A stretch of 64,000 bases of DNA from Mycolicibacterium confluentis (GTDB lineage Bacteria; Actinomycetota; Actinomycetes; Mycobacteriales; Mycobacteriaceae). The stretch is from assembly GCF_010729895.1 (NCBI RefSeq), contig NZ_AP022612.1, positions 1,674,001 through 1,738,000 of the forward strand, written 5' to 3'. The notes beneath the pieces were generated by a model. That model made no database searches, had not been told where the DNA came from, and saw only the letters and a list, made by a program, of their open reading frames with translations. A program made the translations under genes and the position numbers. Positions 1 to 64,000 of the stretch are shown piece after piece. Each line of letters opens with the position of its first letter. Position 1 is the stretch's first letter.

Positions 1-3000
1 AGCACGCCGGGCACAGCCACAGGTTGGCGTGCGGCTCACTGATACAGCGCTTACAGATATTGACGGCGCATGCGTCGCAGGCCACCGCTTTGTCGATACA
101 GACGGCACACGTCGTTCCGCCGCAATAGTTACAGGACGCAAAGCTGGTGCCGAAATGGCCTTCTCGGTCGATTGCACCTGAATCGAACAGGTAACCGGTG
201 CTGCCGTTCGCTCGGCGAGCCTCCGTCTGGCCGGCTGCAAGATTGCGTTCGTAGCGCCACTCGTGGCCGGTCTCCACGGTGACGAGTTGCTCGACGTGCG
301 CTCCGATCTCCAGCTGAGACCAAGCGACGGTCGGCTGGAATGCCTGGCTGAGATTGATGCGCAGTCGATCCGGGAGCTTCTCGAGCTGAGGAACGCGGAC
401 ACTCGTCGTTGGGTTCCATGCTATCTGCGCTTCACCCGAAAGGTCGGCACCACGGCGTGGTCTGTGGCTGATTGTGCCGACGGGTTCCACGGTCACGGAG
501 GACTGCACCGCGTTGGTCACGGTGGAGAGGCGTACTTGCCGCGGGTCGGTGAAGACGGTGACCGTGTCCGCGTCCGGAAGTCCCAACCAGCGAGCCAACG
601 CTGTTGCTGCCGGGGCACTCTCGGATCGGTTGACTGCGTACCAGGTGGTTTCACCGGCAACGCGGACACCGAGGGCCGTCATTGACGCGAGTTCGATGAT
701 TACTGCTTCCGCCGTCGGCGTGCCGTGACTTGCGGCATACGCCCGAACAGCCGGGACGGGCTCCCAGGCGTCGCGAACCCACTGTGGCGTCGTCGTTCCC
801 GCCGACCATTCGGCGGTGGAGTCTTGGGCGATCGAATGTGCGATGGTCGTCCTGTGCAGGCCTTGCGAGGAGATGCCGATGTCGTGACCGAAGCGTTCCC
901 AATAGAGGTCAAGGTTGACAGCCTGTGGCGTCGACATGCTCGCGAATTGACCTGCGAATCTCGGCGGAACGGTCGGCACCGGAGTAGGCAGTTGCCTCGG
1001 CGCCGGGAACTCCGATGCAACGACCGGGATCAGGTCACCGGCGGGTTCGTTGAATGATTGGGTTCCGGAACCAGACGCCTGCAACTGATCGACGGACCAA
1101 GCCGCACGGTACGAGCGGCCGGTGCTGACGATGAACCGTGAGCCGTCGACGGGCTGCTCGGGCTCGACGCCGCGAACCATGGGCGTCACTTGTGCTTCGA
1201 GGATGCCGCTCGCGGCCAACGCGAGTCGGTACGAAGCATCGATGTCGCTCCTGTCGAACACTTTCCAGACGGCCACCGAGTCGTTGCGGACGATCGCCTG
1301 TTCACAGGTATCGCCACGGTTGATGAGTACCACACTGGCATCCGCGTCGGATCCGATAAGGACTTCAGTGCCCGCCAACGCAAGAGACCTCGGAAGCGAT
1401 GCAAGTTGGGAATCAGTTGCGGCGGCCAGGTGCGCGCACGCAGGGCACGTGTCCTCGACGCGGCAGTTCGCGCACACCGTTCGTTCGCACGACGGGCATC
1501 GCGTGACTTCGGGGTTACGCCCGCAGCCGGTGCAGGATTTGTCAGCGCACAGTACGCAGGCCGTGGGGGACACGGTATGGCCGGCTGCCAGACAGCGACG
1601 GCAGACCGAGGCGGAGCAACCTGGGCAGTCTGAGAGCGCCTGCTGCTCGAGCTCATCGCAGGACGGGCATGCCCAGGAATGGCACGAGCCGCAGAGCGCA
1701 GCGGTGCCGCCCGGGTAGAAGTGGCCATCACGGCAGACGCCGAAGTCGGTGTCCGGCAGACCCAATGGGCTCTGTGGCCTACCATCGAAGGTCCGGTACA
1801 TGTGGACGGCGGTGCCATGCCCGCGCCAATTTTCCTTGACTTCCAGCCCGTTACGTAGCGACGCGGTGAAGCAGCGCTGTGCTCGGCTCAGCAGTGCGGC
1901 ACTCAACCCTGTCGGTAATGGGCGAGTCGTCCTTGCGATTGCGTGGTTCGGGCGGATGCCAAGCGCGGCCAATGACTCATCGTTGGCTGACTCCAACTCG
2001 AAACCGGACTCCAAGTCGACAGGTTCCGCGACGGTGCGAATCTCACGTTCAACAAGGGTGCACTCGCTCGGCGAAGGGAACGGCGCACCGATGCTGGTTA
2101 TTTCGTGGAGGCGCTTGCCGATTCTGCCGCCCGGCATTCTGAGCGAGTTGAGATAATCGAAGCCGGCGATTTGGAATGCAAGGTTCCTGCCGTCCGGGCA
2201 TGCGCTCCACGTATCGGCTTGTGTCTGCCCGTCCGTCGACACAGAGACGAGTACTGCCTCATTGCGACACTGCAGCGAAATCTGCGTCCCATCGATGACT
2301 GCGTGTCCGATTATTGGACTGTCTATGGCGGGGTTCGTCCATTGGATCGGCTCGAACTGGCGATCGGCAACGGAGATGCTGCCGTCATCCTCGACCATGG
2401 CCACCTCTTTGGCGAGACCGTCTGCCTCGAGGTAGACGTCCGTAAAGCTGGATCGACGGGTGACCATCAGCATGGGTGGGGCCGGGGGCGGTGCATCCGA
2501 TCGAAGCTTCTGTAGCAGCTTCCCTAAACTCATTGCGCGCTCTGGCTTTACATCCGCGTCGTCGAACTTCGGAATGTCGGCGATCGCGGCAGCATCGATG
2601 GCAGAGCCCGGAGCTGCTGCGATACTGAACTCTGTCTCGACTGTTGATGTCGAGCTGAGTCGTGCGCGGGTGCTGTCTTGTGCATCGCGACGCCCGGTCA
2701 GCCTGCGTAGCGTGACACCGGAGTCGAGCGGCAGTCCGTTCCGCACGGCGTATGACCGCATCTGTTTCCGGTTCGGGTCATCGATGTCCTCGTTACGAAC
2801 GATGGTGAGCGACTGTCCATTCGTCCGGCGCAGTTCGGCGACACGGTTGCCGACCAGCAGGGTGGTTCCGCCATGCAGGCGCCAGGCAACCGAGAATTCG
2901 CTGTCCAGCTCGGGTACCCGTTGCGGGAACGCACATCCGCGGCACAGTCCACCACCGGCAGAGCGGCAGGCGCCACAGCTCGCCAGCCCGCAGATCGGGC

Positions 3001-6000
3001 AGTCGGCGAACACGGCGTCCTCACCGCACGCGCCGCAAAGGACGTGATCGCAGGACTTGCAGTACTGTGTCTCCGATGCATTGATGCAGTGCGAGTCCGA
3101 GCACAAAGCCAAAACATTGATCGGGTCTCCGGACGCATCGCTTACGAAGAGCGGCGGTTCCCCATCTTCCCAGGGATAGGTCAGCACAGCTTCAGCGCCA
3201 TTGGGGCCGGCCCAGGTCTCCTCGACCAACCAGTCATCCTCATCGAGGGTGAGTGCAAGTATTTTCGCCCGAGCGCGGACGTCTGGAACTCGGCTGAGGC
3301 GCTTCTCTTCGGAGTCCAGCGCACGTTCCAACCTGACGCTGTCCTCGTAGGATGCTTCGTAGATCTGGGCGGTGTAGCCAGTGCGGATGCGTTGCAGCTC
3401 ATCGGCCTGGTCGGCTTCAACTTTCTCCGCAAGGTCGCGTCGTAGCTTCTCCAGCTGACCTGTCGCCGCCTTCTCGAACGCAGCGATGACCTCTGATGGT
3501 GTACCGAATGCCGCTGGAAGGGTTTCGCCGTCCCGTAGCGGTCTACGGGGGAGCCGGATTTGGTTGTGACCGTTCATGTCCGCGGTCAGCAGATGCTCCG
3601 TCGTTTCACTCTCTCCCACTGCAGCACGGAAGGTAGCCTGCCCACTCCACGATCCCGAGGGGACGAGACGCCGACGGAGCAGCGTCACATTGGAAGCTCG
3701 TTCGAGCGGGCTATCGCCGATGTCGTCGGGCACCACCGGCACGGTTGCGTGCATGTCGCCACGCATCCGGAGCAGTCCGAGGATCTCGTCGAAGACCGGT
3801 GACCCGACCGCACACAGTTCTGCATCCGGATGGTGCTCCATGCCGATGCGGTCGAACGCGAGGTGCATCAGCGTGCGGCCGTCGAGTTCCTGTTCGTACT
3901 CCTCGTCGAACTGCGCAGTGATGAACGCCCCATCGCCCTCTCCGGTGTCGTGCAGCAACTGCGCACCAAGGGCTTTGAGAACGTTTCGGGTCCAGGTCTG
4001 CACCCGCCGCTGCCGCATGCGCGCGCGCTCACTGACCTCGGGTGCCAGGTCAGTGGCTCCCGCCTTGGACAGACCTTTGCGATGCTCGAACGCCGAGGCC
4101 ATCCAGTCGCTCAGCCCACTGTCGGCAGCGATGAGCGTGGAGGCGCTCTCGCGGGCCTGGGCCAGCTCGGTGCCGAGTTGGCCCAGCAGGTTCTGCATCT
4201 TCTTGTCGTTGTCCGCGAAAAGTGCTTCGAGGATTCGAGTTTCGAAGCTGGCGGACTTCGAATCGTCGAGTTCACCGAGGATCGTGGTGACCTGCCCGAA
4301 CAACAGCTCGAACATCCGCAGCTTCTCGGCGAGCAACCGGTACACGCTCTCATCAATGGTGCCCTGCGCGTACAGGTTCGCGATGAACACCTCATCCTTG
4401 GGCTGGGTGAGGCGGTCGACGCGCCCGATTCGCTGCTCGATGCGCATCGGGTTCCAGGGCAGGTCGAAGTTGAGCACGCAGTTGCAGAACTGCAGGTTCT
4501 GGCCTTCGGCGCCCGCGTCGGTGGAGATCATCACCGGCGCCTCGCCCGACCGGAAGGCGGCGATCGTGGCGGCGCGTTCACCGGCAGACATCGATCCGTG
4601 GAACGAGCGTGCGTTGATCCCTTCAACTTCCATGCGGCGAAGGAGTCCGGTCACGGTGTCGGTGTGCTGGGTGAAGATCAGGACCCGGCCATGCTCCTTC
4701 AGCCACTTGTGCGTGATCTCGACAGCGGTGTTCTCGCGCGCGGAGTCGTTGATATCCATCGCGAGGTGGCCGACTTCGCTCAACACCGCGCGTACCTTTG
4801 GATCAGGATGCCTCTCGGCCATCCTGAGCGCGGTGGTGCCCATCGAGAACGGACTGGCCGTGAGCCGGAGTGCGAGGCTGCGTCGGCGCATGGTGTCACT
4901 GGAGTCCGTCATGACAGTGCGCAGCAGGTTCGTGCACAACGCGTAGAGCTCGCGCTCACGTGGCCCAAGAGTTACTGGTACGTCCACGGCGCGGCGGGTG
5001 ACGCGGTCGACGCCCGCCTGGGCGCGGGTTGTACGGATCATCGCGCTGCTGATCAGACGACGCAGTGCCGCAGGATCATTCGGTGTGCGTGGGTCGTATC
5101 CCCGCATGAATTGCCGCTTGAACTGCTGAACCGAGGTGAATGTACCCGGGCGCAGGAGCTCGACCAGTCGGTAGAGCTCCAGCAAGTCGTTCTGCACGGG
5201 GGTTGCGGTGAGGAACAGGGCATACCGACACGCGGTCGTCAGGGAAGTGATGAACTCGCGGGTTTTCCGGGCGCCGGCACCGGCAGCGCGGTGTGCTTCG
5301 TCGAGAATGACGATGTCCCAGGGTTCCTTGGTGAGCTTTGAAGCAGAATTGCGTCCGAGCTGCAGACTCATGATCAGCTTGTCCTGCTCCTGCACATCCG
5401 GACCGCGGAGGGCGACGTCGAAGTTCAGATCGAACTTCTGGTGCATCTCTTCTCGCCATTGCTCGCGCAGGGGGGCGGGGCACAGGATGAGCACACGTTT
5501 CGCCAAGCCCCGCAGGGTGAGTTCCTTGATCGCCAGGCCGGCTTCGATGGTCTTACCGAGGCCGACCTCATCGGCAAGCACAGCGCGCCCGCGCAGACGC
5601 GACAACGCATGTCGGGCGACCGCCTCCTGGTGCGGCATTCGGTCGACGTTGGCGACGTCGACGGCGAGTAGCTCTTCGAAGTCGTCGAGCGTGGCGAGTT
5701 CTTCGCCCTGGAGACGCAGCTCGACCAATTCGAGTTCGTCGAAACCGGCGGCCTTGAGTTGCTCACCGAGCAGGATCCGCGCATCCCTGAGGAAGCCGAT
5801 CCTTTTGCTGCTGTCGGCCGACCAGTCGTACTCGCTGTCGGCGTGGAACTGACGATCCACGGTTCGACGTCGCACAATCTTCGGCACTACGGATTTGCCT
5901 TCGCGCGGCGGGGTGACGGGTGGCTTCGGCGGGAGAGTGGTCAGTTGCGTCCCCGGAGGGAGCAGCGACAGGCGGTAGACACCGTCGACCAGGCGTAGGC

Positions 6001-6223
6001 GGAGCAGACCACCGTCTTGGCCGTAGTCCTGCAGCCGTTCGGTGAGGATGTCCCCGGTCAGCTGCCTGCTCTTGCCGCTCCATTGAGGGTGGAAGGTCTC
6101 ACCATCCAATTCGAGGGTGAGCGAGGTGCTGTGCGCGGGCAGTGTGAGTGCCTCACGTTCCCGTTCGGTGAGCGCAAGCTCCCCGGATTCCAGCAGCTGG
6201 TGGGTGATCCGCTTCTCAATCAT
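1..6223 (-). CDS. Giant SNF2/RapA-type helicase with repeated zinc-ribbon clusters (partial, C-terminus outside window)
   Basis: One uninterrupted minus-strand frame of at least 2074 codons runs from an ATG at 6223 off the left edge, so the C-terminus is missing. The helicase core is seen directly: Walker A ADEVGLGKT (residues 217-225), DEAH (308-311), TATPVQN just after, and motif VI QRIGRVDR (597-604). DEVGLGKT is typical of the RapA/DrmD branch of SNF2 proteins. After about residue 1000 come cysteine clusters at 1041-1097, 1497-1596 and from 2031 to the edge, built of CxxC knuckles such as CKSC, CGAC, CPIC and CRGC. Each of the first two is followed by a similar beta-rich stretch containing IVRNE or IVRND. 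The start overlaps the stop of the exonuclease-DinG-RecQ gene by 8 nt, so the two are probably co-translated. Known SNF2 proteins in defence islands remodel or translocate on DNA; a role in phage defence is inference. No catalytic nuclease motif was recognised in the visible part. Confidence 0.9.
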   Translation of the reverse strand, partial: MIEKRITHQLLESGELALTEREREALTLPAHSTSLTLELDGETFHPQWSGKSRQLTGDILTERLQDYGQDGGLLRLRLVDGVYRLSLLPPGTQLTTLPPKPPVTPPREGKSVVPKIVRRRTVDRQFHADSEYDWSADSSKRIGFLRDARILLGEQLKAAGFDELELVELRLQGEELATLDDFEELLAVDVANVDRMPHQEAVARHALSRLRGRAVLADEVGLGKTIEAGLAIKELTLRGLAKRVLILCPAPLREQWREEMHQKFDLNFDVALRGPDVQEQDKLIMSLQLGRNSASKLTKEPWDIVILDEAHRAAGAGARKTREFITSLTTACRYALFLTATPVQNDLLELYRLVELLRPGTFTSVQQFKRQFMRGYDPRTPNDPAALRRLISSAMIRTTRAQAGVDRVTRRAVDVPVTLGPRERELYALCTNLLRTVMTDSSDTMRRRSLALRLTASPFSMGTTALRMAERHPDPKVRAVLSEVGHLAMDINDSARENTAVEITHKWLKEHGRVLIFTQHTDTVTGLLRRMEVEGINARSFHGSMSAGERAATIAAFRSGEAPVMISTDAGAEGQNLQFCNCVLNFDLPWNPMRIEQRIGRVDRLTQPKDEVFIANLYAQGTIDESVYRLLAEKLRMFELLFGQVTTILGELDDSKSASFETRILEALFADNDKKMQNLLGQLGTELAQARESASTLIAADSGLSDWMASAFEHRKGLSKAGATDLAPEVSERARMRQRRVQTWTRNVLKALGAQLLHDTGEGDGAFITAQFDEEYEQELDGRTLMHLAFDRIGMEHHPDAELCAVGSPVFDEILGLLRMRGDMHATVPVVPDDIGDSPLERASNVTLLRRRLVPSGSWSGQATFRAAVGESETTEHLLTADMNGHNQIRLPRRPLRDGETLPAAFGTPSEVIAAFEKAATGQLEKLRRDLAEKVEADQADELQRIRTGYTAQIYEASYEDSVRLERALDSEEKRLSRVPDVRARAKILALTLDEDDWLVEETWAGPNGAEAVLTYPWEDGEPPLFVSDASGDPINVLALCSDSHCINASETQYCKSCDHVLCGACGEDAVFADCPICGLASCGACRSAGGGLCRGCAFPQRVPELDSEFSVAWRLHGGTTLLVGNRVAELRRTNGQSLTIVRNEDIDDPNRKQMRSYAVRNGLPLDSGVTLRRLTGRRDAQDSTRARLSSTSTVETEFSIAAAPGSAIDAAAIADIPKFDDADVKPERAMSLGKLLQKLRSDAPPPAPPMLMVTRRSSFTDVYLEADGLAKEVAMVEDDGSISVADRQFEPIQWTNPAIDSPIIGHAVIDGTQISLQCRNEAVLVSVSTDGQTQADTWSACPDGRNLAFQIAGFDYLNSLRMPGGRIGKRLHEITSIGAPFPSPSECTLVEREIRTVAEPVDLESGFELESANDESLAALGIRPNHAIARTTRPLPTGLSAALLSRAQRCFTASLRNGLEVKENWRGHGTAVHMYRTFDGRPQSPLGLPDTDFGVCRDGHFYPGGTAALCGSCHSWACPSCDELEQQALSDCPGCSASVCRRCLAAGHTVSPTACVLCADKSCTGCGRNPEVTRCPSCERTVCANCRVEDTCPACAHLAAATDSQLASLPRSLALAGTEVLIGSDADASVVLINRGDTCEQAIVRNDSVAVWKVFDRSDIDASYRLALAASGILEAQVTPMVRGVEPEQPVDGSRFIVSTGRSYRAAWSVDQLQASGSGTQSFNEPAGDLIPVVASEFPAPRQLPTPVPTVPPRFAGQFASMSTPQAVNLDLYWERFGHDIGISSQGLHRTTIAHSIAQDSTAEWSAGTTTPQWVRDAWEPVPAVRAYAASHGTPTAEAVIIELASMTALGVRVAGETTWYAVNRSESAPAATALARWLGLPDADTVTVFTDPRQVRLSTVTNAVQSSVTVEPVGTISHRPRRGADLSGEAQIAWNPTTSVRVPQLEKLPDRLRINLSQAFQPTVAWSQLEIGAHVEQLVTVETGHEWRYERNLAAGQTEARRANGSTGYLFDSGAIDREGHFGTSFASCNYCGGTTCAVCIDKAVACDACAVNICKRCISEPHANLWLCPAC

Positions 6224-9200
6224 CCTGTGTCACCGTGATTCCGAGTGTTTGGGCGCCGCGTGGGGTCAAGGCGAGACTTTGGTAGGGCGTGCGGGTGGAC
6301 TCCCGTTCCACGGTGCGCCGGTCGATGAAACCGTCGGCGAGAAGCTTGTCCACCGCCGCGTTCCACCGTTTCTCACCATTGCGCACATGGCGGAGAGCCC
6401 CGAACTGGGGGCAACTGAGGACACCCGCGCCGAGCGGTCTGCCCTCGCCGAGTGATTCGAGTCCGAGCACGGCGGCGCGTAGGCTGGCCTCACCGTAGGC
6501 ACCCCGCTTGAAGGCCGATGCCCACCCCACCGCCTGTAGGACGGTCAGTTCGGCGTTCACGAGCAGTTCCGGGTCCGGGACCATGTGGTCGGGTAGCGCC
6601 GCCCACGGTGGGGACTCGTCGTTGCAGCGGTCACACGTGACGATGTCCCGGCTCGCGCAGTCGGCGACGGTGTCACCGAAATGCTCGCCGATGGCGATCC
6701 GGCGACACGACGATGCCTGTTCGGCGTAGTCGATCATTGCCTGCAGGCGGCGTTGTTGCCACCGCTTCCACCGTGCGGACTCGCGTTCCAGTGCATGCTG
6801 CGGTGCGAGGCGGGAGAGCAAACGGACCCTGCGGAGCCGACGGGAGCTGGAGAACGTGACGAACCGGTCCAGCGACCAGTCGATCAGTTTCTGCTCCAGC
6901 TCATCTGGGTCGTATCCGCGTTCATCACGGAGCTGGTGGAAATCGATCTGGACGCGAACATTGGGGCGTGCGCGATTCGCCTTGTAGAACAACTCCCGGA
7001 ACAGGCGGCGTTCGTCCTCGTCGGTCGGTTCGCGGAACCCGACGTCCACCGTCCCGCGGGCCGAGCAGTCCAGTCCGAGTTTGAGCGCGCCGACCCGCTC
7101 GAGCTGGGCCAGGTGCACATTGACCTCGTCGTCGTCGATGCCGAGTTTGTCCGCCAACTCATCGACGTCGAATACTCGGCTGTCTCCGCGCTCGGGGCAT
7201 GTCCACAGCAGCGTCAGCAACTGCTGGGTGATCTGCGCGTCGGCCTTCGACTCGTGCGAATTGATCAACCGGCGACGTCGGGCGATATCGCCGCGGGTGT
7301 AGAAGAGCACGCAATCGCCGGTGACATCGGGAGCACGTGCGGCTCGGCCGGCTTCCTGGGCGTAACCGTCCAACGAGTCCGGGAGGTCGTAGTGGACCAC
7401 CCACGCGATGTTGGGTTTGTTGATACCCATGCCGAACGCTTTGGTGGCCACGATGATCCGGGTCGTATCGGAGTCAAAGTCTTCCTGGACGGCGTCGCGT
7501 TGTTCGGGGACCATGCCGGCGTGATAGGCGCGAGCAGCGTGCCCGGCGCGACGCAGCATTGCCGCGATCTCCTCGGCAAGTGCACGTTTGGTCACGTACA
7601 CGATGCCGGGCTTCTTCTCGGACCAGGTGACGAACCGGAGCAGCTCTCGGACCCTTTCCCGCTCGTCGACGCATCGATGGACACGGAAACGAAGGTTGGG
7701 GCGGTCGCTGGGCTCCCGCACGACGGCGGGGTCGAGCATGTCCATGGCCTCGACGATGTCGGTCTCCACTTCGGGCGTGGCCGTCGCGGTGAAACCGGCG
7801 CGGGGTGGACGGGTGTCGAAGGTTGCCACCGATGCGGGTACCTGCCGGAACTCCGGTCGGAAGTCGTGCCCCCACACCGAAACGCAGTGTGCCTCGTCGA
7901 CCACGACACGGTTGAGCTGCTGGCGCCCCAAAGCGCCGCGGAGCACCGGGTCTCGGGCCAACCGTTCCGGGGAGACATACAGCAACCGGACGTGGCCACT
8001 GGCGGTGTCGCGCAGGATGTCTGTCTGTACCACCCGCGATGTGGTGCCGGTGATGCCCTGGACCGGCCGGATGCCGCGCCGGCCGCGCAGGTCGTTGACC
8101 TGATCCTTGATGAGTGCGATGAGGGGCGACACGACAACGGTGGCGCGAGCCTGGGGCGCGAGCAGTGCGGGTAGCTGAAAGCACAGGGACTTGCCGAACC
8201 CGGTGGGCAGCACGGCCATGACGTCCTGGCCGTCGATGATCGCGCGCATCACTTCAAGCTGTTTGGGATGAAGGTTGGTGATGCCGAACAGCTTCTCGGC
8301 GGCTTCGATGAGTTTCGCGGTCGGGTCCTCACCTTCGACGAGCCGCAGGTTCTCCAGCAGTTGGCTGACGTCGTCTCGACCGAAGGAGATCGCCGCGCTG
8401 AGGTCAGGTGCTGTGCCGGTGACGAATTCGATGGCTGTCGTCCATGCGTCGTCGCGGTCGACGGCCTCATGGATCGCCGGTCCGGGCAGCGAGCCCAGGA
8501 GTACCCGCTGTGCCTGGGTGGGGGAGTGCAGCCGGCGGTCGCAGATCAGTGCGGCGCCGATGTCGGTTTCGGAGCGGATGAGCCGACCGAAGCCCTGGGT
8601 GAACTGCATGGCGGTCATCGGCAGGACGTACTCGAGGAACGGGTCGCCGCCGCGTTCGGCGATGGCGCGCTGGCGCGGAGAGACCAGTGGATCGTCGGGA
8701 TGCGGGTACGGGGGTTTCTCGATGAAGAGGTAGGACAGGGTTTCTCCGGGGGCGTCGAAGCCCTCCCAATACGATTTGAGCCCGTAGAGCACGGTGCCCG
8801 GTTCGGTATTGAACCGATGCGAGATCTGCGACCGGCCGTGTTCGCCCTGGACGAGAAGCTCGACGCCGCGTTCGGCGAGTTCGGCGGCTTTGGCGCGGAC
8901 TCCGTCGGCGACGATCTCCATCCGGGTCCGCGCGGCGAACAGGCTCAGCGCCTTCCCGCCGGACAGGCTGAGGAATCCGGCCTGATCGGCGGCCATCTCC
9001 TCGCAGAACTCGCGCTCGTTGACCGGGATGGGGATCGGTAAGTGGTTGGTGAGCACCACCTTCGACTGCTTTGCGTAGTCGAACGGTGACTGCAGCCTAA
9101 GGCCGCGGAAGCTGCCATCGGCTGGCGTGGGGTCGATCTCGATACCCAGGCGCGAGCTCAGGTAGTCGAAGCGCTGCTCGACGGTGAGGGTGGCCGAGCA

Positions 9201-11426
9201 CATCACCGTCGAGTGCATCCTGTCGACCACGAACTGCTGAAACTCCGGGAACACGTGGATGGGTAGCCGCTCATACGCCCAGGCGTCTGGATCGTCCTCT
9301 TCGGCGGCCAACCGGTATACCCAGCGGTGGCTGTCGGGCAGCGGCCCCAGTGTTTCGAGAATTGTGATGGCATTCTCGATCCGCTCGGCGTGCCCGTTGA
9401 GTCGGCGTTTCGCGGAACCGACGCCCTCGACGCCGCTCAGCGACTGACCGAGCGCGGACACTGCCTTCCCAAGTTGGATCAGGGCATAACGCAGCGTTGA
9501 CGCCGATTGACGCAGCACCCGAAATTCGGGGCGAGAGTTGACAATTCCGGACTGGAGGACGGCCGCGTGCGCCCGACCACCGTACTCATGAAGGTAGGTG
9601 GTGACGGCCTGGGTGAACTCGACGCCGGCCGCGCGGATTGCGTCGCAGCAGTTCGCCATGCTGTCAATGGCCTGTTTGACCTCGGTATTGCCGTTCGACC
9701 GCTTCCGGATGTCGCGCATCATCCGGGCACGGGGGCTCAGGGAGTTGACGACGATCTCGAGGTCGATGGCATCGACCCGGCCGGTCCACGCCGAGGTCAA
9801 GGAATCTTCGAGGGCATGTGCTTCGTCGAAGACGACGTCAGCCCGGCGGTCGCCGAGGAGATCACCCGGTGCCTGTGACGCGGTGACCCAGGCCGCCATC
9901 AGGGCGTGGTTCACCGACACCACCCCTGGTGTGGTGGTCAGTCCCTCGGTCTGCTGGACGACTGGGCAGATCTTGGCCCAGTTACAACCGGCGCGGTCGC
10001 AGCCCGCCGCGTTCGTCCTGAGGCGAGCGCGGGTGCGGGCATACCGGGCGTCCGAACGCTTGAGGACGTCGTCGGTGACGTCATCCCAGGTGCCGGTGGG
10101 GGACTCGGCGATCGCCCGAAAGGCGACCGCCAACGCGAGTCCTGAGGTCTCTTGATCGGCGACCGCGTCTTCGAGTTCCCGCGCGCAGACGTAGTTGGCG
10201 ACGCCCTGCAGTTGGCGGAACGGGGCGCCGAGGAGGTTCTCCTGCTGCAGTCGGGCCGCTTCGGCGCGCAGCTGTCCTTGAAGGGCTTTTGTCGCAGTCG
10301 CAATGATTACGGGCTGACGGGGCCGTGATGCACGGGCGAGTGCCGGCAGCATGTACGCCAACGACTTACCGGTTCCGGTGGGTGCCTCGACCGCGAGATT
10401 GCCACCTCGGTCGAAGACCTCGGCGACGGCGTGGGCCATTTCTTCCTGCGCGGGTCGTTTCCGGAGATTGCGCAGCTCGCGCAGGACCGGGAAGGTGTCC
10501 CGGGTGCCCGACCATGCATCGGAGGCCTTGGGGCCGGCCGGGTTCAGCAGCGGGTCGGGATCCCGGTGCAGCGTGGACAACTCGGGTGGGCCGGGCAGCG
10601 GTGGCAGCAGCAGCGCGAGCGGATTGCGGTGGGTTTCCAGGGTCGCGATGGCGAGTTGCCAGCTGGGTTGGGAAACGTCGACCTCGGCCAGGAGGGAGCG
10701 GATGACGGCGGCGGTCGCTGTGGCGTCCGAGTGGGCACGATGCGCCTCTTGGTTCGTGATGCCGTAGCGGAGCGTGAGGTCGGCGAGCTGCCGGTTGGGT
10801 AGCGCCACATCGACCAGAAGGGAAAGGTGCAGACTGTCGGCACTCGCCGGGAACTGGGGGACCGACAGTCCTTGACGCTTCGCGGCCTGCACAAGAAACG
10901 GCAGATCGAAGGCCAGCAGGTTGTGCCCGATCAGCAGATCGACACTCTGCAACCGGGCGGCCAGCGCGTCCAGGGCGTGGGACAGCGTCACAGCGTTGGC
11001 GCCGGCCTGGCCGTCCGGTACCGCCACCTCGACGCTCATCAGTTGCCTACCGTCTAGCCGGACCAAGGCGATCTCGGTGACAAAATCGGTGGCCTTGTTG
11101 AGGCCGGTGGTCTCGATATCCAGCACCGCCACCCGGTCGAGCGGAATGCGGTCAGGCTGCGGGTCGTACCAGGGTCCGTCGGTGGGGTTGGGGTCGGTGA
11201 CCGGTTGACTCTTGTACGCGACCGCCACGTGGAGGAGCCCGTCGTCGGTGACGGCAAAGCGGTGGGGGAACCGATCCGGCCACTGCTGCAGCCGCTCCAG
11301 GGTTTGGGCGAAACCCTCCTTGCGGAGCTGTTCTCTGAGTTCGGGTGCCGACAGCGGGCCGTGTTCGAGCAGCAGACGATGCGCCGTCTCGGCGGCCGGC
11401 GGCATGGGGCGGTCGGGTGTGCTCAT
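6216..11426 (-). CDS. DnaQ-type exonuclease - DinG/XPD helicase - RecQ helicase triple fusion
   Basis: The 1736-aa product carries three enzymes in one chain. Residues about 95-250 are a DEDDh 3'-5' exonuclease: LDIETTGLN with D103 and E105, D174 in HNLLAFDL, and H229-x4-D234. Residues about 310-1000 are a DinG/XPD-like helicase with Walker A APTGTGKS near 348-355, four cysteines fitting an XPD 4Fe-4S cluster (C414, C476, C481, C487) and DEAH at 534-537. From about 1050 there is a RecQ helicase: LPTGFGKSLCFQLP, DEAHCVSVWGHDFRPEF, AFGMGINKPN, GYAQEAGRAARA, and a RecQ-type zinc site CRRIAIGEHF...C..C near 1570-1595. DinG with an N-terminal exonuclease is known from Firmicutes; adding a full RecQ is unusual. 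It would act on DNA forks, R-loops or phage replication intermediates (inference). The stop overlaps the SNF2 gene start. Its promoter should lie in the divergent region 11427-11764. Confidence 0.93.
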   Translation of the reverse strand: MSTPDRPMPPAAETAHRLLLEHGPLSAPELREQLRKEGFAQTLERLQQWPDRFPHRFAVTDDGLLHVAVAYKSQPVTDPNPTDGPWYDPQPDRIPLDRVAVLDIETTGLNKATDFVTEIALVRLDGRQLMSVEVAVPDGQAGANAVTLSHALDALAARLQSVDLLIGHNLLAFDLPFLVQAAKRQGLSVPQFPASADSLHLSLLVDVALPNRQLADLTLRYGITNQEAHRAHSDATATAAVIRSLLAEVDVSQPSWQLAIATLETHRNPLALLLPPLPGPPELSTLHRDPDPLLNPAGPKASDAWSGTRDTFPVLRELRNLRKRPAQEEMAHAVAEVFDRGGNLAVEAPTGTGKSLAYMLPALARASRPRQPVIIATATKALQGQLRAEAARLQQENLLGAPFRQLQGVANYVCARELEDAVADQETSGLALAVAFRAIAESPTGTWDDVTDDVLKRSDARYARTRARLRTNAAGCDRAGCNWAKICPVVQQTEGLTTTPGVVSVNHALMAAWVTASQAPGDLLGDRRADVVFDEAHALEDSLTSAWTGRVDAIDLEIVVNSLSPRARMMRDIRKRSNGNTEVKQAIDSMANCCDAIRAAGVEFTQAVTTYLHEYGGRAHAAVLQSGIVNSRPEFRVLRQSASTLRYALIQLGKAVSALGQSLSGVEGVGSAKRRLNGHAERIENAITILETLGPLPDSHRWVYRLAAEEDDPDAWAYERLPIHVFPEFQQFVVDRMHSTVMCSATLTVEQRFDYLSSRLGIEIDPTPADGSFRGLRLQSPFDYAKQSKVVLTNHLPIPIPVNEREFCEEMAADQAGFLSLSGGKALSLFAARTRMEIVADGVRAKAAELAERGVELLVQGEHGRSQISHRFNTEPGTVLYGLKSYWEGFDAPGETLSYLFIEKPPYPHPDDPLVSPRQRAIAERGGDPFLEYVLPMTAMQFTQGFGRLIRSETDIGAALICDRRLHSPTQAQRVLLGSLPGPAIHEAVDRDDAWTTAIEFVTGTAPDLSAAISFGRDDVSQLLENLRLVEGEDPTAKLIEAAEKLFGITNLHPKQLEVMRAIIDGQDVMAVLPTGFGKSLCFQLPALLAPQARATVVVSPLIALIKDQVNDLRGRRGIRPVQGITGTTSRVVQTDILRDTASGHVRLLYVSPERLARDPVLRGALGRQQLNRVVVDEAHCVSVWGHDFRPEFRQVPASVATFDTRPPRAGFTATATPEVETDIVEAMDMLDPAVVREPSDRPNLRFRVHRCVDERERVRELLRFVTWSEKKPGIVYVTKRALAEEIAAMLRRAGHAARAYHAGMVPEQRDAVQEDFDSDTTRIIVATKAFGMGINKPNIAWVVHYDLPDSLDGYAQEAGRAARAPDVTGDCVLFYTRGDIARRRRLINSHESKADAQITQQLLTLLWTCPERGDSRVFDVDELADKLGIDDDEVNVHLAQLERVGALKLGLDCSARGTVDVGFREPTDEDERRLFRELFYKANRARPNVRVQIDFHQLRDERGYDPDELEQKLIDWSLDRFVTFSSSRRLRRVRLLSRLAPQHALERESARWKRWQQRRLQAMIDYAEQASSCRRIAIGEHFGDTVADCASRDIVTCDRCNDESPPWAALPDHMVPDPELLVNAELTVLQAVGWASAFKRGAYGEASLRAAVLGLESLGEGRPLGAGVLSCPQFGALRHVRNGEKRWNAAVDKLLADGFIDRRTVERESTRTPYQSLALTPRGAQTLGITVTQDD

Positions 11427-11524
11427 CAGCGGACCGTCACGGTGAGGTATCGAAGGTGCACACTACGGGGCTGCGTCGTCACCGCCACACCGACCACGAG
11501 CTCCGCCCCCCCTGCAAAACGCCG

Positions 11525-11545
11525 TTCGCGTCAATATAACGCGAA
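11525..11545. promoter_or_regulatory. Palindromic operator candidate
   Basis: TTCGCGT, then a 7-nt AT-rich spacer (caatata), then ACGCGAA form a perfect 7-bp inverted repeat. A second right arm CGCGAAC at 11548-11554 matches GTTCGCG at 11524-11530. The spacer overlaps TATAAC, which could be a -10 box. It is not the mycobacterial LexA box (TCGAAC-N4-GTTCGA). The layout suggests a repressor site controlling one or both divergent helicase genes; the regulator is unknown. Confidence 0.4.
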
Positions 11546-11734
11546 TGCGCGAACGATACTCGACGTGTCCGACATGCTGACCTCGTAGTCCACTGGTGGT
11601 GCGGATAAAACAATCACGCAGCCTAGCGCCTCGTGAGCGGCGACGCGGGAAATTAGCAAACGCGGATGGCGGATTTCGCAACCTGGATATCCCGGCGCGG
11701 AACGCCGCTCTGCGCGTGACAGATCCTGCGCACG

Positions 11735-11757
11735 TTGTCACATAGCCGCGTTAGTCT
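11735..11757 (+). promoter_or_regulatory. Promoter of the PLD-helicase gene, partly RecA-NDp/PafBC-like
   Basis: TTGTCACAT, exactly 8 nt, then TAGTCT, followed by 7 nt and a GTG start at 11765. The established mycobacterial damage promoter is TTGTCRGTG-N8-TANNNT. The first six bases, the spacing and the -10 box match; GTG is replaced by CAT. The distance from -10 to GTG predicts a leaderless transcript. Confidence 0.5.
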
Positions 11758-11764
11758 CACCCGC

Positions 11765-14700
11765 GTGGAAACCGGACTGTATGAGTCAGTACTCACGACG
11801 CAACTCCGCTCAGCGCTCGCCGCAAGTTCGGGCGTACGCAGTGAGCTGAGCACAGTCGATGAGGCGGATCAGGCGCTGGTCCTCGCCCGTCATCTCAGCC
11901 CGCTCATCGAGAGGCAGCTGCGGGCCGCGCGGGGTGCGGAAGAGCGAGCGGGGCTCACCCGGAAGATTCTGGAGGCTCTCGGCGATCCCGAGCTACTCGA
12001 CCATGAGCCATACCAGGACGAGCCGACGAAGATTCGACGGTTGGACGCCGTCACGGCTGACGCACTGGGTTCGGTTCGGCCACCGCGTCCGGCCACACCG
12101 CTGTCGGATGCCGCACTCATGACCAACGCGCGCAACGAACCAACACTCGCCGCCGAGCTGCGCGCAGAGTTGGCCAGCGCCGACCAGGTTGACCTGCTGT
12201 GTGCCTTCGTGAAGTGGCACGGACTTCGTCTCCTGGAGCGCGAGCTCACCGAACTGCGCGAGCGCGGAGTCCCGTTGCGTGTCATCACCACGACCTACAT
12301 CGGTGCTACTGATGCAAAGGCCCTAGACAGGCTCGTCGAGGAATTCGGCGCCGAGGTCCGCGTCAACTACGACACCAACATGACCAGGCTGCACGCGAAG
12401 GCGTGGCTCTTGCGGCGTAACACCGGGTTCCACACCGCCTACGTTGGCTCATCCAACCTGTCGCAGTCAGCGTTGGTGGATGGCTTGGAATGGAACGTGC
12501 GACTGTCGGCGATCGCAACGCCGCACCTGTTGGATAAGTTCCGCGCGACCTTCGATTCCTACTGGGAGAACCGCGAGTTCGAGAGGTACCGGCCCGCAGA
12601 GGACGGGGCGAGGCTGCGCAACGCACTGGAAATCGCATCGGGGAAGAAGCAGCGCGACCCGTTGGCGATCACGCTGTCCGGTTTGGAGGTCACGGCCAAG
12701 CCGTACCAAGCCGAGCTGTTGGAGCAGCTCGACGCCGAACGAACGCTGCATAACCGTCACCGCAACCTCATAGTTGCGGCCACCGGCACGGGCAAGACCG
12801 TTATTGCCGCGCTGGACTATCGCCAGCTGGCCCGCGAGGTGCACGGGCGGGACCTGAAGCTGCTGTTTGTCGCACACCGCAAGGAGATCCTGACCCAGGC
12901 ACGCCGGATGTATCAGGAGGTTCTCACCGATCCTACCTTTGGCGAGTTGCTCGTCGGTGGAGACCAACCAACGCAATGGCGTCACGTCTTTGCCAGCATC
13001 CAATCGCTGACGGATGGACGCCTTTCCACAATTGAACCCGATCATTTCGACGTCGTTGTGATCGACGAGTTCCACCATGCTGAGGCGCCGTCTTATCGCC
13101 GTCTCCTTGACCACATCGCACCTATGGAACTGTTGGGGCTGACCGCCACGCCCGAGCGCGGCGACGGCACCGATGTGCGCGCGTTCTTCGGTGGGCGCGT
13201 CGCCGCGGAGTTGAGGCTGTGGGACGCGTTGGAACAGAACCTGTTGTGCCCGTTCCACTACTTCGGGGTGTACGACGGCACCGACCTAGAGAAGCTGGCT
13301 TGGCGTCGCGGCGGGTACGACCTCGCCCGGCTGAGCGAGGTGTACACCGCCGACGATGCCCGCACCCGGATCGTGCTCGATCAGCTTCGGGACAAGATCA
13401 CCGATGTCGGATCGATGCGGGCGCTCGGGTTCTGTGTCAGCGTCGAGCACGCCAGGTACATGGCGGAGAAGTTTGTCGCTGCCGGTATCCCGGCGCGCGC
13501 CGTTGTCGGTCTCGACGACAGTGCCGATCGTCGAGAAGCACTGGAGGCCTTGCGTAGCCGCGACATCAACGTGCTGTTCACTGTGGACCTCTTTAACGAG
13601 GGTCTGGACATTCCCATGGTGGACACCGTGCTGTTTCTGCGGCCCACCGAGAGTGCGACGGTGTTCCTGCAACAGCTGGGGCGCGGACTGCGGCTGGCGC
13701 CGGGCAAGTCGGTGCTGACGGCGTTGGACTTCGTCGGCCATCAACGCAAGGAATTCCGGTTCGATCAGCGATTCCGGGCATTGACAGGATTGGGGCGAAA
13801 GCAGCTGGAAAAGGAGATTGAGCACGGGTTCCCGTTCCTGCCGTCGGGCAGTCAAATTGTGCTCGATCCGGTCGCGCAGAAGTTGGTGTTGGAGAACGTG
13901 CGTCAGCAGATTTCGCCGAAGAGAACGGCGCTGATCTCCGAAGTGCGGGCGCATCCCAACGATCAGTTGGCCTCGTATCTGGAGGAGTCCGGGCGCGGTA
14001 TCGAAGACATTCTGCGCACCGACCGGTCGTGGACGACGCTGTGCCGCGCTGCCGGCAAGTTGGGGGAGCAGCCCGATCCTCGGGAGTCTGAACTGCTAAA
14101 GCGAGTCAAGGCGCTCGCACATGTCGATGACCGTCGTCGGGCGGAGGCCTATCGGGCGCTGCTCGCCGGCAGCGCTGTTACCGAGCAGCGGCTGGCGGAC
14201 ATGCTGTTCTATTCGCTGTACCCGAACGGTGGGGGATTCGACACTCCCGCAGCGGGACTCGAAGCACTGCGTGGGGAATCGGTAGCGGTGGAGATGCGCC
14301 AAGTCGTGGATATTGCGTTCGAAGCCGCGCACCGCAGCACGTATGCGCTCGGGGGCTTGGTGCCCGAATTGGGCGATGTGCCGTTGGCTCTGCACGCCAC
14401 ATACTCACGCGAAGAAATCCTCGCCGGCCTCGGCTGGGTGTCGGACAAGCGGACGCCGTCGACCATGCGGGAGGGGGTGGCCTGGTGTGCGGCGGCCAAT
14501 GCCGATGCCTTCCTCATCACGCTGAAGAAGTCAGACACCGACTATTCGCCGACCACCATGTATCGCGACTTCGCGCTCAGCGCGGACTTGTTCCACTGGG
14601 AATCGCAGTCGACGACCACCTCGGCATCACCGACCGGGCAGCGGTACATCAATCACCGCGAGCGGGGCTCGCACGTTCTGCTGTTCGTGCGGGAGATGAA

Positions 14701-14851
14701 GACCAACGCGCTCGGTGCGGCGCCGTATATCTTCCTCGGGCCCGCCGACTACGTCTCTCACGAGGGGGAGCGGCCGATGGCGATCACGTGGCGGTTGAGG
14801 CGGGCTATGCCGGCGGAGGTGTATCTGGGGGCGCGGGCGGCTGTGGCGTGA
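11765..14851 (+). CDS. PLD-domain/DEAD helicase with C-terminal DUF3427
   Basis: From the GTG at 11765 the product is about 1028 aa. A phospholipase-D-like nuclease domain lies near residues 130-280, with LHAKAWLLRR and GSSNLSQSAL giving the single HxK...SSN half-site. An SF2 helicase follows, with Walker A AATGTGKTVIAAL near 337 and DEFHHAEAP near 433 replacing DEAD, and the C-terminal motif QQLGRGLR near 640. The last third matches DUF3427. The family is widespread as a stand-alone restriction-like or repair helicase; one PLD half-site usually means the nuclease works as a dimer. The start was chosen because GTG sits 7 nt after a -10 box, giving a leaderless message; a TTG at 11735 lies inside the promoter and is less likely. 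It is transcribed away from the exonuclease-DinG-RecQ gene and lies about 330 bp upstream of the BREX operon. Confidence 0.9.
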   Translation: METGLYESVLTTQLRSALAASSGVRSELSTVDEADQALVLARHLSPLIERQLRAARGAEERAGLTRKILEALGDPELLDHEPYQDEPTKIRRLDAVTADALGSVRPPRPATPLSDAALMTNARNEPTLAAELRAELASADQVDLLCAFVKWHGLRLLERELTELRERGVPLRVITTTYIGATDAKALDRLVEEFGAEVRVNYDTNMTRLHAKAWLLRRNTGFHTAYVGSSNLSQSALVDGLEWNVRLSAIATPHLLDKFRATFDSYWENREFERYRPAEDGARLRNALEIASGKKQRDPLAITLSGLEVTAKPYQAELLEQLDAERTLHNRHRNLIVAATGTGKTVIAALDYRQLAREVHGRDLKLLFVAHRKEILTQARRMYQEVLTDPTFGELLVGGDQPTQWRHVFASIQSLTDGRLSTIEPDHFDVVVIDEFHHAEAPSYRRLLDHIAPMELLGLTATPERGDGTDVRAFFGGRVAAELRLWDALEQNLLCPFHYFGVYDGTDLEKLAWRRGGYDLARLSEVYTADDARTRIVLDQLRDKITDVGSMRALGFCVSVEHARYMAEKFVAAGIPARAVVGLDDSADRREALEALRSRDINVLFTVDLFNEGLDIPMVDTVLFLRPTESATVFLQQLGRGLRLAPGKSVLTALDFVGHQRKEFRFDQRFRALTGLGRKQLEKEIEHGFPFLPSGSQIVLDPVAQKLVLENVRQQISPKRTALISEVRAHPNDQLASYLEESGRGIEDILRTDRSWTTLCRAAGKLGEQPDPRESELLKRVKALAHVDDRRRAEAYRALLAGSAVTEQRLADMLFYSLYPNGGGFDTPAAGLEALRGESVAVEMRQVVDIAFEAAHRSTYALGGLVPELGDVPLALHATYSREEILAGLGWVSDKRTPSTMREGVAWCAAANADAFLITLKKSDTDYSPTTMYRDFALSADLFHWESQSTTTSASPTGQRYINHRERGSHVLLFVREMKTNALGAAPYIFLGPADYVSHEGERPMAITWRLRRAMPAEVYLGARAAVA

Positions 14852-15182
14852 TTGCGCAGGGTCCTCGTCCACGACAATTACACCGGCGAGTGTGTCGTTG
14901 GAGGTATCAGCCCGCGATCGACAACGCGCACGTGTTGCCGGCGCTCGTGGTGCGTTCCCGCGAACTCGTCGAGCGAAATCAGGCAACCCCGATCCATCCA
15001 CAGACGATGGTCGATAGCCCCTGGCAGTTCGCCGTGGGTTGCGGACTCGAACGCCGCTTCACCCGTTCGTACAGCTTCTTCGACATATTAGCGAGTTGCC
15101 CGCGAGACTGGCATCATACTCGGCTAAGCTCGGCCAAACCCGGTCATATCCGGCTCGCCAAGAAGCGGAGGTCCTCATCGTT
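14852..15182. other. Intergenic region in front of the BREX operon
   Basis: The 331 bp between the DUF3427 helicase and the HTH gene contain no convincing gene; the open frames here lack coding-like composition or are upstream extensions of brxA and the HTH gene. The right half becomes AT-richer. It should contain the promoter of the HTH-BREX operon, but no clean -35/-10 pair was identified. Two imperfect direct repeats at 15115 and 15145 are listed separately. Confidence 0.5.
15115..15155 (+). repeat. Direct repeats upstream of the HTH gene (operator candidate)
   Basis: CATACTCGGCT (15115-15125) and CATATCCGGCT (15145-15155) match at 9 of 11 positions and start 30 bp apart, about three helical turns, so a dimeric or cooperative regulator could bind one face. 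They lie just upstream of the HTH gene start at 15183, which suggests autoregulation. This is pattern-based inference only. Confidence 0.35.
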
Positions 15183-15383
15183 ATGTCTGAGCCCTGGTTG
15201 TCGGCTGACGATATCTCCGCCCACCTCGGTGTTACGAAGGACACGGTCTACGCGTGGATTGCCGATAAGGCGATGCCTGCGCACAAGGTCGGCCGTCTCT
15301 GGAAATTTCAGGCGAGCGAGGTCGATGAGTGGGTCCGAAGCGGTGGTGCCGAGACGACAGGCGAAGCGAAGTCCCCAGCCTAA
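15183..15383 (+). CDS. Small excisionase/MerR-type HTH DNA-binding protein, BREX-linked
   Basis: The 66-aa product is one HTH_17 (excisionase-type) domain: LSADDISAHLGVTKDTVYAW forms the helix-turn-helix, followed by a wing with KVGRLWKFQASEVDEW. The ATG at 15183 has a GGAGG about 11 nt upstream; a longer upstream frame has no such support. It sits 70 bp before brxA in the same direction. Genes of this type commonly precede BREX operons in actinobacteria, taking the place of the WYL regulator BrxR found elsewhere, so a role as operon regulator is likely. The direct repeats just upstream could be its site. A phage-type excisionase is less likely because there is no integrase nearby. Confidence 0.85.
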   Translation: MSEPWLSADDISAHLGVTKDTVYAWIADKAMPAHKVGRLWKFQASEVDEWVRSGGAETTGEAKSPA

Positions 15384-15453
15384 GCAGCTTTCAGATCTTG
15401 TCGGTCGGTCGAGTTATTTTGATCGACTTGCCACTAGCCGGGAGGGGGAGCCG

Positions 15454-16056
15454 ATGATGACAGCGACTCAGCGATACGCACTTTCGTTCACCAGCGGTTC
15501 GCTGCTGACCCAAGAAGCCCTCATCGCTGTACCGATCTACCTTGGCGAACGTGATTGGGCCACGACCCGCGCACGGATCAAAGACGAAAATCTACTTCAG
15601 GCCCGTGTGGAGCGATCAAACACCCGCACGCTGGGTGCGCTCATACCGCGGCTGCAAGTGCTCACCGACGCCGAGCTCCAGATCATCGCAGACGGAACAT
15701 CTACCGAGCGCGGCCACCTGATGTGGGCTGCAGCGTGCCGGCAGTACGACCTGATTGGGGAGTTCGCCGAAGAAGTGTTGCGTGAACGGTTCCTCACCCT
15801 GGCGGGCACGGTGACCTATGAGGAGTTCGACTCCTTCTACCGCAGTAAGGCCATATGGCACGACGAACTAAACACGATCACGGACACCTCGTTCAAGAAG
15901 ATCCGGCAGGTGGTGTTCAAGATGATGGTTGATGCGGGTCTGCTAACCAAGCAGGACTTGATCGAACCAACGTCGCTTTCGGCGCGCGTCGCCGGCTGCC
16001 TCAACCGCCGCACCCCCAGCGATGTCCGATTTTTTCCGACGAAGACGGCGTTGTGA
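15454..16056 (+). CDS. brxA: BrxA, DUF1819 inner-core BREX protein
   Basis: The 200-aa protein begins MMTATQRYALSFTSGSL, the typical opening of DUF1819/BrxA, and contains the family patterns YLGERDW near residue 31 and QRFF-like KIRQVVFKMM near 150. BrxA is a small DNA-binding, NusB-fold-like protein needed in many BREX type 1 systems. The ATG at 15454 is preceded by a strong GGAGGGGG Shine-Dalgarno; the longer upstream frame is not supported. Its stop overlaps the GTG start of brxB by 4 nt. The usual BrxA length is about 200 aa, so it looks intact. Confidence 0.92.
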   Translation: MMTATQRYALSFTSGSLLTQEALIAVPIYLGERDWATTRARIKDENLLQARVERSNTRTLGALIPRLQVLTDAELQIIADGTSTERGHLMWAAACRQYDLIGEFAEEVLRERFLTLAGTVTYEEFDSFYRSKAIWHDELNTITDTSFKKIRQVVFKMMVDAGLLTKQDLIEPTSLSARVAGCLNRRTPSDVRFFPTKTAL

Positions 16057-16664
16057 CAATGTCAAACCGGGTCACCCTGGCGCAGCACGAGGAGCACCTC
16101 TTCGAGGTTCTCAAGAGCCAGCGCTTCCTCAAGATGCAGGGCCTCGGCAATGAGGTCGCCCACTTCATCTATGACTACGACCCAACCTGGGCTCTTGACG
16201 TCGCGCAGGCGAAGAAGCGCATCAAGACCAAGCTCGAAACCGAAGAGGGCATAAAGGTTTTCGAGATCAACCTTTATGACCTCTGCGTCGAACTTCTGAA
16301 GGAACGCAACGTCTGGGATCGCGTCCTCGCGGCCGAGGAATCAATGGACAAGCCCGACTTCCTCAAGATGCTCCAGAACATGCTCGACCCCCAGATGCAC
16401 CTTGCGCCGGCCATCAAAGCACGCATCAACAGCGAGACATTCCACATCTTGTTCCTCACCGGGGTTGGAGAGGTCTTTCCGTTCGTGCGCTCGCACACCG
16501 TGCTCAACAACTTGCAGACCGTCGTCTCTGACCGGCCGATGCTGATGTTCTTCCCTGGCAAGTACGACGTGTCGGCCACTCAGGGTTCGGCGCTCGTTCT
16601 GTTTGGCCAACTCAAGGACGACTCCTTCTACCGCGCCAAGCGCATCCTCGACCAGGAAGCATGA
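16053..16664 (+). CDS. brxB: BrxB, DUF1788 BREX protein
   Basis: The 203-aa product matches DUF1788: an N-terminal hydrophilic region with ALDVAQAKKRIKTKLE, and a C-terminal core with FLTGVGEVFPFVRSHTVLNNL and MLMFFPGKYD, the family hallmark. BrxB is an essential BREX component of unknown biochemistry. The GTG at 16053 overlaps the brxA stop; an ATG two codons later (16059) is an equally possible start. It ends 4 nt before brxC. Length is normal for the family. Confidence 0.92.
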   Translation: MTMSNRVTLAQHEEHLFEVLKSQRFLKMQGLGNEVAHFIYDYDPTWALDVAQAKKRIKTKLETEEGIKVFEINLYDLCVELLKERNVWDRVLAAEESMDKPDFLKMLQNMLDPQMHLAPAIKARINSETFHILFLTGVGEVFPFVRSHTVLNNLQTVVSDRPMLMFFPGKYDVSATQGSALVLFGQLKDDSFYRAKRILDQEA

Positions 16665-16668
16665 CTCG

Positions 16669-19600
16669 ATGAAACTCAATGAAATTTTCCTCAAGGACGT
16701 CAACCGCTCGATCGAGGGCGTGGTCAAGGCCGACGACGTCGATCACCTCGGCGTGGAGGTCGAGGAGTACGTCTTCACCAACGACGCCGCCAAGGGTGTG
16801 GGTCCGCTGCTTGAGGAATACACGAACTACACCAACGCCAACGGTGTATGGATCTCAGGCTTCTTCGGTTCAGGTAAGTCTCATCTTCTGAAGATGCTTG
16901 CGCATCTACTCGGAGATGTGGAGGGACAAGCTTTCCCGCGAAGAAAGGTCAGTGACAGCTTCCTTAACAAGACCGACGACGCGATGCTGACCGCTTCGCT
17001 TAAGAAGGCCGCAACGATTCCGGCGAAGAGCCTGCTATTCAACATCGACCAGAAGGCGACGCTGATCGCCAAGGACCAGACAGACGCGCTGCTCAAGGTC
17101 TTCGTCAAAGTTTTTGACGAGAGCCGCGGCTACTTCGGCAACGACGGTGCCATCGCTCGCTTTGAGGAAGACCTCGACAAGCGCGGCCAATACGAGGCGT
17201 TTAAAACAACCTTCCAGAAGCATGCCGGCATCGACTGGGCGCAGGGCCGCGAACAGACGTTCCTTGAAGCCCACCACATCGACACGGCCTTCGCCGAGAT
17301 CAACGGCGGGGCGAACCCCGGAATCATCGAGCAGTACCAAAAGTCGTATGCCGTGTCGATTGAAGACTTCGCCACTTCTGTAAAGGCATGGATTGACTTG
17401 CAGGAGCCCGGTTACCGTCTCAACTTCTTCATCGATGAGGTCGGTCAGTTCATCGCTGACGACGGTAAGCTTAAGCTCAACCTGCAGACCATTGCTGAGT
17501 CCCTCAACACAAAATGCAAGGGCCAGTCGTGGGTCTTTGTTACGTCCCAGGAAGACATGGATAAAGTCGTCGGCGACCGAACCAGAGAGCAGGGCCACGA
17601 CTTCTCCAAGATCCAGGCCCGATTTAGCACCAAGGTGAAGCTCACGAGTCAGGACGTCGAAGAAGTCATTAGCAAGCGCCTGTTGGAGAAGAACGACGCG
17701 GGTGCTGCCGAAGTCAAGGCGATCTACGCTAAGGACTCCGCGAACTTCAAGACAATCTTCGACTTTGTCGACGGCGCAAAGACTTACCGCAATTACGTCG
17801 ACGAGAATCGCTTTGTCAGCACCTATCCCTTCGTGACATATCAGATCCCGATGTTCCAGGCCGCCCTCGAAGGCCTGTCCGATCACAACATGCTTGAGGG
17901 AAGGAACAGCTCGGTCGGCGAGCGGTCGATGCTGGGAGTCGTCCAGGACGTTGCCAAACTTATTGGCGGCCAACAGGTGGGATACCTGGCTACCTTTGAC
18001 CAGATGTTCGCGGGGATCAGCGCAGCCCTGAAATCCGCCGCCCAAAGTGCCATCCTGCAGGCGGAGAAGCACCTTCCCGATCCCACCTCCGACGTGACGA
18101 TTCTCGCGAACCGCTTGCTCAAGGCACTGTTCCTGGTCAAATACGTCGACACCTTCAAAGCCACACCGCGCAATCTCACCGTGCTCGTCTACGACCGCTT
18201 CGGGCTGGACCTCAAATCGTTGGGCGACATGGTGCAGCAAGCGCTCAACCTGCTGGAGACGCAGTCTTACGTTCAGCGCAACGGCAACATCTACGAGTAC
18301 CTAACGAACGAGGAGCAGGAAATTGAGAAGGAGATCAAGGGCGTCGATATCGACTCGTCCGAGATCTCCAACAAGCTCTTCAAGTACCTCTCGTCCGACA
18401 TCCTCAAGTCCAACAAGATGAAGTACGCGAAGAACGGCCAGGACTTCACCTTCGGATACAAGCTCGATGACATCGTCCAAGGCAACCAGCGAGAGCTGAC
18501 CGTCCACTTCATCACCCCAGAGACGAGCTACACCGACGACGAAATCAAAATGCAAAGCGCGGGCAAAGATGAGCTCCGTGTCTTCCTCGGCCGCGACAAG
18601 CGGTTGCTCGCCGACCTGCGGCTCTTTGTGAAGACCGAGAAGTACACCAAGCAGCGCACAAACTCCGGAGCCACGCCGTCGATGCTGGCCATCCTCCAAT
18701 CTAAGCAGTTGGTCAACGCCGACCGAGAGAAGGAACTCATCGAGAGGCTGCGGCAGGCGGTCGGTGACGCGCAGATGATCATCAATGCCTCCGAAGTCAC
18801 TTCCAGCGCTCAGGAGGCCCTGGCGCGCGTGTCTGACGGGTTCCAGGATCTCGTCAGCCGCACATACACAAGCCTGGGCCTTCTCGGCGGTAAAGCCTTC
18901 TCAGAGCAGCAGGTGGCTGGGGCTGTTCAGAATGACCAGGGCTTGTTCGGTGTCGAGAACTTGTCGACATTGACCTCGCCCGGAGCCGAGATGGAGTCGT
19001 GGATCATCTCCCAGACCAACCTTGGCGAACAGGTAACAGTCAAGAAAATCGTCGGCCGCTTCGAGTCAAAGCCATACGGCTGGAACCTCGGCTCGATCGA
19101 AGTCGTGCTGGGCTGGCTGGTCGGCACCGGAAAGATAGCCCTCAGCATCGATGCCACCCCGGTGGTGCGTACCGAAGTGGCCGCCCTGATAAGAAACACC
19201 GCCAAGCAGCAACACACGGTCGCCGCTCCGCAAAAGGCCTACGACGCAACCAAAGTGGCAGCGTTCAAGAAGTTCTGCACGGAATTCTTCGACGAGGGCG
19301 CGGTGCCAAGCGACCCCGCGGAACTCGCTCGGTTCGGCAAGGACAAGCTCGCAGCCAAACGTGAGGAACTTAACGCACTCGTCAGCGCCAGCCGGTACCC
19401 GTTCGTCAGACAACTCGCTGCAGTCGTAGCGCTTCTAGATCAAGTCACCGGCAAGCCCGTCGACTGGTACCTTGCCGAATTCAACACGGCCGACGAACTC
19501 ATCGAGGCCAAGGTGGACACAATCGATCCCATCAAGGCCTTCCTCAAAGGGCAGCAGGCCAAGATCTTCGACGAAGCAGTCGGACTGCTTACTGCCAATG

Positions 19601-20139
19601 CGGGCAACCTCGACTTCCTTCCAGAAGGTAGCGCCGACAATGTCAAGACGCTACTCGCAGACCCGAATGCCTTCCGTGGCAACAAAATGAACCAACTCAA
19701 GGCAGCAACGGACGCCCTCAAAAGCCTGCTTGACGACCAAGTAACTGGTGCTCGCACGGCGGTAAAAAGTGCTGTCGAGACCAAGCTTGAAAGTCTGCTG
19801 CAGGAACACTTTTTTAAGGCCGCATCGGCAGACGCCCAAACCGCGGCAGTCGACACAGTGAATACGCTTCTGTCGACGCTCGACAGCCAGAATCTCATCG
19901 CCGTCGTTCACCAAGCGGGTAGCCAGTTCGAATCCACCACCTATCCGGGACTGATCGACCAACTCACCAAATCCGCCGACACCGGCGGCAAGCCCCAAAA
20001 GCCAACGGTCGCCGTCGCCAGCATCAAGGCGCCGGCAGGCCCCGCCATTATCGAAACCGAGTCTGACGTTGACGCCTACCTCGCCGCACTGAGGGTCGCT
20101 CTTGTGCAGGCAATCAAAGAGAACCGGATCGCGAACTGA
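16669..20139 (+). CDS. brxC: BrxC, large P-loop ATPase of BREX
   Basis: The 1156-aa protein opens with MKLNEIFLKDVNRSIEGVVK, the conserved BrxC/PglY start, and has Walker A GFFGSGKSHLLK near residue 65 and a Walker B-like FFIDEVGQF near 260. The long C-terminal half is largely helical. BrxC is an AAA-type ATPase, related to ORC/Cdc6-like ATPases, that works with PglX and PglZ to block phage replication. Length and domain order are normal. The ATG at 16669 lies 4 nt after the brxB stop; a frame extending upstream overlaps brxB and is unlikely. The stop TGA shares one base with the pglX ATG (TGATG). Confidence 0.95.
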   Translation: MKLNEIFLKDVNRSIEGVVKADDVDHLGVEVEEYVFTNDAAKGVGPLLEEYTNYTNANGVWISGFFGSGKSHLLKMLAHLLGDVEGQAFPRRKVSDSFLNKTDDAMLTASLKKAATIPAKSLLFNIDQKATLIAKDQTDALLKVFVKVFDESRGYFGNDGAIARFEEDLDKRGQYEAFKTTFQKHAGIDWAQGREQTFLEAHHIDTAFAEINGGANPGIIEQYQKSYAVSIEDFATSVKAWIDLQEPGYRLNFFIDEVGQFIADDGKLKLNLQTIAESLNTKCKGQSWVFVTSQEDMDKVVGDRTREQGHDFSKIQARFSTKVKLTSQDVEEVISKRLLEKNDAGAAEVKAIYAKDSANFKTIFDFVDGAKTYRNYVDENRFVSTYPFVTYQIPMFQAALEGLSDHNMLEGRNSSVGERSMLGVVQDVAKLIGGQQVGYLATFDQMFAGISAALKSAAQSAILQAEKHLPDPTSDVTILANRLLKALFLVKYVDTFKATPRNLTVLVYDRFGLDLKSLGDMVQQALNLLETQSYVQRNGNIYEYLTNEEQEIEKEIKGVDIDSSEISNKLFKYLSSDILKSNKMKYAKNGQDFTFGYKLDDIVQGNQRELTVHFITPETSYTDDEIKMQSAGKDELRVFLGRDKRLLADLRLFVKTEKYTKQRTNSGATPSMLAILQSKQLVNADREKELIERLRQAVGDAQMIINASEVTSSAQEALARVSDGFQDLVSRTYTSLGLLGGKAFSEQQVAGAVQNDQGLFGVENLSTLTSPGAEMESWIISQTNLGEQVTVKKIVGRFESKPYGWNLGSIEVVLGWLVGTGKIALSIDATPVVRTEVAALIRNTAKQQHTVAAPQKAYDATKVAAFKKFCTEFFDEGAVPSDPAELARFGKDKLAAKREELNALVSASRYPFVRQLAAVVALLDQVTGKPVDWYLAEFNTADELIEAKVDTIDPIKAFLKGQQAKIFDEAVGLLTANAGNLDFLPEGSADNVKTLLADPNAFRGNKMNQLKAATDALKSLLDDQVTGARTAVKSAVETKLESLLQEHFFKAASADAQTAAVDTVNTLLSTLDSQNLIAVVHQAGSQFESTTYPGLIDQLTKSADTGGKPQKPTVAVASIKAPAGPAIIETESDVDAYLAALRVALVQAIKENRIAN

Positions 20140-23100
20140 TGGAAACCGCACCACTCAAGGCCTTCGCGACGGCAGCCCGTACCGAGCTGATCCGCGAAGT
20201 CACCGCACGAATCACGTCCGTCCTCAGCCCAGGATCGCCCGATCGAGTCGAAAGTCCCACGACTGTAGCCAGTCTGGAGAAAGCAGTCGCCGCTGGCGGA
20301 GGCGGCGACGAAGGCAAGGCGCACGTGGCAGACAAAGTCGCCTACACCTGGTTCAACCGCATCATTGCCCTGAGATTCATGGACGCCAACGGATACACCG
20401 GCATCGGTGTGGTGTCTCCAGCAGCCGATCAAGTCGGCCAACCCGAGGTGCTCGCTGCCGCCAAACGTGAACAGATCGACAAAGAGGTCGTCTCCAACGA
20501 TCACAACATGGCCGCCATCGCAGGCTTACTCAATGGGACTCGGCAGCCACGCCCGGGGGTGGACGCCCAGTCGGAGGCCTACTCGCTGCTCCTCGCGGCC
20601 TATTGCCAGTTCTGGCACAAGGCGATGCCCTTCATGTTTGAGCGCCAGGGTGATTTCACCGAGTTGCTTATCCCAGCCAACTTGTTGGCCGGCGACTCGG
20701 TGCTCAATCATTCGGTTGAGGTTCTGACCGAGGACGCATGCAAGGACGTCGAGGTCATCGGCTGGCTCTACCAGTTCTACATTTCGGAGCGCAAAGACGA
20801 AGTCTTCGCCGGATTCAAGAAGAACAGGAAGGCTGGCGCGGACGAAATACCCGCCGCTACACAGCTTTTCACTCCGCACTGGATCGTCCGCTACCTCGTC
20901 GAGAACTCGCTCGGTCGGCTCTGGATGCTCAACCGGCCGACGTCTGGACTCGTCGATCATATGGACTATTACATCGCCCCGGTGGATGAGGAAACCGACT
21001 TCCTCAAGATCGCCAAACCTGAGGAATTGACAGTGATAGACCCAGCCTGCGGCTCGGGCCACATGCTGACCTACGCCTTCGACCTGCTCTACGCGATCTA
21101 TGAGGAGGAGGGTTACGCTCCGTCCGTAATCCCCGGTCTGATCCTCGCCAACAACCTCTACGGCACAGAGATCGACCCTCGTGCTGGGGCGCTCGCGGCA
21201 TTCGCGTTGACCATGAAGGCCGTAGCGAAGCGCAAGCTTTTCCTTAAGAACGCGCTCGAGCCGAATGTATGCGTGCTCGAACCGATTTCGTTCGGGCCAG
21301 ACGAGCTTGACTACCTAGTCACCAGCGATGGGGACCGGCTCGCGGAAGAAGCATTCTGGAATCAGTTTGCCGAGGCTGACACATTTGGATCGCTGATCAT
21401 GCCAGATCCGGCTCTGATTCCGCGTCTTGCGCGTCACCTAGAGACGCTTGACGATGGTGGCGACCTTTACAAGGCTGATGCGATCGAGCGGGCCGGCCGA
21501 GCCATCCGACAGGCTGGGTTCCTCGCGCCGCGTTACTCCGTGGTAGTGGCCAATCCGCCATACATGGGTGGTGGAAACATGAATCCGTCGCTTTCTGCGT
21601 TCGCCAAGGTGCACTATCCGGCGAGCAAAGCAGATCTATTTGCGATGTTCATCGAGCGTGCGCTTGCCATAGTCGTCCGGCGCGGACTAGTCGGGATGAT
21701 CACGATGCAAGCGTGGGCGTTCCTTTCATCCTATGAGAAGTTGCGGAGTGCTGTTCTTGGAGCGTCCAAGATCGAGACCTTCGCGCACCTTGGGGTGGGC
21801 GCATTCGACAGCATTGGAGGGGCGGTTGTCTCTACTGCTGCCTTCGTCCTCTCCGAGACGCGTGACGACGCCCACGCCGGGATCTACGTCCGACTGACCG
21901 ACGGTCGGAACGAAACGGAAAAGAGCGCACTGCTTCGCGACGCAGTCGCTTCACCAGACTGCTCCACGCGCTTCCGCGTCAGACCATCCACCCTCAAGTC
22001 GATCCCCAGTAGTCCGCTTGCCTATTGGGTTTCGGATGGCGCGGTGCAGACGATTGTCGATATGGGTCAGCTTGGAGACGTTGCGATGCCCCGAGCGGGA
22101 CTCCAGACCAATGACAACAATCGCTTCCTACGCCAATGGTGGGAGCCGCCGCTCTCGCGGATTGGGTTCGACATGCCTGACCGGCCGACTGCACTCGCGT
22201 CTGGCAAGCGCTGGTTCCCGTGCCAGAAGGGTGGACCCTTCCGGCGCTGGTTTGGCAATCACGATCTAGTCGTCAACTGGGAGTCGGACGGTTCCGAGAT
22301 CCTAGCTTTGGCGACAGACCTTTACGGGTCACCCACCAGGACAGCCAAGAACATGCAGTTCTACTTTCGTGCGGGCGGGACATGGTCGACCATCTCGGGG
22401 AGCTCATTTGCAATGCGATGGAGTCCGACCGGCTTCATCTCAGAGACCAAGGGTTCAACTTGCTTCGCAGATAGCGACGAGTTGATCCGGAATGTTATTG
22501 CCTACGCGAACAGCACCGCGGCCGACTACTTCCTCGGGCTGAGCTCACCAACTCTGGACTTCCACGAGGGCCCAGTTGCGAGGCTCCCATTTGAAATCGC
22601 TGATGATGAATGCGTAGTCGAGCGCGCTGAGAGGTGCATCGAGATCGCGCAGGCGGACTGGAACTCGCGCGAGGAATCGTGGCAGTTTACTGGGTCTGTG
22701 CTTGTCAGCGTGGGCGCTGATTCCCTTAGAGAAGCTTGCACGCGAACCATGCGTGAAGGTAGCGAACGAGCGAGGGAACTTCGTGAACTAGAGATAGCGA
22801 ACAACGAATACTTCGCAGGAAAATATGGCGTCAAGGACGCAGTAGCCACCGACGTCTCCAGCGCTGAGGTCTCGCTGTTCTGCAACCCGCAGTTCATGTA
22901 TCGCGCCCTCTCGTCATCAGACGATCGTGAGAAGGCTGCTCGAACACAGCTTGTTACCGACTTCGTATCCTACGCAGTTGGCTGCATGTTCGGGCGCTAT
23001 AGTCTCGACGAGCCGGGTTTGGTCCTCGCTGGCCAGACCGCAACCCTGCAGGGCTACCTTGACAAGGTCCCCCGTCCAACCTTCGCCCCCGACCAAGACA

Positions 23101-23657
23101 ACGTCATCCCGATCGTGGATGGCGATTGGTTCGAGGACGACATAGTCGGACGGTTCCGCCAGTTTCTCCGAGTTACGTTCGGCGACAAATATTTCGAGGA
23201 GAACCTGCGCTTCGTTACGGAGTCTCTCAGCGTAAGGAACCTTCGCGAGTACTTCATCACGAAGGCTGGAAAGTCAAAGTTCTATGACGATCATGTTCAG
23301 AGGTACAAGAAGCGTCCGATCTATTGGCTGTTCTCAAGCCCCAAGGGATCGTTCAACGCGCTGATCTACCTACACCGCTACACGCCGTCCACCGCCTCAA
23401 CAGTGCTGGCGTACCTGCGCGAGTACGTGACCAAGCTTGAATCGAGCCTTCAACAGGCGGAGCGCGCCGGTAACGCCAAGGAAGCAGACCGACTGCGCAA
23501 GATTCTCGTCGAACTGAACGAGTACGAGCACGACACGCTCTACCCGAAGGCATCCGAGAACGTTGTCCTCGACCTCGACGACGGTGTGAAGGTGAACTAC
23601 CCAAAGCTCGGCGGAGCTCTCAGGAAGATCACCGGGTTGGAGTCTTCGGGTGACTGA
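20139..23657 (+). CDS. pglX: PglX, BREX type 1 adenine-N6 DNA methyltransferase
   Basis: The 1172-aa protein has the class I N6-adenine methyltransferase signature: the S-adenosylmethionine loop DPACGSGHMLTYAF near residue 305 and the catalytic NPPY motif in VVANPPYMGG near 472. The C-terminal half carries the target-recognition region and a coiled segment near 1095-1130. PglX marks the host's non-palindromic BREX site on one strand and is also needed for defence. Length is typical of BREX type 1. It overlaps brxC by 1 nt and pglZ by 8 nt. The target motif cannot be read from sequence. No frameshift or homopolymer tract suggesting phase variation is visible. Confidence 0.95.
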   Translation: METAPLKAFATAARTELIREVTARITSVLSPGSPDRVESPTTVASLEKAVAAGGGGDEGKAHVADKVAYTWFNRIIALRFMDANGYTGIGVVSPAADQVGQPEVLAAAKREQIDKEVVSNDHNMAAIAGLLNGTRQPRPGVDAQSEAYSLLLAAYCQFWHKAMPFMFERQGDFTELLIPANLLAGDSVLNHSVEVLTEDACKDVEVIGWLYQFYISERKDEVFAGFKKNRKAGADEIPAATQLFTPHWIVRYLVENSLGRLWMLNRPTSGLVDHMDYYIAPVDEETDFLKIAKPEELTVIDPACGSGHMLTYAFDLLYAIYEEEGYAPSVIPGLILANNLYGTEIDPRAGALAAFALTMKAVAKRKLFLKNALEPNVCVLEPISFGPDELDYLVTSDGDRLAEEAFWNQFAEADTFGSLIMPDPALIPRLARHLETLDDGGDLYKADAIERAGRAIRQAGFLAPRYSVVVANPPYMGGGNMNPSLSAFAKVHYPASKADLFAMFIERALAIVVRRGLVGMITMQAWAFLSSYEKLRSAVLGASKIETFAHLGVGAFDSIGGAVVSTAAFVLSETRDDAHAGIYVRLTDGRNETEKSALLRDAVASPDCSTRFRVRPSTLKSIPSSPLAYWVSDGAVQTIVDMGQLGDVAMPRAGLQTNDNNRFLRQWWEPPLSRIGFDMPDRPTALASGKRWFPCQKGGPFRRWFGNHDLVVNWESDGSEILALATDLYGSPTRTAKNMQFYFRAGGTWSTISGSSFAMRWSPTGFISETKGSTCFADSDELIRNVIAYANSTAADYFLGLSSPTLDFHEGPVARLPFEIADDECVVERAERCIEIAQADWNSREESWQFTGSVLVSVGADSLREACTRTMREGSERARELRELEIANNEYFAGKYGVKDAVATDVSSAEVSLFCNPQFMYRALSSSDDREKAARTQLVTDFVSYAVGCMFGRYSLDEPGLVLAGQTATLQGYLDKVPRPTFAPDQDNVIPIVDGDWFEDDIVGRFRQFLRVTFGDKYFEENLRFVTESLSVRNLREYFITKAGKSKFYDDHVQRYKKRPIYWLFSSPKGSFNALIYLHRYTPSTASTVLAYLREYVTKLESSLQQAERAGNAKEADRLRKILVELNEYEHDTLYPKASENVVLDLDDGVKVNYPKLGGALRKITGLESSGD

Positions 23658-26142
23658 GCTGAACTCGGTCAAGGACGCCATCAACAACCGACTGGCCGCG
23701 CAGCGAGTCGTGTTCTGGCACGACCCTTCCGGCGAGTACGACGCAGACGTTGAAGCGCTCGAACTCGGCGCCGTGAACGTTATTCGAGTGCACAGCAACG
23801 AATTTGGCGTAAAGAGCATGATTCTCGCCGATCACGCCACCAAGCATCTCGTCTATCGCTCAGGTGAGACACCACGGGGCGCGGGCAACTGGCTATTGGA
23901 CCTTGAGTTGGCCTACGGAGTCTTCACCGCAGACAAGACATCCATGCTCCAACAGGAATTCGGGGTTAACGATCCCGCGCTAGCTGCGGTCATCGAGCAA
24001 CACCAGAATTTCTTCGGCGCCAACTCTCGGAAGCTCGCACTGGCAAAGCTACTTGCCTCAGGCGACGACGCTGCCAAGATGCGCGCCAAGATGTCCCAGG
24101 TTCTCGTGAAGTCCTCAGGACACACGCTGACCGACATCATTCGCGAACTCCTCGCCGAGAACGCCGTAAACAAACGGGCCAAACTCGACGACCTCGCGAC
24201 ATTCGGACTCGACCAGTTCCTTTGGGACGGTCTGGCCAAGATTTATAGGTACTCCGGCACCAACCCAACCATCGACGATTTCGTGCTGTGGATGTACAGC
24301 CGGGCGATCGAAGACTTCGCATCAGAAACACCCGCCGAGTTCCGAAACATTCGGAATGACTTCAACGGCCTGCGCTACGACATTCGCACCCAGGGCATGA
24401 TGGCGACGCTCGCCTCCCGGGCGGCCGACGCACTTGACTTGAAGTCAAAGATCGAGCACCGCGACTTCCGAGAACTAGTCCCAGTCACGACCTTCGAGGA
24501 AATCGATCGCAAGATCATCGTCGATCTCGCGGCCGCAGTCGTAGCTCAGTCGGTAACACCCCGAGAGGTAGCCGAAACGGTGCGGCAGCGCCAAGACAGC
24601 CTCTGGAAAGACAAGTACGCCAAGTTGTACGAGGCGACCCAAAGCGCCTCCGAGCTCCTCGCAGCCATTGCTGCCTTGCCCAACACGATCTCATCGATGG
24701 ACGCCGGCCTGCAGAAGTACCAGTCCGATTGGTTCCGAATTGACCAGCATTACCGCTGGTTCACATTTGCCTACCAAACCGCAGAATTCCAGAAGCCCCT
24801 CGAAGCCCTGAAGGCGGAGGTGGACAAGCAGTATGTCAACAAGTTCCTCCATAACTTCGGCGGATTGTGGCAGCAGGCGCTGGAGCCGACGGACCAGTGG
24901 AAGTCCATTTCCCTTGCGCCCCAGAGCAAGTTCTTCGACAATCACGTTGCTCCCATCGTCAAAGACGGCCGCACCAAAGCGGTCGTCATCATCTCGGACG
25001 GTATGCGTTATGAGGTCGCTCACGAACTGACTTCCCTGATCCGCAGTGAGGATCGATTCGATGGCTCGCTGTCGGCGGTGCTCGGAGTGCTCCCCAGCTA
25101 CACCCAGCTCGGCATGGCCGCATTGCTGCCTCAGTCGGCGCTAGAGCTGGACCCAGAGGGACTGCCGGTACTGGCGGACGGGAAGCCCACAAACGGAACT
25201 GCAAACCGCGACAAGATATTACAAGCGGTAAAAGGCCATGCCATCTCAGCTGCAGACGTGCTGGCAATGCCCGGTGATGAACTGCGTGACCTCTATAAGC
25301 AGCACCAAATCTTCTACGTCTACCACGATCGCATCGACGCGGCCGGCGATAAAGCCGCCACTGAACGCACGGTGTTCCAGGCGGCTGAGGACACCCTGCG
25401 CGAATTGGTGCTGCTCGTGAAGAAGTGGACGAACGCCAATGCCGCAAACATCGTGATCACCGCAGATCACGGGTTCCTCTACCAGGACACTCCGCTGGAA
25501 CAGGCGTACTACGTTTCGGAGCCGCCGCAAGGGGAGGCCATCACCAAGACCAATCGGCGGTATGTACTGGGCAGGTCTCTGAAACCCTCGCCTTCGTTCA
25601 TGACCTTCACTTCAGCTCAGGCTGGGCTGGTCGGCGACATTGACATCCAGATCCCCAAGTCGATTCACCGAATCCCTCAACCCGGCGCTGGTATTCGATA
25701 CGTCCACGGTGGCGCGTCGCTGCAGGAGATTGTCGTGCCAGTCATCGCCGTAAACAAGAAGCGCAAGAGCGATATTCGGCCAGTCGAGGTCGACCTCATG
25801 CCCGAGACCGACAAGATAACGACTGGCCAGCTCGCGGTCAAGCTGCTTCAGCGCGACGCGGTGACTGACAAAATCCAGCCACGCCAGGTCCGGCTCGGCA
25901 TCTACGTAGGAGAGACGCCGATCTCGGACCAGCCGGTACTGACCTTTGACAGTTCCTCCGGTGACCAACGCGAGCGGTACCAGTCGGTAACGCTGTACCT
26001 CACGCAGGACGCTGACGGTGTCAACAACCGCGCCGTGGAACTGCGGCTTGAAGACCGCATCCCCAACACAAACCAATGGAAGACGTTTTCGAAAGCCAAC
26101 TACACCATCAAGCGTTCGTTCATGACGGACTTCGACTTCTAG
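23650..26142 (+). CDS. pglZ: PglZ, alkaline-phosphatase-fold BREX protein
   Basis: The 830-aa product contains the PglZ domain: ISDGMRYEVAHEL near residue 447 carries the nucleophile/metal region, and ITADHGFLYQ near 605 carries the second metal site, both typical of the alkaline-phosphatase superfamily. PglZ is the signature protein of all BREX types; several members have metal-dependent nuclease activity. GTG at 23650 was taken as start because it overlaps the pglX stop by 8 nt and gives the family N-terminus with VVFWHDPSGEYD. It ends 12 nt before the brxL ATG. Confidence 0.95.
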   Translation: MTELNSVKDAINNRLAAQRVVFWHDPSGEYDADVEALELGAVNVIRVHSNEFGVKSMILADHATKHLVYRSGETPRGAGNWLLDLELAYGVFTADKTSMLQQEFGVNDPALAAVIEQHQNFFGANSRKLALAKLLASGDDAAKMRAKMSQVLVKSSGHTLTDIIRELLAENAVNKRAKLDDLATFGLDQFLWDGLAKIYRYSGTNPTIDDFVLWMYSRAIEDFASETPAEFRNIRNDFNGLRYDIRTQGMMATLASRAADALDLKSKIEHRDFRELVPVTTFEEIDRKIIVDLAAAVVAQSVTPREVAETVRQRQDSLWKDKYAKLYEATQSASELLAAIAALPNTISSMDAGLQKYQSDWFRIDQHYRWFTFAYQTAEFQKPLEALKAEVDKQYVNKFLHNFGGLWQQALEPTDQWKSISLAPQSKFFDNHVAPIVKDGRTKAVVIISDGMRYEVAHELTSLIRSEDRFDGSLSAVLGVLPSYTQLGMAALLPQSALELDPEGLPVLADGKPTNGTANRDKILQAVKGHAISAADVLAMPGDELRDLYKQHQIFYVYHDRIDAAGDKAATERTVFQAAEDTLRELVLLVKKWTNANAANIVITADHGFLYQDTPLEQAYYVSEPPQGEAITKTNRRYVLGRSLKPSPSFMTFTSAQAGLVGDIDIQIPKSIHRIPQPGAGIRYVHGGASLQEIVVPVIAVNKKRKSDIRPVEVDLMPETDKITTGQLAVKLLQRDAVTDKIQPRQVRLGIYVGETPISDQPVLTFDSSSGDQRERYQSVTLYLTQDADGVNNRAVELRLEDRIPNTNQWKTFSKANYTIKRSFMTDFDF

Positions 26143-26154
26143 CGGGTGACGACT

Positions 26155-28293
26155 ATGACCGAGCAGACAGACCTAGCCGTAGCGGATGACGACCACTCGG
26201 ATGGCTTGACCGGCGGGCCCTCTACCGCCCCTCCGGAGAAGTCAGCGCTCGACCAGAAGATCAACGATGTCTTCGGCGGCGCGGTCGTGCGCAAGGACCT
26301 TGTGAAGGCCGTCAAAGGCAACGCCATCGTGCCGTCATTCGTGTTGGAGTACCTGCTAGGCCAATACGCTGCTTCCGACGACGAGGCGACCATTCAGTCA
26401 GGCATCGAGAGTGTCCGCACGATTCTCGCCGACCACTACGTCCACCGCAATCAAGCTGAACTCGTGAAGTCGCACATCCGCGAAAAAGGCCGTTACCGCG
26501 TCATCGACAAGGTCCAGGTCCAGCTCAACGAAAAGGACGACACCTACGAGGCCGAATTTGCAAACCTCGGCATCAAGCAGGTGATCGTCGCGCCGGCGAT
26601 CATTAAGGCCCACCCCAAGCTGCTGGTCGGCGGCGTCTGGTGCATCTGCGATATCGAATACCAGCACAGTGACAACGCCCGCGTGGTCCCGTGGATCCTG
26701 GGCTCCATCAAACCAATCCAGCTCTCCAACTTTGACTTCGACGGTTACGTCGCCTCGCGACGCAAGTTCACGACCGACGAGTGGATCGATCTGCTGATCC
26801 AGTCGATCGGGTTCAACCCGGAACTGTTCGGTCGGCGCGCAAAACTCATCCAACTCGTGCGGCTTATCCCATTCGTCGAGCGCAACTACAACCTCGTCGA
26901 GTTGGGTCCCAAGGGCACAGGCAAGTCGCACATCTTCTCTGAGTTCTCGCCGCACGGCATGCTGATTTCCGGTGGAGAGATCACCGTCGCTAAGCTGTTC
27001 GTGAATAACTCAAACGGACGTCTCGGGCTGGTTGGTTACTGGGATGTGGTGGCATTCGACGAGTTCGCCGGCAAGAAGAAGCGCACCGACAAGGCGCTCG
27101 TTGACATCATGAAGAACTACATGGCCAACAAATCGTTCTCCCGTGGTGTCGAAACTCTGGGTGCCGAAGCGTCCATGGTGTTCGTGGGCAACACATCCCA
27201 CAATGTGCCCTACATGCTCAAGCACTCGGATCTCTTCGATGAACTCCCCGAGAGCTACCACGACTCGGCTTACCTCGACCGCCTGCACTTCTATATCCCC
27301 GGATGGGAGGTCGACACCATCCGGGGTGAGATGTTCTCCGAGGGATATGGTTTCGTCGTCGACTACATCGCCGAAGTACTCAAGTCCATGCGTGACTCGG
27401 ACTTCTCCGACCGCTACCAGCAGCACTTCACACTCGGCTCCGATATCTCGACACGCGATCGAGACGGCATCCACAAAACGTTCTCCGGTCTGATGAAGAT
27501 CCTTCACCCACATGGCGAGGCGACTACCGACGAGGTCGAGGAGATCCTGCGGTTCGCTGTCGAGGGTCGCAAACGTGTCAAAGATCAGATCCTCCGCATC
27601 GATTCCACCATGGCTGACGTCAAATTCGGTTATCTCAACAAGGACGACGAATGGCGTTCTGTCACAACGCTAGAAGAGGACGAATACCCGGATTACTACC
27701 ACCAGCGCCAGCGAACGGACGATGAATCGGGCGGTTCCTCGGACGGTGAGGAACGCATGCCTGCCGTCGCTCCGATCATTAATGAACCCCCGAAACCCGA
27801 GCCACTGTTCGAGGGGCATCGAGAGTTCCAGGAGCACCAGCGTGGCGTCTCTTACGAAAATCTGCTGCTGCCTTATCTTCGCGGGGCCACAGATATCACC
27901 ATCGTCGACCCCTACATTCGCGCGCCGCACCAGGGCCGCAACCTCGTCGACCTTCTTGCCGTGCTGGCTTCCGCAAAGGACCCCGCCGACGAGATCGCCG
28001 TCATGCTGGTGACCAAGGAGGACAAACCTGAGTACCAGCAGCAACAGCTGTTGATGCTCAAGACCATTCAAGATGGCGCTGCCTCGGTCGGAATAAAGTT
28101 CAATGTCCAGTGGGACGAGTCTATCCACGACAGATCTATACGAGCAGACAACGGCTGGAAGATCCTCCTCGGCCGAGGTCTCGACATCTTCCAGAAAGGC
28201 TCGGGCAGCCAGTTCGACATCGGCTCCCGCCGTCAGGAGTTCAGGCAGGTCGTCGCCTTCGGAGTAACCTACATCCGGGAGCCTGGCTCATGA
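26155..28293 (+). CDS. brxL: BrxL, Lon-like AAA+ BREX effector
   Basis: The 712-aa protein matches BREX type 1 BrxL: DQKINDVFGGAVVRKDLVK and IVPSFVLEYLLGQY near the N-terminus, Walker A GPKGTGKSH near residue 250, and Walker B VVAFDEFAGKKK near 300. A C-terminal part with DITIVDPYIR and a Lon-like fold prediction follows. BrxL family members form DNA-binding AAA+ oligomers; protease activity is not certain. The ATG at 26155 is used; a GTG at 26146, 3 nt after the pglZ stop, would add MTT. With brxA, B, C, pglX and pglZ it completes the canonical BREX type 1 set. Confidence 0.94.
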   Translation: MTEQTDLAVADDDHSDGLTGGPSTAPPEKSALDQKINDVFGGAVVRKDLVKAVKGNAIVPSFVLEYLLGQYAASDDEATIQSGIESVRTILADHYVHRNQAELVKSHIREKGRYRVIDKVQVQLNEKDDTYEAEFANLGIKQVIVAPAIIKAHPKLLVGGVWCICDIEYQHSDNARVVPWILGSIKPIQLSNFDFDGYVASRRKFTTDEWIDLLIQSIGFNPELFGRRAKLIQLVRLIPFVERNYNLVELGPKGTGKSHIFSEFSPHGMLISGGEITVAKLFVNNSNGRLGLVGYWDVVAFDEFAGKKKRTDKALVDIMKNYMANKSFSRGVETLGAEASMVFVGNTSHNVPYMLKHSDLFDELPESYHDSAYLDRLHFYIPGWEVDTIRGEMFSEGYGFVVDYIAEVLKSMRDSDFSDRYQQHFTLGSDISTRDRDGIHKTFSGLMKILHPHGEATTDEVEEILRFAVEGRKRVKDQILRIDSTMADVKFGYLNKDDEWRSVTTLEEDEYPDYYHQRQRTDDESGGSSDGEERMPAVAPIINEPPKPEPLFEGHREFQEHQRGVSYENLLLPYLRGATDITIVDPYIRAPHQGRNLVDLLAVLASAKDPADEIAVMLVTKEDKPEYQQQQLLMLKTIQDGAASVGIKFNVQWDESIHDRSIRADNGWKILLGRGLDIFQKGSGSQFDIGSRRQEFRQVVAFGVTYIREPGS

Positions 28294-28346
28294 CTTAAAC
28301 CACGCATGTATCCGTAATTGCTTTCTAACCCGTGAAAGGACGCCAA

Positions 28347-28703
28347 ATGGCGCTGCCGGCAGTCGAATTCAGATACCTCGATCAGATCCATTCTCCCTTC
28401 AGTGGAATCCCGGCCGGGTTGGATGATGAAGGCGTAAACCACGAAGACCCCACACTATTGTTCGTCTATTGCGGGGACGTCTCCGAATGGTCCTACGTCA
28501 GCCCGCGCTTTCCGAGCGAATTCACGAGGTTCATTGACAATGTGGAAGTCGATGAAGTCGCCCAGAGCCTGGATATCGATGGAGCAGTCCTACTTGTCGT
28601 GGACACCGACTGGAACGGCATTGACTACTACGCTTTTGCTCCTGCAGATAGCGAGATCAGATTCTCCGAGGGTGTTCAGTTCGCAGGCAATGCGATCGAG
28701 TAG
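28347..28703 (+). CDS. Small acidic protein of unknown function downstream of brxL
   Basis: The product is 118 aa and strongly acidic, with LLFVYCGDVSEW near residue 32 and VLLVVDTDWNG near 82 suggesting beta strands. No known family was recognised. The ATG at 28347 has AAAGGA 6 nt upstream; a GTG at 28332 is a weaker alternative. It lies 53 bp after brxL in the same direction and shares the AT-richer composition of the BREX operon, so it is probably a passenger or accessory of that operon. There is no signal peptide or membrane segment. Confidence 0.65.
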   Translation: MALPAVEFRYLDQIHSPFSGIPAGLDDEGVNHEDPTLLFVYCGDVSEWSYVSPRFPSEFTRFIDNVEVDEVAQSLDIDGAVLLVVDTDWNGIDYYAFAPADSEIRFSEGVQFAGNAIE

Positions 28704-29187
28704 CCGCATGCTGCGCTTGATCCATTGACGATTTCCGGCTCATGCTCAGTCGGAGACCGGGGGGTAGCTTCCAAGGGCGAACCTGCGAAGCCCGGCGAGA
28801 TCCTCGATTTGGCGCTGCGTTGAGGAATGTCTCATGTAGTCGCAAACTACAGCGGGGGATTCCGACAAACCCGTTTCGGCGAGGCAATCCGTGAGCAGGG
28901 ACGCGTTCTGTCGGTGCCCTCTGTCATCCTGGTCGGCTCGCCTCCGCCGCACACGACCTGACGGATGGGATTCCTGGATGACCGACTGCCCTAGATTGAC
29001 GCCCGCCCAAACCCTAGCTGCGCTAATCTTCGCCAGTACGAAACACAGCAAATTGGCGTGCGCGAAGATATTCATGGGGGTCCGCGGCGGTATGTCTGAC
29101 GTTGTCGCGCGGGGTCCGCGCCGGCCGTCCGGAAAGACGCCACCTGTCCAGAATCCGCAAGCCGCCCCGAATGCCGAGGTGTGAAAA
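28704..29187. other. Intergenic region between the BREX operon and the HEPN-helicase gene
   Basis: These 484 bp carry no gene I can support. Open frames exist on both strands (28746-29195 minus; 28891-29184 plus) but have biased composition and no ribosome binding site. The region marks a sharp change from AT-richer BREX DNA to very GC-rich DNA, so a junction between separately acquired segments probably lies here. No repeat, att-like site or clear promoter was recognised. Confidence 0.5.
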
Positions 29188-32100
29188 GTGAACAACGTGG
29201 ACCGTCATCAACTCATCGGTCAGACGCTGACGACGCTGGCTGCCGGCCTGTCCCCGTTCGTGTCGCAGGTGCTCAACCGCGCCGTTCCGCCCGGCACCGA
29301 CTGGTCCGAGCTGCTGCGAGCAAAAGATGCGCAAAACGGCCGAGGCGGCGGCGAGTACCGGAACGGCGACATTGCTCTCATGCTGCGCGCCATGACCGAG
29401 CGGCTCGGCGACCTCGGCTACCCGTTCAACCGCGCGATGCCGCGGCAAGCCGAGATCTACGCCAAAGAGCTGCGCGAGGTCCGCAACAAGTGGGCACACA
29501 CCGGTGAGTTCACCGACGCCGAAACCTACCGGGCCGTCGACTCCGCCGAACTCCTACTACGGGCCGTCGGCGCCGCCGACGTCGCCGAACGAGTCCACCA
29601 CCTCAAGGCCGCGGTCGCCCCGAGCGCGGCCGCGCCGGCACCGCAGCCGGCGCCCGCGCGGCCCGCACCCGCCACGACTCCGGCACCGAAACCCGTGCCG
29701 CCCGCCGACGCCCCGCGCATCGACATCTCCGCGATCGCCGACCTCAGTTACGCGATGGCGCACTGCCGCATCCCGGTCATCGACCACATCACCGTCGACA
29801 ACACCGGAGGCGACCGCCAGGGCGCCGTCCTCGAAGTCGACGTCGTCAGCGCCGAGGGCTCGCACGGCGGCCCCGCCGAGATCCATCTCGACCTGTTGGC
29901 GCATCAGCCGACCACGCTGCAGACCGTCGACCTCAAACTCGACCCGGCCTCGATGTGGCGCGTCGACGAAGCCCGTCCCGGCGACATCCGCGTCGTGCTG
30001 CGCGACAGCGCCGGCGAGGTCCTCGCCGAGGCCGCCAAGGAGGTCACCATCCTGGCGGCCAACCAGTGGAAGGCCACCCCGCCGCAACTTGCCCTGGAGA
30101 TCCTGGCCGCCTACATCCAGCCCAACGCCGCCGCCATCGCCCCGCTGCTGGTCGAGGTCTCCGACCGGCTCGGCGCGGCGACCGGCAACTCCTCGATCGA
30201 TGGCTACCAGAGCGAGAACCCGGAACGCGTCGACGCCATCGTCCGCGCGGTCTTCGACGCGGTGAAGGCCCGCGACATCCGCTACGCCGAGCCGCCCGCC
30301 AGTTGGGGTGACATCGGGCAGAAGGTCCGCACGCCCGCCGAGGTGTTCGACGGCCGCCTCGGCACCTGCCTGGACACCACGCTGGCGCTGGCCGCGGTAC
30401 TGGAACAGTGCGGCATCAACTCGACCATCTGGCTGCTGCGCGAGCACGCATTCCTCGGCTACTGGCGCATCGACGGTGCGCTGGCCTCCGTGTCGACCAC
30501 CGAACCCGCCGAGGTGGTCAACCAGGTCGACCTCAAGAGCATCGGGCTCATCGAAACCACCCTCGTGACGCAGTCGGTGCCCGACGCGACCTTCGACGAC
30601 GCCCGGCGCGCACCGCGCATCCAGCACCTCGCCGAGGACCTGACCAACATCCTCGGCATCACCGATGTGCGACAGGCGCGGCGGTCTCGCATCTTCCCGC
30701 TGCCCAGCCGCAGCACCGACGCCGACGGTAACGTCGTCATCTCCGAGTACAAGCCCGGCGACGGACCGGTGTTCCAACCGTACGAGGCCACCGAGTCGAA
30801 GCCGGCGGCCACGGCCGAGGTCGTGCCGGCGCGGGTCCGCCAGTGGAAGAACGCGCTTCTGGATCTGAGCCTGCGCAACAAGCTGATCAACTACACGGAC
30901 CGCGCCGGCTACCGCCTCGAAGTTCCCGGCCCGGCGCTCGGCCGCTTCGAAGACGCCGTCAACGCCGGCGCGCGGGTCAACCTGCTCGGTTCCGACGAAG
31001 TGCAGAACGTCGATGTCGCCCGCGGGATGCGGTTCGGCCGCGACCTGCCCGAGGCCGAACGCGAGCTGCTGCTCGCCGACAAACACAGTGCTTACATCGA
31101 CATCACCGCAGCGTCCTACAAGAACAAGCTGAGATACCTTGCGAACAAGGCGAAGACCATCCGGGAGGAAACCGGCGCCAACAACCTTTACCTGGCGTTC
31201 GGGATGCTCAGCTGGCACCTGAACGACCGGCCGCTGCGCTCACCCCTGGTGCTGGTCCCGGTGTCGCTGACCACTACCAACCGCGGTGAACGCTATCTGC
31301 TCACCATCGACGACACCGGCGCCTCGACACCGAACTACTGCCTCATCGAGAAGCTGCGCACCGCACTCGGGTTGGAGATACCGGGGCTGGCACAGCCTGA
31401 TGAGGACGCCTCCGGTATCGACCTGGTGGCCACCTTCGACGCGGTTCGTCGCGCCGTCGCCGAGGCCAAGCTGCCCTTCCTGGTCGAAGACAGTGTGCAC
31501 CTGTCGATCCTGCAGTTCGCCAAGTTCCCGCTGTGGAAGGACCTCGACGAATCTTGGAAGGCGCTGTCCGGCAACAGCTTGGTGCGCCACCTGCTGGAGA
31601 GCCCGCAGAACCCGTATGTCGACCCGGTCACCGAGCTACCCCACACCGACCTCAACGAGCTGAGCACCGCGGTGCCGGTGCCCGCCGATGCGTCCCAGTT
31701 GCGGGCCGTCGCCGACGCCGTCGGCGGGCGGACCTTCGTCCTGGAGGGCCCGCCGGGAACCGGTAAGTCGCAGACCATCACCAACCTGCTGGCCCACGCC
31801 ATGGCCAGCGGACGCCGGGTCCTGTTCGTCGCCGAGAAGCGCGCGGCGTTGGACGTGGTGAAGAAGCGGCTGGAAGGTGTCGGTCTGGGGGACCTGTCGC
31901 TGGACATCCACGACAAGTCCGCGCGTCCGGCCGCCGTGCGCGCTCAGATCAAACATGCGCTGGAACTGCGGATGAGCCACGACGCGGATCTGCTGCGCAC
32001 CAAGCTGCAGGTCGCCGAGTCCAGCCGGCACAGCCTGGCCCGCTACGCCGACCGGCTGCACGAGGTCAACGCCGTCGGCCAATCCCTGTACACCGCAAGG

Positions 32101-35100
32101 TCCTTCGAGCTGGCCGCCGATCAGGACATCGCGCCGCTGGTGGTGCCGCGCAGCCTGATCACCAGCGCCGACCCGGCCCTTTTCGACGCGGTGGCGCAGG
32201 TTCTGCGCACCCTGCCGGAGAAGTTCGACGACGCCCGCCCGAGCCCGGATCACCCGTGGGCCTTCATCGATGCGGTCCCGCCGAGCGGTCTGGATCCCGC
32301 ACGGATCCACGCCGCCGCGGTCGCTTTCGACACCGCCCTCGCCGAGCTGCACGGCTTCGGTATCACCGCCGACGTCCTCGGCCGGTGCCACACCCCGGAA
32401 GCCGTAGACGGTTGGGCGCGGCTGGCCGGGGAACCGCGTTACCCGTTGTCGGCGGTCGATGCCTTGCACACCGCCGAGTGGCAGACCTACATCGTCGGGA
32501 TCGAACAGGTCCTCGCGGGCCTGCAGCAGAAGCCGGGGTGGCTGGCGACCGTGACGCCGGCGGCCATGGACCTCGACATCCCGGCCATTCACGCGGCGGC
32601 CGTCGCGGCCGACGAGTCGGGGATGTTCGGCCGCAAGAAGCGCCGCCGCGCGGTGCTGGCCCAGTTCACCGACGTCCTCGCCGTCGACCCGGCCGAGGTC
32701 AAACTCAAGACCCTGTCGGCACTGACCGCGGACCTGCAGACCAGCCACGCCGTGGTCGCGGATCTGCGGCAGCGGGCCGCCGCGCTGCCCGCCGTGCTGT
32801 TCGACCGGCCGTGGAACCCGTTCGTGGACGCCGACGCGGCGCACCTGGCGCAGGCGTTGGCGGCGCTACGCCGCCTCGGCCAGACACTGTCCGCCAACCC
32901 CGCCGACCCGCACATCGCCGACCTGCGAAAGTTCTACAGCGACACCGCCGCCGGAACGTGCGCAGCCACCCTGCAGGCGCTGGCGACGGGATGGCGCCAG
33001 CTCACCGAGATCACCGACAGCGCCGCAACCCAACGCGTCTGGGCCGGTGACGGATCGTTCATCCGACGGTGGTGGGCGACCCGCGGCACCCGCCGGATCG
33101 AGTCGGCGGTGACCATCGAACGGTGGGTCGCCCTGCTGCAGCACATCGACCCCCTGCTGCGCGCCGAGATGGGCGAGGCGCGCCGCGACATCCTGGCCGG
33201 CCGGATCGTGGCCGAGGACGCCAGCCTGGCGTTCGACCGCGGTGTCGCGGTCGCGTCCGTGGCCGAACGCCTAGAGGCCAGCGGATTGACCGACTTCGAT
33301 GTCACCGCGCACGGCAAGGCGATTGAGCGGTTCACCACCAGCGCATCGGCGATCCGCGACGAACTGTGCCGATCGATCCCGGCCCGGCTGCTGGAGGGGC
33401 GGACCTTCGACGCCTTCACCGAGAGCGGCCAGATCGGCCTGTTGAAGCGGCAGTTGGACAAGAAACGCGGCGGCATGAGCGTGCGCGCGTTGATGGAGAA
33501 CTTCGGGGAGCTGATCACGCAGATCCTGCCGTGCATGCTGATGAGCCCGGATTCGGTGGCCCGGTTCTTCCCGGCGCACGCCGACATCTTCGACATCGTA
33601 GTGTTCGACGAGGCGTCCCAGATTCGCGTCGCCGACGCCATCGGCGCGATGGGGCGGGCCAAATCGGTTGTGGTGGTGGGTGACAGCAAGCAGATGCCGC
33701 CGACCAGCTTTGCCGAGGCCAGCGCGGGCGTGGACGACGGTGAGGAGGACGCCAACCCCGAGGTGGTGGCCGATGAAGAATCGATCCTCAGCGAATGCGT
33801 GCAGTCGCTGGTGCCCCAGCAATGGTTGTCCTGGCACTACCGCAGCCAGGACGAGGCGTTGATCGCGTTCAGCAACATCCACTACTACAACGGCCGGCTG
33901 GCGTCCTTCCCGGCGCCGCTGGCTCCCGCATCGGGGCACGGCATCTCGCTGATCCGGGTCGACGGACAGTTCGAACGATCCGGTCGGGGAAAGACACTGC
34001 GGACCAATCGGGTGGAGGCCGAGCGCATCGTCGCCGACATCCGCGCCCGCTTCGACGCGTCACCCGAGGTCGCGCCGTCCATCGGGGTGATCACCTTCAA
34101 CGCGCAACAGCGCGACTTCATCGAGAATCTGTTGCGCGATGCCGGTGATGACCGGCTGCTGCAGGCCCTCGACGAGCCGGACGGTCTGTTCGTCAAGAAC
34201 CTGGAGAACGTCCAGGGCGACGAGCGCGACACCATCCTGTTCTCGGTGGCATTCAGCAAGAACGACAAGGGCGTGGTGCCGCTGAACTTCGGTCCGCTGT
34301 CCAGGCCGGGTGGCGAGCGTCGCCTGAACGTGGCGATCACCCGCGCGCGCCGTGAGGTGGTGCTGTACGCCAGCTTCGACCCCGCGGATCTGCGCGCCGA
34401 GGAAACCACGCAGGTCGGCACGAAGCATCTGCGCGCCTACCTGGATCTGGCACACCGCGGTGTGGACACCATCACCCAGGGTGGTCGCCGCAATGCGGTG
34501 ATCGACCGGCACCGCGACGACATCGCCGCGGCGCTGCGGGCCGAAGGGTTCGACGTGAAGGCGGACATCGGGCTGTCGGATTTCCGTGTCGACCTGGTGA
34601 TCGCCGATCCGCAGGAACCCGATCACCCGTTGGTGGCGGTGCTGCTGGACGGCCCGGAATGGTTCGGACGGCGGACCGTCGCCGACCGCGATGGCCTTCC
34701 GGTCGAAGTGCTCTCCAAGCTGCTGCATTGGCCTGGGGTGGAACGGGTGTGGCTGCCCGAATGGCTGGGGGATCGCGACGCGACCGTCGCGCGGCTGCGG
34801 GAATCGGTGGCCGCAGCCAAACAACGAAGGTTGGAACCGCCAGCCGCGGAGGTCCCGGTTCCTCCATCACCGGTGGTGCAACCGGTGATGGAGGAGACCC
34901 TCGCATTCCGGTCGGCCCCCGCGGCGTCGACGCCCACGCTGCCGCGGCGCCACGCCAACCTCACCGACTTCAGTCCGTGGAATCCGGTGGTGATCGGCAG
35001 CATCAGCGTGCTCGATGAGATTCACACCAACTACAACCGGGCGCATGTGGTGAAGATCGTCGAGTCGATCATCGGCGCCGAGGGACCGGTGCACCGGGAT

Positions 35101-35517
35101 CGGCTGGCCAAGTTGGTGGCCGGTGCATTCAGCTTGGGCAAGGTCAGTGAGGCGCGGCGGACAGCGATTCAGCGCGTGGTCCCAGCCGAATACCTGCGGG
35201 GCGACGATCGCGACTTCTACTGGCCCACCGGTGTGGAACCTGCTTCCTGGCAGACGGTTCGGACCTCGAAGCGAGGGGAGGGCCGCCCGCTGGGCGAGAT
35301 CAGCCTGGTCGAGATCGGCAACGCGATGCGTGTGGTGGCCGAACAGGCCGGCGGTAGTGCCGTCGATGATCTTAAGCGTGACGCGTTGGCGCTCTTCGGT
35401 GGCATCCGCATCACGAAGGACATCGGTGCCCGGCTGGACGAAGCGCTCGAACGTGCGCTTGCCGTCGGCGTGCTCCGGCAATCCCCATCCGGGATCGTGA
35501 CCCTCGGATCGGCATGA
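29188..35517 (+). CDS. Swt1-HEPN / transglutaminase-like / SF1 helicase / MTES_1575 nuclease / DUF3320 multidomain protein
   Basis: The 2109-aa chain has an N-terminal Swt1-type HEPN domain (residues 1-135) with the RX4H ribonuclease motif RNKWAH at 99-104. A Pro/Ala-rich linker follows, then a transglutaminase-like fold (GTCLDTT near 394, REHAFLGYW near 425). The DUF4011 region with LLDLSLRNKLINYTDRAG near 555 leads into an SF1 helicase: Walker A EGPPGTGKSQT near 853, FDEASQIR near 1471, VVVGDSKQMPP, NVAITRARREVV near 1715. A Vsr/MTES_1575-type restriction-nuclease domain (FRVDLVIADP, VAVLLDG) lies near 1795-1860 and DUF3320 near 2030-2080. DUF4011 helicase-nucleases are common in defence islands; the HEPN fusion suggests an RNase-mediated abortive response (inference). 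Start GTG at 29188. The stop overlaps the next gene by 4 nt. Third-position GC is far higher than in the adjacent BREX genes. Confidence 0.92.
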   Translation: MNNVDRHQLIGQTLTTLAAGLSPFVSQVLNRAVPPGTDWSELLRAKDAQNGRGGGEYRNGDIALMLRAMTERLGDLGYPFNRAMPRQAEIYAKELREVRNKWAHTGEFTDAETYRAVDSAELLLRAVGAADVAERVHHLKAAVAPSAAAPAPQPAPARPAPATTPAPKPVPPADAPRIDISAIADLSYAMAHCRIPVIDHITVDNTGGDRQGAVLEVDVVSAEGSHGGPAEIHLDLLAHQPTTLQTVDLKLDPASMWRVDEARPGDIRVVLRDSAGEVLAEAAKEVTILAANQWKATPPQLALEILAAYIQPNAAAIAPLLVEVSDRLGAATGNSSIDGYQSENPERVDAIVRAVFDAVKARDIRYAEPPASWGDIGQKVRTPAEVFDGRLGTCLDTTLALAAVLEQCGINSTIWLLREHAFLGYWRIDGALASVSTTEPAEVVNQVDLKSIGLIETTLVTQSVPDATFDDARRAPRIQHLAEDLTNILGITDVRQARRSRIFPLPSRSTDADGNVVISEYKPGDGPVFQPYEATESKPAATAEVVPARVRQWKNALLDLSLRNKLINYTDRAGYRLEVPGPALGRFEDAVNAGARVNLLGSDEVQNVDVARGMRFGRDLPEAERELLLADKHSAYIDITAASYKNKLRYLANKAKTIREETGANNLYLAFGMLSWHLNDRPLRSPLVLVPVSLTTTNRGERYLLTIDDTGASTPNYCLIEKLRTALGLEIPGLAQPDEDASGIDLVATFDAVRRAVAEAKLPFLVEDSVHLSILQFAKFPLWKDLDESWKALSGNSLVRHLLESPQNPYVDPVTELPHTDLNELSTAVPVPADASQLRAVADAVGGRTFVLEGPPGTGKSQTITNLLAHAMASGRRVLFVAEKRAALDVVKKRLEGVGLGDLSLDIHDKSARPAAVRAQIKHALELRMSHDADLLRTKLQVAESSRHSLARYADRLHEVNAVGQSLYTARSFELAADQDIAPLVVPRSLITSADPALFDAVAQVLRTLPEKFDDARPSPDHPWAFIDAVPPSGLDPARIHAAAVAFDTALAELHGFGITADVLGRCHTPEAVDGWARLAGEPRYPLSAVDALHTAEWQTYIVGIEQVLAGLQQKPGWLATVTPAAMDLDIPAIHAAAVAADESGMFGRKKRRRAVLAQFTDVLAVDPAEVKLKTLSALTADLQTSHAVVADLRQRAAALPAVLFDRPWNPFVDADAAHLAQALAALRRLGQTLSANPADPHIADLRKFYSDTAAGTCAATLQALATGWRQLTEITDSAATQRVWAGDGSFIRRWWATRGTRRIESAVTIERWVALLQHIDPLLRAEMGEARRDILAGRIVAEDASLAFDRGVAVASVAERLEASGLTDFDVTAHGKAIERFTTSASAIRDELCRSIPARLLEGRTFDAFTESGQIGLLKRQLDKKRGGMSVRALMENFGELITQILPCMLMSPDSVARFFPAHADIFDIVVFDEASQIRVADAIGAMGRAKSVVVVGDSKQMPPTSFAEASAGVDDGEEDANPEVVADEESILSECVQSLVPQQWLSWHYRSQDEALIAFSNIHYYNGRLASFPAPLAPASGHGISLIRVDGQFERSGRGKTLRTNRVEAERIVADIRARFDASPEVAPSIGVITFNAQQRDFIENLLRDAGDDRLLQALDEPDGLFVKNLENVQGDERDTILFSVAFSKNDKGVVPLNFGPLSRPGGERRLNVAITRARREVVLYASFDPADLRAEETTQVGTKHLRAYLDLAHRGVDTITQGGRRNAVIDRHRDDIAAALRAEGFDVKADIGLSDFRVDLVIADPQEPDHPLVAVLLDGPEWFGRRTVADRDGLPVEVLSKLLHWPGVERVWLPEWLGDRDATVARLRESVAAAKQRRLEPPAAEVPVPPSPVVQPVMEETLAFRSAPAASTPTLPRRHANLTDFSPWNPVVIGSISVLDEIHTNYNRAHVVKIVESIIGAEGPVHRDRLAKLVAGAFSLGKVSEARRTAIQRVVPAEYLRGDDRDFYWPTGVEPASWQTVRTSKRGEGRPLGEISLVEIGNAMRVVAEQAGGSAVDDLKRDALALFGGIRITKDIGARLDEALERALAVGVLRQSPSGIVTLGSA
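34861..34894. repeat. Perfect 14-bp inverted repeat inside the helicase-nuclease gene
   Basis: CCTCCATCACCGGT (34861-34874), a 6-nt loop GGTGCA, then ACCGGTGATGGAGG (34881-34894) form a perfect 14-bp stem. It falls in the codons of a Pro/Val-rich linker between the nuclease domain and the C-terminal part. It is not followed by T residues and the frame runs through it, so it is unlikely to be a terminator. It could be an RNA hairpin, a protein-binding site or a chance product of codon use. Confidence 0.8.
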
Positions 35518-35882
35518 GCGCAGCCGAATTCGAGGACGAACTCTTCGACCGGATTGCGGACGTGGTCGGCCCTGGCACGGCGATCCTCACGCTGTCGACC
35601 AAGAACCTCAACAGGGTTGCCGGGGTGGACCGCAAAGGCGTGTGGGTGGAAACCGAACGCTCGATGGGACTGGGATCGGGGCCGCAGTTGGTGCCGGCAT
35701 GGATGATCGCCGTGGCATGGGAGCGATTGTGCGACAAGGGGGAGTTGGCTCAGCAGGACCTGCTCAACGAGCTGAACGTCAAGCGGTCGGCGTTCGTGTG
35801 TGCGCTGTTGGCGAAGCTTCCGGAGGTTCGGATTCGGTCGACTAAGCCCACGATTCTCGAGCTACAGGGACTGTCTGAATGA
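35514..35882 (+). CDS. Small helical protein coupled to the HEPN-helicase
   Basis: The 122-aa product has no family I recognise. The C-terminal half (LAQQDLLNELNVKRSAFVCALLAKLPEV region) looks like a small winged-helix or helical bundle, and the N-terminal half starts with an acidic helix. The ATG at 35514 overlaps the helicase stop by 4 nt (ATGA), and its composition matches the helicase gene, so the two are co-translated and probably functional partners. Its own stop overlaps the next start in the same way. A specificity, adaptor or antitoxin-like role is possible but unproven. Confidence 0.75.
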   Translation: MSAAEFEDELFDRIADVVGPGTAILTLSTKNLNRVAGVDRKGVWVETERSMGLGSGPQLVPAWMIAVAWERLCDKGELAQQDLLNELNVKRSAFVCALLAKLPEVRIRSTKPTILELQGLSE

Positions 35883-36226
35883 CAGAGTTCACTAGCCGCA
35901 GCATAGGAGAGTTAATGGACCTGTCACCACTTCCATTTGCGCTAACTCCTGTAGGTGCGGTCACTAGTGGCTGGGATATAGCGGTGGGGGAAGCCTCCGA
36001 GGTCGATCGGAACCAGGCGGCAGAGAATGCATTGCTTCGTCACGTCCACCATGTCTTTGCTGAGCGGCGTTTTGAATTTCGAGCCGCTGTTAGTAGACCG
36101 GGCGTTGCGGTGGAAGCCACGACAAGGAGACCTCCAATCCTGTGCTGCGTCATATCGATGGTGCGTTCCGAAACCACGCGCGAACAACACTTCACCTACA
36201 GGAACATCCAGGTAGCGGCGATTTAG
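35879..36226 (+). CDS. Small protein of unknown function, translationally coupled
   Basis: The 115-aa frame begins at ATG 35879, overlapping the previous stop by 4 nt. No family was recognised; it contains a short helix region NQAAENALLRHVHHVFAERR and ends in a beta-like segment QHFTYRNIQVAAI. Codon use is AT-richer than upstream and resembles the hydrolase gene that follows, so it may be a recently joined or partly degraded gene. The coupling to an upstream gene is the main support. Confidence 0.5.
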   Translation: MTEFTSRSIGELMDLSPLPFALTPVGAVTSGWDIAVGEASEVDRNQAAENALLRHVHHVFAERRFEFRAAVSRPGVAVEATTRRPPILCCVISMVRSETTREQHFTYRNIQVAAI

Positions 36227-36299
36227 TTCAGTGCAGCAAGCAGGCTTTCGGCCAAGTCTGACGCCGACAGCGTAAGCGTCACGAGAATTTGGAGGGTTT

Positions 36300-38105
36300 G
36301 TGAAGATCGTCTTCCTGCACGGTATCGGTGATGGAGACCCGGACTATAGGTGGCTGGATGGGCTGAACCGCGGTCTAGAACAAGCGGGACATCCGATCGT
36401 CGACCGTGATCAAGTGATCACACCGCGCTATAGCGAGTTGCTCAAAGGAGAAGGCCTAGAAGACGTCAAGATGCCGCCGGTCACCTATAAGGTTAAAGAT
36501 GATCGGAGCTCGCGCAGCGATTTCGAACGTCGCCAGGCGCGCGTGCAGCGGTCCCTTCAATTAGAAGACGGCGTGCGCGCATTCGGCTTCAATCTGCTGC
36601 CAGATCCCGTGTGGGCTGCGGCACCGGGGTTCATCGTTGATCATGTGTCGGTCGCCAATCTCGTCCAAGTTCGGCGTTACGTCCGCGAAGAAAAGGTTCG
36701 GGCCAATGTGCTAAGTCGCATCCTTGACTACATCCCGACCCACGGCGACGTCATGCTCATTGCGCACAGTCTCGGCTCGGTTGTCGCCATCGATCTACTT
36801 GATCATCTGGCTACTGACTTGCACGTCCGCCGGTTCATTACGATAGGTAGTCCAGCGGCGATCCGTGCGGTGCATGAAGGCCGCGACCGTTTGCTGAAGA
36901 AGTTCCCCTATGGCCGAGTCGACGACTGGTCGAACTTCCTCAACGCCCGAGACATCGTGACCGGCGGTCGCGGTCTGGCCAGCACATTTCCTGGCGCGCA
37001 GGACTTCACGTTGACTAATGTCAGCGGGCACGGGGCAGACCTGTATCTAGGTGATCCCGCTGTGGCAAAGCTCGCCGCCCACTCGCTGTACCCCTCCAAA
37101 GAGTTAGCTCGCACGACTTCTGACATTGCCGTGCGATTAAGTGACGCCGACGCCGCCACACTGTTGCTTCAGCATTTCGCGGAGGCTGTAGCGCGCAACA
37201 TCAAGGACGACGAGCGGGCGACAAGGTTCCGAGCAGCGCTTCGTATCCTGCGTGAAGACCTCGCAGCCCAGCTGGAGCAGAACGCCGCTGCGGGCCAACA
37301 TCTAGCACCACAGATGGCCGATCTGGTCAACGGCAAGCTGCCGCGCCTTCCGCATCGATGGGAGCTCCACGAAGCCGTCGGCGAAATGGTCGTGCTGGCA
37401 CTAATCAACTGTGTTGCTCCGTATGAGGTCGACCCTGAAGAGGCGCAACGAAAGGCTCTCAACGACATCGCCGTCGAACTCGGTCTCACCCGCAGCGTCG
37501 GCGACAGGGTGGCCGAGGCGATCAAGGAGGTTGGTGAGTGCGTCGCCGGCAAGGGTGGTTTTCCACTTGGTCGGGTCCTTACCGCAGCGGCTGGCGTGGC
37601 ACTGATCGCGGCAGGGCCAGTGGGACTCGCCGTCGCGGCCCCCGCGGGTGTGTTTGGGGCCGCAGCGATTGTGGGGGGACTGGCTGCATTCGGTCCCGGT
37701 GGGATGGTCGGTGGTTTGGCGATGCTCGGAGGCCTCGCCGGCGTGGGTGCGGCCGCCGCGGCTGCCGCCGTGGCGGGTGGCGGTGGCCCAGCGGCTTCAG
37801 TGAACAACTTTGAAAAGCTACTGATGCGTATTGCGGCCGAGTATGCGCGAAAGAAACTTGATCTCCCGTTCGACACTACGGTCTGGTTTCAGCTCACCGA
37901 CTACGAGGGACAGGTCTCCGCGGTTCTCAACCGACTCCAAGCTTTCAGCGATGTCAAGGCGCCGACGATCGTCCAACTGACTGCTGCGCAGGTAGCTGTC
38001 AGAGCGCTACTCGGTTTCATGATGGACAAAGGGCTAGCGCCACCCGAAGTCAGTGATGATGAGAAACGGGCGCTGGAAATGCAAGCGCCACTCATCTCAC
38101 CGTAG
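36300..38105 (+). CDS. Alpha/beta-hydrolase with Gly/Ala-rich membrane-like segment
   Basis: The 601-aa product opens with a hydrolase beta strand and oxyanion motif (VFLHGIGDGD), has a lipase-type nucleophile elbow AHSLGS with Ser157, and a likely catalytic His244 in SGHGADLYL. After a helical middle region comes a stretch near residues 425-500 made almost only of Gly, Ala, Val, Leu and Ile. It looks like glycine-zipper transmembrane hairpins. A soluble C-terminal part follows. The GTG at 36300 has GGAGG 4 nt upstream. There is no signal peptide, so the protein would act from the cytoplasm on the membrane. In this defence island a lipase or membrane-disrupting effector is a reasonable inference, but no named family was recognised. 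It ends convergently with the gene at 38189. Confidence 0.8.
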   Translation: MKIVFLHGIGDGDPDYRWLDGLNRGLEQAGHPIVDRDQVITPRYSELLKGEGLEDVKMPPVTYKVKDDRSSRSDFERRQARVQRSLQLEDGVRAFGFNLLPDPVWAAAPGFIVDHVSVANLVQVRRYVREEKVRANVLSRILDYIPTHGDVMLIAHSLGSVVAIDLLDHLATDLHVRRFITIGSPAAIRAVHEGRDRLLKKFPYGRVDDWSNFLNARDIVTGGRGLASTFPGAQDFTLTNVSGHGADLYLGDPAVAKLAAHSLYPSKELARTTSDIAVRLSDADAATLLLQHFAEAVARNIKDDERATRFRAALRILREDLAAQLEQNAAAGQHLAPQMADLVNGKLPRLPHRWELHEAVGEMVVLALINCVAPYEVDPEEAQRKALNDIAVELGLTRSVGDRVAEAIKEVGECVAGKGGFPLGRVLTAAAGVALIAAGPVGLAVAAPAGVFGAAAIVGGLAAFGPGGMVGGLAMLGGLAGVGAAAAAAAVAGGGGPAASVNNFEKLLMRIAAEYARKKLDLPFDTTVWFQLTDYEGQVSAVLNRLQAFSDVKAPTIVQLTAAQVAVRALLGFMMDKGLAPPEVSDDEKRALEMQAPLISP

Positions 38106-38126
38106 CGGTGGCTGTTGTTCGGAGTA

Positions 38127-38161
38127 TTCATTCAGCCATTTGGACCTGCTGGGTGAACGAA
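38127..38161. terminator. Weak stem-loop between convergent genes
   Basis: TTCATTCAGCC (38127-38137) and GGGTGAACGAA (38151-38161) can pair at 9 of 11 positions across a 13-nt loop. It lies between the convergent hydrolase gene and the minus-strand gene at 38189. There is no T-tract on either side, so termination is only possible, as is common in mycobacteria. Confidence 0.3.
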
Positions 38162-38188
38162 GGGTCTGCTGCACGATCAGGTGACAGT

Positions 38189-38692
38189 TTAGTCTGCGTA
38201 CCGTCGAGGTTCGATGACCGGCGGGGCTGTTCGCCGTGTGTCCGTTTCAGCCGTCGCGGGCGGCGTATATCGGTACCGCTCGGCGATGTCCGACACGCGT
38301 TCTGGGAGACCTTCGAGTGGATACCCCGACCACCGGATGGTGTCGGGATCGTCGCCCTTCTGCAGGGCGATGTGGCCGGGCCACTCCTCCTCGAGATCGA
38401 GCAGGTAGTAGTAGAGGGCAGGATCATCGGTGTCGTTCCACGGGCCCGGGTCGATGAGTGACCTCCTGGTGTCGCGGACCAAACCCCACGTGATGTCTGA
38501 GGGCGGGGTCGTGTACAACAGGTACATGGTCGCTCCCTCGGTCCAGGCGTGGGACACCTCAAAGACGTAGTGGCCGGGACGGCGACTTTCCGCGTTCTTC
38601 ACGTTCTCAATTGCGATGTGCCGCAGCAGCTTCTGCAGCACATCGGCAGCGAGCTTGCGCTCTGCTTGGGTGGGCTCAGTTGATGGGGACAT
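38189..38692 (-). CDS. Unknown acidic protein coupled to the WXG-like gene, possible immunity or chaperone
   Basis: The 167-aa product has no family I recognise; it is acidic, with many Tyr/Trp (ALYYYLLDLEEEWPG near residue 98) and no signal peptide. The ATG at 38692 overlaps the end of the upstream gene by 17 nt in another frame, indicating tight coupling. A cytoplasmic acidic protein placed directly after a WXG-like exported protein is the usual position of an immunity protein or secretion chaperone; this is inference from layout only. Confidence 0.7.
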   Translation of the reverse strand: MSPSTEPTQAERKLAADVLQKLLRHIAIENVKNAESRRPGHYVFEVSHAWTEGATMYLLYTTPPSDITWGLVRDTRRSLIDPGPWNDTDDPALYYYLLDLEEEWPGHIALQKGDDPDTIRWSGYPLEGLPERVSDIAERYRYTPPATAETDTRRTAPPVIEPRRYAD

Positions 38693-39113
38693 TGTTGTTC
38701 ACCCATGGCGGCGTCCAGGTCCAAGTCGGTTCGATCTCCACCACTCCGCTCCCGCCCGCAATGGGATACATCGTGATCAATCCTTTCTGCCCACCGCCGG
38801 GGATCTCCGGACTTGCGTTCGTGTTCGCGACAATCCTCATCGTGAGACTCTCGCCGGTGTCATCGCAACTGATCAGTCCAAAGAGGCCGGAAGTGCAGCG
38901 TACCCGGTTAATTGGCACCTCGTAGACCAGTGTTCCGCCGGTATTGCTGATCGGTTGACTGTGGGAGATGAGGTCTTTGAACACATTCGGGTTCACCACC
39001 CCATGGCGCCAATAGGCTTTATCCCACCCAAACCCCTGCCTGGTGACGGCGTCGTAGTAGCCGCGGCGCATGATCACGTGGTTTCCGTCGAGGTCGGTCG
39101 CCTCGGCAATCAC
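38676..39113 (-). CDS. C-terminal half of a WXG-like protein (split gene or separate ORF)
   Basis: From a GTG at 39113 the frame encodes 145 aa with a compact domain (GYYDAVTRQGFGWDKAYW, NPNVFKDLISHSQP, INRVRCTSGLFGLISCDD), two cysteines likely paired, and a Trp-rich end. I recall this C-terminal domain in mycobacterial proteins attached to the N-terminal helical domain encoded just upstream, so this is probably the second half of a frameshifted gene. The GTG lies immediately after the stop of the upstream piece, so independent translation by coupling is also possible. An upstream extension to 39311 is out of frame with the real coding and is not used. Confidence 0.6.
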   Translation of the reverse strand: MIAEATDLDGNHVIMRRGYYDAVTRQGFGWDKAYWRHGVVNPNVFKDLISHSQPISNTGGTLVYEVPINRVRCTSGLFGLISCDDTGESLTMRIVANTNASPEIPGGGQKGLITMYPIAGGSGVVEIEPTWTWTPPWVNNNVPIN

Positions 39114-39114
39114 A

Positions 39115-39711
39115 TCATTTACTGGGTAAGACGGATGGCGGTGGCGCGGTCTTGTAATCCACGGCTTGGACGGTTCGGTCGTTGGGGAAGTCGTCGAGCT
39201 TGTGGTCGGCCAGTTGCGCGACAGTCGCGGTGATCCTTGCGGCGATGTCATTGTCAGCGACGATGAGTGCCGAGGCGCGACTGGCGATCGTCGCCGCGTG
39301 TTGTTGGGCATGACCGATGCGAAATGCGCCGGCCCTGCTGCTGTCGGTCACCGCAAGGTTCTCACCCACGGTGAAACCGGCGTTGCGAGCCGCGTTGATG
39401 GCATCGACGGTGTGGCGTTTGAGGTAGTCAAGCTGGTCAGCGCCACGGCGGGCGACCACGGCGGCGTCCTGCAACGAGTCGGCGAGACGGCGGACTTTCA
39501 CCAAGTCAGCGAAGGCGCGGTTCTGGCCGGCTTCGGCGGCTTGGCCCTCCCAGACCGTCCCGCCCGGGCAGACGGTGCCCCGATGAACGTTGGTGAAGGC
39601 GTCCTCCCAGCGCTCAGCGGCAGCCACCCAGTCGGTCGCGCCACGGCGGAGGTGTTCGGTGTCCCAGCCGAGGACCTGCGACAGGCTCGGCACCCCCACA
39701 CCCCGGCCCAT
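39115..39711 (-). CDS. N-terminal WXG100/ESX-like helical protein (probably 5' part of a split gene)
   Basis: The 198-aa product starts with VLGWDTEHLRRGATDWVAAA, the opening of mycobacterial WXG-like secretion-substrate domains, followed by a long helical hairpin. It ends abruptly after a short proline run (TAPPPSV) with a TGA at 39115-39117, where related proteins continue into a C-terminal domain. That domain is present immediately downstream in another frame. There is no Sec signal peptide, in line with ESX-type export. A damage-box-like CTGTCAGTG upstream lacks a matching -10 box. Confidence 0.75.
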   Translation of the reverse strand: MGRGVGVPSLSQVLGWDTEHLRRGATDWVAAAERWEDAFTNVHRGTVCPGGTVWEGQAAEAGQNRAFADLVKVRRLADSLQDAAVVARRGADQLDYLKRHTVDAINAARNAGFTVGENLAVTDSSRAGAFRIGHAQQHAATIASRASALIVADNDIAARITATVAQLADHKLDDFPNDRTVQAVDYKTAPPPSVLPSK

Positions 39712-39956
39712 CTACACCCGCACCGGCCCGATCGGCCGCACTGACAGCACTGCGCCACGCGCCGTCAGTGCCGATAAGGATCCGTCGTAAACGTTCAGCC
39801 TCCCCACGCGGCGGAGTCTAGAACCGGCCGCTGAATCCGGCTATTCACCCGACGTAGCTGGCCCCGAGTAGGCGCCCCGCTCCGATGAAAGCGCTGGCCA
39901 CCAGGGGGCTCTGAACGGCGCCGCGGCTGTCGGTGCCCGTGCGTAGCCTCCGCCAC
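39712..39956. other. Divergent intergenic region
   Basis: The 245 bp hold the promoters of the minus-strand WXG-like gene and the plus-strand gene at 39957. The plus-strand damage promoter is listed separately. For the WXG-like gene no clear -10 box was found. No coding frame is supported. Confidence 0.5.
39927..39949 (+). promoter_or_regulatory. RecA-NDp/PafBC-type DNA-damage promoter
   Basis: CTGTCGGTG (39927-39935), exactly 8 nt, TAGCCT (39944-39949), then 7 nt to ATG at 39957. This matches the established mycobacterial damage promoter TTGTCRGTG-N8-TANNNT at every defined position except the first T. Spacing to the ATG predicts a leaderless transcript. Confidence 0.8.
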
Positions 39957-41102
39957 ATGAACGACAAGCGACGAGCACACCGGGCCAAGCAGGCCCGACG
40001 TGACGTGCGGCGGGCCCGACGCCGCGATCAGGAGAGTCTGGCTGACCCGACGCTCACCGATGCCATACGCAGTGCGCTGGCGAAGCATCCCGCCGACCTG
40101 CTCAGTGCGGCCAGCCTTCTGATCGATGCCGCGACCCCCGAACGGTTTCCATGGCCGACCCCCAGCGGTCGCGCGACGCCGTCTCTGGACAATGTCCTGA
40201 ACGCCTTGTGCGGTGCCCGAAGTCGGGAGACGACGGCGCTGCTGGCCGTGATCGCCGAACTGCTGGCTGACGATCCGGAGCCGCAGCTGCGATGCCGACG
40301 CGAAGTGGCGCAGCGCGGCGACCATCTGCCCCGCTGGATCCGCGCTCTGCCGCAGGCCGAGGCGTACCGGGCGGTGCGCAGAACACATGTGCTTGGTGAC
40401 GTGGATGAACTGGTGCTCGGTGTGCGACTCGGTGGTGGGCACGAGCTGACGGTCAGTGTCCTGATCGACCACCTGCTGTTGTCCGGTGTCGCCGACGCGG
40501 GTGTGGTGCCAGAACCGATCGACGAGGCCCTTGCTCGGGTCGTCGAAACCAGTACCGATACCGAGGTCGTCGAGATGAACCTTGCCGATGCACGGGCGTG
40601 GATCGAGGAGGCGCTCGCACGGCCGACGTTCGCGCCGAAGACCGAAACATGGCCTCTCTACCGGGCTTTGGTGCAGTGGGTGGTGAGTCGGCTGCCCGAG
40701 GGCGGTGCGCGCCGGTCACCGGCCATGGGGTGGGTGGCAGCTGAGGAGTTGTGCACTGACTTCTTCGCGAGCGGCCTCGCAGCGCCGTTCACCGCCTCCG
40801 ACCACCGGGAGGTGCTGTGGGAACTGTTCGAGACGGGGTCGGGTGACCCCGTGCGGTGGAGCGCGGCGCGCGTCGAACAGGCGCTCGGCGGCATACGCTA
40901 CGGCGGCGACTTCACTCCGTTGGAGGTTGCCCTGGACGTTCCGGACCTGTTGCGGGCGTTCATTCCATACGCCCACGCGCAGAGCGGGATTCACGACGAA
41001 TTCACCTCACAGGCAATCGCCGCCATCGACGAGCTTAGGTTGGGCTACCGGCGGAAGGTGTTGAGGCAGGCGAACAATTGGGAGTTCGGCGATGCGGTCT
41101 AG
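39957..41102 (+). CDS. Conserved unknown protein under a DNA-damage promoter
   Basis: The 381-aa product is mainly helical with a very basic N-terminal tail (RRAHRAKQARRDVRRARRR near residues 4-22) that could bind nucleic acid. No known domain was recognised; there is no signal peptide or membrane segment. ATG 39957 is chosen because it lies 7 nt after a TAGCCT -10 box, giving a leaderless message; a frame extending to 39933 would start inside the promoter. The promoter matches the PafBC/RecA-NDp class, so the gene is likely induced by DNA damage. A repair or nucleoid function is inference. Confidence 0.85.
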   Translation: MNDKRRAHRAKQARRDVRRARRRDQESLADPTLTDAIRSALAKHPADLLSAASLLIDAATPERFPWPTPSGRATPSLDNVLNALCGARSRETTALLAVIAELLADDPEPQLRCRREVAQRGDHLPRWIRALPQAEAYRAVRRTHVLGDVDELVLGVRLGGGHELTVSVLIDHLLLSGVADAGVVPEPIDEALARVVETSTDTEVVEMNLADARAWIEEALARPTFAPKTETWPLYRALVQWVVSRLPEGGARRSPAMGWVAAEELCTDFFASGLAAPFTASDHREVLWELFETGSGDPVRWSAARVEQALGGIRYGGDFTPLEVALDVPDLLRAFIPYAHAQSGIHDEFTSQAIAAIDELRLGYRRKVLRQANNWEFGDAV

Positions 41103-41357
41103 CGGCAGGCCGCCCAGCCCCGCGCCCACATCGTCGGCGGCTGCCCGTCCTGCGGCGCTGTGCACCCCGTCAGCCGCCGTGAGTGCAATGACCAACGACG
41201 TGTCCGCCCGAACCTCGCAACGATTCCCACCGCCGAACGCGCCGCAGAGCGGACTCGGCAGTGCCGATTGGCTGCATCGACGCGATTGGCGCACGCGCTC
41301 GGTGCATGCGTAGCCGACTGCCTGACGTCGAACCCGGGCTGTGCAGCGGTTCTGAGG

Positions 41358-42392
41358 TCAGTGGGGAGGCGAAGCAACGACGTCGATGCACTCGACTTGG
41401 CCTGCTGTCACGTAATTCTCCGGCTGAATCCGACTCTCACCGGACCAGCGGTAAGCCATCAGCTCTCCGCCCTTGACCGCGCTGAAGTCGACACATGCCG
41501 TGTATTCGGTCCAGTCATGTTGGTGCTCAGGCGTTCCCTGCCGCCAGTAGTGGCCGTAGAACACCGGAACGTCGCCGGTGTAGACGTAGGACTGCGTGTC
41601 GTGAGGCAGTTCCAGGTCGGGCAACGGCGGATAGGGCTCACCTGTGGCGGTGGTGAAACGACCACCCATTTCGGCGATGTCGCGCAGGGTGCGGCCGGTG
41701 CTGTTCCACCAGCGCATGCGGGCGCTGTCGCGAGGGTGGCCGTCCTTGTCGTGATAGGGGAGTTCGCCGTGGTCGACCAGGCTGATCTCGGGTCCCTTCA
41801 GCAGTGTCTCGACGGCCCGGAAGAGTGGATCGTGCTTCGTGCTGGCCGCCACCAGATGCTTGACGTCGGCGAACGGTGTGGCTGAATCGCACCGTGTTTC
41901 GACCGCGGCGATCGACTCGTCATGCCAGCACGCGTGCACCACGCGAAGGTTGTCGAGGTCCAGCCACAGCGGAATCGTCGTGAACCACTCGAGGTACCGC
42001 TGACGATCAGCGCCGGTGACCTGTGTGAGGAACGCCGAGTGCTGATCGGTGTTCTTCTCCGATCGGTCATCGTCCGGATCGTCGTGTGGGCGCAGGAACT
42101 TCCCACTGCCGCCCGGCCACTCGGTGTGATAGGCGAGGGCGTTGAATTCGTGGTTGCCCATGACGATTTGGGCGCTGCCGGCATCGACCATTGCCTTGAC
42201 GATCTCCAGCACGCGAAGCTGTTCCGGCCCCCGGTCGATCAGGTCGCCGACGAAGATCGCCTGCCGGCGAGGGTGCCGGAAAACGCTGGACCCGTCGACC
42301 TGGTAGTCCAGCGCGGTCAGCAGCGCTTCGAGCTTGGTGGCGCATCCGTGGACATCGCCGATGATGTCGTACCCCTGTACCGCGTTGTTCAA
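41358..42392 (-). CDS. Calcineurin-like metallophosphoesterase
   Basis: The 344-aa protein has all metal-binding motifs of the calcineurin/ApaH superfamily: GDVHG (residues 12-16), GDLIDRG near 49, GNHEFNA near 81, and later histidines in HACWHDES near 153 and FYGHYW near 275. It is close to diadenosine-tetraphosphatase and serine/threonine phosphatase-like enzymes; the substrate cannot be told. The start is the TTG at 42392, backed by AGGGGG about 9 nt upstream and by the position of GDVHG; no ATG or GTG fits. It stands alone between divergent and convergent neighbours. Confidence 0.85.
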   Translation of the reverse strand: MNNAVQGYDIIGDVHGCATKLEALLTALDYQVDGSSVFRHPRRQAIFVGDLIDRGPEQLRVLEIVKAMVDAGSAQIVMGNHEFNALAYHTEWPGGSGKFLRPHDDPDDDRSEKNTDQHSAFLTQVTGADRQRYLEWFTTIPLWLDLDNLRVVHACWHDESIAAVETRCDSATPFADVKHLVAASTKHDPLFRAVETLLKGPEISLVDHGELPYHDKDGHPRDSARMRWWNSTGRTLRDIAEMGGRFTTATGEPYPPLPDLELPHDTQSYVYTGDVPVFYGHYWRQGTPEHQHDWTEYTACVDFSAVKGGELMAYRWSGESRIQPENYVTAGQVECIDVVASPPH

Positions 42393-42824
42393 TGTGGCTT
42401 ACCCCCTGGCCATTCTGCCCGTCCCTCTCTGTGGAACGGTCCTCCAGTTAGATGATCCCAGCAGCCACCGACAGCCGTCCGGCATGCGAGCGTCGCTCGG
42501 GGCGGCGCAGGACGGCCGCTCCGGGTGCCTGTCGGCGCGAATCCAGCCTCTCCAGTGCCGTGGCGGGCCGTCAGGCGAGCTCTTTGCCCCCGCCGCCGTA
42601 AGTCCCGTCGTGCCGGCGGCCCGCAGCGGGTGCACACTCGCAGAGCCCCCCGCGTAATACGCTCACACAAGCTGGTGAGCGCACCGGTCAGAGACAACGA
42701 GATGGCTGCGAAACCGGGAGCCTCCAGTGGATGCGCCTGGGCGCGACGACGACGGGGGAGAGACGCAGTGGACTCCGGTGATGGGGGGAGCGTGGTGGCG
42801 GGTGCGTTGACCCACAGGGAATCG
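42393..42824. other. Intergenic region, no supported gene
   Basis: This 432-bp stretch separates the divergent phosphoesterase gene from the gene at 42825. A long open frame extends into it from the right gene but encodes an Arg-rich, unlikely sequence. Several GC-rich small hairpins are present around 42590-42640. No riboswitch, tRNA or clear promoter was recognised. Confidence 0.4.
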
Positions 42825-43295
42825 ATGCTCATCAACTTCGCCAACGGCAGCTATCAATGGGTGAGCGTCAAACTGTTCGACTTGCCCGCCGGCCTCGGCG
42901 ATGAGGCGGCGTTGGCGGCGCTGCTGGCCGACGTGCACTACCGCGACAGCTACGACAGCCGGGAGGAACGCGACTCGGTGACGGTGCACGGCCCGTATCT
43001 GCTGGAGGGCATCAGCGTGGCATCGTTCACGCCGATCGCCGCGGCCGATGCGATCACCGAGTTGCGGGTGTGGGCCGGCTATTACGTGCAACCGGGTGCG
43101 GAGTTGGCCGCCGAGTTGGAGCGCGAGGTGTTCGCGCGGATCACCGTGGCCGATGCCCGCTACCGGCTGGCCGATCTGCGGGAGAGCGCGCCAGCGCCGT
43201 TCTCCCCGGTGGGCACCGAGAGTGGGGTCGTGGAGTTGGTGCTGCTGGATCGCGGCGCGGGCGAGCTGGCGCTGGTGGTGGCCAGCGACGACTGA
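42825..43295 (+). CDS. Conserved mycobacterial unknown protein
   Basis: From ATG 42825 the product is 156 aa, starting MLINFANGSYQWVSVKLFD. It has alternating beta strands and helices, and no recognised family. AGGGA 5 nt before this ATG supports it; upstream ATGs at 42703 and 42525 give Arg-rich extensions without coding character. It ends 13 bp before the convergent gene at 43309. Confidence 0.65.
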   Translation: MLINFANGSYQWVSVKLFDLPAGLGDEAALAALLADVHYRDSYDSREERDSVTVHGPYLLEGISVASFTPIAAADAITELRVWAGYYVQPGAELAAELEREVFARITVADARYRLADLRESAPAPFSPVGTESGVVELVLLDRGAGELALVVASDD

Positions 43296-43308
43296 CCGTG
43301 CCGGTGGG

Positions 43309-43857
43309 TCAGTCCTGGCCCAGGGCGGCGACGAATCCGGCCTGCAGATCGTCGGCCAGCGCGGTCAACTCACCGACGTACAACTCGCGGCGGTCGGTCG
43401 CGGCGAACAGACCCTGCACGATGAGCCGACCGGCATGTGGTTCATCGGCGGCGGCCAGGTAGAAGCTGTGCTGAGCCCACACCGGCGTGCCGTCAGTGGC
43501 CACCACGCCGGTCGCGCGCACCGCGACCACGCCAGGGCGCGCCGGGGTGGTCAGCACGCGGCTGGAGATCTGCTGGGCCTGCGCGACGCGCAGCGCACGG
43601 TCGGCATGGAACCGCACCGCGTCGTAGGTCGGCAGATCGGTGAAGCCGTACACCTCGAGGGCGGCCGACGCGTCGAAGCCCCCGTCGCGGCGGGGACCGC
43701 GCACCGCCGCCCGTACCGATTCGCCCGCGTTGACCGCGCTCCAGCCTGCCGGCAACGCCACGGCGGTGAGCCATTCCGGGAACCGCGCAATGGGCAGCGT
43801 GGTGAAGTCGTCGGTCTCGGCCGCGACCGCGGCGGGCATCGAGTCGTAGAGCATCAT
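43309..43857 (-). CDS. LpqN/LpqT-like protein without lipobox
   Basis: The 182-aa product has PAGWSAVNAGESVRAAV near residue 36 and a strand-rich middle, resembling the soluble domain of mycobacterial LpqN/LpqT lipoproteins. Signal peptide and lipobox cysteine are absent, so it would be cytoplasmic. The similarity is recalled from pattern, not measured. Two ATG codons start the frame (43857 and 43854); no clear Shine-Dalgarno was seen. It is convergent with the gene at 42825. Confidence 0.6.
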   Translation of the reverse strand: MMLYDSMPAAVAAETDDFTTLPIARFPEWLTAVALPAGWSAVNAGESVRAAVRGPRRDGGFDASAALEVYGFTDLPTYDAVRFHADRALRVAQAQQISSRVLTTPARPGVVAVRATGVVATDGTPVWAQHSFYLAAADEPHAGRLIVQGLFAATDRRELYVGELTALADDLQAGFVAALGQD

Positions 43858-43960
43858 CAGGGCGCCCCGGGGTCAGGAGACCACTCGCCAACTGATTCCC
43901 CCATGCCGACAGGCTAGCCACATAAGCTCTGCCGCACACTTCATCCCGCCGCCCGGGGAC

Positions 43961-44323
43961 CTACAGGATGCCCGGCGGCTTCTGCAGGTGACGCGCCAAC
44001 CCATCCCAGTTGTCGCGTTCGATGTAGCGCATGTACTCGGCGCCCTCGACGCCGTAGATGCCGCGCGAGTCGCCGTCGAGCACCCAGGCGTGCTGCTTAT
44101 CGGCTTGGGCGATCAGGCGCGCCTGCTGGTGACGGCGCCGTTTCTCAGCCTCCTGGCTGCGCCGGACCGACTCTCGAACGATCACACTTCCGAGCCAGCA
44201 GGCGGCGACGATCGCCAGCACCCCGACGATCCACCAGAAGTACTTGATGATCAGCCCGATGATGATCAGCAGGCCAAACGCCGCGAAACCACCACCGCCG
44301 GAAGAACTTCCCCGACCACTCAT
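43961..44323 (-). CDS. Small membrane protein
   Basis: The 120-aa product has a Gly/Ser-rich start, two adjoining hydrophobic segments at about residues 13-30 and 30-48 (FGLLIIIGLIIKYFWWIVG), then a highly basic stretch (RRSQEAEKRRRHQQAR) and an acidic C-terminal part. This predicts a membrane-anchored protein with a cytoplasmic tail. GGGAGG lies about 6 nt before the ATG at 44323. No family was recognised. Confidence 0.7.
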   Translation of the reverse strand: MSGRGSSSGGGGFAAFGLLIIIGLIIKYFWWIVGVLAIVAACWLGSVIVRESVRRSQEAEKRRRHQQARLIAQADKQHAWVLDGDSRGIYGVEGAEYMRYIERDNWDGLARHLQKPPGIL

Positions 44324-44392
44324 GCCACCCTCCCGTCATCCCCACGAACATGGTCTCAGCAGCCACCGACATCGGGCGGCGGCGAGACGAGT

Positions 44393-44728
44393 TCAGCGCA
44401 CTTCGCCGTCGGACTTCTCGTGCTCCCACGCCGCCAACAGAGGTGCGTGCCCACTTCGGTCGAACCACTGACATCCCAGGCATGCCGCGTACGCCATGAC
44501 GGGCACCGCATCGAGCACCACCCCAGGATGCTGTGACGGCCACCGAGAAGCATCGGCTCCGTACACCGATTCATAGGTACGGCGCAGATGTTCGCGTTGA
44601 TCCCATAGTCGCCGGGCGACGTTGACGCCGGTGGAACCGCGCTTCCAATCAACCCAATTCGTCACCAGCGCAGGCGGAAACAACGCATCCCAATACGCTC
44701 CCCACGTCCTGCCGCGCCCGCCGACCAC
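44393..44728 (-). CDS. Unknown protein downstream of ADP-ribosylglycohydrolase
   Basis: From the GTG at 44728 the product is 111 aa: WGAYWDALFPPALVTNWVDW near the N-terminus, a helical middle, and one CLGCQW motif near residue 90. No family was recognised. Upstream sequence in the same frame overlaps the preceding gene and is Arg/Cys-rich, so the later GTG is preferred. It lies 22 bp after the ADP-ribosylglycohydrolase-phosphatase gene and is probably cotranscribed. Confidence 0.6.
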   Translation of the reverse strand: MVGGRGRTWGAYWDALFPPALVTNWVDWKRGSTGVNVARRLWDQREHLRRTYESVYGADASRWPSQHPGVVLDAVPVMAYAACLGCQWFDRSGHAPLLAAWEHEKSDGEVR

Positions 44729-44750
44729 AGCGTCGACGCCTTCGGCTCGC

Positions 44751-46211
44751 TCACCGCGCTTCCTCAGCCGCGTGCAGCCGCCGCAGCGCCGCCCGGAAGT
44801 CCGGATTCGGCTCTGCCAGGGGCAACACCGCGCACACCTCGCGCAGCGCCTGATCGATCGACAACCCCTGACGTCGAGCCCCATACAGCGCTGCTACCGT
44901 CGGCGTGCGGCTCTGTGCCGCAGCACAATGCACAAACACGGTGCGCCCCTCGGCGCGCAGCAGCTCGATGGCCCGCACCGTGTCAAGAAGGACGAAATCA
45001 AGATTCGCGTTCTCACCGACCTGGTCGATCAGCCGCACGTCGAGGTGGGTCGCCTCCGCCGGGACGTGCCCGTCGGCGACTCGGCACAGCGACACCACCG
45101 CGTCGACAGTGGCGTCGAGGCTGTGCAGTGAATGCGCAGCGCCGATCCACACCTTGTCGTCGTGCGGATGGGGAACCGGCATCGGCGTTCCACGCCCCAC
45201 CGCGTAGGTGTGGTCGAACCGATCCGGCTCACCGTTGTTCACGATGCGGTCGGCCAACTGCGCCAGACCGCGGGTCCGCAGTCCGGGCCAGCCGTGCAGC
45301 ATCAGTCGCCACTGCGACGGGACCGCCGACGCTCCGTGGACGGCACCGAGCAGGGCGCCCGCGATCGCGGCCACGGTGTCGGTGTCCCCGCCACCACGCA
45401 CCGCGGCCTCCAATGCCAGGCGAAGATGATCCGCGCGGAAATTCCCCGCGCCGGGATCGTCCTCGGGCACCGGTGTGGTGCTGATCGCCGACCAGGCGCC
45501 CTGCAGGGCCGCGACGACCCAGCCGTTGTTGCCGGTGAACGCCGACGGGTGCGAGTTCTCAGCCTCGGCCAGGCGGGCCTCCCACAGCCGTCGCCGATCA
45601 GAGTCGATGTGCCCCAACCCGATCCGGACATCGATCTCGCCGGTCAGAACGGCGTGGCGGATCGCCGTGCACCACAGCACGCAGGCGTCACCGGCATCCG
45701 GGTCGAAATGGGTCAACTCGCTGACCGTGCGGGCGGCGTCTACGAGCCCGGATTCGTCGTCGAGGTAGGCCAACGCCACCGGAGCGGTCCGCATCAACGA
45801 TCCGTTGCCAGCGGCGCGACCGGTCTGAAGGTGTCGCGCCTCTGACGCCTCGCGGGCGGTCTGCGCGCAGATGCCCCGTGCGGCCGCCGTGGACAGCACC
45901 GACCGGGTCTGCACCCCGACATCGGGCGCGGTGCGCGACCACCTTTCCCAGCGTTCGACCACATAATCGAGTGACTTCTCGACCCGCAGGTCAGCGCCGG
46001 TGGCGGCGATCTCGGCGATGGCGATCGCCATCGACGTGTCGTCGGTCCACTCACCGGGAGCAAACGGGCCGAGTCCGCCGCCGATCATGCCCACCGGATG
46101 ATCGGCGGCAAGCGGACGGCCGAACTCATATCCCGCTCCGAGGGCATCGCCGGCAGCGGTGCCAAGCAACACGCCCACAGCTCGGTCACGCTGCGTTGCA
46201 GTCAGATCCAT
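44751..46211 (-). CDS. ADP-ribosylglycohydrolase fused to a dual-specificity phosphatase
   Basis: The 486-aa protein has an N-terminal ADP-ribosylglycohydrolase domain: GTAAGDALG near residue 18, EWTDDTSMA near 55 with the magnesium-binding TDD, and GGDTDTVAAIAGALLG near 265. The C-terminal 150 residues are a cysteine-phosphatase domain with the CX5R loop HCAAAQSRT near 425. The first would remove ADP-ribose from proteins or nucleic acids; the second dephosphorylates proteins or a phosphorylated ADP-ribose product. The ATG at 46211 has GGGAGG 6 nt upstream; a longer start at 46244 lacks this. Both active sites look complete. Confidence 0.88.
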   Translation of the reverse strand: MDLTATQRDRAVGVLLGTAAGDALGAGYEFGRPLAADHPVGMIGGGLGPFAPGEWTDDTSMAIAIAEIAATGADLRVEKSLDYVVERWERWSRTAPDVGVQTRSVLSTAAARGICAQTAREASEARHLQTGRAAGNGSLMRTAPVALAYLDDESGLVDAARTVSELTHFDPDAGDACVLWCTAIRHAVLTGEIDVRIGLGHIDSDRRRLWEARLAEAENSHPSAFTGNNGWVVAALQGAWSAISTTPVPEDDPGAGNFRADHLRLALEAAVRGGGDTDTVAAIAGALLGAVHGASAVPSQWRLMLHGWPGLRTRGLAQLADRIVNNGEPDRFDHTYAVGRGTPMPVPHPHDDKVWIGAAHSLHSLDATVDAVVSLCRVADGHVPAEATHLDVRLIDQVGENANLDFVLLDTVRAIELLRAEGRTVFVHCAAAQSRTPTVAALYGARRQGLSIDQALREVCAVLPLAEPNPDFRAALRRLHAAEEAR

Positions 46212-46400
46212 CAGAAACCTCCCGGTCCATCCGGGCCTCCACACGGAGGCGCTCTTACCGGCACCGGCTGGTGCGGGTCACTTCGTCATCCGAGCCACCC
46301 ACGAGCGTGGGGTTGGCGCGCCATCCAGTCGGAGCTTGTCGACGGCGTCTCGTGAAGCTCAGTCAGGGTAACCCACGAGGCGGACAAGCGCCGGTTCTCC

Positions 46401-46742
46401 TCACACCGGACCGGTGTAGCCGATATCCCGCACCCACCCGACAACTTCGGGCTTGACGTCCAGGCACACGTTGTTCACCGCCGACAACAACACGATGCCC
46501 GCCTCGCCTGGTGCGAAGCCGGTGTTGACCAATTTGCCGACCACCAGCCCCGGCGAAACACCATGCCGCAGTTTATGACACAGCTCCTTGCCGATGTCGA
46601 TCATGTCGATCACCGACTCGTACCACACGCCTGCGTTGTCTAGGTCGGAGATGAAGTCGTACTGGTCTGCCGCCGCCGGACCGGCCAACACCATCGACCC
46701 GCACGCCGCCGAAACAGCAGCCACCAGAACACGTCCGCGCAT
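46401..46742 (-). CDS. DUF732 secreted protein
   Basis: The 113-aa product has a classic Sec signal peptide (MRGRVLVAAVSAACGSM...AGPAAA, cleavage likely before DQYD), then a DUF732 domain with two cysteines (ELCHKLRHG and NNVCLDVKP) likely forming a disulfide. DUF732 proteins are typical small secreted or envelope proteins of mycobacteria with unknown function. AAGGGGGG lies upstream of the ATG at 46742. Confidence 0.88.
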   Translation of the reverse strand: MRGRVLVAAVSAACGSMVLAGPAAADQYDFISDLDNAGVWYESVIDMIDIGKELCHKLRHGVSPGLVVGKLVNTGFAPGEAGIVLLSAVNNVCLDVKPEVVGWVRDIGYTGPV

Positions 46743-46815
46743 GATTCCCCCCTTGGATCGCGCTTACGTGTCAGAGGTTAGAACACGCCACCGACAAGAA
46801 CTGCCCGGTCGGCAG

Positions 46816-48954
46816 CTACGTGCCAGCTGTCCCTCCGCGCTGCTGACGTTTGGTTGCACCGTGCCGCTTCGCCGGTCGGCCCACCTTCTTCTGTGTTCTC
46901 GCACTCTTCTTGACAGCTTTGGGCTCAGGCGTGCGGCGTGGCGGTGGCGCAGGCGATCGGCGTGCTACGCCGACGAGCTGCAGAGGAAGTTCCCTGCTGT
47001 GCACAACTACGAGCTCTTTGTTCGGCCGCGTCAGTGCCGTGTACAAAAGTCCATGCCGTCGGTGATCGTTCACGGGGAACTCGTCCGGTTCCACCACGAT
47101 GACTGCGTCGAACTCCAGTCCCCGGGCATGGTTCGGAACGAGGACAACGACATTGGGGCGCGGGGTTCCCTCACGCAGCTGGGCGACGATAGGGCCGGGC
47201 AAGGTGGTGATGACCGCAACGCTGCCCCCGGGATGTGCTGTGATGAGCCGGTCAATCTGCCGGAACACGGTGGCCACGACATGCTCGCGGATTGGCCGAA
47301 CGAACACAGGTTCGGGCCCATCTGCGCGCAGAGCCACCGGAGCGTCCGCGTCCTTGGGAAGCAGCCTGCTGGCGAACTCCAGGATCGGTGTGGTGGATCG
47401 GTATCCACGCTCCAGCAGTCGACGCGGGGTGTCGGGGGACAATCCCGTAGCGCGCAACACCGTGGTCCAGCTCTGTGGGGTCTTATCCGCTCTGCGCTGA
47501 TGGAGATCGCCGAGGATCGTCCAACTCCCGCCATTGTTGATCTGGCGCAGCCAGAGCCACTGCTCAATCGTGACGTCCTGCGCCTCATCGACGATGACGT
47601 GACCGTATGTTCGGAGCGGGGTGGTCGGTTTGACGTCTGGGCTGGTGAGGTGCTTCTCGATAGCTCCACGCAATGTGGCGTGGCTGCCGTCAGACAACGC
47701 CGCCTGATAGGGCGGGAGCCCGGCGAGAAAGCTGATCCAGGCCCGTTCGTCAGTGAGGACTCGCCATCTGGTGCCGTTGCCACGCAGGTACTCGTAGACC
47801 TGCGCCATTGTCAGTCTGGTGTCACGACCGTTGGTCAATCGCGTGCACGTCTCGTGGATCAACTCATCAAGTGATGTCCTACTGTGCTTGACGCTCGCGA
47901 ACGGATGATAGGCGACAACGGGATCCGGTACTTGGGGCGAAGGCATCCCCTTCCCGTCGAGGGCGATGACCTCTACCCGCGGCGAGTCCCCGGTCAGTTC
48001 CGCGATGACTCCGCTGATGTACTCGGTATATCTCGCGGTGGGGCCGACCACCAATACATCGCCGGTGAATCCGCGCGGGGCGTCTGCGCCGACAAAATAG
48101 GCCGCACGGTGTGAAGCGATGATCGACTTACCGGTGCCGGGTCCGCCTTCGATGATCATGCTTGCATGGAAAGGGGCCGTGATCATTCGGTACTGTTCCG
48201 GCTGCAGTGTAGATAGCACGGGCGCAAGCTTTTTCGGACGCGGTGCCTGCAGCTGGGCTCGTAGCAGCGGTTCAGCGCGCACATAGGTTTTCGGTGGCGG
48301 CACGACAGGGTCGTTCCGAGGGCTGCCGGGCTCGGGGTTGTGGGTCGCGGGCCTGGTGGAGGCAGCTCGGTCCTGAGGTCGCTGGGGCACGGGAGGCCTT
48401 GGCTTCGGATGAGGTCGCGCGGCGGCTTTCGGTCGACCGAACACCGGACTGGGCGGGGCGTCGCAGAGAAGGTTGTCGAAAAAGTCGGCGATGACACCCT
48501 TCTCACGATCGAATGTTCGCACTGCGGCGACGTTCGCGACCTCGCTGTTGCCCCGGCTAGTGGTGTGCTCGTTCGCTGTCGGATCGGGAGGTCCGCTGTC
48601 AAAGAAGAGACGAGCCAGTGGCGTTTTCCAGCTGAACACCTCTGCGTCGCCGATCTGGGCGTACTTGCGACCGATGTAGAACTCGGTGATCCCGCCCAAG
48701 TCGGGATCCGATTCACGCAGCGCGACTCTGCCCTCCAACTGGACGAACGGCACGGGCTTGGGCGTACGCACCCGGCTACCAGTCCAGTGTCCGTTGCGCG
48801 CCCCATCCGGTTGGATCAGACGGGCCGCGTCGTTGCGCACCTGCTGGCGGTACCGAGACTCCATGTCCCGCTCCTTCGCGACCTCGTCACGATGCGATGT
48901 CGTGTCTTCGCGTGCTGCAACACTCGCCCGGGTGTTGCCTCCCCGATCTACCAT
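46816..48954 (-). CDS. HelD-like RNA-polymerase-associated SF1 ATPase with basic tail
   Basis: The 712-aa product matches the HelD/HelR family: EFYIGRKYAQIGD and SWKTPLARLFFD in the N-terminal part, STLQPEQYRMITAPF, Walker A GGPGTGKSIIASHRAAYF near residue 270, VLVVGPTARYTEYI, and DEAQDVTIEQW near 452. HelD removes stalled RNA polymerase from DNA, and HelR relatives give rifamycin tolerance. Unusual here are a Pro-rich low-complexity insert near 190-250 and a Lys/Arg-rich C-terminal tail containing a GRP core like an AT-hook. The ATG at 48954 is 7 nt after a TAGAAT -10 box, so the message is leaderless; a longer start at 49017 would precede the promoter. The damage-type promoter suggests induction together with repair genes. 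Confidence 0.85.
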   Translation of the reverse strand: MVDRGGNTRASVAAREDTTSHRDEVAKERDMESRYRQQVRNDAARLIQPDGARNGHWTGSRVRTPKPVPFVQLEGRVALRESDPDLGGITEFYIGRKYAQIGDAEVFSWKTPLARLFFDSGPPDPTANEHTTSRGNSEVANVAAVRTFDREKGVIADFFDNLLCDAPPSPVFGRPKAAARPHPKPRPPVPQRPQDRAASTRPATHNPEPGSPRNDPVVPPPKTYVRAEPLLRAQLQAPRPKKLAPVLSTLQPEQYRMITAPFHASMIIEGGPGTGKSIIASHRAAYFVGADAPRGFTGDVLVVGPTARYTEYISGVIAELTGDSPRVEVIALDGKGMPSPQVPDPVVAYHPFASVKHSRTSLDELIHETCTRLTNGRDTRLTMAQVYEYLRGNGTRWRVLTDERAWISFLAGLPPYQAALSDGSHATLRGAIEKHLTSPDVKPTTPLRTYGHVIVDEAQDVTIEQWLWLRQINNGGSWTILGDLHQRRADKTPQSWTTVLRATGLSPDTPRRLLERGYRSTTPILEFASRLLPKDADAPVALRADGPEPVFVRPIREHVVATVFRQIDRLITAHPGGSVAVITTLPGPIVAQLREGTPRPNVVVLVPNHARGLEFDAVIVVEPDEFPVNDHRRHGLLYTALTRPNKELVVVHSRELPLQLVGVARRSPAPPPRRTPEPKAVKKSARTQKKVGRPAKRHGATKRQQRGGTAGT

Positions 48955-48961
48955 CGGGCCG

Positions 48962-48984
48962 ATTCTAGAAGTGGCCACCGACAC
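48962..48984 (-). promoter_or_regulatory. RecA-NDp/PafBC-type DNA-damage promoter of the HelD-like gene
   Basis: On the minus strand: GTGTCGGTG, exactly 8 nt, TAGAAT, 7 nt, then ATG at 48954. It matches TTGTCRGTG-N8-TANNNT except for the first base, and predicts a leaderless transcript. Confidence 0.8.
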
Positions 48985-49027
48985 ATGTGTGATCAGCACA
49001 ACACCGCGGGCAGGCAACGTCCAACAC

Positions 49028-49513
49028 CTACCCCGTCACCGCCTCCGCCAACGCCGCCAGCTTCTCATCCAACGCGGTCGCCGCCTCCAACAACGCCGGG
49101 TTGTCCGAAACCACCATCAAGGACGACGGCAGCACGTACGTCAGCGCACTGCCGGAAGCCTCGGACGTCAACAGCAGCTCCACCGGCGCGAACAAACCGG
49201 CCGTCACATCGTGGCGCAGCATCGTGATGGCGATCAGCGGGTTACCGATCACCACCCGCAGTACCTGCCGGTCGATCCCGGCCTTGTCGATCCACGCGCC
49301 GTGGTCGAACTCGGTGAACAACATGAATCCGTACGGTCCCACGTAGCGCCCGACGGAGCGCTCGAAGGCGTCCCAGTCGGAAGACCGAACGGCGATCTCA
49401 CCGACCGGCGCGGGCTCGGACCCCACCGCGTCGTACAACGCCGACACCAGCGCCTCGAAACTCTTCGAGCTGCCGTACCGCAGCCGCACGCCAGAAAACT
49501 CCACAACGTTCAT
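49028..49513 (-). CDS. DUF302-family protein
   Basis: The 161-aa product looks like a DUF302 protein: an N-terminal strand-helix unit (FEALVSALYDAVG), a central GPYGFMLFTEFDHGAW, and VVIGNPLIAITML near residue 90. Family members are small soluble proteins of unclear function, sometimes linked to redox stress. The ATG at 49513 has GGAGG about 9 nt upstream; a start five codons earlier would place the ribosome site inside the gene. Assignment is from pattern. Confidence 0.7.
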   Translation of the reverse strand: MNVVEFSGVRLRYGSSKSFEALVSALYDAVGSEPAPVGEIAVRSSDWDAFERSVGRYVGPYGFMLFTEFDHGAWIDKAGIDRQVLRVVIGNPLIAITMLRHDVTAGLFAPVELLLTSEASGSALTYVLPSSLMVVSDNPALLEAATALDEKLAALAEAVTG

Positions 49514-49590
49514 GGCCCCGCCCTCCACTCGGTGTTATCCCAAAGAGCGACGCAACCGCGAGGCTTATTCCTGGGTAAAGGAGACGAAAC

Positions 49591-49959
49591 TCAGCCCGCG
49601 GCCCACTCCGCCGCCCGCCCCAGCTCGGCGAGACCGAAGATCGCGAACTCACCCGGCACCATCCAGGCCATCACGTGCAGCGTGTGCTTGATCCAGTCCG
49701 CGTCGGTCACCACGGCGATCCGCTTGAACGCCGAATGGTGTTTGAACAGCAGACCGAAGCCCAGCTTCATGTCCTCGGCCAGCCCGCCCGGCCCGAAGCC
49801 CGCATAGTCCGGGTCGATCACCTCGACGAACCTGATCTCACCCGTCCCCAACAGATCGTGCATCTGCGGTTCGAACGCCCGCAGATCGTCACCGCTGAGC
49901 CGACCGGAGACCCGGATCCCCGTCACACCCTCCGGCAGATCGGTCAGCACCTCGATCAT
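49591..49959 (-). CDS. STAS/SpoIIAA-like protein
   Basis: The 122-aa product fits the SpoIIAA-like (STAS-fold) family: MIEVLTDLPEGVTGIRVSGRL strand region, GLAEDMKLGFGLLFKH near residue 58, and FKRIAVVTDADW near 77. Such stand-alone proteins are common; their binding partner is unknown. It is divergent from the MscS gene and 77 bp upstream of the DUF302 gene in the same direction. Confidence 0.75.
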   Translation of the reverse strand: MIEVLTDLPEGVTGIRVSGRLSGDDLRAFEPQMHDLLGTGEIRFVEVIDPDYAGFGPGGLAEDMKLGFGLLFKHHSAFKRIAVVTDADWIKHTLHVMAWMVPGEFAIFGLAELGRAAEWAAG

Positions 49960-50031
49960 GACCCCACCCCCAACCTTCGAGGTCCACGGTAGTGCCGGTT
50001 AGCCCGCAACGGTCATGGGTACGCGCCACTG

Positions 50032-50979
50032 ATGGATGTTTCCACCCTGGCTTTCGAATGGACGGACACCAACCGGTACTGGCTGATCGAAGTTCCCATC
50101 AGAGTCGGTGCGTACGTCCTGGTGGTCCTACTCGCACGCTACGTGCTGCACCGCATGATCGACCGGGCCACCACCCGACGTGCCCGCACAACCGATGACG
50201 ACGCGCAGACCGTGGAGAAGAAACCGGCGCTGCTGCGCAATCTGCGCGACCGAGTGCCTTCGCCGACGAGCGCCCTCCGTACCGCCGAGCGCCGTCAGCA
50301 ACGCGCCCAGACCATCGGGTCGGTGCTCAAGTCGACGGTGTCGATCGTGCTGCTGGTCTGGTTCGTGCTGACCGTCCTCAACGTGCTGGGCGTCAACATC
50401 GCGCCGTTCATCGCCTCGGCGGGCGTGGTCGGCCTGGCCATCGGCTTCGGCGCGCAGAACCTGGTCCGCGACTTCGTCACGGGCGTGTTCATGCTGCTCG
50501 AGGATCAGTACGGGGTGGGCGACAACGTCGATCTGGGGGACGCGGTGGGCACGGTGGAGAGCGTCGGCCTGCGCATCACCACCGTGCGCGACATCGACGG
50601 CACGCTCTGGTACGTCCGCAACGGTGAGATCGCCCGCGTCGGGAACATGAGCCAGGACTACGCCGTCGCCCGCATCGAACTGCCGGTCTCGCTGACCGCC
50701 GACCTGAACCGGGCCGAAACGGTCGCTCTTGAGGCGGCGCAGCACGCCGTCAAGGATCCCGCGGTGGCGGAGAAGGTGCTGGGCGAGCCGGAAATGCTTG
50801 GCGTGCAGGACTTATCGCCCGACCGGGTGACCCTGCGGATGACGCTCAAGACCAAACCCAACGCGCAGTGGTCGGTGCAGCGCCGGCTTCGGCGCGACAT
50901 TCTGGGCGCCTACGACGAACACGGCATCGACTTGCCGTACCCACTGCCGCGGCCGCCCGCCAACCTCAACGCCGAGTAG
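50032..50979 (+). CDS. MscS-family mechanosensitive channel
   Basis: The 315-aa protein has an N-terminal transmembrane helix near residues 20-40, two more near 95-130, and the conserved pore-lining segment GLAIGFGAQNLVRDFVTG followed by the beta domain (DQYGVGDNVDLGDAVGTVE). It would release solutes under osmotic down-shock. A strong stem-loop lies 8 bp after the stop. The ATG at 50032 was used; no clear Shine-Dalgarno was seen. Confidence 0.9.
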   Translation: MDVSTLAFEWTDTNRYWLIEVPIRVGAYVLVVLLARYVLHRMIDRATTRRARTTDDDAQTVEKKPALLRNLRDRVPSPTSALRTAERRQQRAQTIGSVLKSTVSIVLLVWFVLTVLNVLGVNIAPFIASAGVVGLAIGFGAQNLVRDFVTGVFMLLEDQYGVGDNVDLGDAVGTVESVGLRITTVRDIDGTLWYVRNGEIARVGNMSQDYAVARIELPVSLTADLNRAETVALEAAQHAVKDPAVAEKVLGEPEMLGVQDLSPDRVTLRMTLKTKPNAQWSVQRRLRRDILGAYDEHGIDLPYPLPRPPANLNAE

Positions 50980-50986
50980 CCGGGTC

Positions 50987-51023
50987 CCGCCGGCAGCTGG
51001 CTCCCCCAGTCAGCTGCCGGCGG
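50987..51023. terminator. Strong stem-loop, likely bidirectional terminator
   Basis: CCGCCGGCAGCTG (50987-50999), an 11-nt loop, then CAGCTGCCGGCGG (51011-51023) give a perfect 13-bp GC-rich stem between the MscS gene and the small minus-strand gene, whose last codons lie in the right arm. There is no long T-tract, as usual in mycobacteria. Confidence 0.7.
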
Positions 51024-51267
51024 CTCTGTGGCCTGCTCGGCGGGCTCGGCCGATATGGGCCATCACGCGATCGAGCAGTGCCTCATAGACCGACCCGTTG
51101 TGATGATCAACGCTCGTGAGACGACGAATGCGGCGCAGATAGGCGTCCAGGCGACGCTCGATCGGCCAACCGGCGTAGGTCGGTTCGGCGAACTCGGAAC
51201 CGAGAAACCCCACCGCTATCACGTCGAGTTCACCGACCACTTCGTCGGTACCCCCTGGTGCCATCAT
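51010..51267 (-). CDS. Small unknown protein divergent from the hydrogenase operon
   Basis: The 85-aa frame has good coding character (VVGELDVIAVGFLGSEF, then an amphipathic helix) and a GGAGG about 10 nt before the ATG at 51267; TTG codons at 51270 and 51273 are other possible starts. No family was recognised. It is convergent with the MscS gene at a shared stem-loop and divergent from the hydrogenase operon, so the DosR-like box between them may serve both. Confidence 0.55.
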   Translation of the reverse strand: MMAPGGTDEVVGELDVIAVGFLGSEFAEPTYAGWPIERRLDAYLRRIRRLTSVDHHNGSVYEALLDRVMAHIGRARRAGHRAAGS

Positions 51268-51332
51268 CAACAACCGTCCTCCCCGTGTCAGAACACCCCC
51301 ACATGGTTTCCCGGGGCGAGAAGTCGCGACTA

Positions 51333-51347
51333 GGGAAGAAAGTCCCC
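51333..51347. promoter_or_regulatory. DosR-type box upstream of the hydrogenase operon
   Basis: Read on the minus strand the site is GGGGACTTTCTTCCC, matching the DosR palindrome core GGGACTTTAGTCCC except for two central bases. It lies 82-97 bp before the first hydrogenase gene. In M. smegmatis the group 3b hydrogenase is known to depend on DosR in hypoxia, which fits. Confidence 0.65.
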
Positions 51348-51429
51348 ACCTTGGTCACGCGCCCCAGCTCGGAGCTGCTGCTGACCAAATACCCTTGTGC
51401 TCGCCGCGCGCGGGCTCGACCATCGAACG

Positions 51430-52599
51430 ATGAGTCCACCGGGGGGCGACGAGGCATCCGTGCTCGACCGCGCAGGCCTGCGCGGACTCGTCGCCGCACT
51501 CAAAGACCGCGGGTACCGCGTGGTCGGACCGGTCCGGCGCGACAACGCGATTGTGCTGGCTGAACTGGACTCCGCCGACGACCTGCCCTACGGCTGGGGC
51601 GTCGACACCGCGCCCGGCCACTACCGGCTGCGGGAGCGCGACGACAACGCGTGCTTCGGCCACTCGGCGGGGCCGCAGTCCTGGAAGCAGTTTCTGCACC
51701 CACCCCGGCAGCGCCTCTGGTCGGGCGCCCCGGACGGCACCCCCGACACCATCGACGGCGAACCCCTCGAGCCGGCCTACGCCTTCCTGGGAGTGCGGGG
51801 CTGCGACCTCGCCGCAATCGCCACCCTCGACCGGGTGCTGGGCGGGGCCGCGCACCCCGACACCTCGTTCCAGAACCGGCACCGGCGGGTGTTCGTCGTC
51901 GCCGTCAACTGCACCGAACCCGGCGGGCTGTGCTTCTGCGCCTCCATGGGCACCGGGCCCAGTGCGGGCCCCGGATACGACCTGGCGCTCACCGAACGCG
52001 TCGACGGCGCCGACTGCCACTACCTGGTCGACGTCGGCACCCCGGCCGGTGCCGACGTGCTGGCCGACGTGCCGCACCGGACAGCGCAGCCCACCGAAAT
52101 CGAGTATGCCAGAGCCGAAGTCGACGCCGCCGCGCAGAAGATGGGGCGGCAGATGCCGGAGCGGGACCTGCGCAACCTGCTGGTGGAGTCCCGCGAATCC
52201 CCGCACTGGGAGGAGGTCGCCAGCCGCTGCCTGACGTGTGGGAACTGCACCATGGTCTGCCCGACGTGCTTCTGCACCAGCACCGAGGATGTCACCGACC
52301 TGACCGGGCAGCACGCCGAACGCTGGCTGAACTGGGCGTCCTGCTTCGAACTCGACTTCTCGCTGCTGCACGAGGGACCCGTGCGCCAGAGCGGAGCGGC
52401 GCGCTACCGCCAGTGGCTGACCCACAAACTGGGCACCTGGCACGACCAGTTCGGCACCTCGGGCTGCGTCGGCTGCGGCCGCTGCATTGCGTGGTGTCCC
52501 ACCGGCATCGACATCACCGAGGAGATGGCCACTTTGGCCACTTTGGCCACTTTGGCCGACCTGGCCCCGGCTGACGAGACGCCGGACGGCCATGACTGA
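51430..52599 (+). CDS. hyhB: Group 3b [NiFe]-hydrogenase iron-sulfur subunit (HyhB)
   Basis: The 389-aa subunit has [19 protein letters not shown] near residue 120, typical of HydB/AsrA-type proteins, and two ferredoxin-like clusters: [16 protein letters not shown] near 267 and [12 protein letters not shown] near 346, each able to hold 4Fe-4S. It passes electrons between the hydrogenase module and the flavin subunit. ATG 51430 was used; a GTG about 10 codons later is possible. The C-terminus contains three tandem ATL repeats from a 9-bp DNA repeat. The stop overlaps hyhG by 8 nt. The operon order B-G-S-L matches mycobacterial group 3b enzymes. Confidence 0.9.
52531..52557 (+). repeat. 9-bp tandem repeat (3 copies) in the end of hyhB
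   Basis: ACTTTGGCC is repeated three times exactly, coding TLA-TLA-TLA in the linker before the hyhB stop. Slippage by whole units would keep the frame, so length may vary between strains without harm. Confidence 0.9.
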
Positions 52600-53452
52600 C
52601 ACCGTGACAATCCCCACTGCGGCAGCCACTTCCGCGATGGCCCCTGTCCCGCACCGGGTCGTCTCCAGGGTGCAGGAGAACCACGACACCGCGACGCTGG
52701 AACTCACCCCAGTGGGGGAACCGATCGCACCCCCGCAACCCGGACAGTTCATGATGCTCTACGCCTTCGGCGTCGGCGAGGTGGCGATCTCGGTCAGCGA
52801 CTACCTGTCGAAGCCCGACGGGACCATCACCCACACCATCCGCGACGTGGGGGCTGTCAGCCACGCACTGCACGACGCCACCCCAGGCGACATCGTCGGT
52901 GTCCGCGGCCCGTTCGGGACCTCGTGGAATCTGCACCGCGGCTGCGGTGGTGACGTCGTCATCGTGGCGGGCGGTGTCGGCTTGGCGCCACTGCGGCCGG
53001 TGGTGCTGGAAGTGCTGGCCGACCGGGAGGGGTACGGACACGTCGTGCTGATCGCCGGCGCACGCGCCCGCAACGACTTCCTGTTCGCCGCCGAACTCGA
53101 CGACTGGGCCAAGGCAGCCTCGATCGAGGTGGACCTGACCGTCGACGTGCCCGTGCAGGGCTGGGCGGGGGAGACCGGGCTGGTGACCCAGCCGCTGCGG
53201 CGATTGACGCTCGACCCGCAGCGGACCACCGCCTTCGTGTGCGGCCCAGAGCTGATGATGCGCAACAGCGCCCAGGTCCTGATCGACAAGGGAGTGGCGC
53301 CGAACGCCATCCGACTCTCGCTCGAACGCAACATGCAGTGCGGCGTCGGCTGGTGCGGACACTGCCAACTGGGCCCGCTGCTGCTGTGCCGCGACGGCCC
53401 GGTCGTGGGCTGGGACGTCGCCGCTCCGCTGCTGAGCGTGAGGGAGCTGTAG
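52592..53452 (+). CDS. hyhG: Hydrogenase NAD(P)/FAD diaphorase subunit (HyhG)
   Basis: The 286-aa protein is a ferredoxin-NADP-reductase-like subunit: a FAD-binding barrel in the first 105 residues, [18 protein letters not shown] near 128 for the NAD(P) fold, and a C-terminal [17 protein letters not shown] binding a 2Fe-2S cluster, as in dihydroorotate dehydrogenase K subunits. It exchanges electrons with NAD(P)H. ATG 52592 overlaps the hyhB stop by 8 nt; the stop is directly followed by the hyhS ATG. Confidence 0.92.
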
Positions 53453-54226
53453 ATGGGGAACCCGACCTTGGCCGTGTGGAAGTTCGCTTCCTGCGACGGC
53501 TGCCAGCTGACCCTGCTGGACTGCGAGGACGAGCTGCTGACGCTCGCCGGGCAGGTCGACATCGCCACGTTCGCTGAGGCGTCGAGCGCGATGGTCGGCG
53601 GGCCCTATGACGTGTCACTGGTGGAGGGGTCGGTCACCACCGCCGCCGACCAACGCCGCATCCACGAAATCCGCGACCAGTCAAAGACTCTGGTGGCCAT
53701 CGGCGCCTGCGCGACCGCGGGCGGCATCCAGGCCCTGAGGAACTTCGCCGACGTCGCGGAGTTCGCCTCCATCGTCTATGCCCGGCCGGACTACATCGAC
53801 ACCCTGGCCACCTCCACACCGGCCTCGGCGCACGTCACCGTCGACTACCAACTGCAGGGCTGTCCCATCGACCGCCGGCAACTGCTCGACACCCTGGCCG
53901 CATTGCTGATCGGCCGCAAACCGCGACTGCCGGCCGCGACGGTGTGCACCGAATGCAAACGCCGCGGCCTGACGTGTGTGACTGTGGCGGAGGGCATTCC
54001 GTGCCTGGGGCCCGTCACCCACGCGGGCTGCGGCGCGCTGTGCCCGTCGGTGCACCGCGGCTGCTACGGATGCTTCGGCCCCACCGCGACGCCCAACATG
54101 CCCGCCTTCATCCCGTTGCTGCGCCGCGACGGCATGTCCGAGGCCGACGTCGACCGCACCTTCGCCACGTTCAATGTCACCCAGTTCGGCGTCACCCAGT
54201 TCGACGCCGAACGGACGGCCCAATGA
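53453..54226 (+). CDS. hyhS: Hydrogenase small subunit (HyhS)
   Basis: The 257-aa protein starts [21 protein letters not shown] with the CxxC of the proximal cluster, and holds [15 protein letters not shown] near 85, QGCPIDR near 135 and [15 protein letters not shown] near 185. These cysteines fit the small subunit of group 3 hydrogenases, which is cytoplasmic and has no Tat signal, as seen here. It begins at the base after the hyhG stop and overlaps hyhL by 4 nt. Confidence 0.93.
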
Positions 54227-55515
54227 CACGCCGGAACCGCACACTGACCGTCAGCGCGCTCACCCGCGTCGAAGGCGAAGGTGCGCTGCACGTCCGGTTC
54301 GACGGGGCCGCCGTCGAGCGGGTCGAACTCAACATCTACGAACCGCCCCGGTTCTTCGAGGCCATGCTGCGCGGACGCGCCCACACCGAACCGCCGGACA
54401 TCACCGCCCGGATCTGCGGCATCTGCCCAGTCGCCTACCAGGTCAGCGCCTGCAACGCCCTCGAAGACGCGTGCGGTGTCACGATCGATCCGCGCCTGCG
54501 GCAGCTGCGCCGGCTGCTCTACTGCGGGGAGTGGATCCACAGCCACGTGCTGCACATCTGCCTGCTGCACGCCCCGGACTTTCTCGGCCACCCCGACGTG
54601 ATCAGCGTGGCCCGCGAACACCCGAAGGCCGTCGAACGCGGCCTGGCCCTGAAGAAGACGGGCAACCGGCTCATGGAACAGCTCGGGGGACGCGCCATCC
54701 ACCCGGTCAACGTGCGGTTGGGCGGTTTCTACGCCGTGCCCGAGCGGGCCGACCTGTGGCCGCTGCGCGAACAGCTGGTCCGTGCCCTCGACGACGCGCT
54801 GGCCACGGTGCAGTGGGTGTCCGGATTCGACTTCCCCGCTCTGGAGGTCGACCACGAGTTCCTGGCGCTGAGCCACCCGGATCACTACGCGATCGAACAG
54901 GGGGTCATCGCCCGCAGTGCCGGAACCCCGTTCGCAGTGGCCGATTTCACCGAACACGTCGTCGAGGCGCAGGTGCCGCACTCGACCGCGCTGCAGGCCA
55001 CTCTCGACGGCGGCCGTCATCTGACCGGACCGTTGGCCCGCTACTCACTGAACTCGGGCCTGTTGTCCCCGCTGGCCCGCCAGGCCGCCGCCGATGCCGG
55101 GCTCGGCACGACATGCCGAAACCCGTTCCGCAGTATCGTCGTTCGTGCGGTCGAGGTGGTGTACGCGGTCGAAGAGGCGATCCGCATCATCGACGACTAC
55201 CAGCGACCCGCACGCCCGTTCCACGACGTGCCACCGCGGGCCGCGGTGGGGCATGGCGTCAGCGAGGCGCCCCGCGGGCTGCTCTACCACCGTTACGAGA
55301 TCGGCGCCGACGGCCTGATCCGCACCGCCCAGATCATCCCGCCGACCTCGCAGAACCAGGCCGCGATCGAAGACGATCTGCGGCGGCTGATCGAAGGCAA
55401 CATGGACCTCGACGACACGGCGTTGACGGCGTTGTGCGAGCGCGGTATCCGCAACCATGACCCGTGCATCTCGTGCGCGGCGCATTTCCTGACCCTCACG
55501 GTCGACCGCCGATGA
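54223..55515 (+). CDS. hyhL: Hydrogenase large catalytic subunit (HyhL)
   Basis: The 430-aa protein carries both NiFe-binding motifs: [10 protein letters not shown] near residue 63 (L1) and [10 protein letters not shown] near 413 (L2). The residues after the L2 His (FLTLTVDRR) are the short tail removed by the maturation protease, whose gene overlaps by 4 nt. The L1/L2 forms and operon order fit group 3b, bidirectional NAD(P)-linked enzymes that evolve H2 under hypoxia. ATG 54223 overlaps the hyhS stop. Confidence 0.94.
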
Positions 55516-56000
55516 CCCCTCGTGTGGTGGTGATCGGCCTGGGCAACGCCTACCGCCGCGACGACGGCGTCGGACTCGCGGTCGCCGACGAGGTCGCCAG
55601 AACGGCACCCCCGGACGTCGGCGTCCACGCGGGAGTGCGGGATTCGTCGCAGCTGCTGGACCTGTGGGTGGGGGCCGAGGCGGCCATCCTCGTCGACGCG
55701 ACTGTCGGCCCGTTGGGGGAGCCGGGCCGGATCCGGCGCATCACCCCCGACGCCGTCGCGACCACACGGACGACGAGTTCGCACGGACTCGACGTCGCCG
55801 CGGCCCTGGCACTGGGAGAGACGCTGCGCCGCAACCCCTCCCGCGTGGTGCTCTACACGGTGGACGTCGCGGACTGCGGGTACGGCATCGGACTGACCTC
55901 GGACGTGGCGGCGACGGTGCCCGCGGTGGCCGCCGCCGTCATCGCCGAGGCGCGGGCGGCCACGGCCGCCCCGTGCGGTACAGCGCGGCACCCGCGGTGA
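55512..56000 (+). CDS. Hydrogenase maturation endopeptidase
   Basis: The 162-aa product has the family start VVVIGLGNAYRRDDGVGLAVADEV, where the DD pair and later SSHGLDV (His near 95) are nickel-sensing/catalytic positions as in HycI/HyaD. It trims the C-terminus of HyhL after Ni insertion. ATG 55512 overlaps the hyhL stop. Its last 62 bases overlap the convergent KAS III-like gene. Confidence 0.9.
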   Translation: MTPRVVVIGLGNAYRRDDGVGLAVADEVARTAPPDVGVHAGVRDSSQLLDLWVGAEAAILVDATVGPLGEPGRIRRITPDAVATTRTTSSHGLDVAAALALGETLRRNPSRVVLYTVDVADCGYGIGLTSDVAATVPAVAAAVIAEARAATAAPCGTARHPR

Positions 56001-56838
56001 CACCGGCACCCGCGGCGATCAGCAGCACGGGCCCGCCGACCACCAGCCGGTCGGACGCCTCGCGCAGCGCGGCCACCAGCGCCGCGGTGTGCATCCGCTG
56101 GTCGGCCGCGACCGTGACCCGCTCCTGGGTGACCCCCAACCGTGACGCGAGCGCGGCGCGGTAGCCGGTTCGCGCGGGCGCCGCGATGATCGCGTCGACG
56201 TCGGCCACGGTGAGTCCGGCGTCCCACAGGCAACGGTTGGCCACCTCGGCGCCGGCGTCGGCGTACCGGTCGTCCATCGCGGCCGCCGCGTCGAACCGAA
56301 GCATGTTGCGGTTGTCGTCGAGCCCCACTGTCGCGCAGAAGCTCTCGCCATCGTCGGGCAGGTTCACCCAGTGCACCGGGCCGAGTCCGGAGTCGTCGTC
56401 GCTCCACCCGCACAGCAGGGCCGCGCCGGCGGGGGAGAAGGGGAACTGCTCGCTGCTTCTGTGCCCCGGGTCGGCGTCGCTGGAGACCACGAGGGCGCAG
56501 TCGATGGTGTGGGACTTGAGGAATCCGTCGACGATCTGCAGCGCGGTGAGCACTCCGCAGGACCCGTTGGCCACGTCGAAGGAGAACGTGCCGTGACCGC
56601 CGTCGTGCGGATCCTCCGGGTTGGACCCGAGATCCTCCTGGATCAGCGCCGCGAGAGCGGGTTCGGCCAGGTTGTGGTCGCGGTAGATGCCGGCGTTGAC
56701 CAGAAGATCCACGTCGTCGGGGTCCCGTCCGGCCTGTTGCAGGCAGTTGCGGGCCGACGCGACGGCCAGGTGCAGTGCACTGTGCCGGTTGCGCCACCCG
56801 CCTTCGGTGACGTCGAGGCGGTCAATCACGGTGCCCAT
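55939..56838 (-). CDS. KAS III-like protein lacking catalytic His and Asn
   Basis: The 299-aa protein has the thiolase fold of ketoacyl-ACP synthase III, with the nucleophile region NGSCGVLTALQIVDGFL near residue 93. At the positions where the neighbour has HQTSAR and GNTAS, this protein has APARTGY and DQRMHTA, so His and Asn of the triad are gone. It may be a non-condensing partner of the upstream KAS III, as PqsB is to PqsC. It overlaps that gene by 17 nt at its start and overlaps the hydrogenase protease gene at its end. Confidence 0.85.
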   Translation of the reverse strand: MGTVIDRLDVTEGGWRNRHSALHLAVASARNCLQQAGRDPDDVDLLVNAGIYRDHNLAEPALAALIQEDLGSNPEDPHDGGHGTFSFDVANGSCGVLTALQIVDGFLKSHTIDCALVVSSDADPGHRSSEQFPFSPAGAALLCGWSDDDSGLGPVHWVNLPDDGESFCATVGLDDNRNMLRFDAAAAMDDRYADAGAEVANRCLWDAGLTVADVDAIIAAPARTGYRAALASRLGVTQERVTVAADQRMHTAALVAALREASDRLVVGGPVLLIAAGAGVTAGAALYRTGRPWPPAPRR

Positions 56839-57919
56839 AACGGCTCACCATCTCCTCGTCGAGGGTCAACAGGACGACACCGATCTCCAAGCCGGAGGCC
56901 AACGCGACGAGCGCGACGGTCTCACCGGGCCGAATGCGGCCCGCCTCAAGCTCTTCGACCAGCGCCACGGTGTGCGTCGTCGACGCGGTGTTGCCGTACC
57001 GGTCGACGGTGATCACCGCGTCGTGGGCGGGGCGGTCCCCGAAGGATTCGGTGAGTGCGGCCATACCCTTGCGGATGGCGCGGGCCGAGGTCTGATGGGT
57101 GATCACATGGTCGATGTCATGAATTGAAATGCCTGCGGTGTCGAGGATTTCGTGCAGAAGATAGGGGGTCGCGGCGATCGCCGCACGCTGGATGCCCCGT
57201 GAGTCGGTGAACATCCGGGCGCCCGGGTCGTGGCCCTTCGGGTAGGCCAGGCACAGCCGGCTGTGGTCGGCCACGGTGGTGAACCCGGCGATGCTGATCC
57301 CGGCGGAGTCCACCGGGGCGCGTTCGAGCAGCAGCGCCGCACCCGCATCACCGAGCGTCAGGCAGGCGAGTTCCTTACTCATGATGGTGCGGATGTGCCG
57401 CGCCGCGTTCTGCCCCAACTGCGAGATGTACTCGCCACTGACCACCAGCCCGCGCTGCACGGTGCCCTGCCGAATCCAGTTGTTGAGCACCGTGACTCCG
57501 GTCAGCATCCCCGCGCACGCATTGGACAGGTCGAAGGTCATCGCGCGCTCGGCCCCGATGGCTCGGGCGACGGCACCGCTCATCGTCGGCTCCACCCACT
57601 GCGTCAGGCCGTCGCGGAACTTCGTGATGCTGCAGTTGATCACCACATCCAGCGCTGCGGGGTCCTGGTCCGCCCTGCTCAGGCAGTCCCGCGCGGCCGC
57701 GATGGCCAGGCTGTAGGAGTCCTCGTCACCGGTGGACACCCGACGCTCGCGGATACCGGTCAGCCGCTCGAGGTCGATGTGCGTGCGGTGGCGGGTGGTC
57801 GCCATCAGGTCGTCGGTGCTCAGATGTGTTGGTGGCAGGTGCCGGCCCGCGCCAGCCAGCCGCGCGCGATACGGCGCCGGAGGTCCGGCACCGTCCGTCA
57901 TCAGCCAGTGCGTGCGCAT
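56822..57919 (-). CDS. Ketoacyl-ACP synthase III-like enzyme
   Basis: The 365-aa protein has the full KAS III triad: Cys in SNACAGML near residue 137, His in THQTSARAIRKGM near 272, and Asn in YGNTASTTH near 310. It would condense an acyl-CoA with malonyl-ACP or a related extender; the product is unknown. ATG 57919 was chosen over TTG 57952 and ATG 57901 because it gives the family N-terminus. It is divergent from the WS/DGAT gene and overlaps the second KAS III-like gene, so the two form one transcription unit. Confidence 0.88.
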   Translation of the reverse strand: MRTHWLMTDGAGPPAPYRARLAGAGRHLPPTHLSTDDLMATTRHRTHIDLERLTGIRERRVSTGDEDSYSLAIAAARDCLSRADQDPAALDVVINCSITKFRDGLTQWVEPTMSGAVARAIGAERAMTFDLSNACAGMLTGVTVLNNWIRQGTVQRGLVVSGEYISQLGQNAARHIRTIMSKELACLTLGDAGAALLLERAPVDSAGISIAGFTTVADHSRLCLAYPKGHDPGARMFTDSRGIQRAAIAATPYLLHEILDTAGISIHDIDHVITHQTSARAIRKGMAALTESFGDRPAHDAVITVDRYGNTASTTHTVALVEELEAGRIRPGETVALVALASGLEIGVVLLTLDEEMVSRYGHRD

Positions 57920-57954
57920 CCTCACAGCGTGAGCCGGTGGCGCGACGGTCAACA

Positions 57955-57972
57955 GAGCACTTTGGCCCTGTC
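57955..57972. promoter_or_regulatory. Weak DosR-like site between KAS III and WS/DGAT genes
   Basis: GAGCACTTTGGCCCTGTC shares ACTTT and a CCC run at roughly the DosR spacing but has AGC instead of GGG and is only half convincing. Its place in a short divergent promoter of lipid genes next to a hypoxia operon is the main reason to note it. Confidence 0.25.
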
Positions 57973-58015
57973 TTCAGGCATGCCGCCGTCGATAGATTCG
58001 AATCCAGGAGGGCAC

Positions 58016-59380
58016 ATGAGCGACTTCATGCGCAGCAGCGACGCGTTCACCTGGGCGATGGAGACCGATCCACGCCTGCGGTCGACCGTGGTCACTGTTC
58101 TCGTACTCGACAAGTCGCCGAACTGGGACCGCGTGCGCGACAGGATGGATCTGATCAGCCGCAGGCTGCCGATGTTTCGGCAACGGGTGGTGGAGTCACC
58201 CCTTCCGGGGACCCCGCGGTGGGAGGACGCCCCGGACTTCGACCTCGACTTCCACATCAGGCACGTGGCGTCGCCGGACCCGGGCACCCTCGACGGGGTG
58301 CTGGAGCTGGCGCGGGTCGCCGCGATGGAGGACTTCGACCGGGCCCGCCCGCTGTGGGAGGTGACGTTGTTCGACGGTCTCGACGACGGCGGGGCGGCGG
58401 TGGTGTGCAAGTTTCACCATGCCCTCACCGACGGCGTGGGTGGTGTGCAGATCGGGATGATCCTGTTCGACCTCTCCGAGCAGCCCGCAGATGCCGAACC
58501 GATGCCGCCCGCGCAGCTGGTGCGTGCGTACCCGTGGTGGGGGGAGTACCGCAGCGTGCTCGGTCACGACGCGAAACTCGCCGCGACGACGGTGACCGGC
58601 GCGCTGACCGCGGCCCCGGGACTGGTGTTCAACAGTGTCCGCCGACCGAGGGCAACCCTCGAATCCGCAGTGGCCACGGCCGCGTCGATCTACCGCACCG
58701 TCCGCCCGGTGACCCGGACCGGATCACCCCTGATGACGGGCCGCACCCTGACCCGCCGACTCGGGGTGCACCAGGTGCCCAAAGACGGGCTCCGGGAGGC
58801 GGCGCACCGCAGCGGCGGCGCGCTCAACGACGCGTTCATCGCCGGACTGGCCGGCGGACTGCGGCTCTACCACGACAAGCACGGCGTCGAGGTGGGCGAC
58901 CTGCACCTGACCATGCCGATCAGCCTGCGCGCCGAAGACGACGAGATGGGCGGCAACCGAATCACCCTGATGCGCTTCGACGTTCCGGTCGGGATAGCGG
59001 ACCCGGCCGAGCGCATCGCGGCCATCCACAAGCGGACCGCGAGAATGCGCCATGAGAGGTCACTGCCCTACACCGAGTGGATCGCGGGCGCGCTGAACCT
59101 GATGCCGCGCTGGTACATCGGGTCGATCCTGCGCAACGTCGACTTCCTGGCCAGCGACGTTCCCGGCATTCCGGTGCCGGTGTTCCTCGGCGGCGCCAAG
59201 CTGGTGATGCAGTACGCGTTCGGTCCGACCATCGGCGCGGCTGTCAACGTCACGCTGCTCAGCTACGTCGACACATGCTCCCTGGGCATCGACGTCGACA
59301 CCGGCGCGATCCCGGATTTCGAGGTTTTCCGCGAATGCCTCGTCGCGGGCTTCGATGAAGTGCTGGCCCTGGCGGCCTGA
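58016..59380 (+). CDS. WS/DGAT-type acyltransferase
   Basis: The 454-aa protein is a wax ester synthase/acyl-CoA:diacylglycerol acyltransferase: start FMRSSDAFTWAMETD, the catalytic HHxxxDG motif in FHHALTDGVGG near residue 133, NDAFIAGLAGGLRLYH near 272, and PGIPVPVFLGGAKL near 385. It makes triacylglycerol or wax esters at the membrane; in mycobacteria such genes often respond to hypoxia. A strong AGGAGG lies 4 nt before the ATG at 58016. The stop is 4 bp from the convergent flavoprotein gene. Confidence 0.93.
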   Translation: MSDFMRSSDAFTWAMETDPRLRSTVVTVLVLDKSPNWDRVRDRMDLISRRLPMFRQRVVESPLPGTPRWEDAPDFDLDFHIRHVASPDPGTLDGVLELARVAAMEDFDRARPLWEVTLFDGLDDGGAAVVCKFHHALTDGVGGVQIGMILFDLSEQPADAEPMPPAQLVRAYPWWGEYRSVLGHDAKLAATTVTGALTAAPGLVFNSVRRPRATLESAVATAASIYRTVRPVTRTGSPLMTGRTLTRRLGVHQVPKDGLREAAHRSGGALNDAFIAGLAGGLRLYHDKHGVEVGDLHLTMPISLRAEDDEMGGNRITLMRFDVPVGIADPAERIAAIHKRTARMRHERSLPYTEWIAGALNLMPRWYIGSILRNVDFLASDVPGIPVPVFLGGAKLVMQYAFGPTIGAAVNVTLLSYVDTCSLGIDVDTGAIPDFEVFRECLVAGFDEVLALAA

Positions 59381-59384
59381 CGGG

Positions 59385-60391
59385 TCACCACGGCCCGAAG
59401 TCGGCGCTGTTGGCCTGCCGCAGGGCAGTGACGTAACCGCTGCGCTCATGGGCGACCTCGTCGGTGCCGAACGGCACCGCGAGCAGCCCACGCACGTCGT
59501 CGATCGAGGTGTATCCCTTGGCCGTCATCCACTGCCGTAACCCGTCCAGCAGGTCGGCGGCGTAGGCCGGGCCGTGGCGCAGCAACGCCGACGCGGTCAT
59601 CACCACATCCGCACCGGCCAGCAGAAACTTGACCACTTCCGTCGAGTCCACGACACCGCTCGTCGCGGCCAACGATGCACCAATCCGGCCGCGCAGCAGC
59701 GCGATCCACGTCAGCGGCAGCCGAGCGTCGGCTGCTCTCGACAGCGAAGCCCCGGGCGACACGGCCAGCGCCTCGATGTCAATGTCGGGCTGAAGGAAGC
59801 GGTTGAACAACACCAGGCCGTCCGCGCCGGCCAGATCGAGGCGCCGGGCCATATCCGCGGTCGCGCTGAAGTAGGGGCTGAGTTTGACGGCCACCGGGAC
59901 GCTCACCGCGGCCTTGACCCGAGCCAGGATGTCGAGGTGGCGTTCTTCGACGTCGCGGCCCGAGATGTGGGAATCACCGGGCAGCGAATAGATGTTCAGC
60001 TCGATCGCCGCGGCACCGCAGTTCTGCATCGATCGGGCGTATCCGGCCCAACTGCCGGGTGCGCCGGCGTTGATGCTGCCGATCACCGGCACCGAGACGG
60101 CTTCGGCGGCGCGTTCGAGAATGCTCAGGTAGCGGCTGGGCCCATGATCGTCGGCGGCGTCCGGGAAATACGACAGCGACTCGGCGAAGCTCTCAGCACC
60201 TGCCGCGCGCAGCCCCGCATCCTCGTCGGCTTCGCGGCGCAGCTGTTCTTCGAACAGCGAGTACATCACCACCGCACCGACTCCGGCGTCGGCCAGGCGC
60301 CGGACGCCGTCGACGGTCTTCGACAGTGGCGACGCCGACGCGACCAGCGGGTTGGACAACTCCAGGCCCAGGTAGCGGGTTTTCAGTTCCA

Positions 60392-60392
<1 letters not shown>
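59385..60392 (-). CDS. Dihydroorotate dehydrogenase-like FMN protein
   Basis: The 335-aa TIM-barrel protein resembles class 1 dihydroorotate dehydrogenase: MELKTRYLGLELSNPLVAS, VAVKLSPYFS near residue 170, and the phosphate-binding TSGVVDSTEVVKFLLAGAD near 255. It is a paralogue often found next to pyruvate:ferredoxin oxidoreductase rather than in the pyrimidine operon, so the substrate is uncertain. ATG 60392 shares a base with the nifJ stop (TGATG), showing cotranslation. Confidence 0.87.
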
Positions 60393-63964
<3,572 letters not shown>

Positions 63965-64000
63965 GTCGGCTCCGGGAACATTTCGATGGCGTGCACCGGG

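Follow-up and report, generated by a model that had tools for sequence, protein, structure and literature searches.

An exonuclease-DinG-RecQ fusion and a RapA-like SNF2 protein with exchangeable cassettes as a putative mobile defence module of Mycolicibacterium and related bacteria

Two overlapping genes of Mycolicibacterium confluentis, encoding an exonuclease-DinG-RecQ fusion protein and a giant SNF2 helicase, on balance probably form one mobile defence module directed against invading DNA, in which the SNF2 protein would serve as sensor and translocase and the fusion protein as a bipolar helicase with an optional exonuclease. Two cassettes located in the C-terminal array of the SNF2 protein are swapped independently by recombination among close relatives. 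This exchangeable array, which was absent from the initial annotation of the locus, is probably the sensing part of the protein.

The gene pair and the fusion protein

Both genes are located on the minus strand of the window, i.e., the whole stretch of 64,000 nucleotides that was analysed. The fusion gene (6216..11426, start ATG) encodes a protein of 1,736 aa and overlaps by 8 nt (6216..6223) the SNF2 gene (2..6223), of which 2,074 of the 2,145 codons lie inside the window and the remainder to the left of it. Once the neighbouring chromosome sequence is added, the SNF2 gene is complete (G000:C1:1673786-1680223, 2,145 aa) and ends 214 nt beyond the window. The initial annotation, which had read here a two-gene module with an 8-nt overlap, three helicase motors and one exonuclease, together with an SNF2 frame running to the window edge, is borne out by the ORFs, the Pfam hits, the intact DEDDh, DinG and RecQ motifs and the added sequence. 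Since both frames are conserved along their length in many relatives, the pair is more than a product of chance. In each of the five genomes compared, its G+C content is lower than that of all the control regions sampled from the same genome.

Downstream, the SNF2 gene is followed by a transposase of the Mutator family. Upstream of the pair and divergent from it, a gene for a PLD-ResIII-DUF3427 protein (11735..14851, plus strand; Pfam), matched by the PADLOC model mREase_IV for a type IV methyl-directed restriction enzyme (E=0), separates the pair from a BREX set comprising BrxA, BrxB, BrxC, PglX, PglZ and BrxL (15454..28293, plus strand; PADLOC and gene call), the start of BrxA being taken from the gene call (the longest ORF starts at 14485). 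Relatives of the PLD-ResIII-DUF3427 gene occupy the same divergent place in three other carriers (G027, G034 and G532). Beside the BREX set, the window also contains a candidate defence protein, a giant polypeptide of 2,109 aa (29188-35517, plus strand) with HEPN_Swt1, DUF4011, AAA helicase and REase_MTES_1575 domains. Elsewhere in the window, a SAM-IV riboswitch (46246-46357, minus strand; 74.6 bits) adjoins the upstream end of the minus-strand ORF 44751-46244.

The fusion protein consists, according to Pfam, of RNase_T, of DEAD and Helicase_C_2 for the DinG part, and of DEAD, Helicase_C and RecQ_Zn_bind. The DEDDh exonuclease domain (residues 96-250; 10677..11141, minus strand) possesses all five catalytic residues D103, E105, D174, H229 and D234. 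It is followed by a DinG-type helicase (residues 316-990; 8457..10481, minus strand) with intact Walker A and DEAH motifs and four cysteines, C414, C476, C481 and C487, whose spacing we take to be that of the DinG FeS cluster. The RecQ helicase core (residues 1036-1410; 7197..8321, minus strand) displays an aromatic-rich loop, and the region behind the core (residues 1411-1610; 6597..7196, minus strand) contains the RecQ zinc-binding cysteines C1574, C1590, C1598 and C1601. By sequence, the nearest solved structures belong to the RecQ family of helicases, with DinG as the nearest one for the middle part.

Among the best 120 of 222 protein-database matches to the fusion, conservation in 117-120 relatives extends to the residues tested in Walker A, DEAH and motif VI of either motor, to the four DinG cysteines and to the aromatic-loop and zinc residues of RecQ (118-120 for the DinG and RecQ ATPase and FeS residues; 117-120 for the RecQ ATPase, aromatic-loop and zinc residues). 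Of the recognised domains, the exonuclease shows the weakest conservation, with a mean identity of 0.60 vs 0.73 for DinG and 0.84 for RecQ (83 rows). Its five catalytic residues are all kept in 79/120 relatives and incomplete in the other 41, which comprise 20 rows of Micromonosporaceae type (P0099-P0118), 18 scattered rows with substitutions and 3 rows with missing sequence. Because these 41 relatives are devoid of the full catalytic set, the exonuclease cannot be the essential step in all relatives, and its repeated loss suggests that unwinding, or another nuclease, may be enough.

With respect to known families, the fusion reaches the cut-off of the RecQ subfamily TIGR00614 (370 bits for 219.8, best stretch residues 1044-1413). 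It falls below those of the housekeeping RecQ orthologue (TIGR01389, 384.7 bits for 640.2) and of the DinG/YoaA equivalogs (PRK11747, 279.6 for 598; YoaA, 334.2 for 680; TIGR01407, 254.4 for 547.7). It resembles the exonuclease-DinG proteins (TIGR01407, B. subtilis DinG) in joining an N-terminal DEDD exonuclease to a DinG helicase, but differs from them by the RecQ part added behind, the FeS-type cysteines and the SNF2 partner. A 3'-5' exonuclease activity is described for such a domain of B. subtilis DinG (PMC12525004).

The SNF2 protein and the exchange of its cassettes

The SNF2 protein is built from a RapA-like motor (residues 191-660; 4244..5653), recognised as SNF2 by Pfam and closest by sequence to RapA among solved structures, and from a C-terminal array in which 19 CxxC motifs, grouped in three zinc clusters, alternate with four beta-rich domains in the order Zn1-D1-D2-Zn2-D3-D4-Zn3-tail. 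Along the minus strand, zinc cluster 1 (residues 1047-1100, 5 CxxC; 2924..3085) precedes cassette 1, made of domains D1 and D2 (residues 1105-1485; 1769..2911), zinc cluster 2 (residues 1500-1600, 9 CxxC; 1424..1726) separates it from cassette 2, made of D3 and D4 (residues 1612-2003; 215..1390), and zinc cluster 3 (residues 2020-2074 in the window, 5 CxxC; 2..166) follows. The zinc clusters are mutual repeats (hhalign 96-98%) and D2 is related to D4 (hhalign 94%); to judge from profile comparison, D1 and D3 are possibly related too (hhalign 44%). The predicted fold of D3-D4 (pLDDT 95.7) has no clear match among the solved structures searched.

In the best 120 of 159 protein-database matches, the Walker A and DEAH motifs are kept in all 108 rows covering them and the 38 cysteines of the CxxC motifs hardly vary, with a mean identity of 85% in the motor vs 37-47% in the D domains (99 rows). 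As a separate observation, 12 of these 120 clusters (P0208-P0211, P0213, P0215-P0218, P0221, P0223 and P0224) lack at least 390 N-terminal residues and retain a large part of the zinc/beta array; this number makes no distinction between broken genes, truncation at contig ends and stand-alone forms.

The exchange of the cassettes is readily seen in two carriers, G027 and G532, whose SNF2 motors are 99% identical. Changed silent four-fold sites amount to 63/449 in the motor, 77/122 in cassette 1 (p 8e-26) and 24/212 in cassette 2, and the NG86 dS values reach 0.17 in the motor, 2.9 in D1 and 1.8 in D2; no comparable silent-site step occurs in the fusion gene of this pair of genomes. The other cassette differs between the M. 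parafortuitum protein P0122 and P0123, which share 99% identity in the motor, 89% in cassette 1 and 52% in cassette 2. Compared with G532, the window has diverged beyond the motor in cassette 2 (82/146 vs 159/435, p 4e-5) but not in cassette 1, whereas both cassettes have done so compared with G027. The edges of the exchanges lie in or adjoin the zinc clusters. Such an asymmetry of the cassettes is found in only some of the 16 protein pairs with a motor identity of at least 95%, and no cassette exchange was seen between G344 and G564. Each of 13 carriers possesses one array copy per genome; the source of the cassettes is therefore other strains and not a silent store.

An array that changes rapidly and recombines, borne by a conserved motor, has the form expected of a recognition arm. 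In this respect the array recalls HsdS, in which two recognition domains located between conserved spacers are exchanged independently; here, zinc clusters flank the cassettes, which are part of the SNF2 protein. The likeness is one of behaviour only, as no HsdS target-recognition domain family occurs among the Pfam hits at E<=0.01.

Distribution, transfer and neighbourhood of the pair

Matches to the fusion at E<=1e-100 were found in 16/148 genomes drawn from the genus, and SNF2 matches in the same 16, a count based on the matching genomes, which are identical for both proteins (those devoid of a match are listed only in part). A separate set of 148 relatives, 88 of them from the genus, contains the full-length fusion in 10 genomes and fragments of it in an eleventh, all 11 accompanied by an intact or fragmented long SNF2 protein. 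In four further genomes of this set, only SNF2 helicases of 37-38% identity were found, as short frames. Across the class, the fusion occurs in 3/393 genomes, all three from its own genus.

The initial annotation had proposed a search for co-occurring homologues, and the outcome is in line with a linked pair: among the 14 loci found in named genomes, 12 hold a whole fusion and the SNF2 gene lies directly downstream in 12/12, while a contig end falls within the SNF2 gene of L035 and the SNF2 match of L045 is shorter, with a stop. In the protein database, 51 of the 119 fusion clusters for which a contig is stated have exactly the longest-contig size of an SNF2 cluster, a proxy for location on the same contig drawn from the best 120 of 222 fusion and the best 120 of 159 SNF2 matches; the clusters linked in this way include Micromonospora and Planosporangium. 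Distances between fusion proteins and between SNF2 proteins are correlated (Pearson 0.989, 52 pairs; Spearman 0.86 in a mycobacterial-type subset of 39 pairs, with 0/1000 permutations as high), a correlation to which host phylogeny contributes. In the fusion tree, Gordonia polyisoprenivorans lies among the mycobacterial copies, in a four-row clade (100/100) that also contains M. alvei, M. peregrinum and M. dioxanotrophicus, and in the SNF2 motor tree it stands beside M. alvei (100/99). Owing to this linkage, the co-divergence and the nesting of Gordonia in both trees, the pair appears to move between bacteria as one unit.

Plasmid records gave no match to the pair at strict limits, a result compatible with a conflict with plasmids. 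Helicase-nuclease modules can destroy plasmids, as exemplified by DdmDE and by DinG in type IV CRISPR, and the pair might likewise be an anti-plasmid or anti-conjugation system which unwinds and destroys incoming plasmid rather than phage DNA. Absence from plasmid records is weak evidence, and these data do not separate phage from plasmid targets; we regard an exclusive action on plasmids as rather improbable.

Some loci are rearranged. Decayed fragments of both genes occur at G045:C1:2386283-2397731. At G087:C1:1366365-1381385 (L052) the SNF2 gene is broken near the DEAH motif by an insert of ~15 kb, which comprises genes for a Phage_integrase of the tyrosine type, for an rve-domain protein, for an Eco57I-type methylase and for a product matching ResIII weakly. 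At G532:C1:564405-566979 (L107), ~2.5 kb with an opposite-strand ORF of 285 aa lie between the fusion and the SNF2 gene, which is deprived of its first ~55 residues.

The neighbours of the pair were examined at 14/16 carriers, leaving aside G043 (a contig of 7.6 kb) and G045 (decayed genes; gene-called only), and defence genes (PADLOC hits or BLAST matches to PADLOC-typed proteins) occur within ~20 kb of the pair in 14/14 loci. Depending on the carrier, these belong to BREX (G000, the genome of the window, and G564, both typed by PADLOC; G344, 82-97% identical to the G564 genes; G565, typed by BLAST to the BREX proteins of the window, 24-45%), to DrmA-bearing DISARM-like sets (G020, G067, G087 and G016), to Hma (G027) or to PsyrTA (G006). 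Other examples are a PLD helicase with an SbcC/Lamassu-like protein (G034), PDC-S68 with a DrmD/BrxHI-like helicase (G042), DrmMI-like and DpdE-like genes (G531), and a PLD helicase, an SNF2 relative and an MTES_1575-REase helicase (G532). The DISARM-like set is recurrent at four loci (L050, L061, L053 and L059), with DrmA, a GajB/UvrD-like protein and a C5 methyltransferase in 4/4, DrmB in three and a TmtA-like protein of ~1,570 aa in three. Beyond the SNF2 gene of G531, two genes (L108:3449-12812, plus strand) encode a protein of 1,780 aa, matched only by DUF445, weakly, and by no PADLOC model, and one of 1,301 aa, with no Pfam hit.

At E<=1e-30, 129 PADLOC families were matched from 87 flank genes vs 27 from 114 control genes, a result on the enrichment near defence genes which the initial annotation had proposed to test, in a coarse comparison where families and not genes are counted and where many models exist per family, some of them housekeeping. 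The flank genes are 87 of the 98 within 10 kb (11 genes of G045 were left out for size), and the control genes, of at least 250 aa, were taken by a seeded shuffle to the residue limit from 216 in twenty 20-kb regions chosen by hand. The 25 flank families listed include DrmA (4 genes), DNA methyltransferases (up to 4), mREase_IV (3), TmtA (3) and PD-T4-6 kinase models (2). Each of the 25 control families listed was matched by one gene; they include PD-T4-6 kinase models, dGTPase, WYL, mad3, mad6, MzaA, a C3a189 kinase, RT_UG29, PDC-S48 and a DnaG-like model.

The presence of BREX or DISARM-like genes in 8/14 carriers, together with an SNF2 motor of the RapA/DrmD/BrxH/HmaA kind, would suit a module that is accessory to BREX, to DISARM or to some other methylation-based system and works only with it. 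Such a dependence seems unlikely, however, given the Hma, PsyrTA, Lamassu/SbcC-like and PDC-S68 neighbours found elsewhere, and the 10 loci compared, which share beyond the pair no gene in more than a few of them. As a constant component of BREX the pair was rejected, BREX genes being found near it in only 4/14 carriers. The proximity to BREX pointed out in the initial annotation is real for the window, but the PLD-ResIII-DUF3427 gene stands between, and BREX does not accompany the pair throughout.

Most RecQ and DinG relatives serve housekeeping functions, and the pair could be a DNA-repair or replication-stress module, with RecQ and DinG operating on forks and R-loops, that is merely located in variable islands. 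The exonuclease-DinG of B. subtilis is reported to act at stressed forks and R-loops (PMC12525004). Nevertheless, a repair module would hardly be expected in so few genomes of the genus, transferred to Gordonia according to the trees, adjoined by defence genes more than control regions are, and equipped with a fast-evolving, exchanged C-terminal array, and we hold this reading to be very doubtful. Instead of being fixed as a housekeeping pair, the alternative envisaged in the initial annotation, the two genes are of restricted occurrence and reside in varied defence neighbourhoods.

Relation to known systems, proposed mechanism and significance

Parts of both proteins match the PADLOC models of DrmD, BrxH, HmaA, DpdE, DpdF, PsyrT and type IV DinG (25 of 48 and 25 of 32 matches listed), and no NCBIfam defence equivalog reaches its cut-off among the families listed (25 of 44 for the fusion). 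The SNF2 protein thus remains below the NCBIfam cut-offs of DISARM DrmD (241.3 and 238 bits for 610 and 950) and that of RapA (PRK04914, 195.1 bits for 576), and the Dpd equivalogs are not reached either (DpdE, 193.4 bits for 500; DpdF, 211.8 for 550). Dpd nevertheless resembles the pair, with strong local matches, in combining one SNF2 (DpdE) and one RecQ-like (DpdF) helicase in a defence context; to our knowledge, neither Dpd protein carries a fused DinG or exonuclease part. DISARM and ARMADA (DrmD, ArmA) also include a RapA-like SNF2 helicase in a multi-helicase defence set, and DISARM-like genes accompany the pair in four other carriers; the system adjoining the pair of the window is, by contrast, BREX. 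The literature reports YprA-like, PglX-like and GajB-like partners for ARMADA (PMC12458937), and an N-terminal Tudor domain with two C-terminal alpha+beta domains for the BrxHII-type helicases (PMC12839542). Neither RecQ nor DinG occurs in the main text of the 2026 survey of BREX-related systems (PMC12839542), or in that of the 2025 survey of YprA helicases (PMC12458937). As far as the PADLOC, NCBIfam and literature searches reach, the module is undescribed, in agreement with the initial annotation, which knew of no named system with this pair and had left room for a match to one.

For the favoured defence module, the following steps are those we infer. The SNF2 protein would be a RapA-like double-strand translocase whose C-terminal arm, with its three zinc clusters alternating with two beta-rich domain pairs, would recognise the invader or a product of it; this arm diversifies as its two cassettes are exchanged from strain to strain. 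Once the invader is recognised, the DNA would be remodelled or marked by the SNF2 protein, which would then load the fusion protein.

In characterised relatives, the RecQ motor runs 3'-5' and the DinG motor 5'-3'. Because of these opposite polarities, the simplest use of both motors would be the unwinding of one duplex: they would travel in the same direction on its two strands, as in RecBCD, and unwind the invader DNA, one strand of which would be degraded by the DEDDh exonuclease where it is still active. RecBCD and AdnAB combine two motors and a nuclease in one machine, the RecBCD motors being of opposite polarity. The resemblance is an analogy only, since their motors belong to SF1 and those of the fusion to SF2. 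The initial proposal of a system that senses and unwinds or degrades invading DNA thus retains the support of a linked, non-housekeeping unit found in defence contexts, but degradation by its exonuclease is not essential everywhere.

A more specific version, which we advance only tentatively, is that the SNF2 protein acts as a combinatorial receptor, whose cassettes, of no clearly matched fold and recombined at zinc spacers, may command a single-chain, dual-polarity DinG-RecQ helicase whose unwinding destroys or disrupts the DNA of the invader, with the exonuclease as an optional part. If true, this would add to the known machines a dual-polarity helicase made of SF2 motors in one chain.

Helicase-rich systems such as BREX, DISARM, Dpd, Druantia and ARMADA are common, and their discrimination between invader and self is largely open. 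The closely related SNF2 proteins which differ in a recognition-like cassette represent, in this respect, a natural experiment, and if these alleles change the target, what SNF2-type defence helicases recognise would become directly testable.
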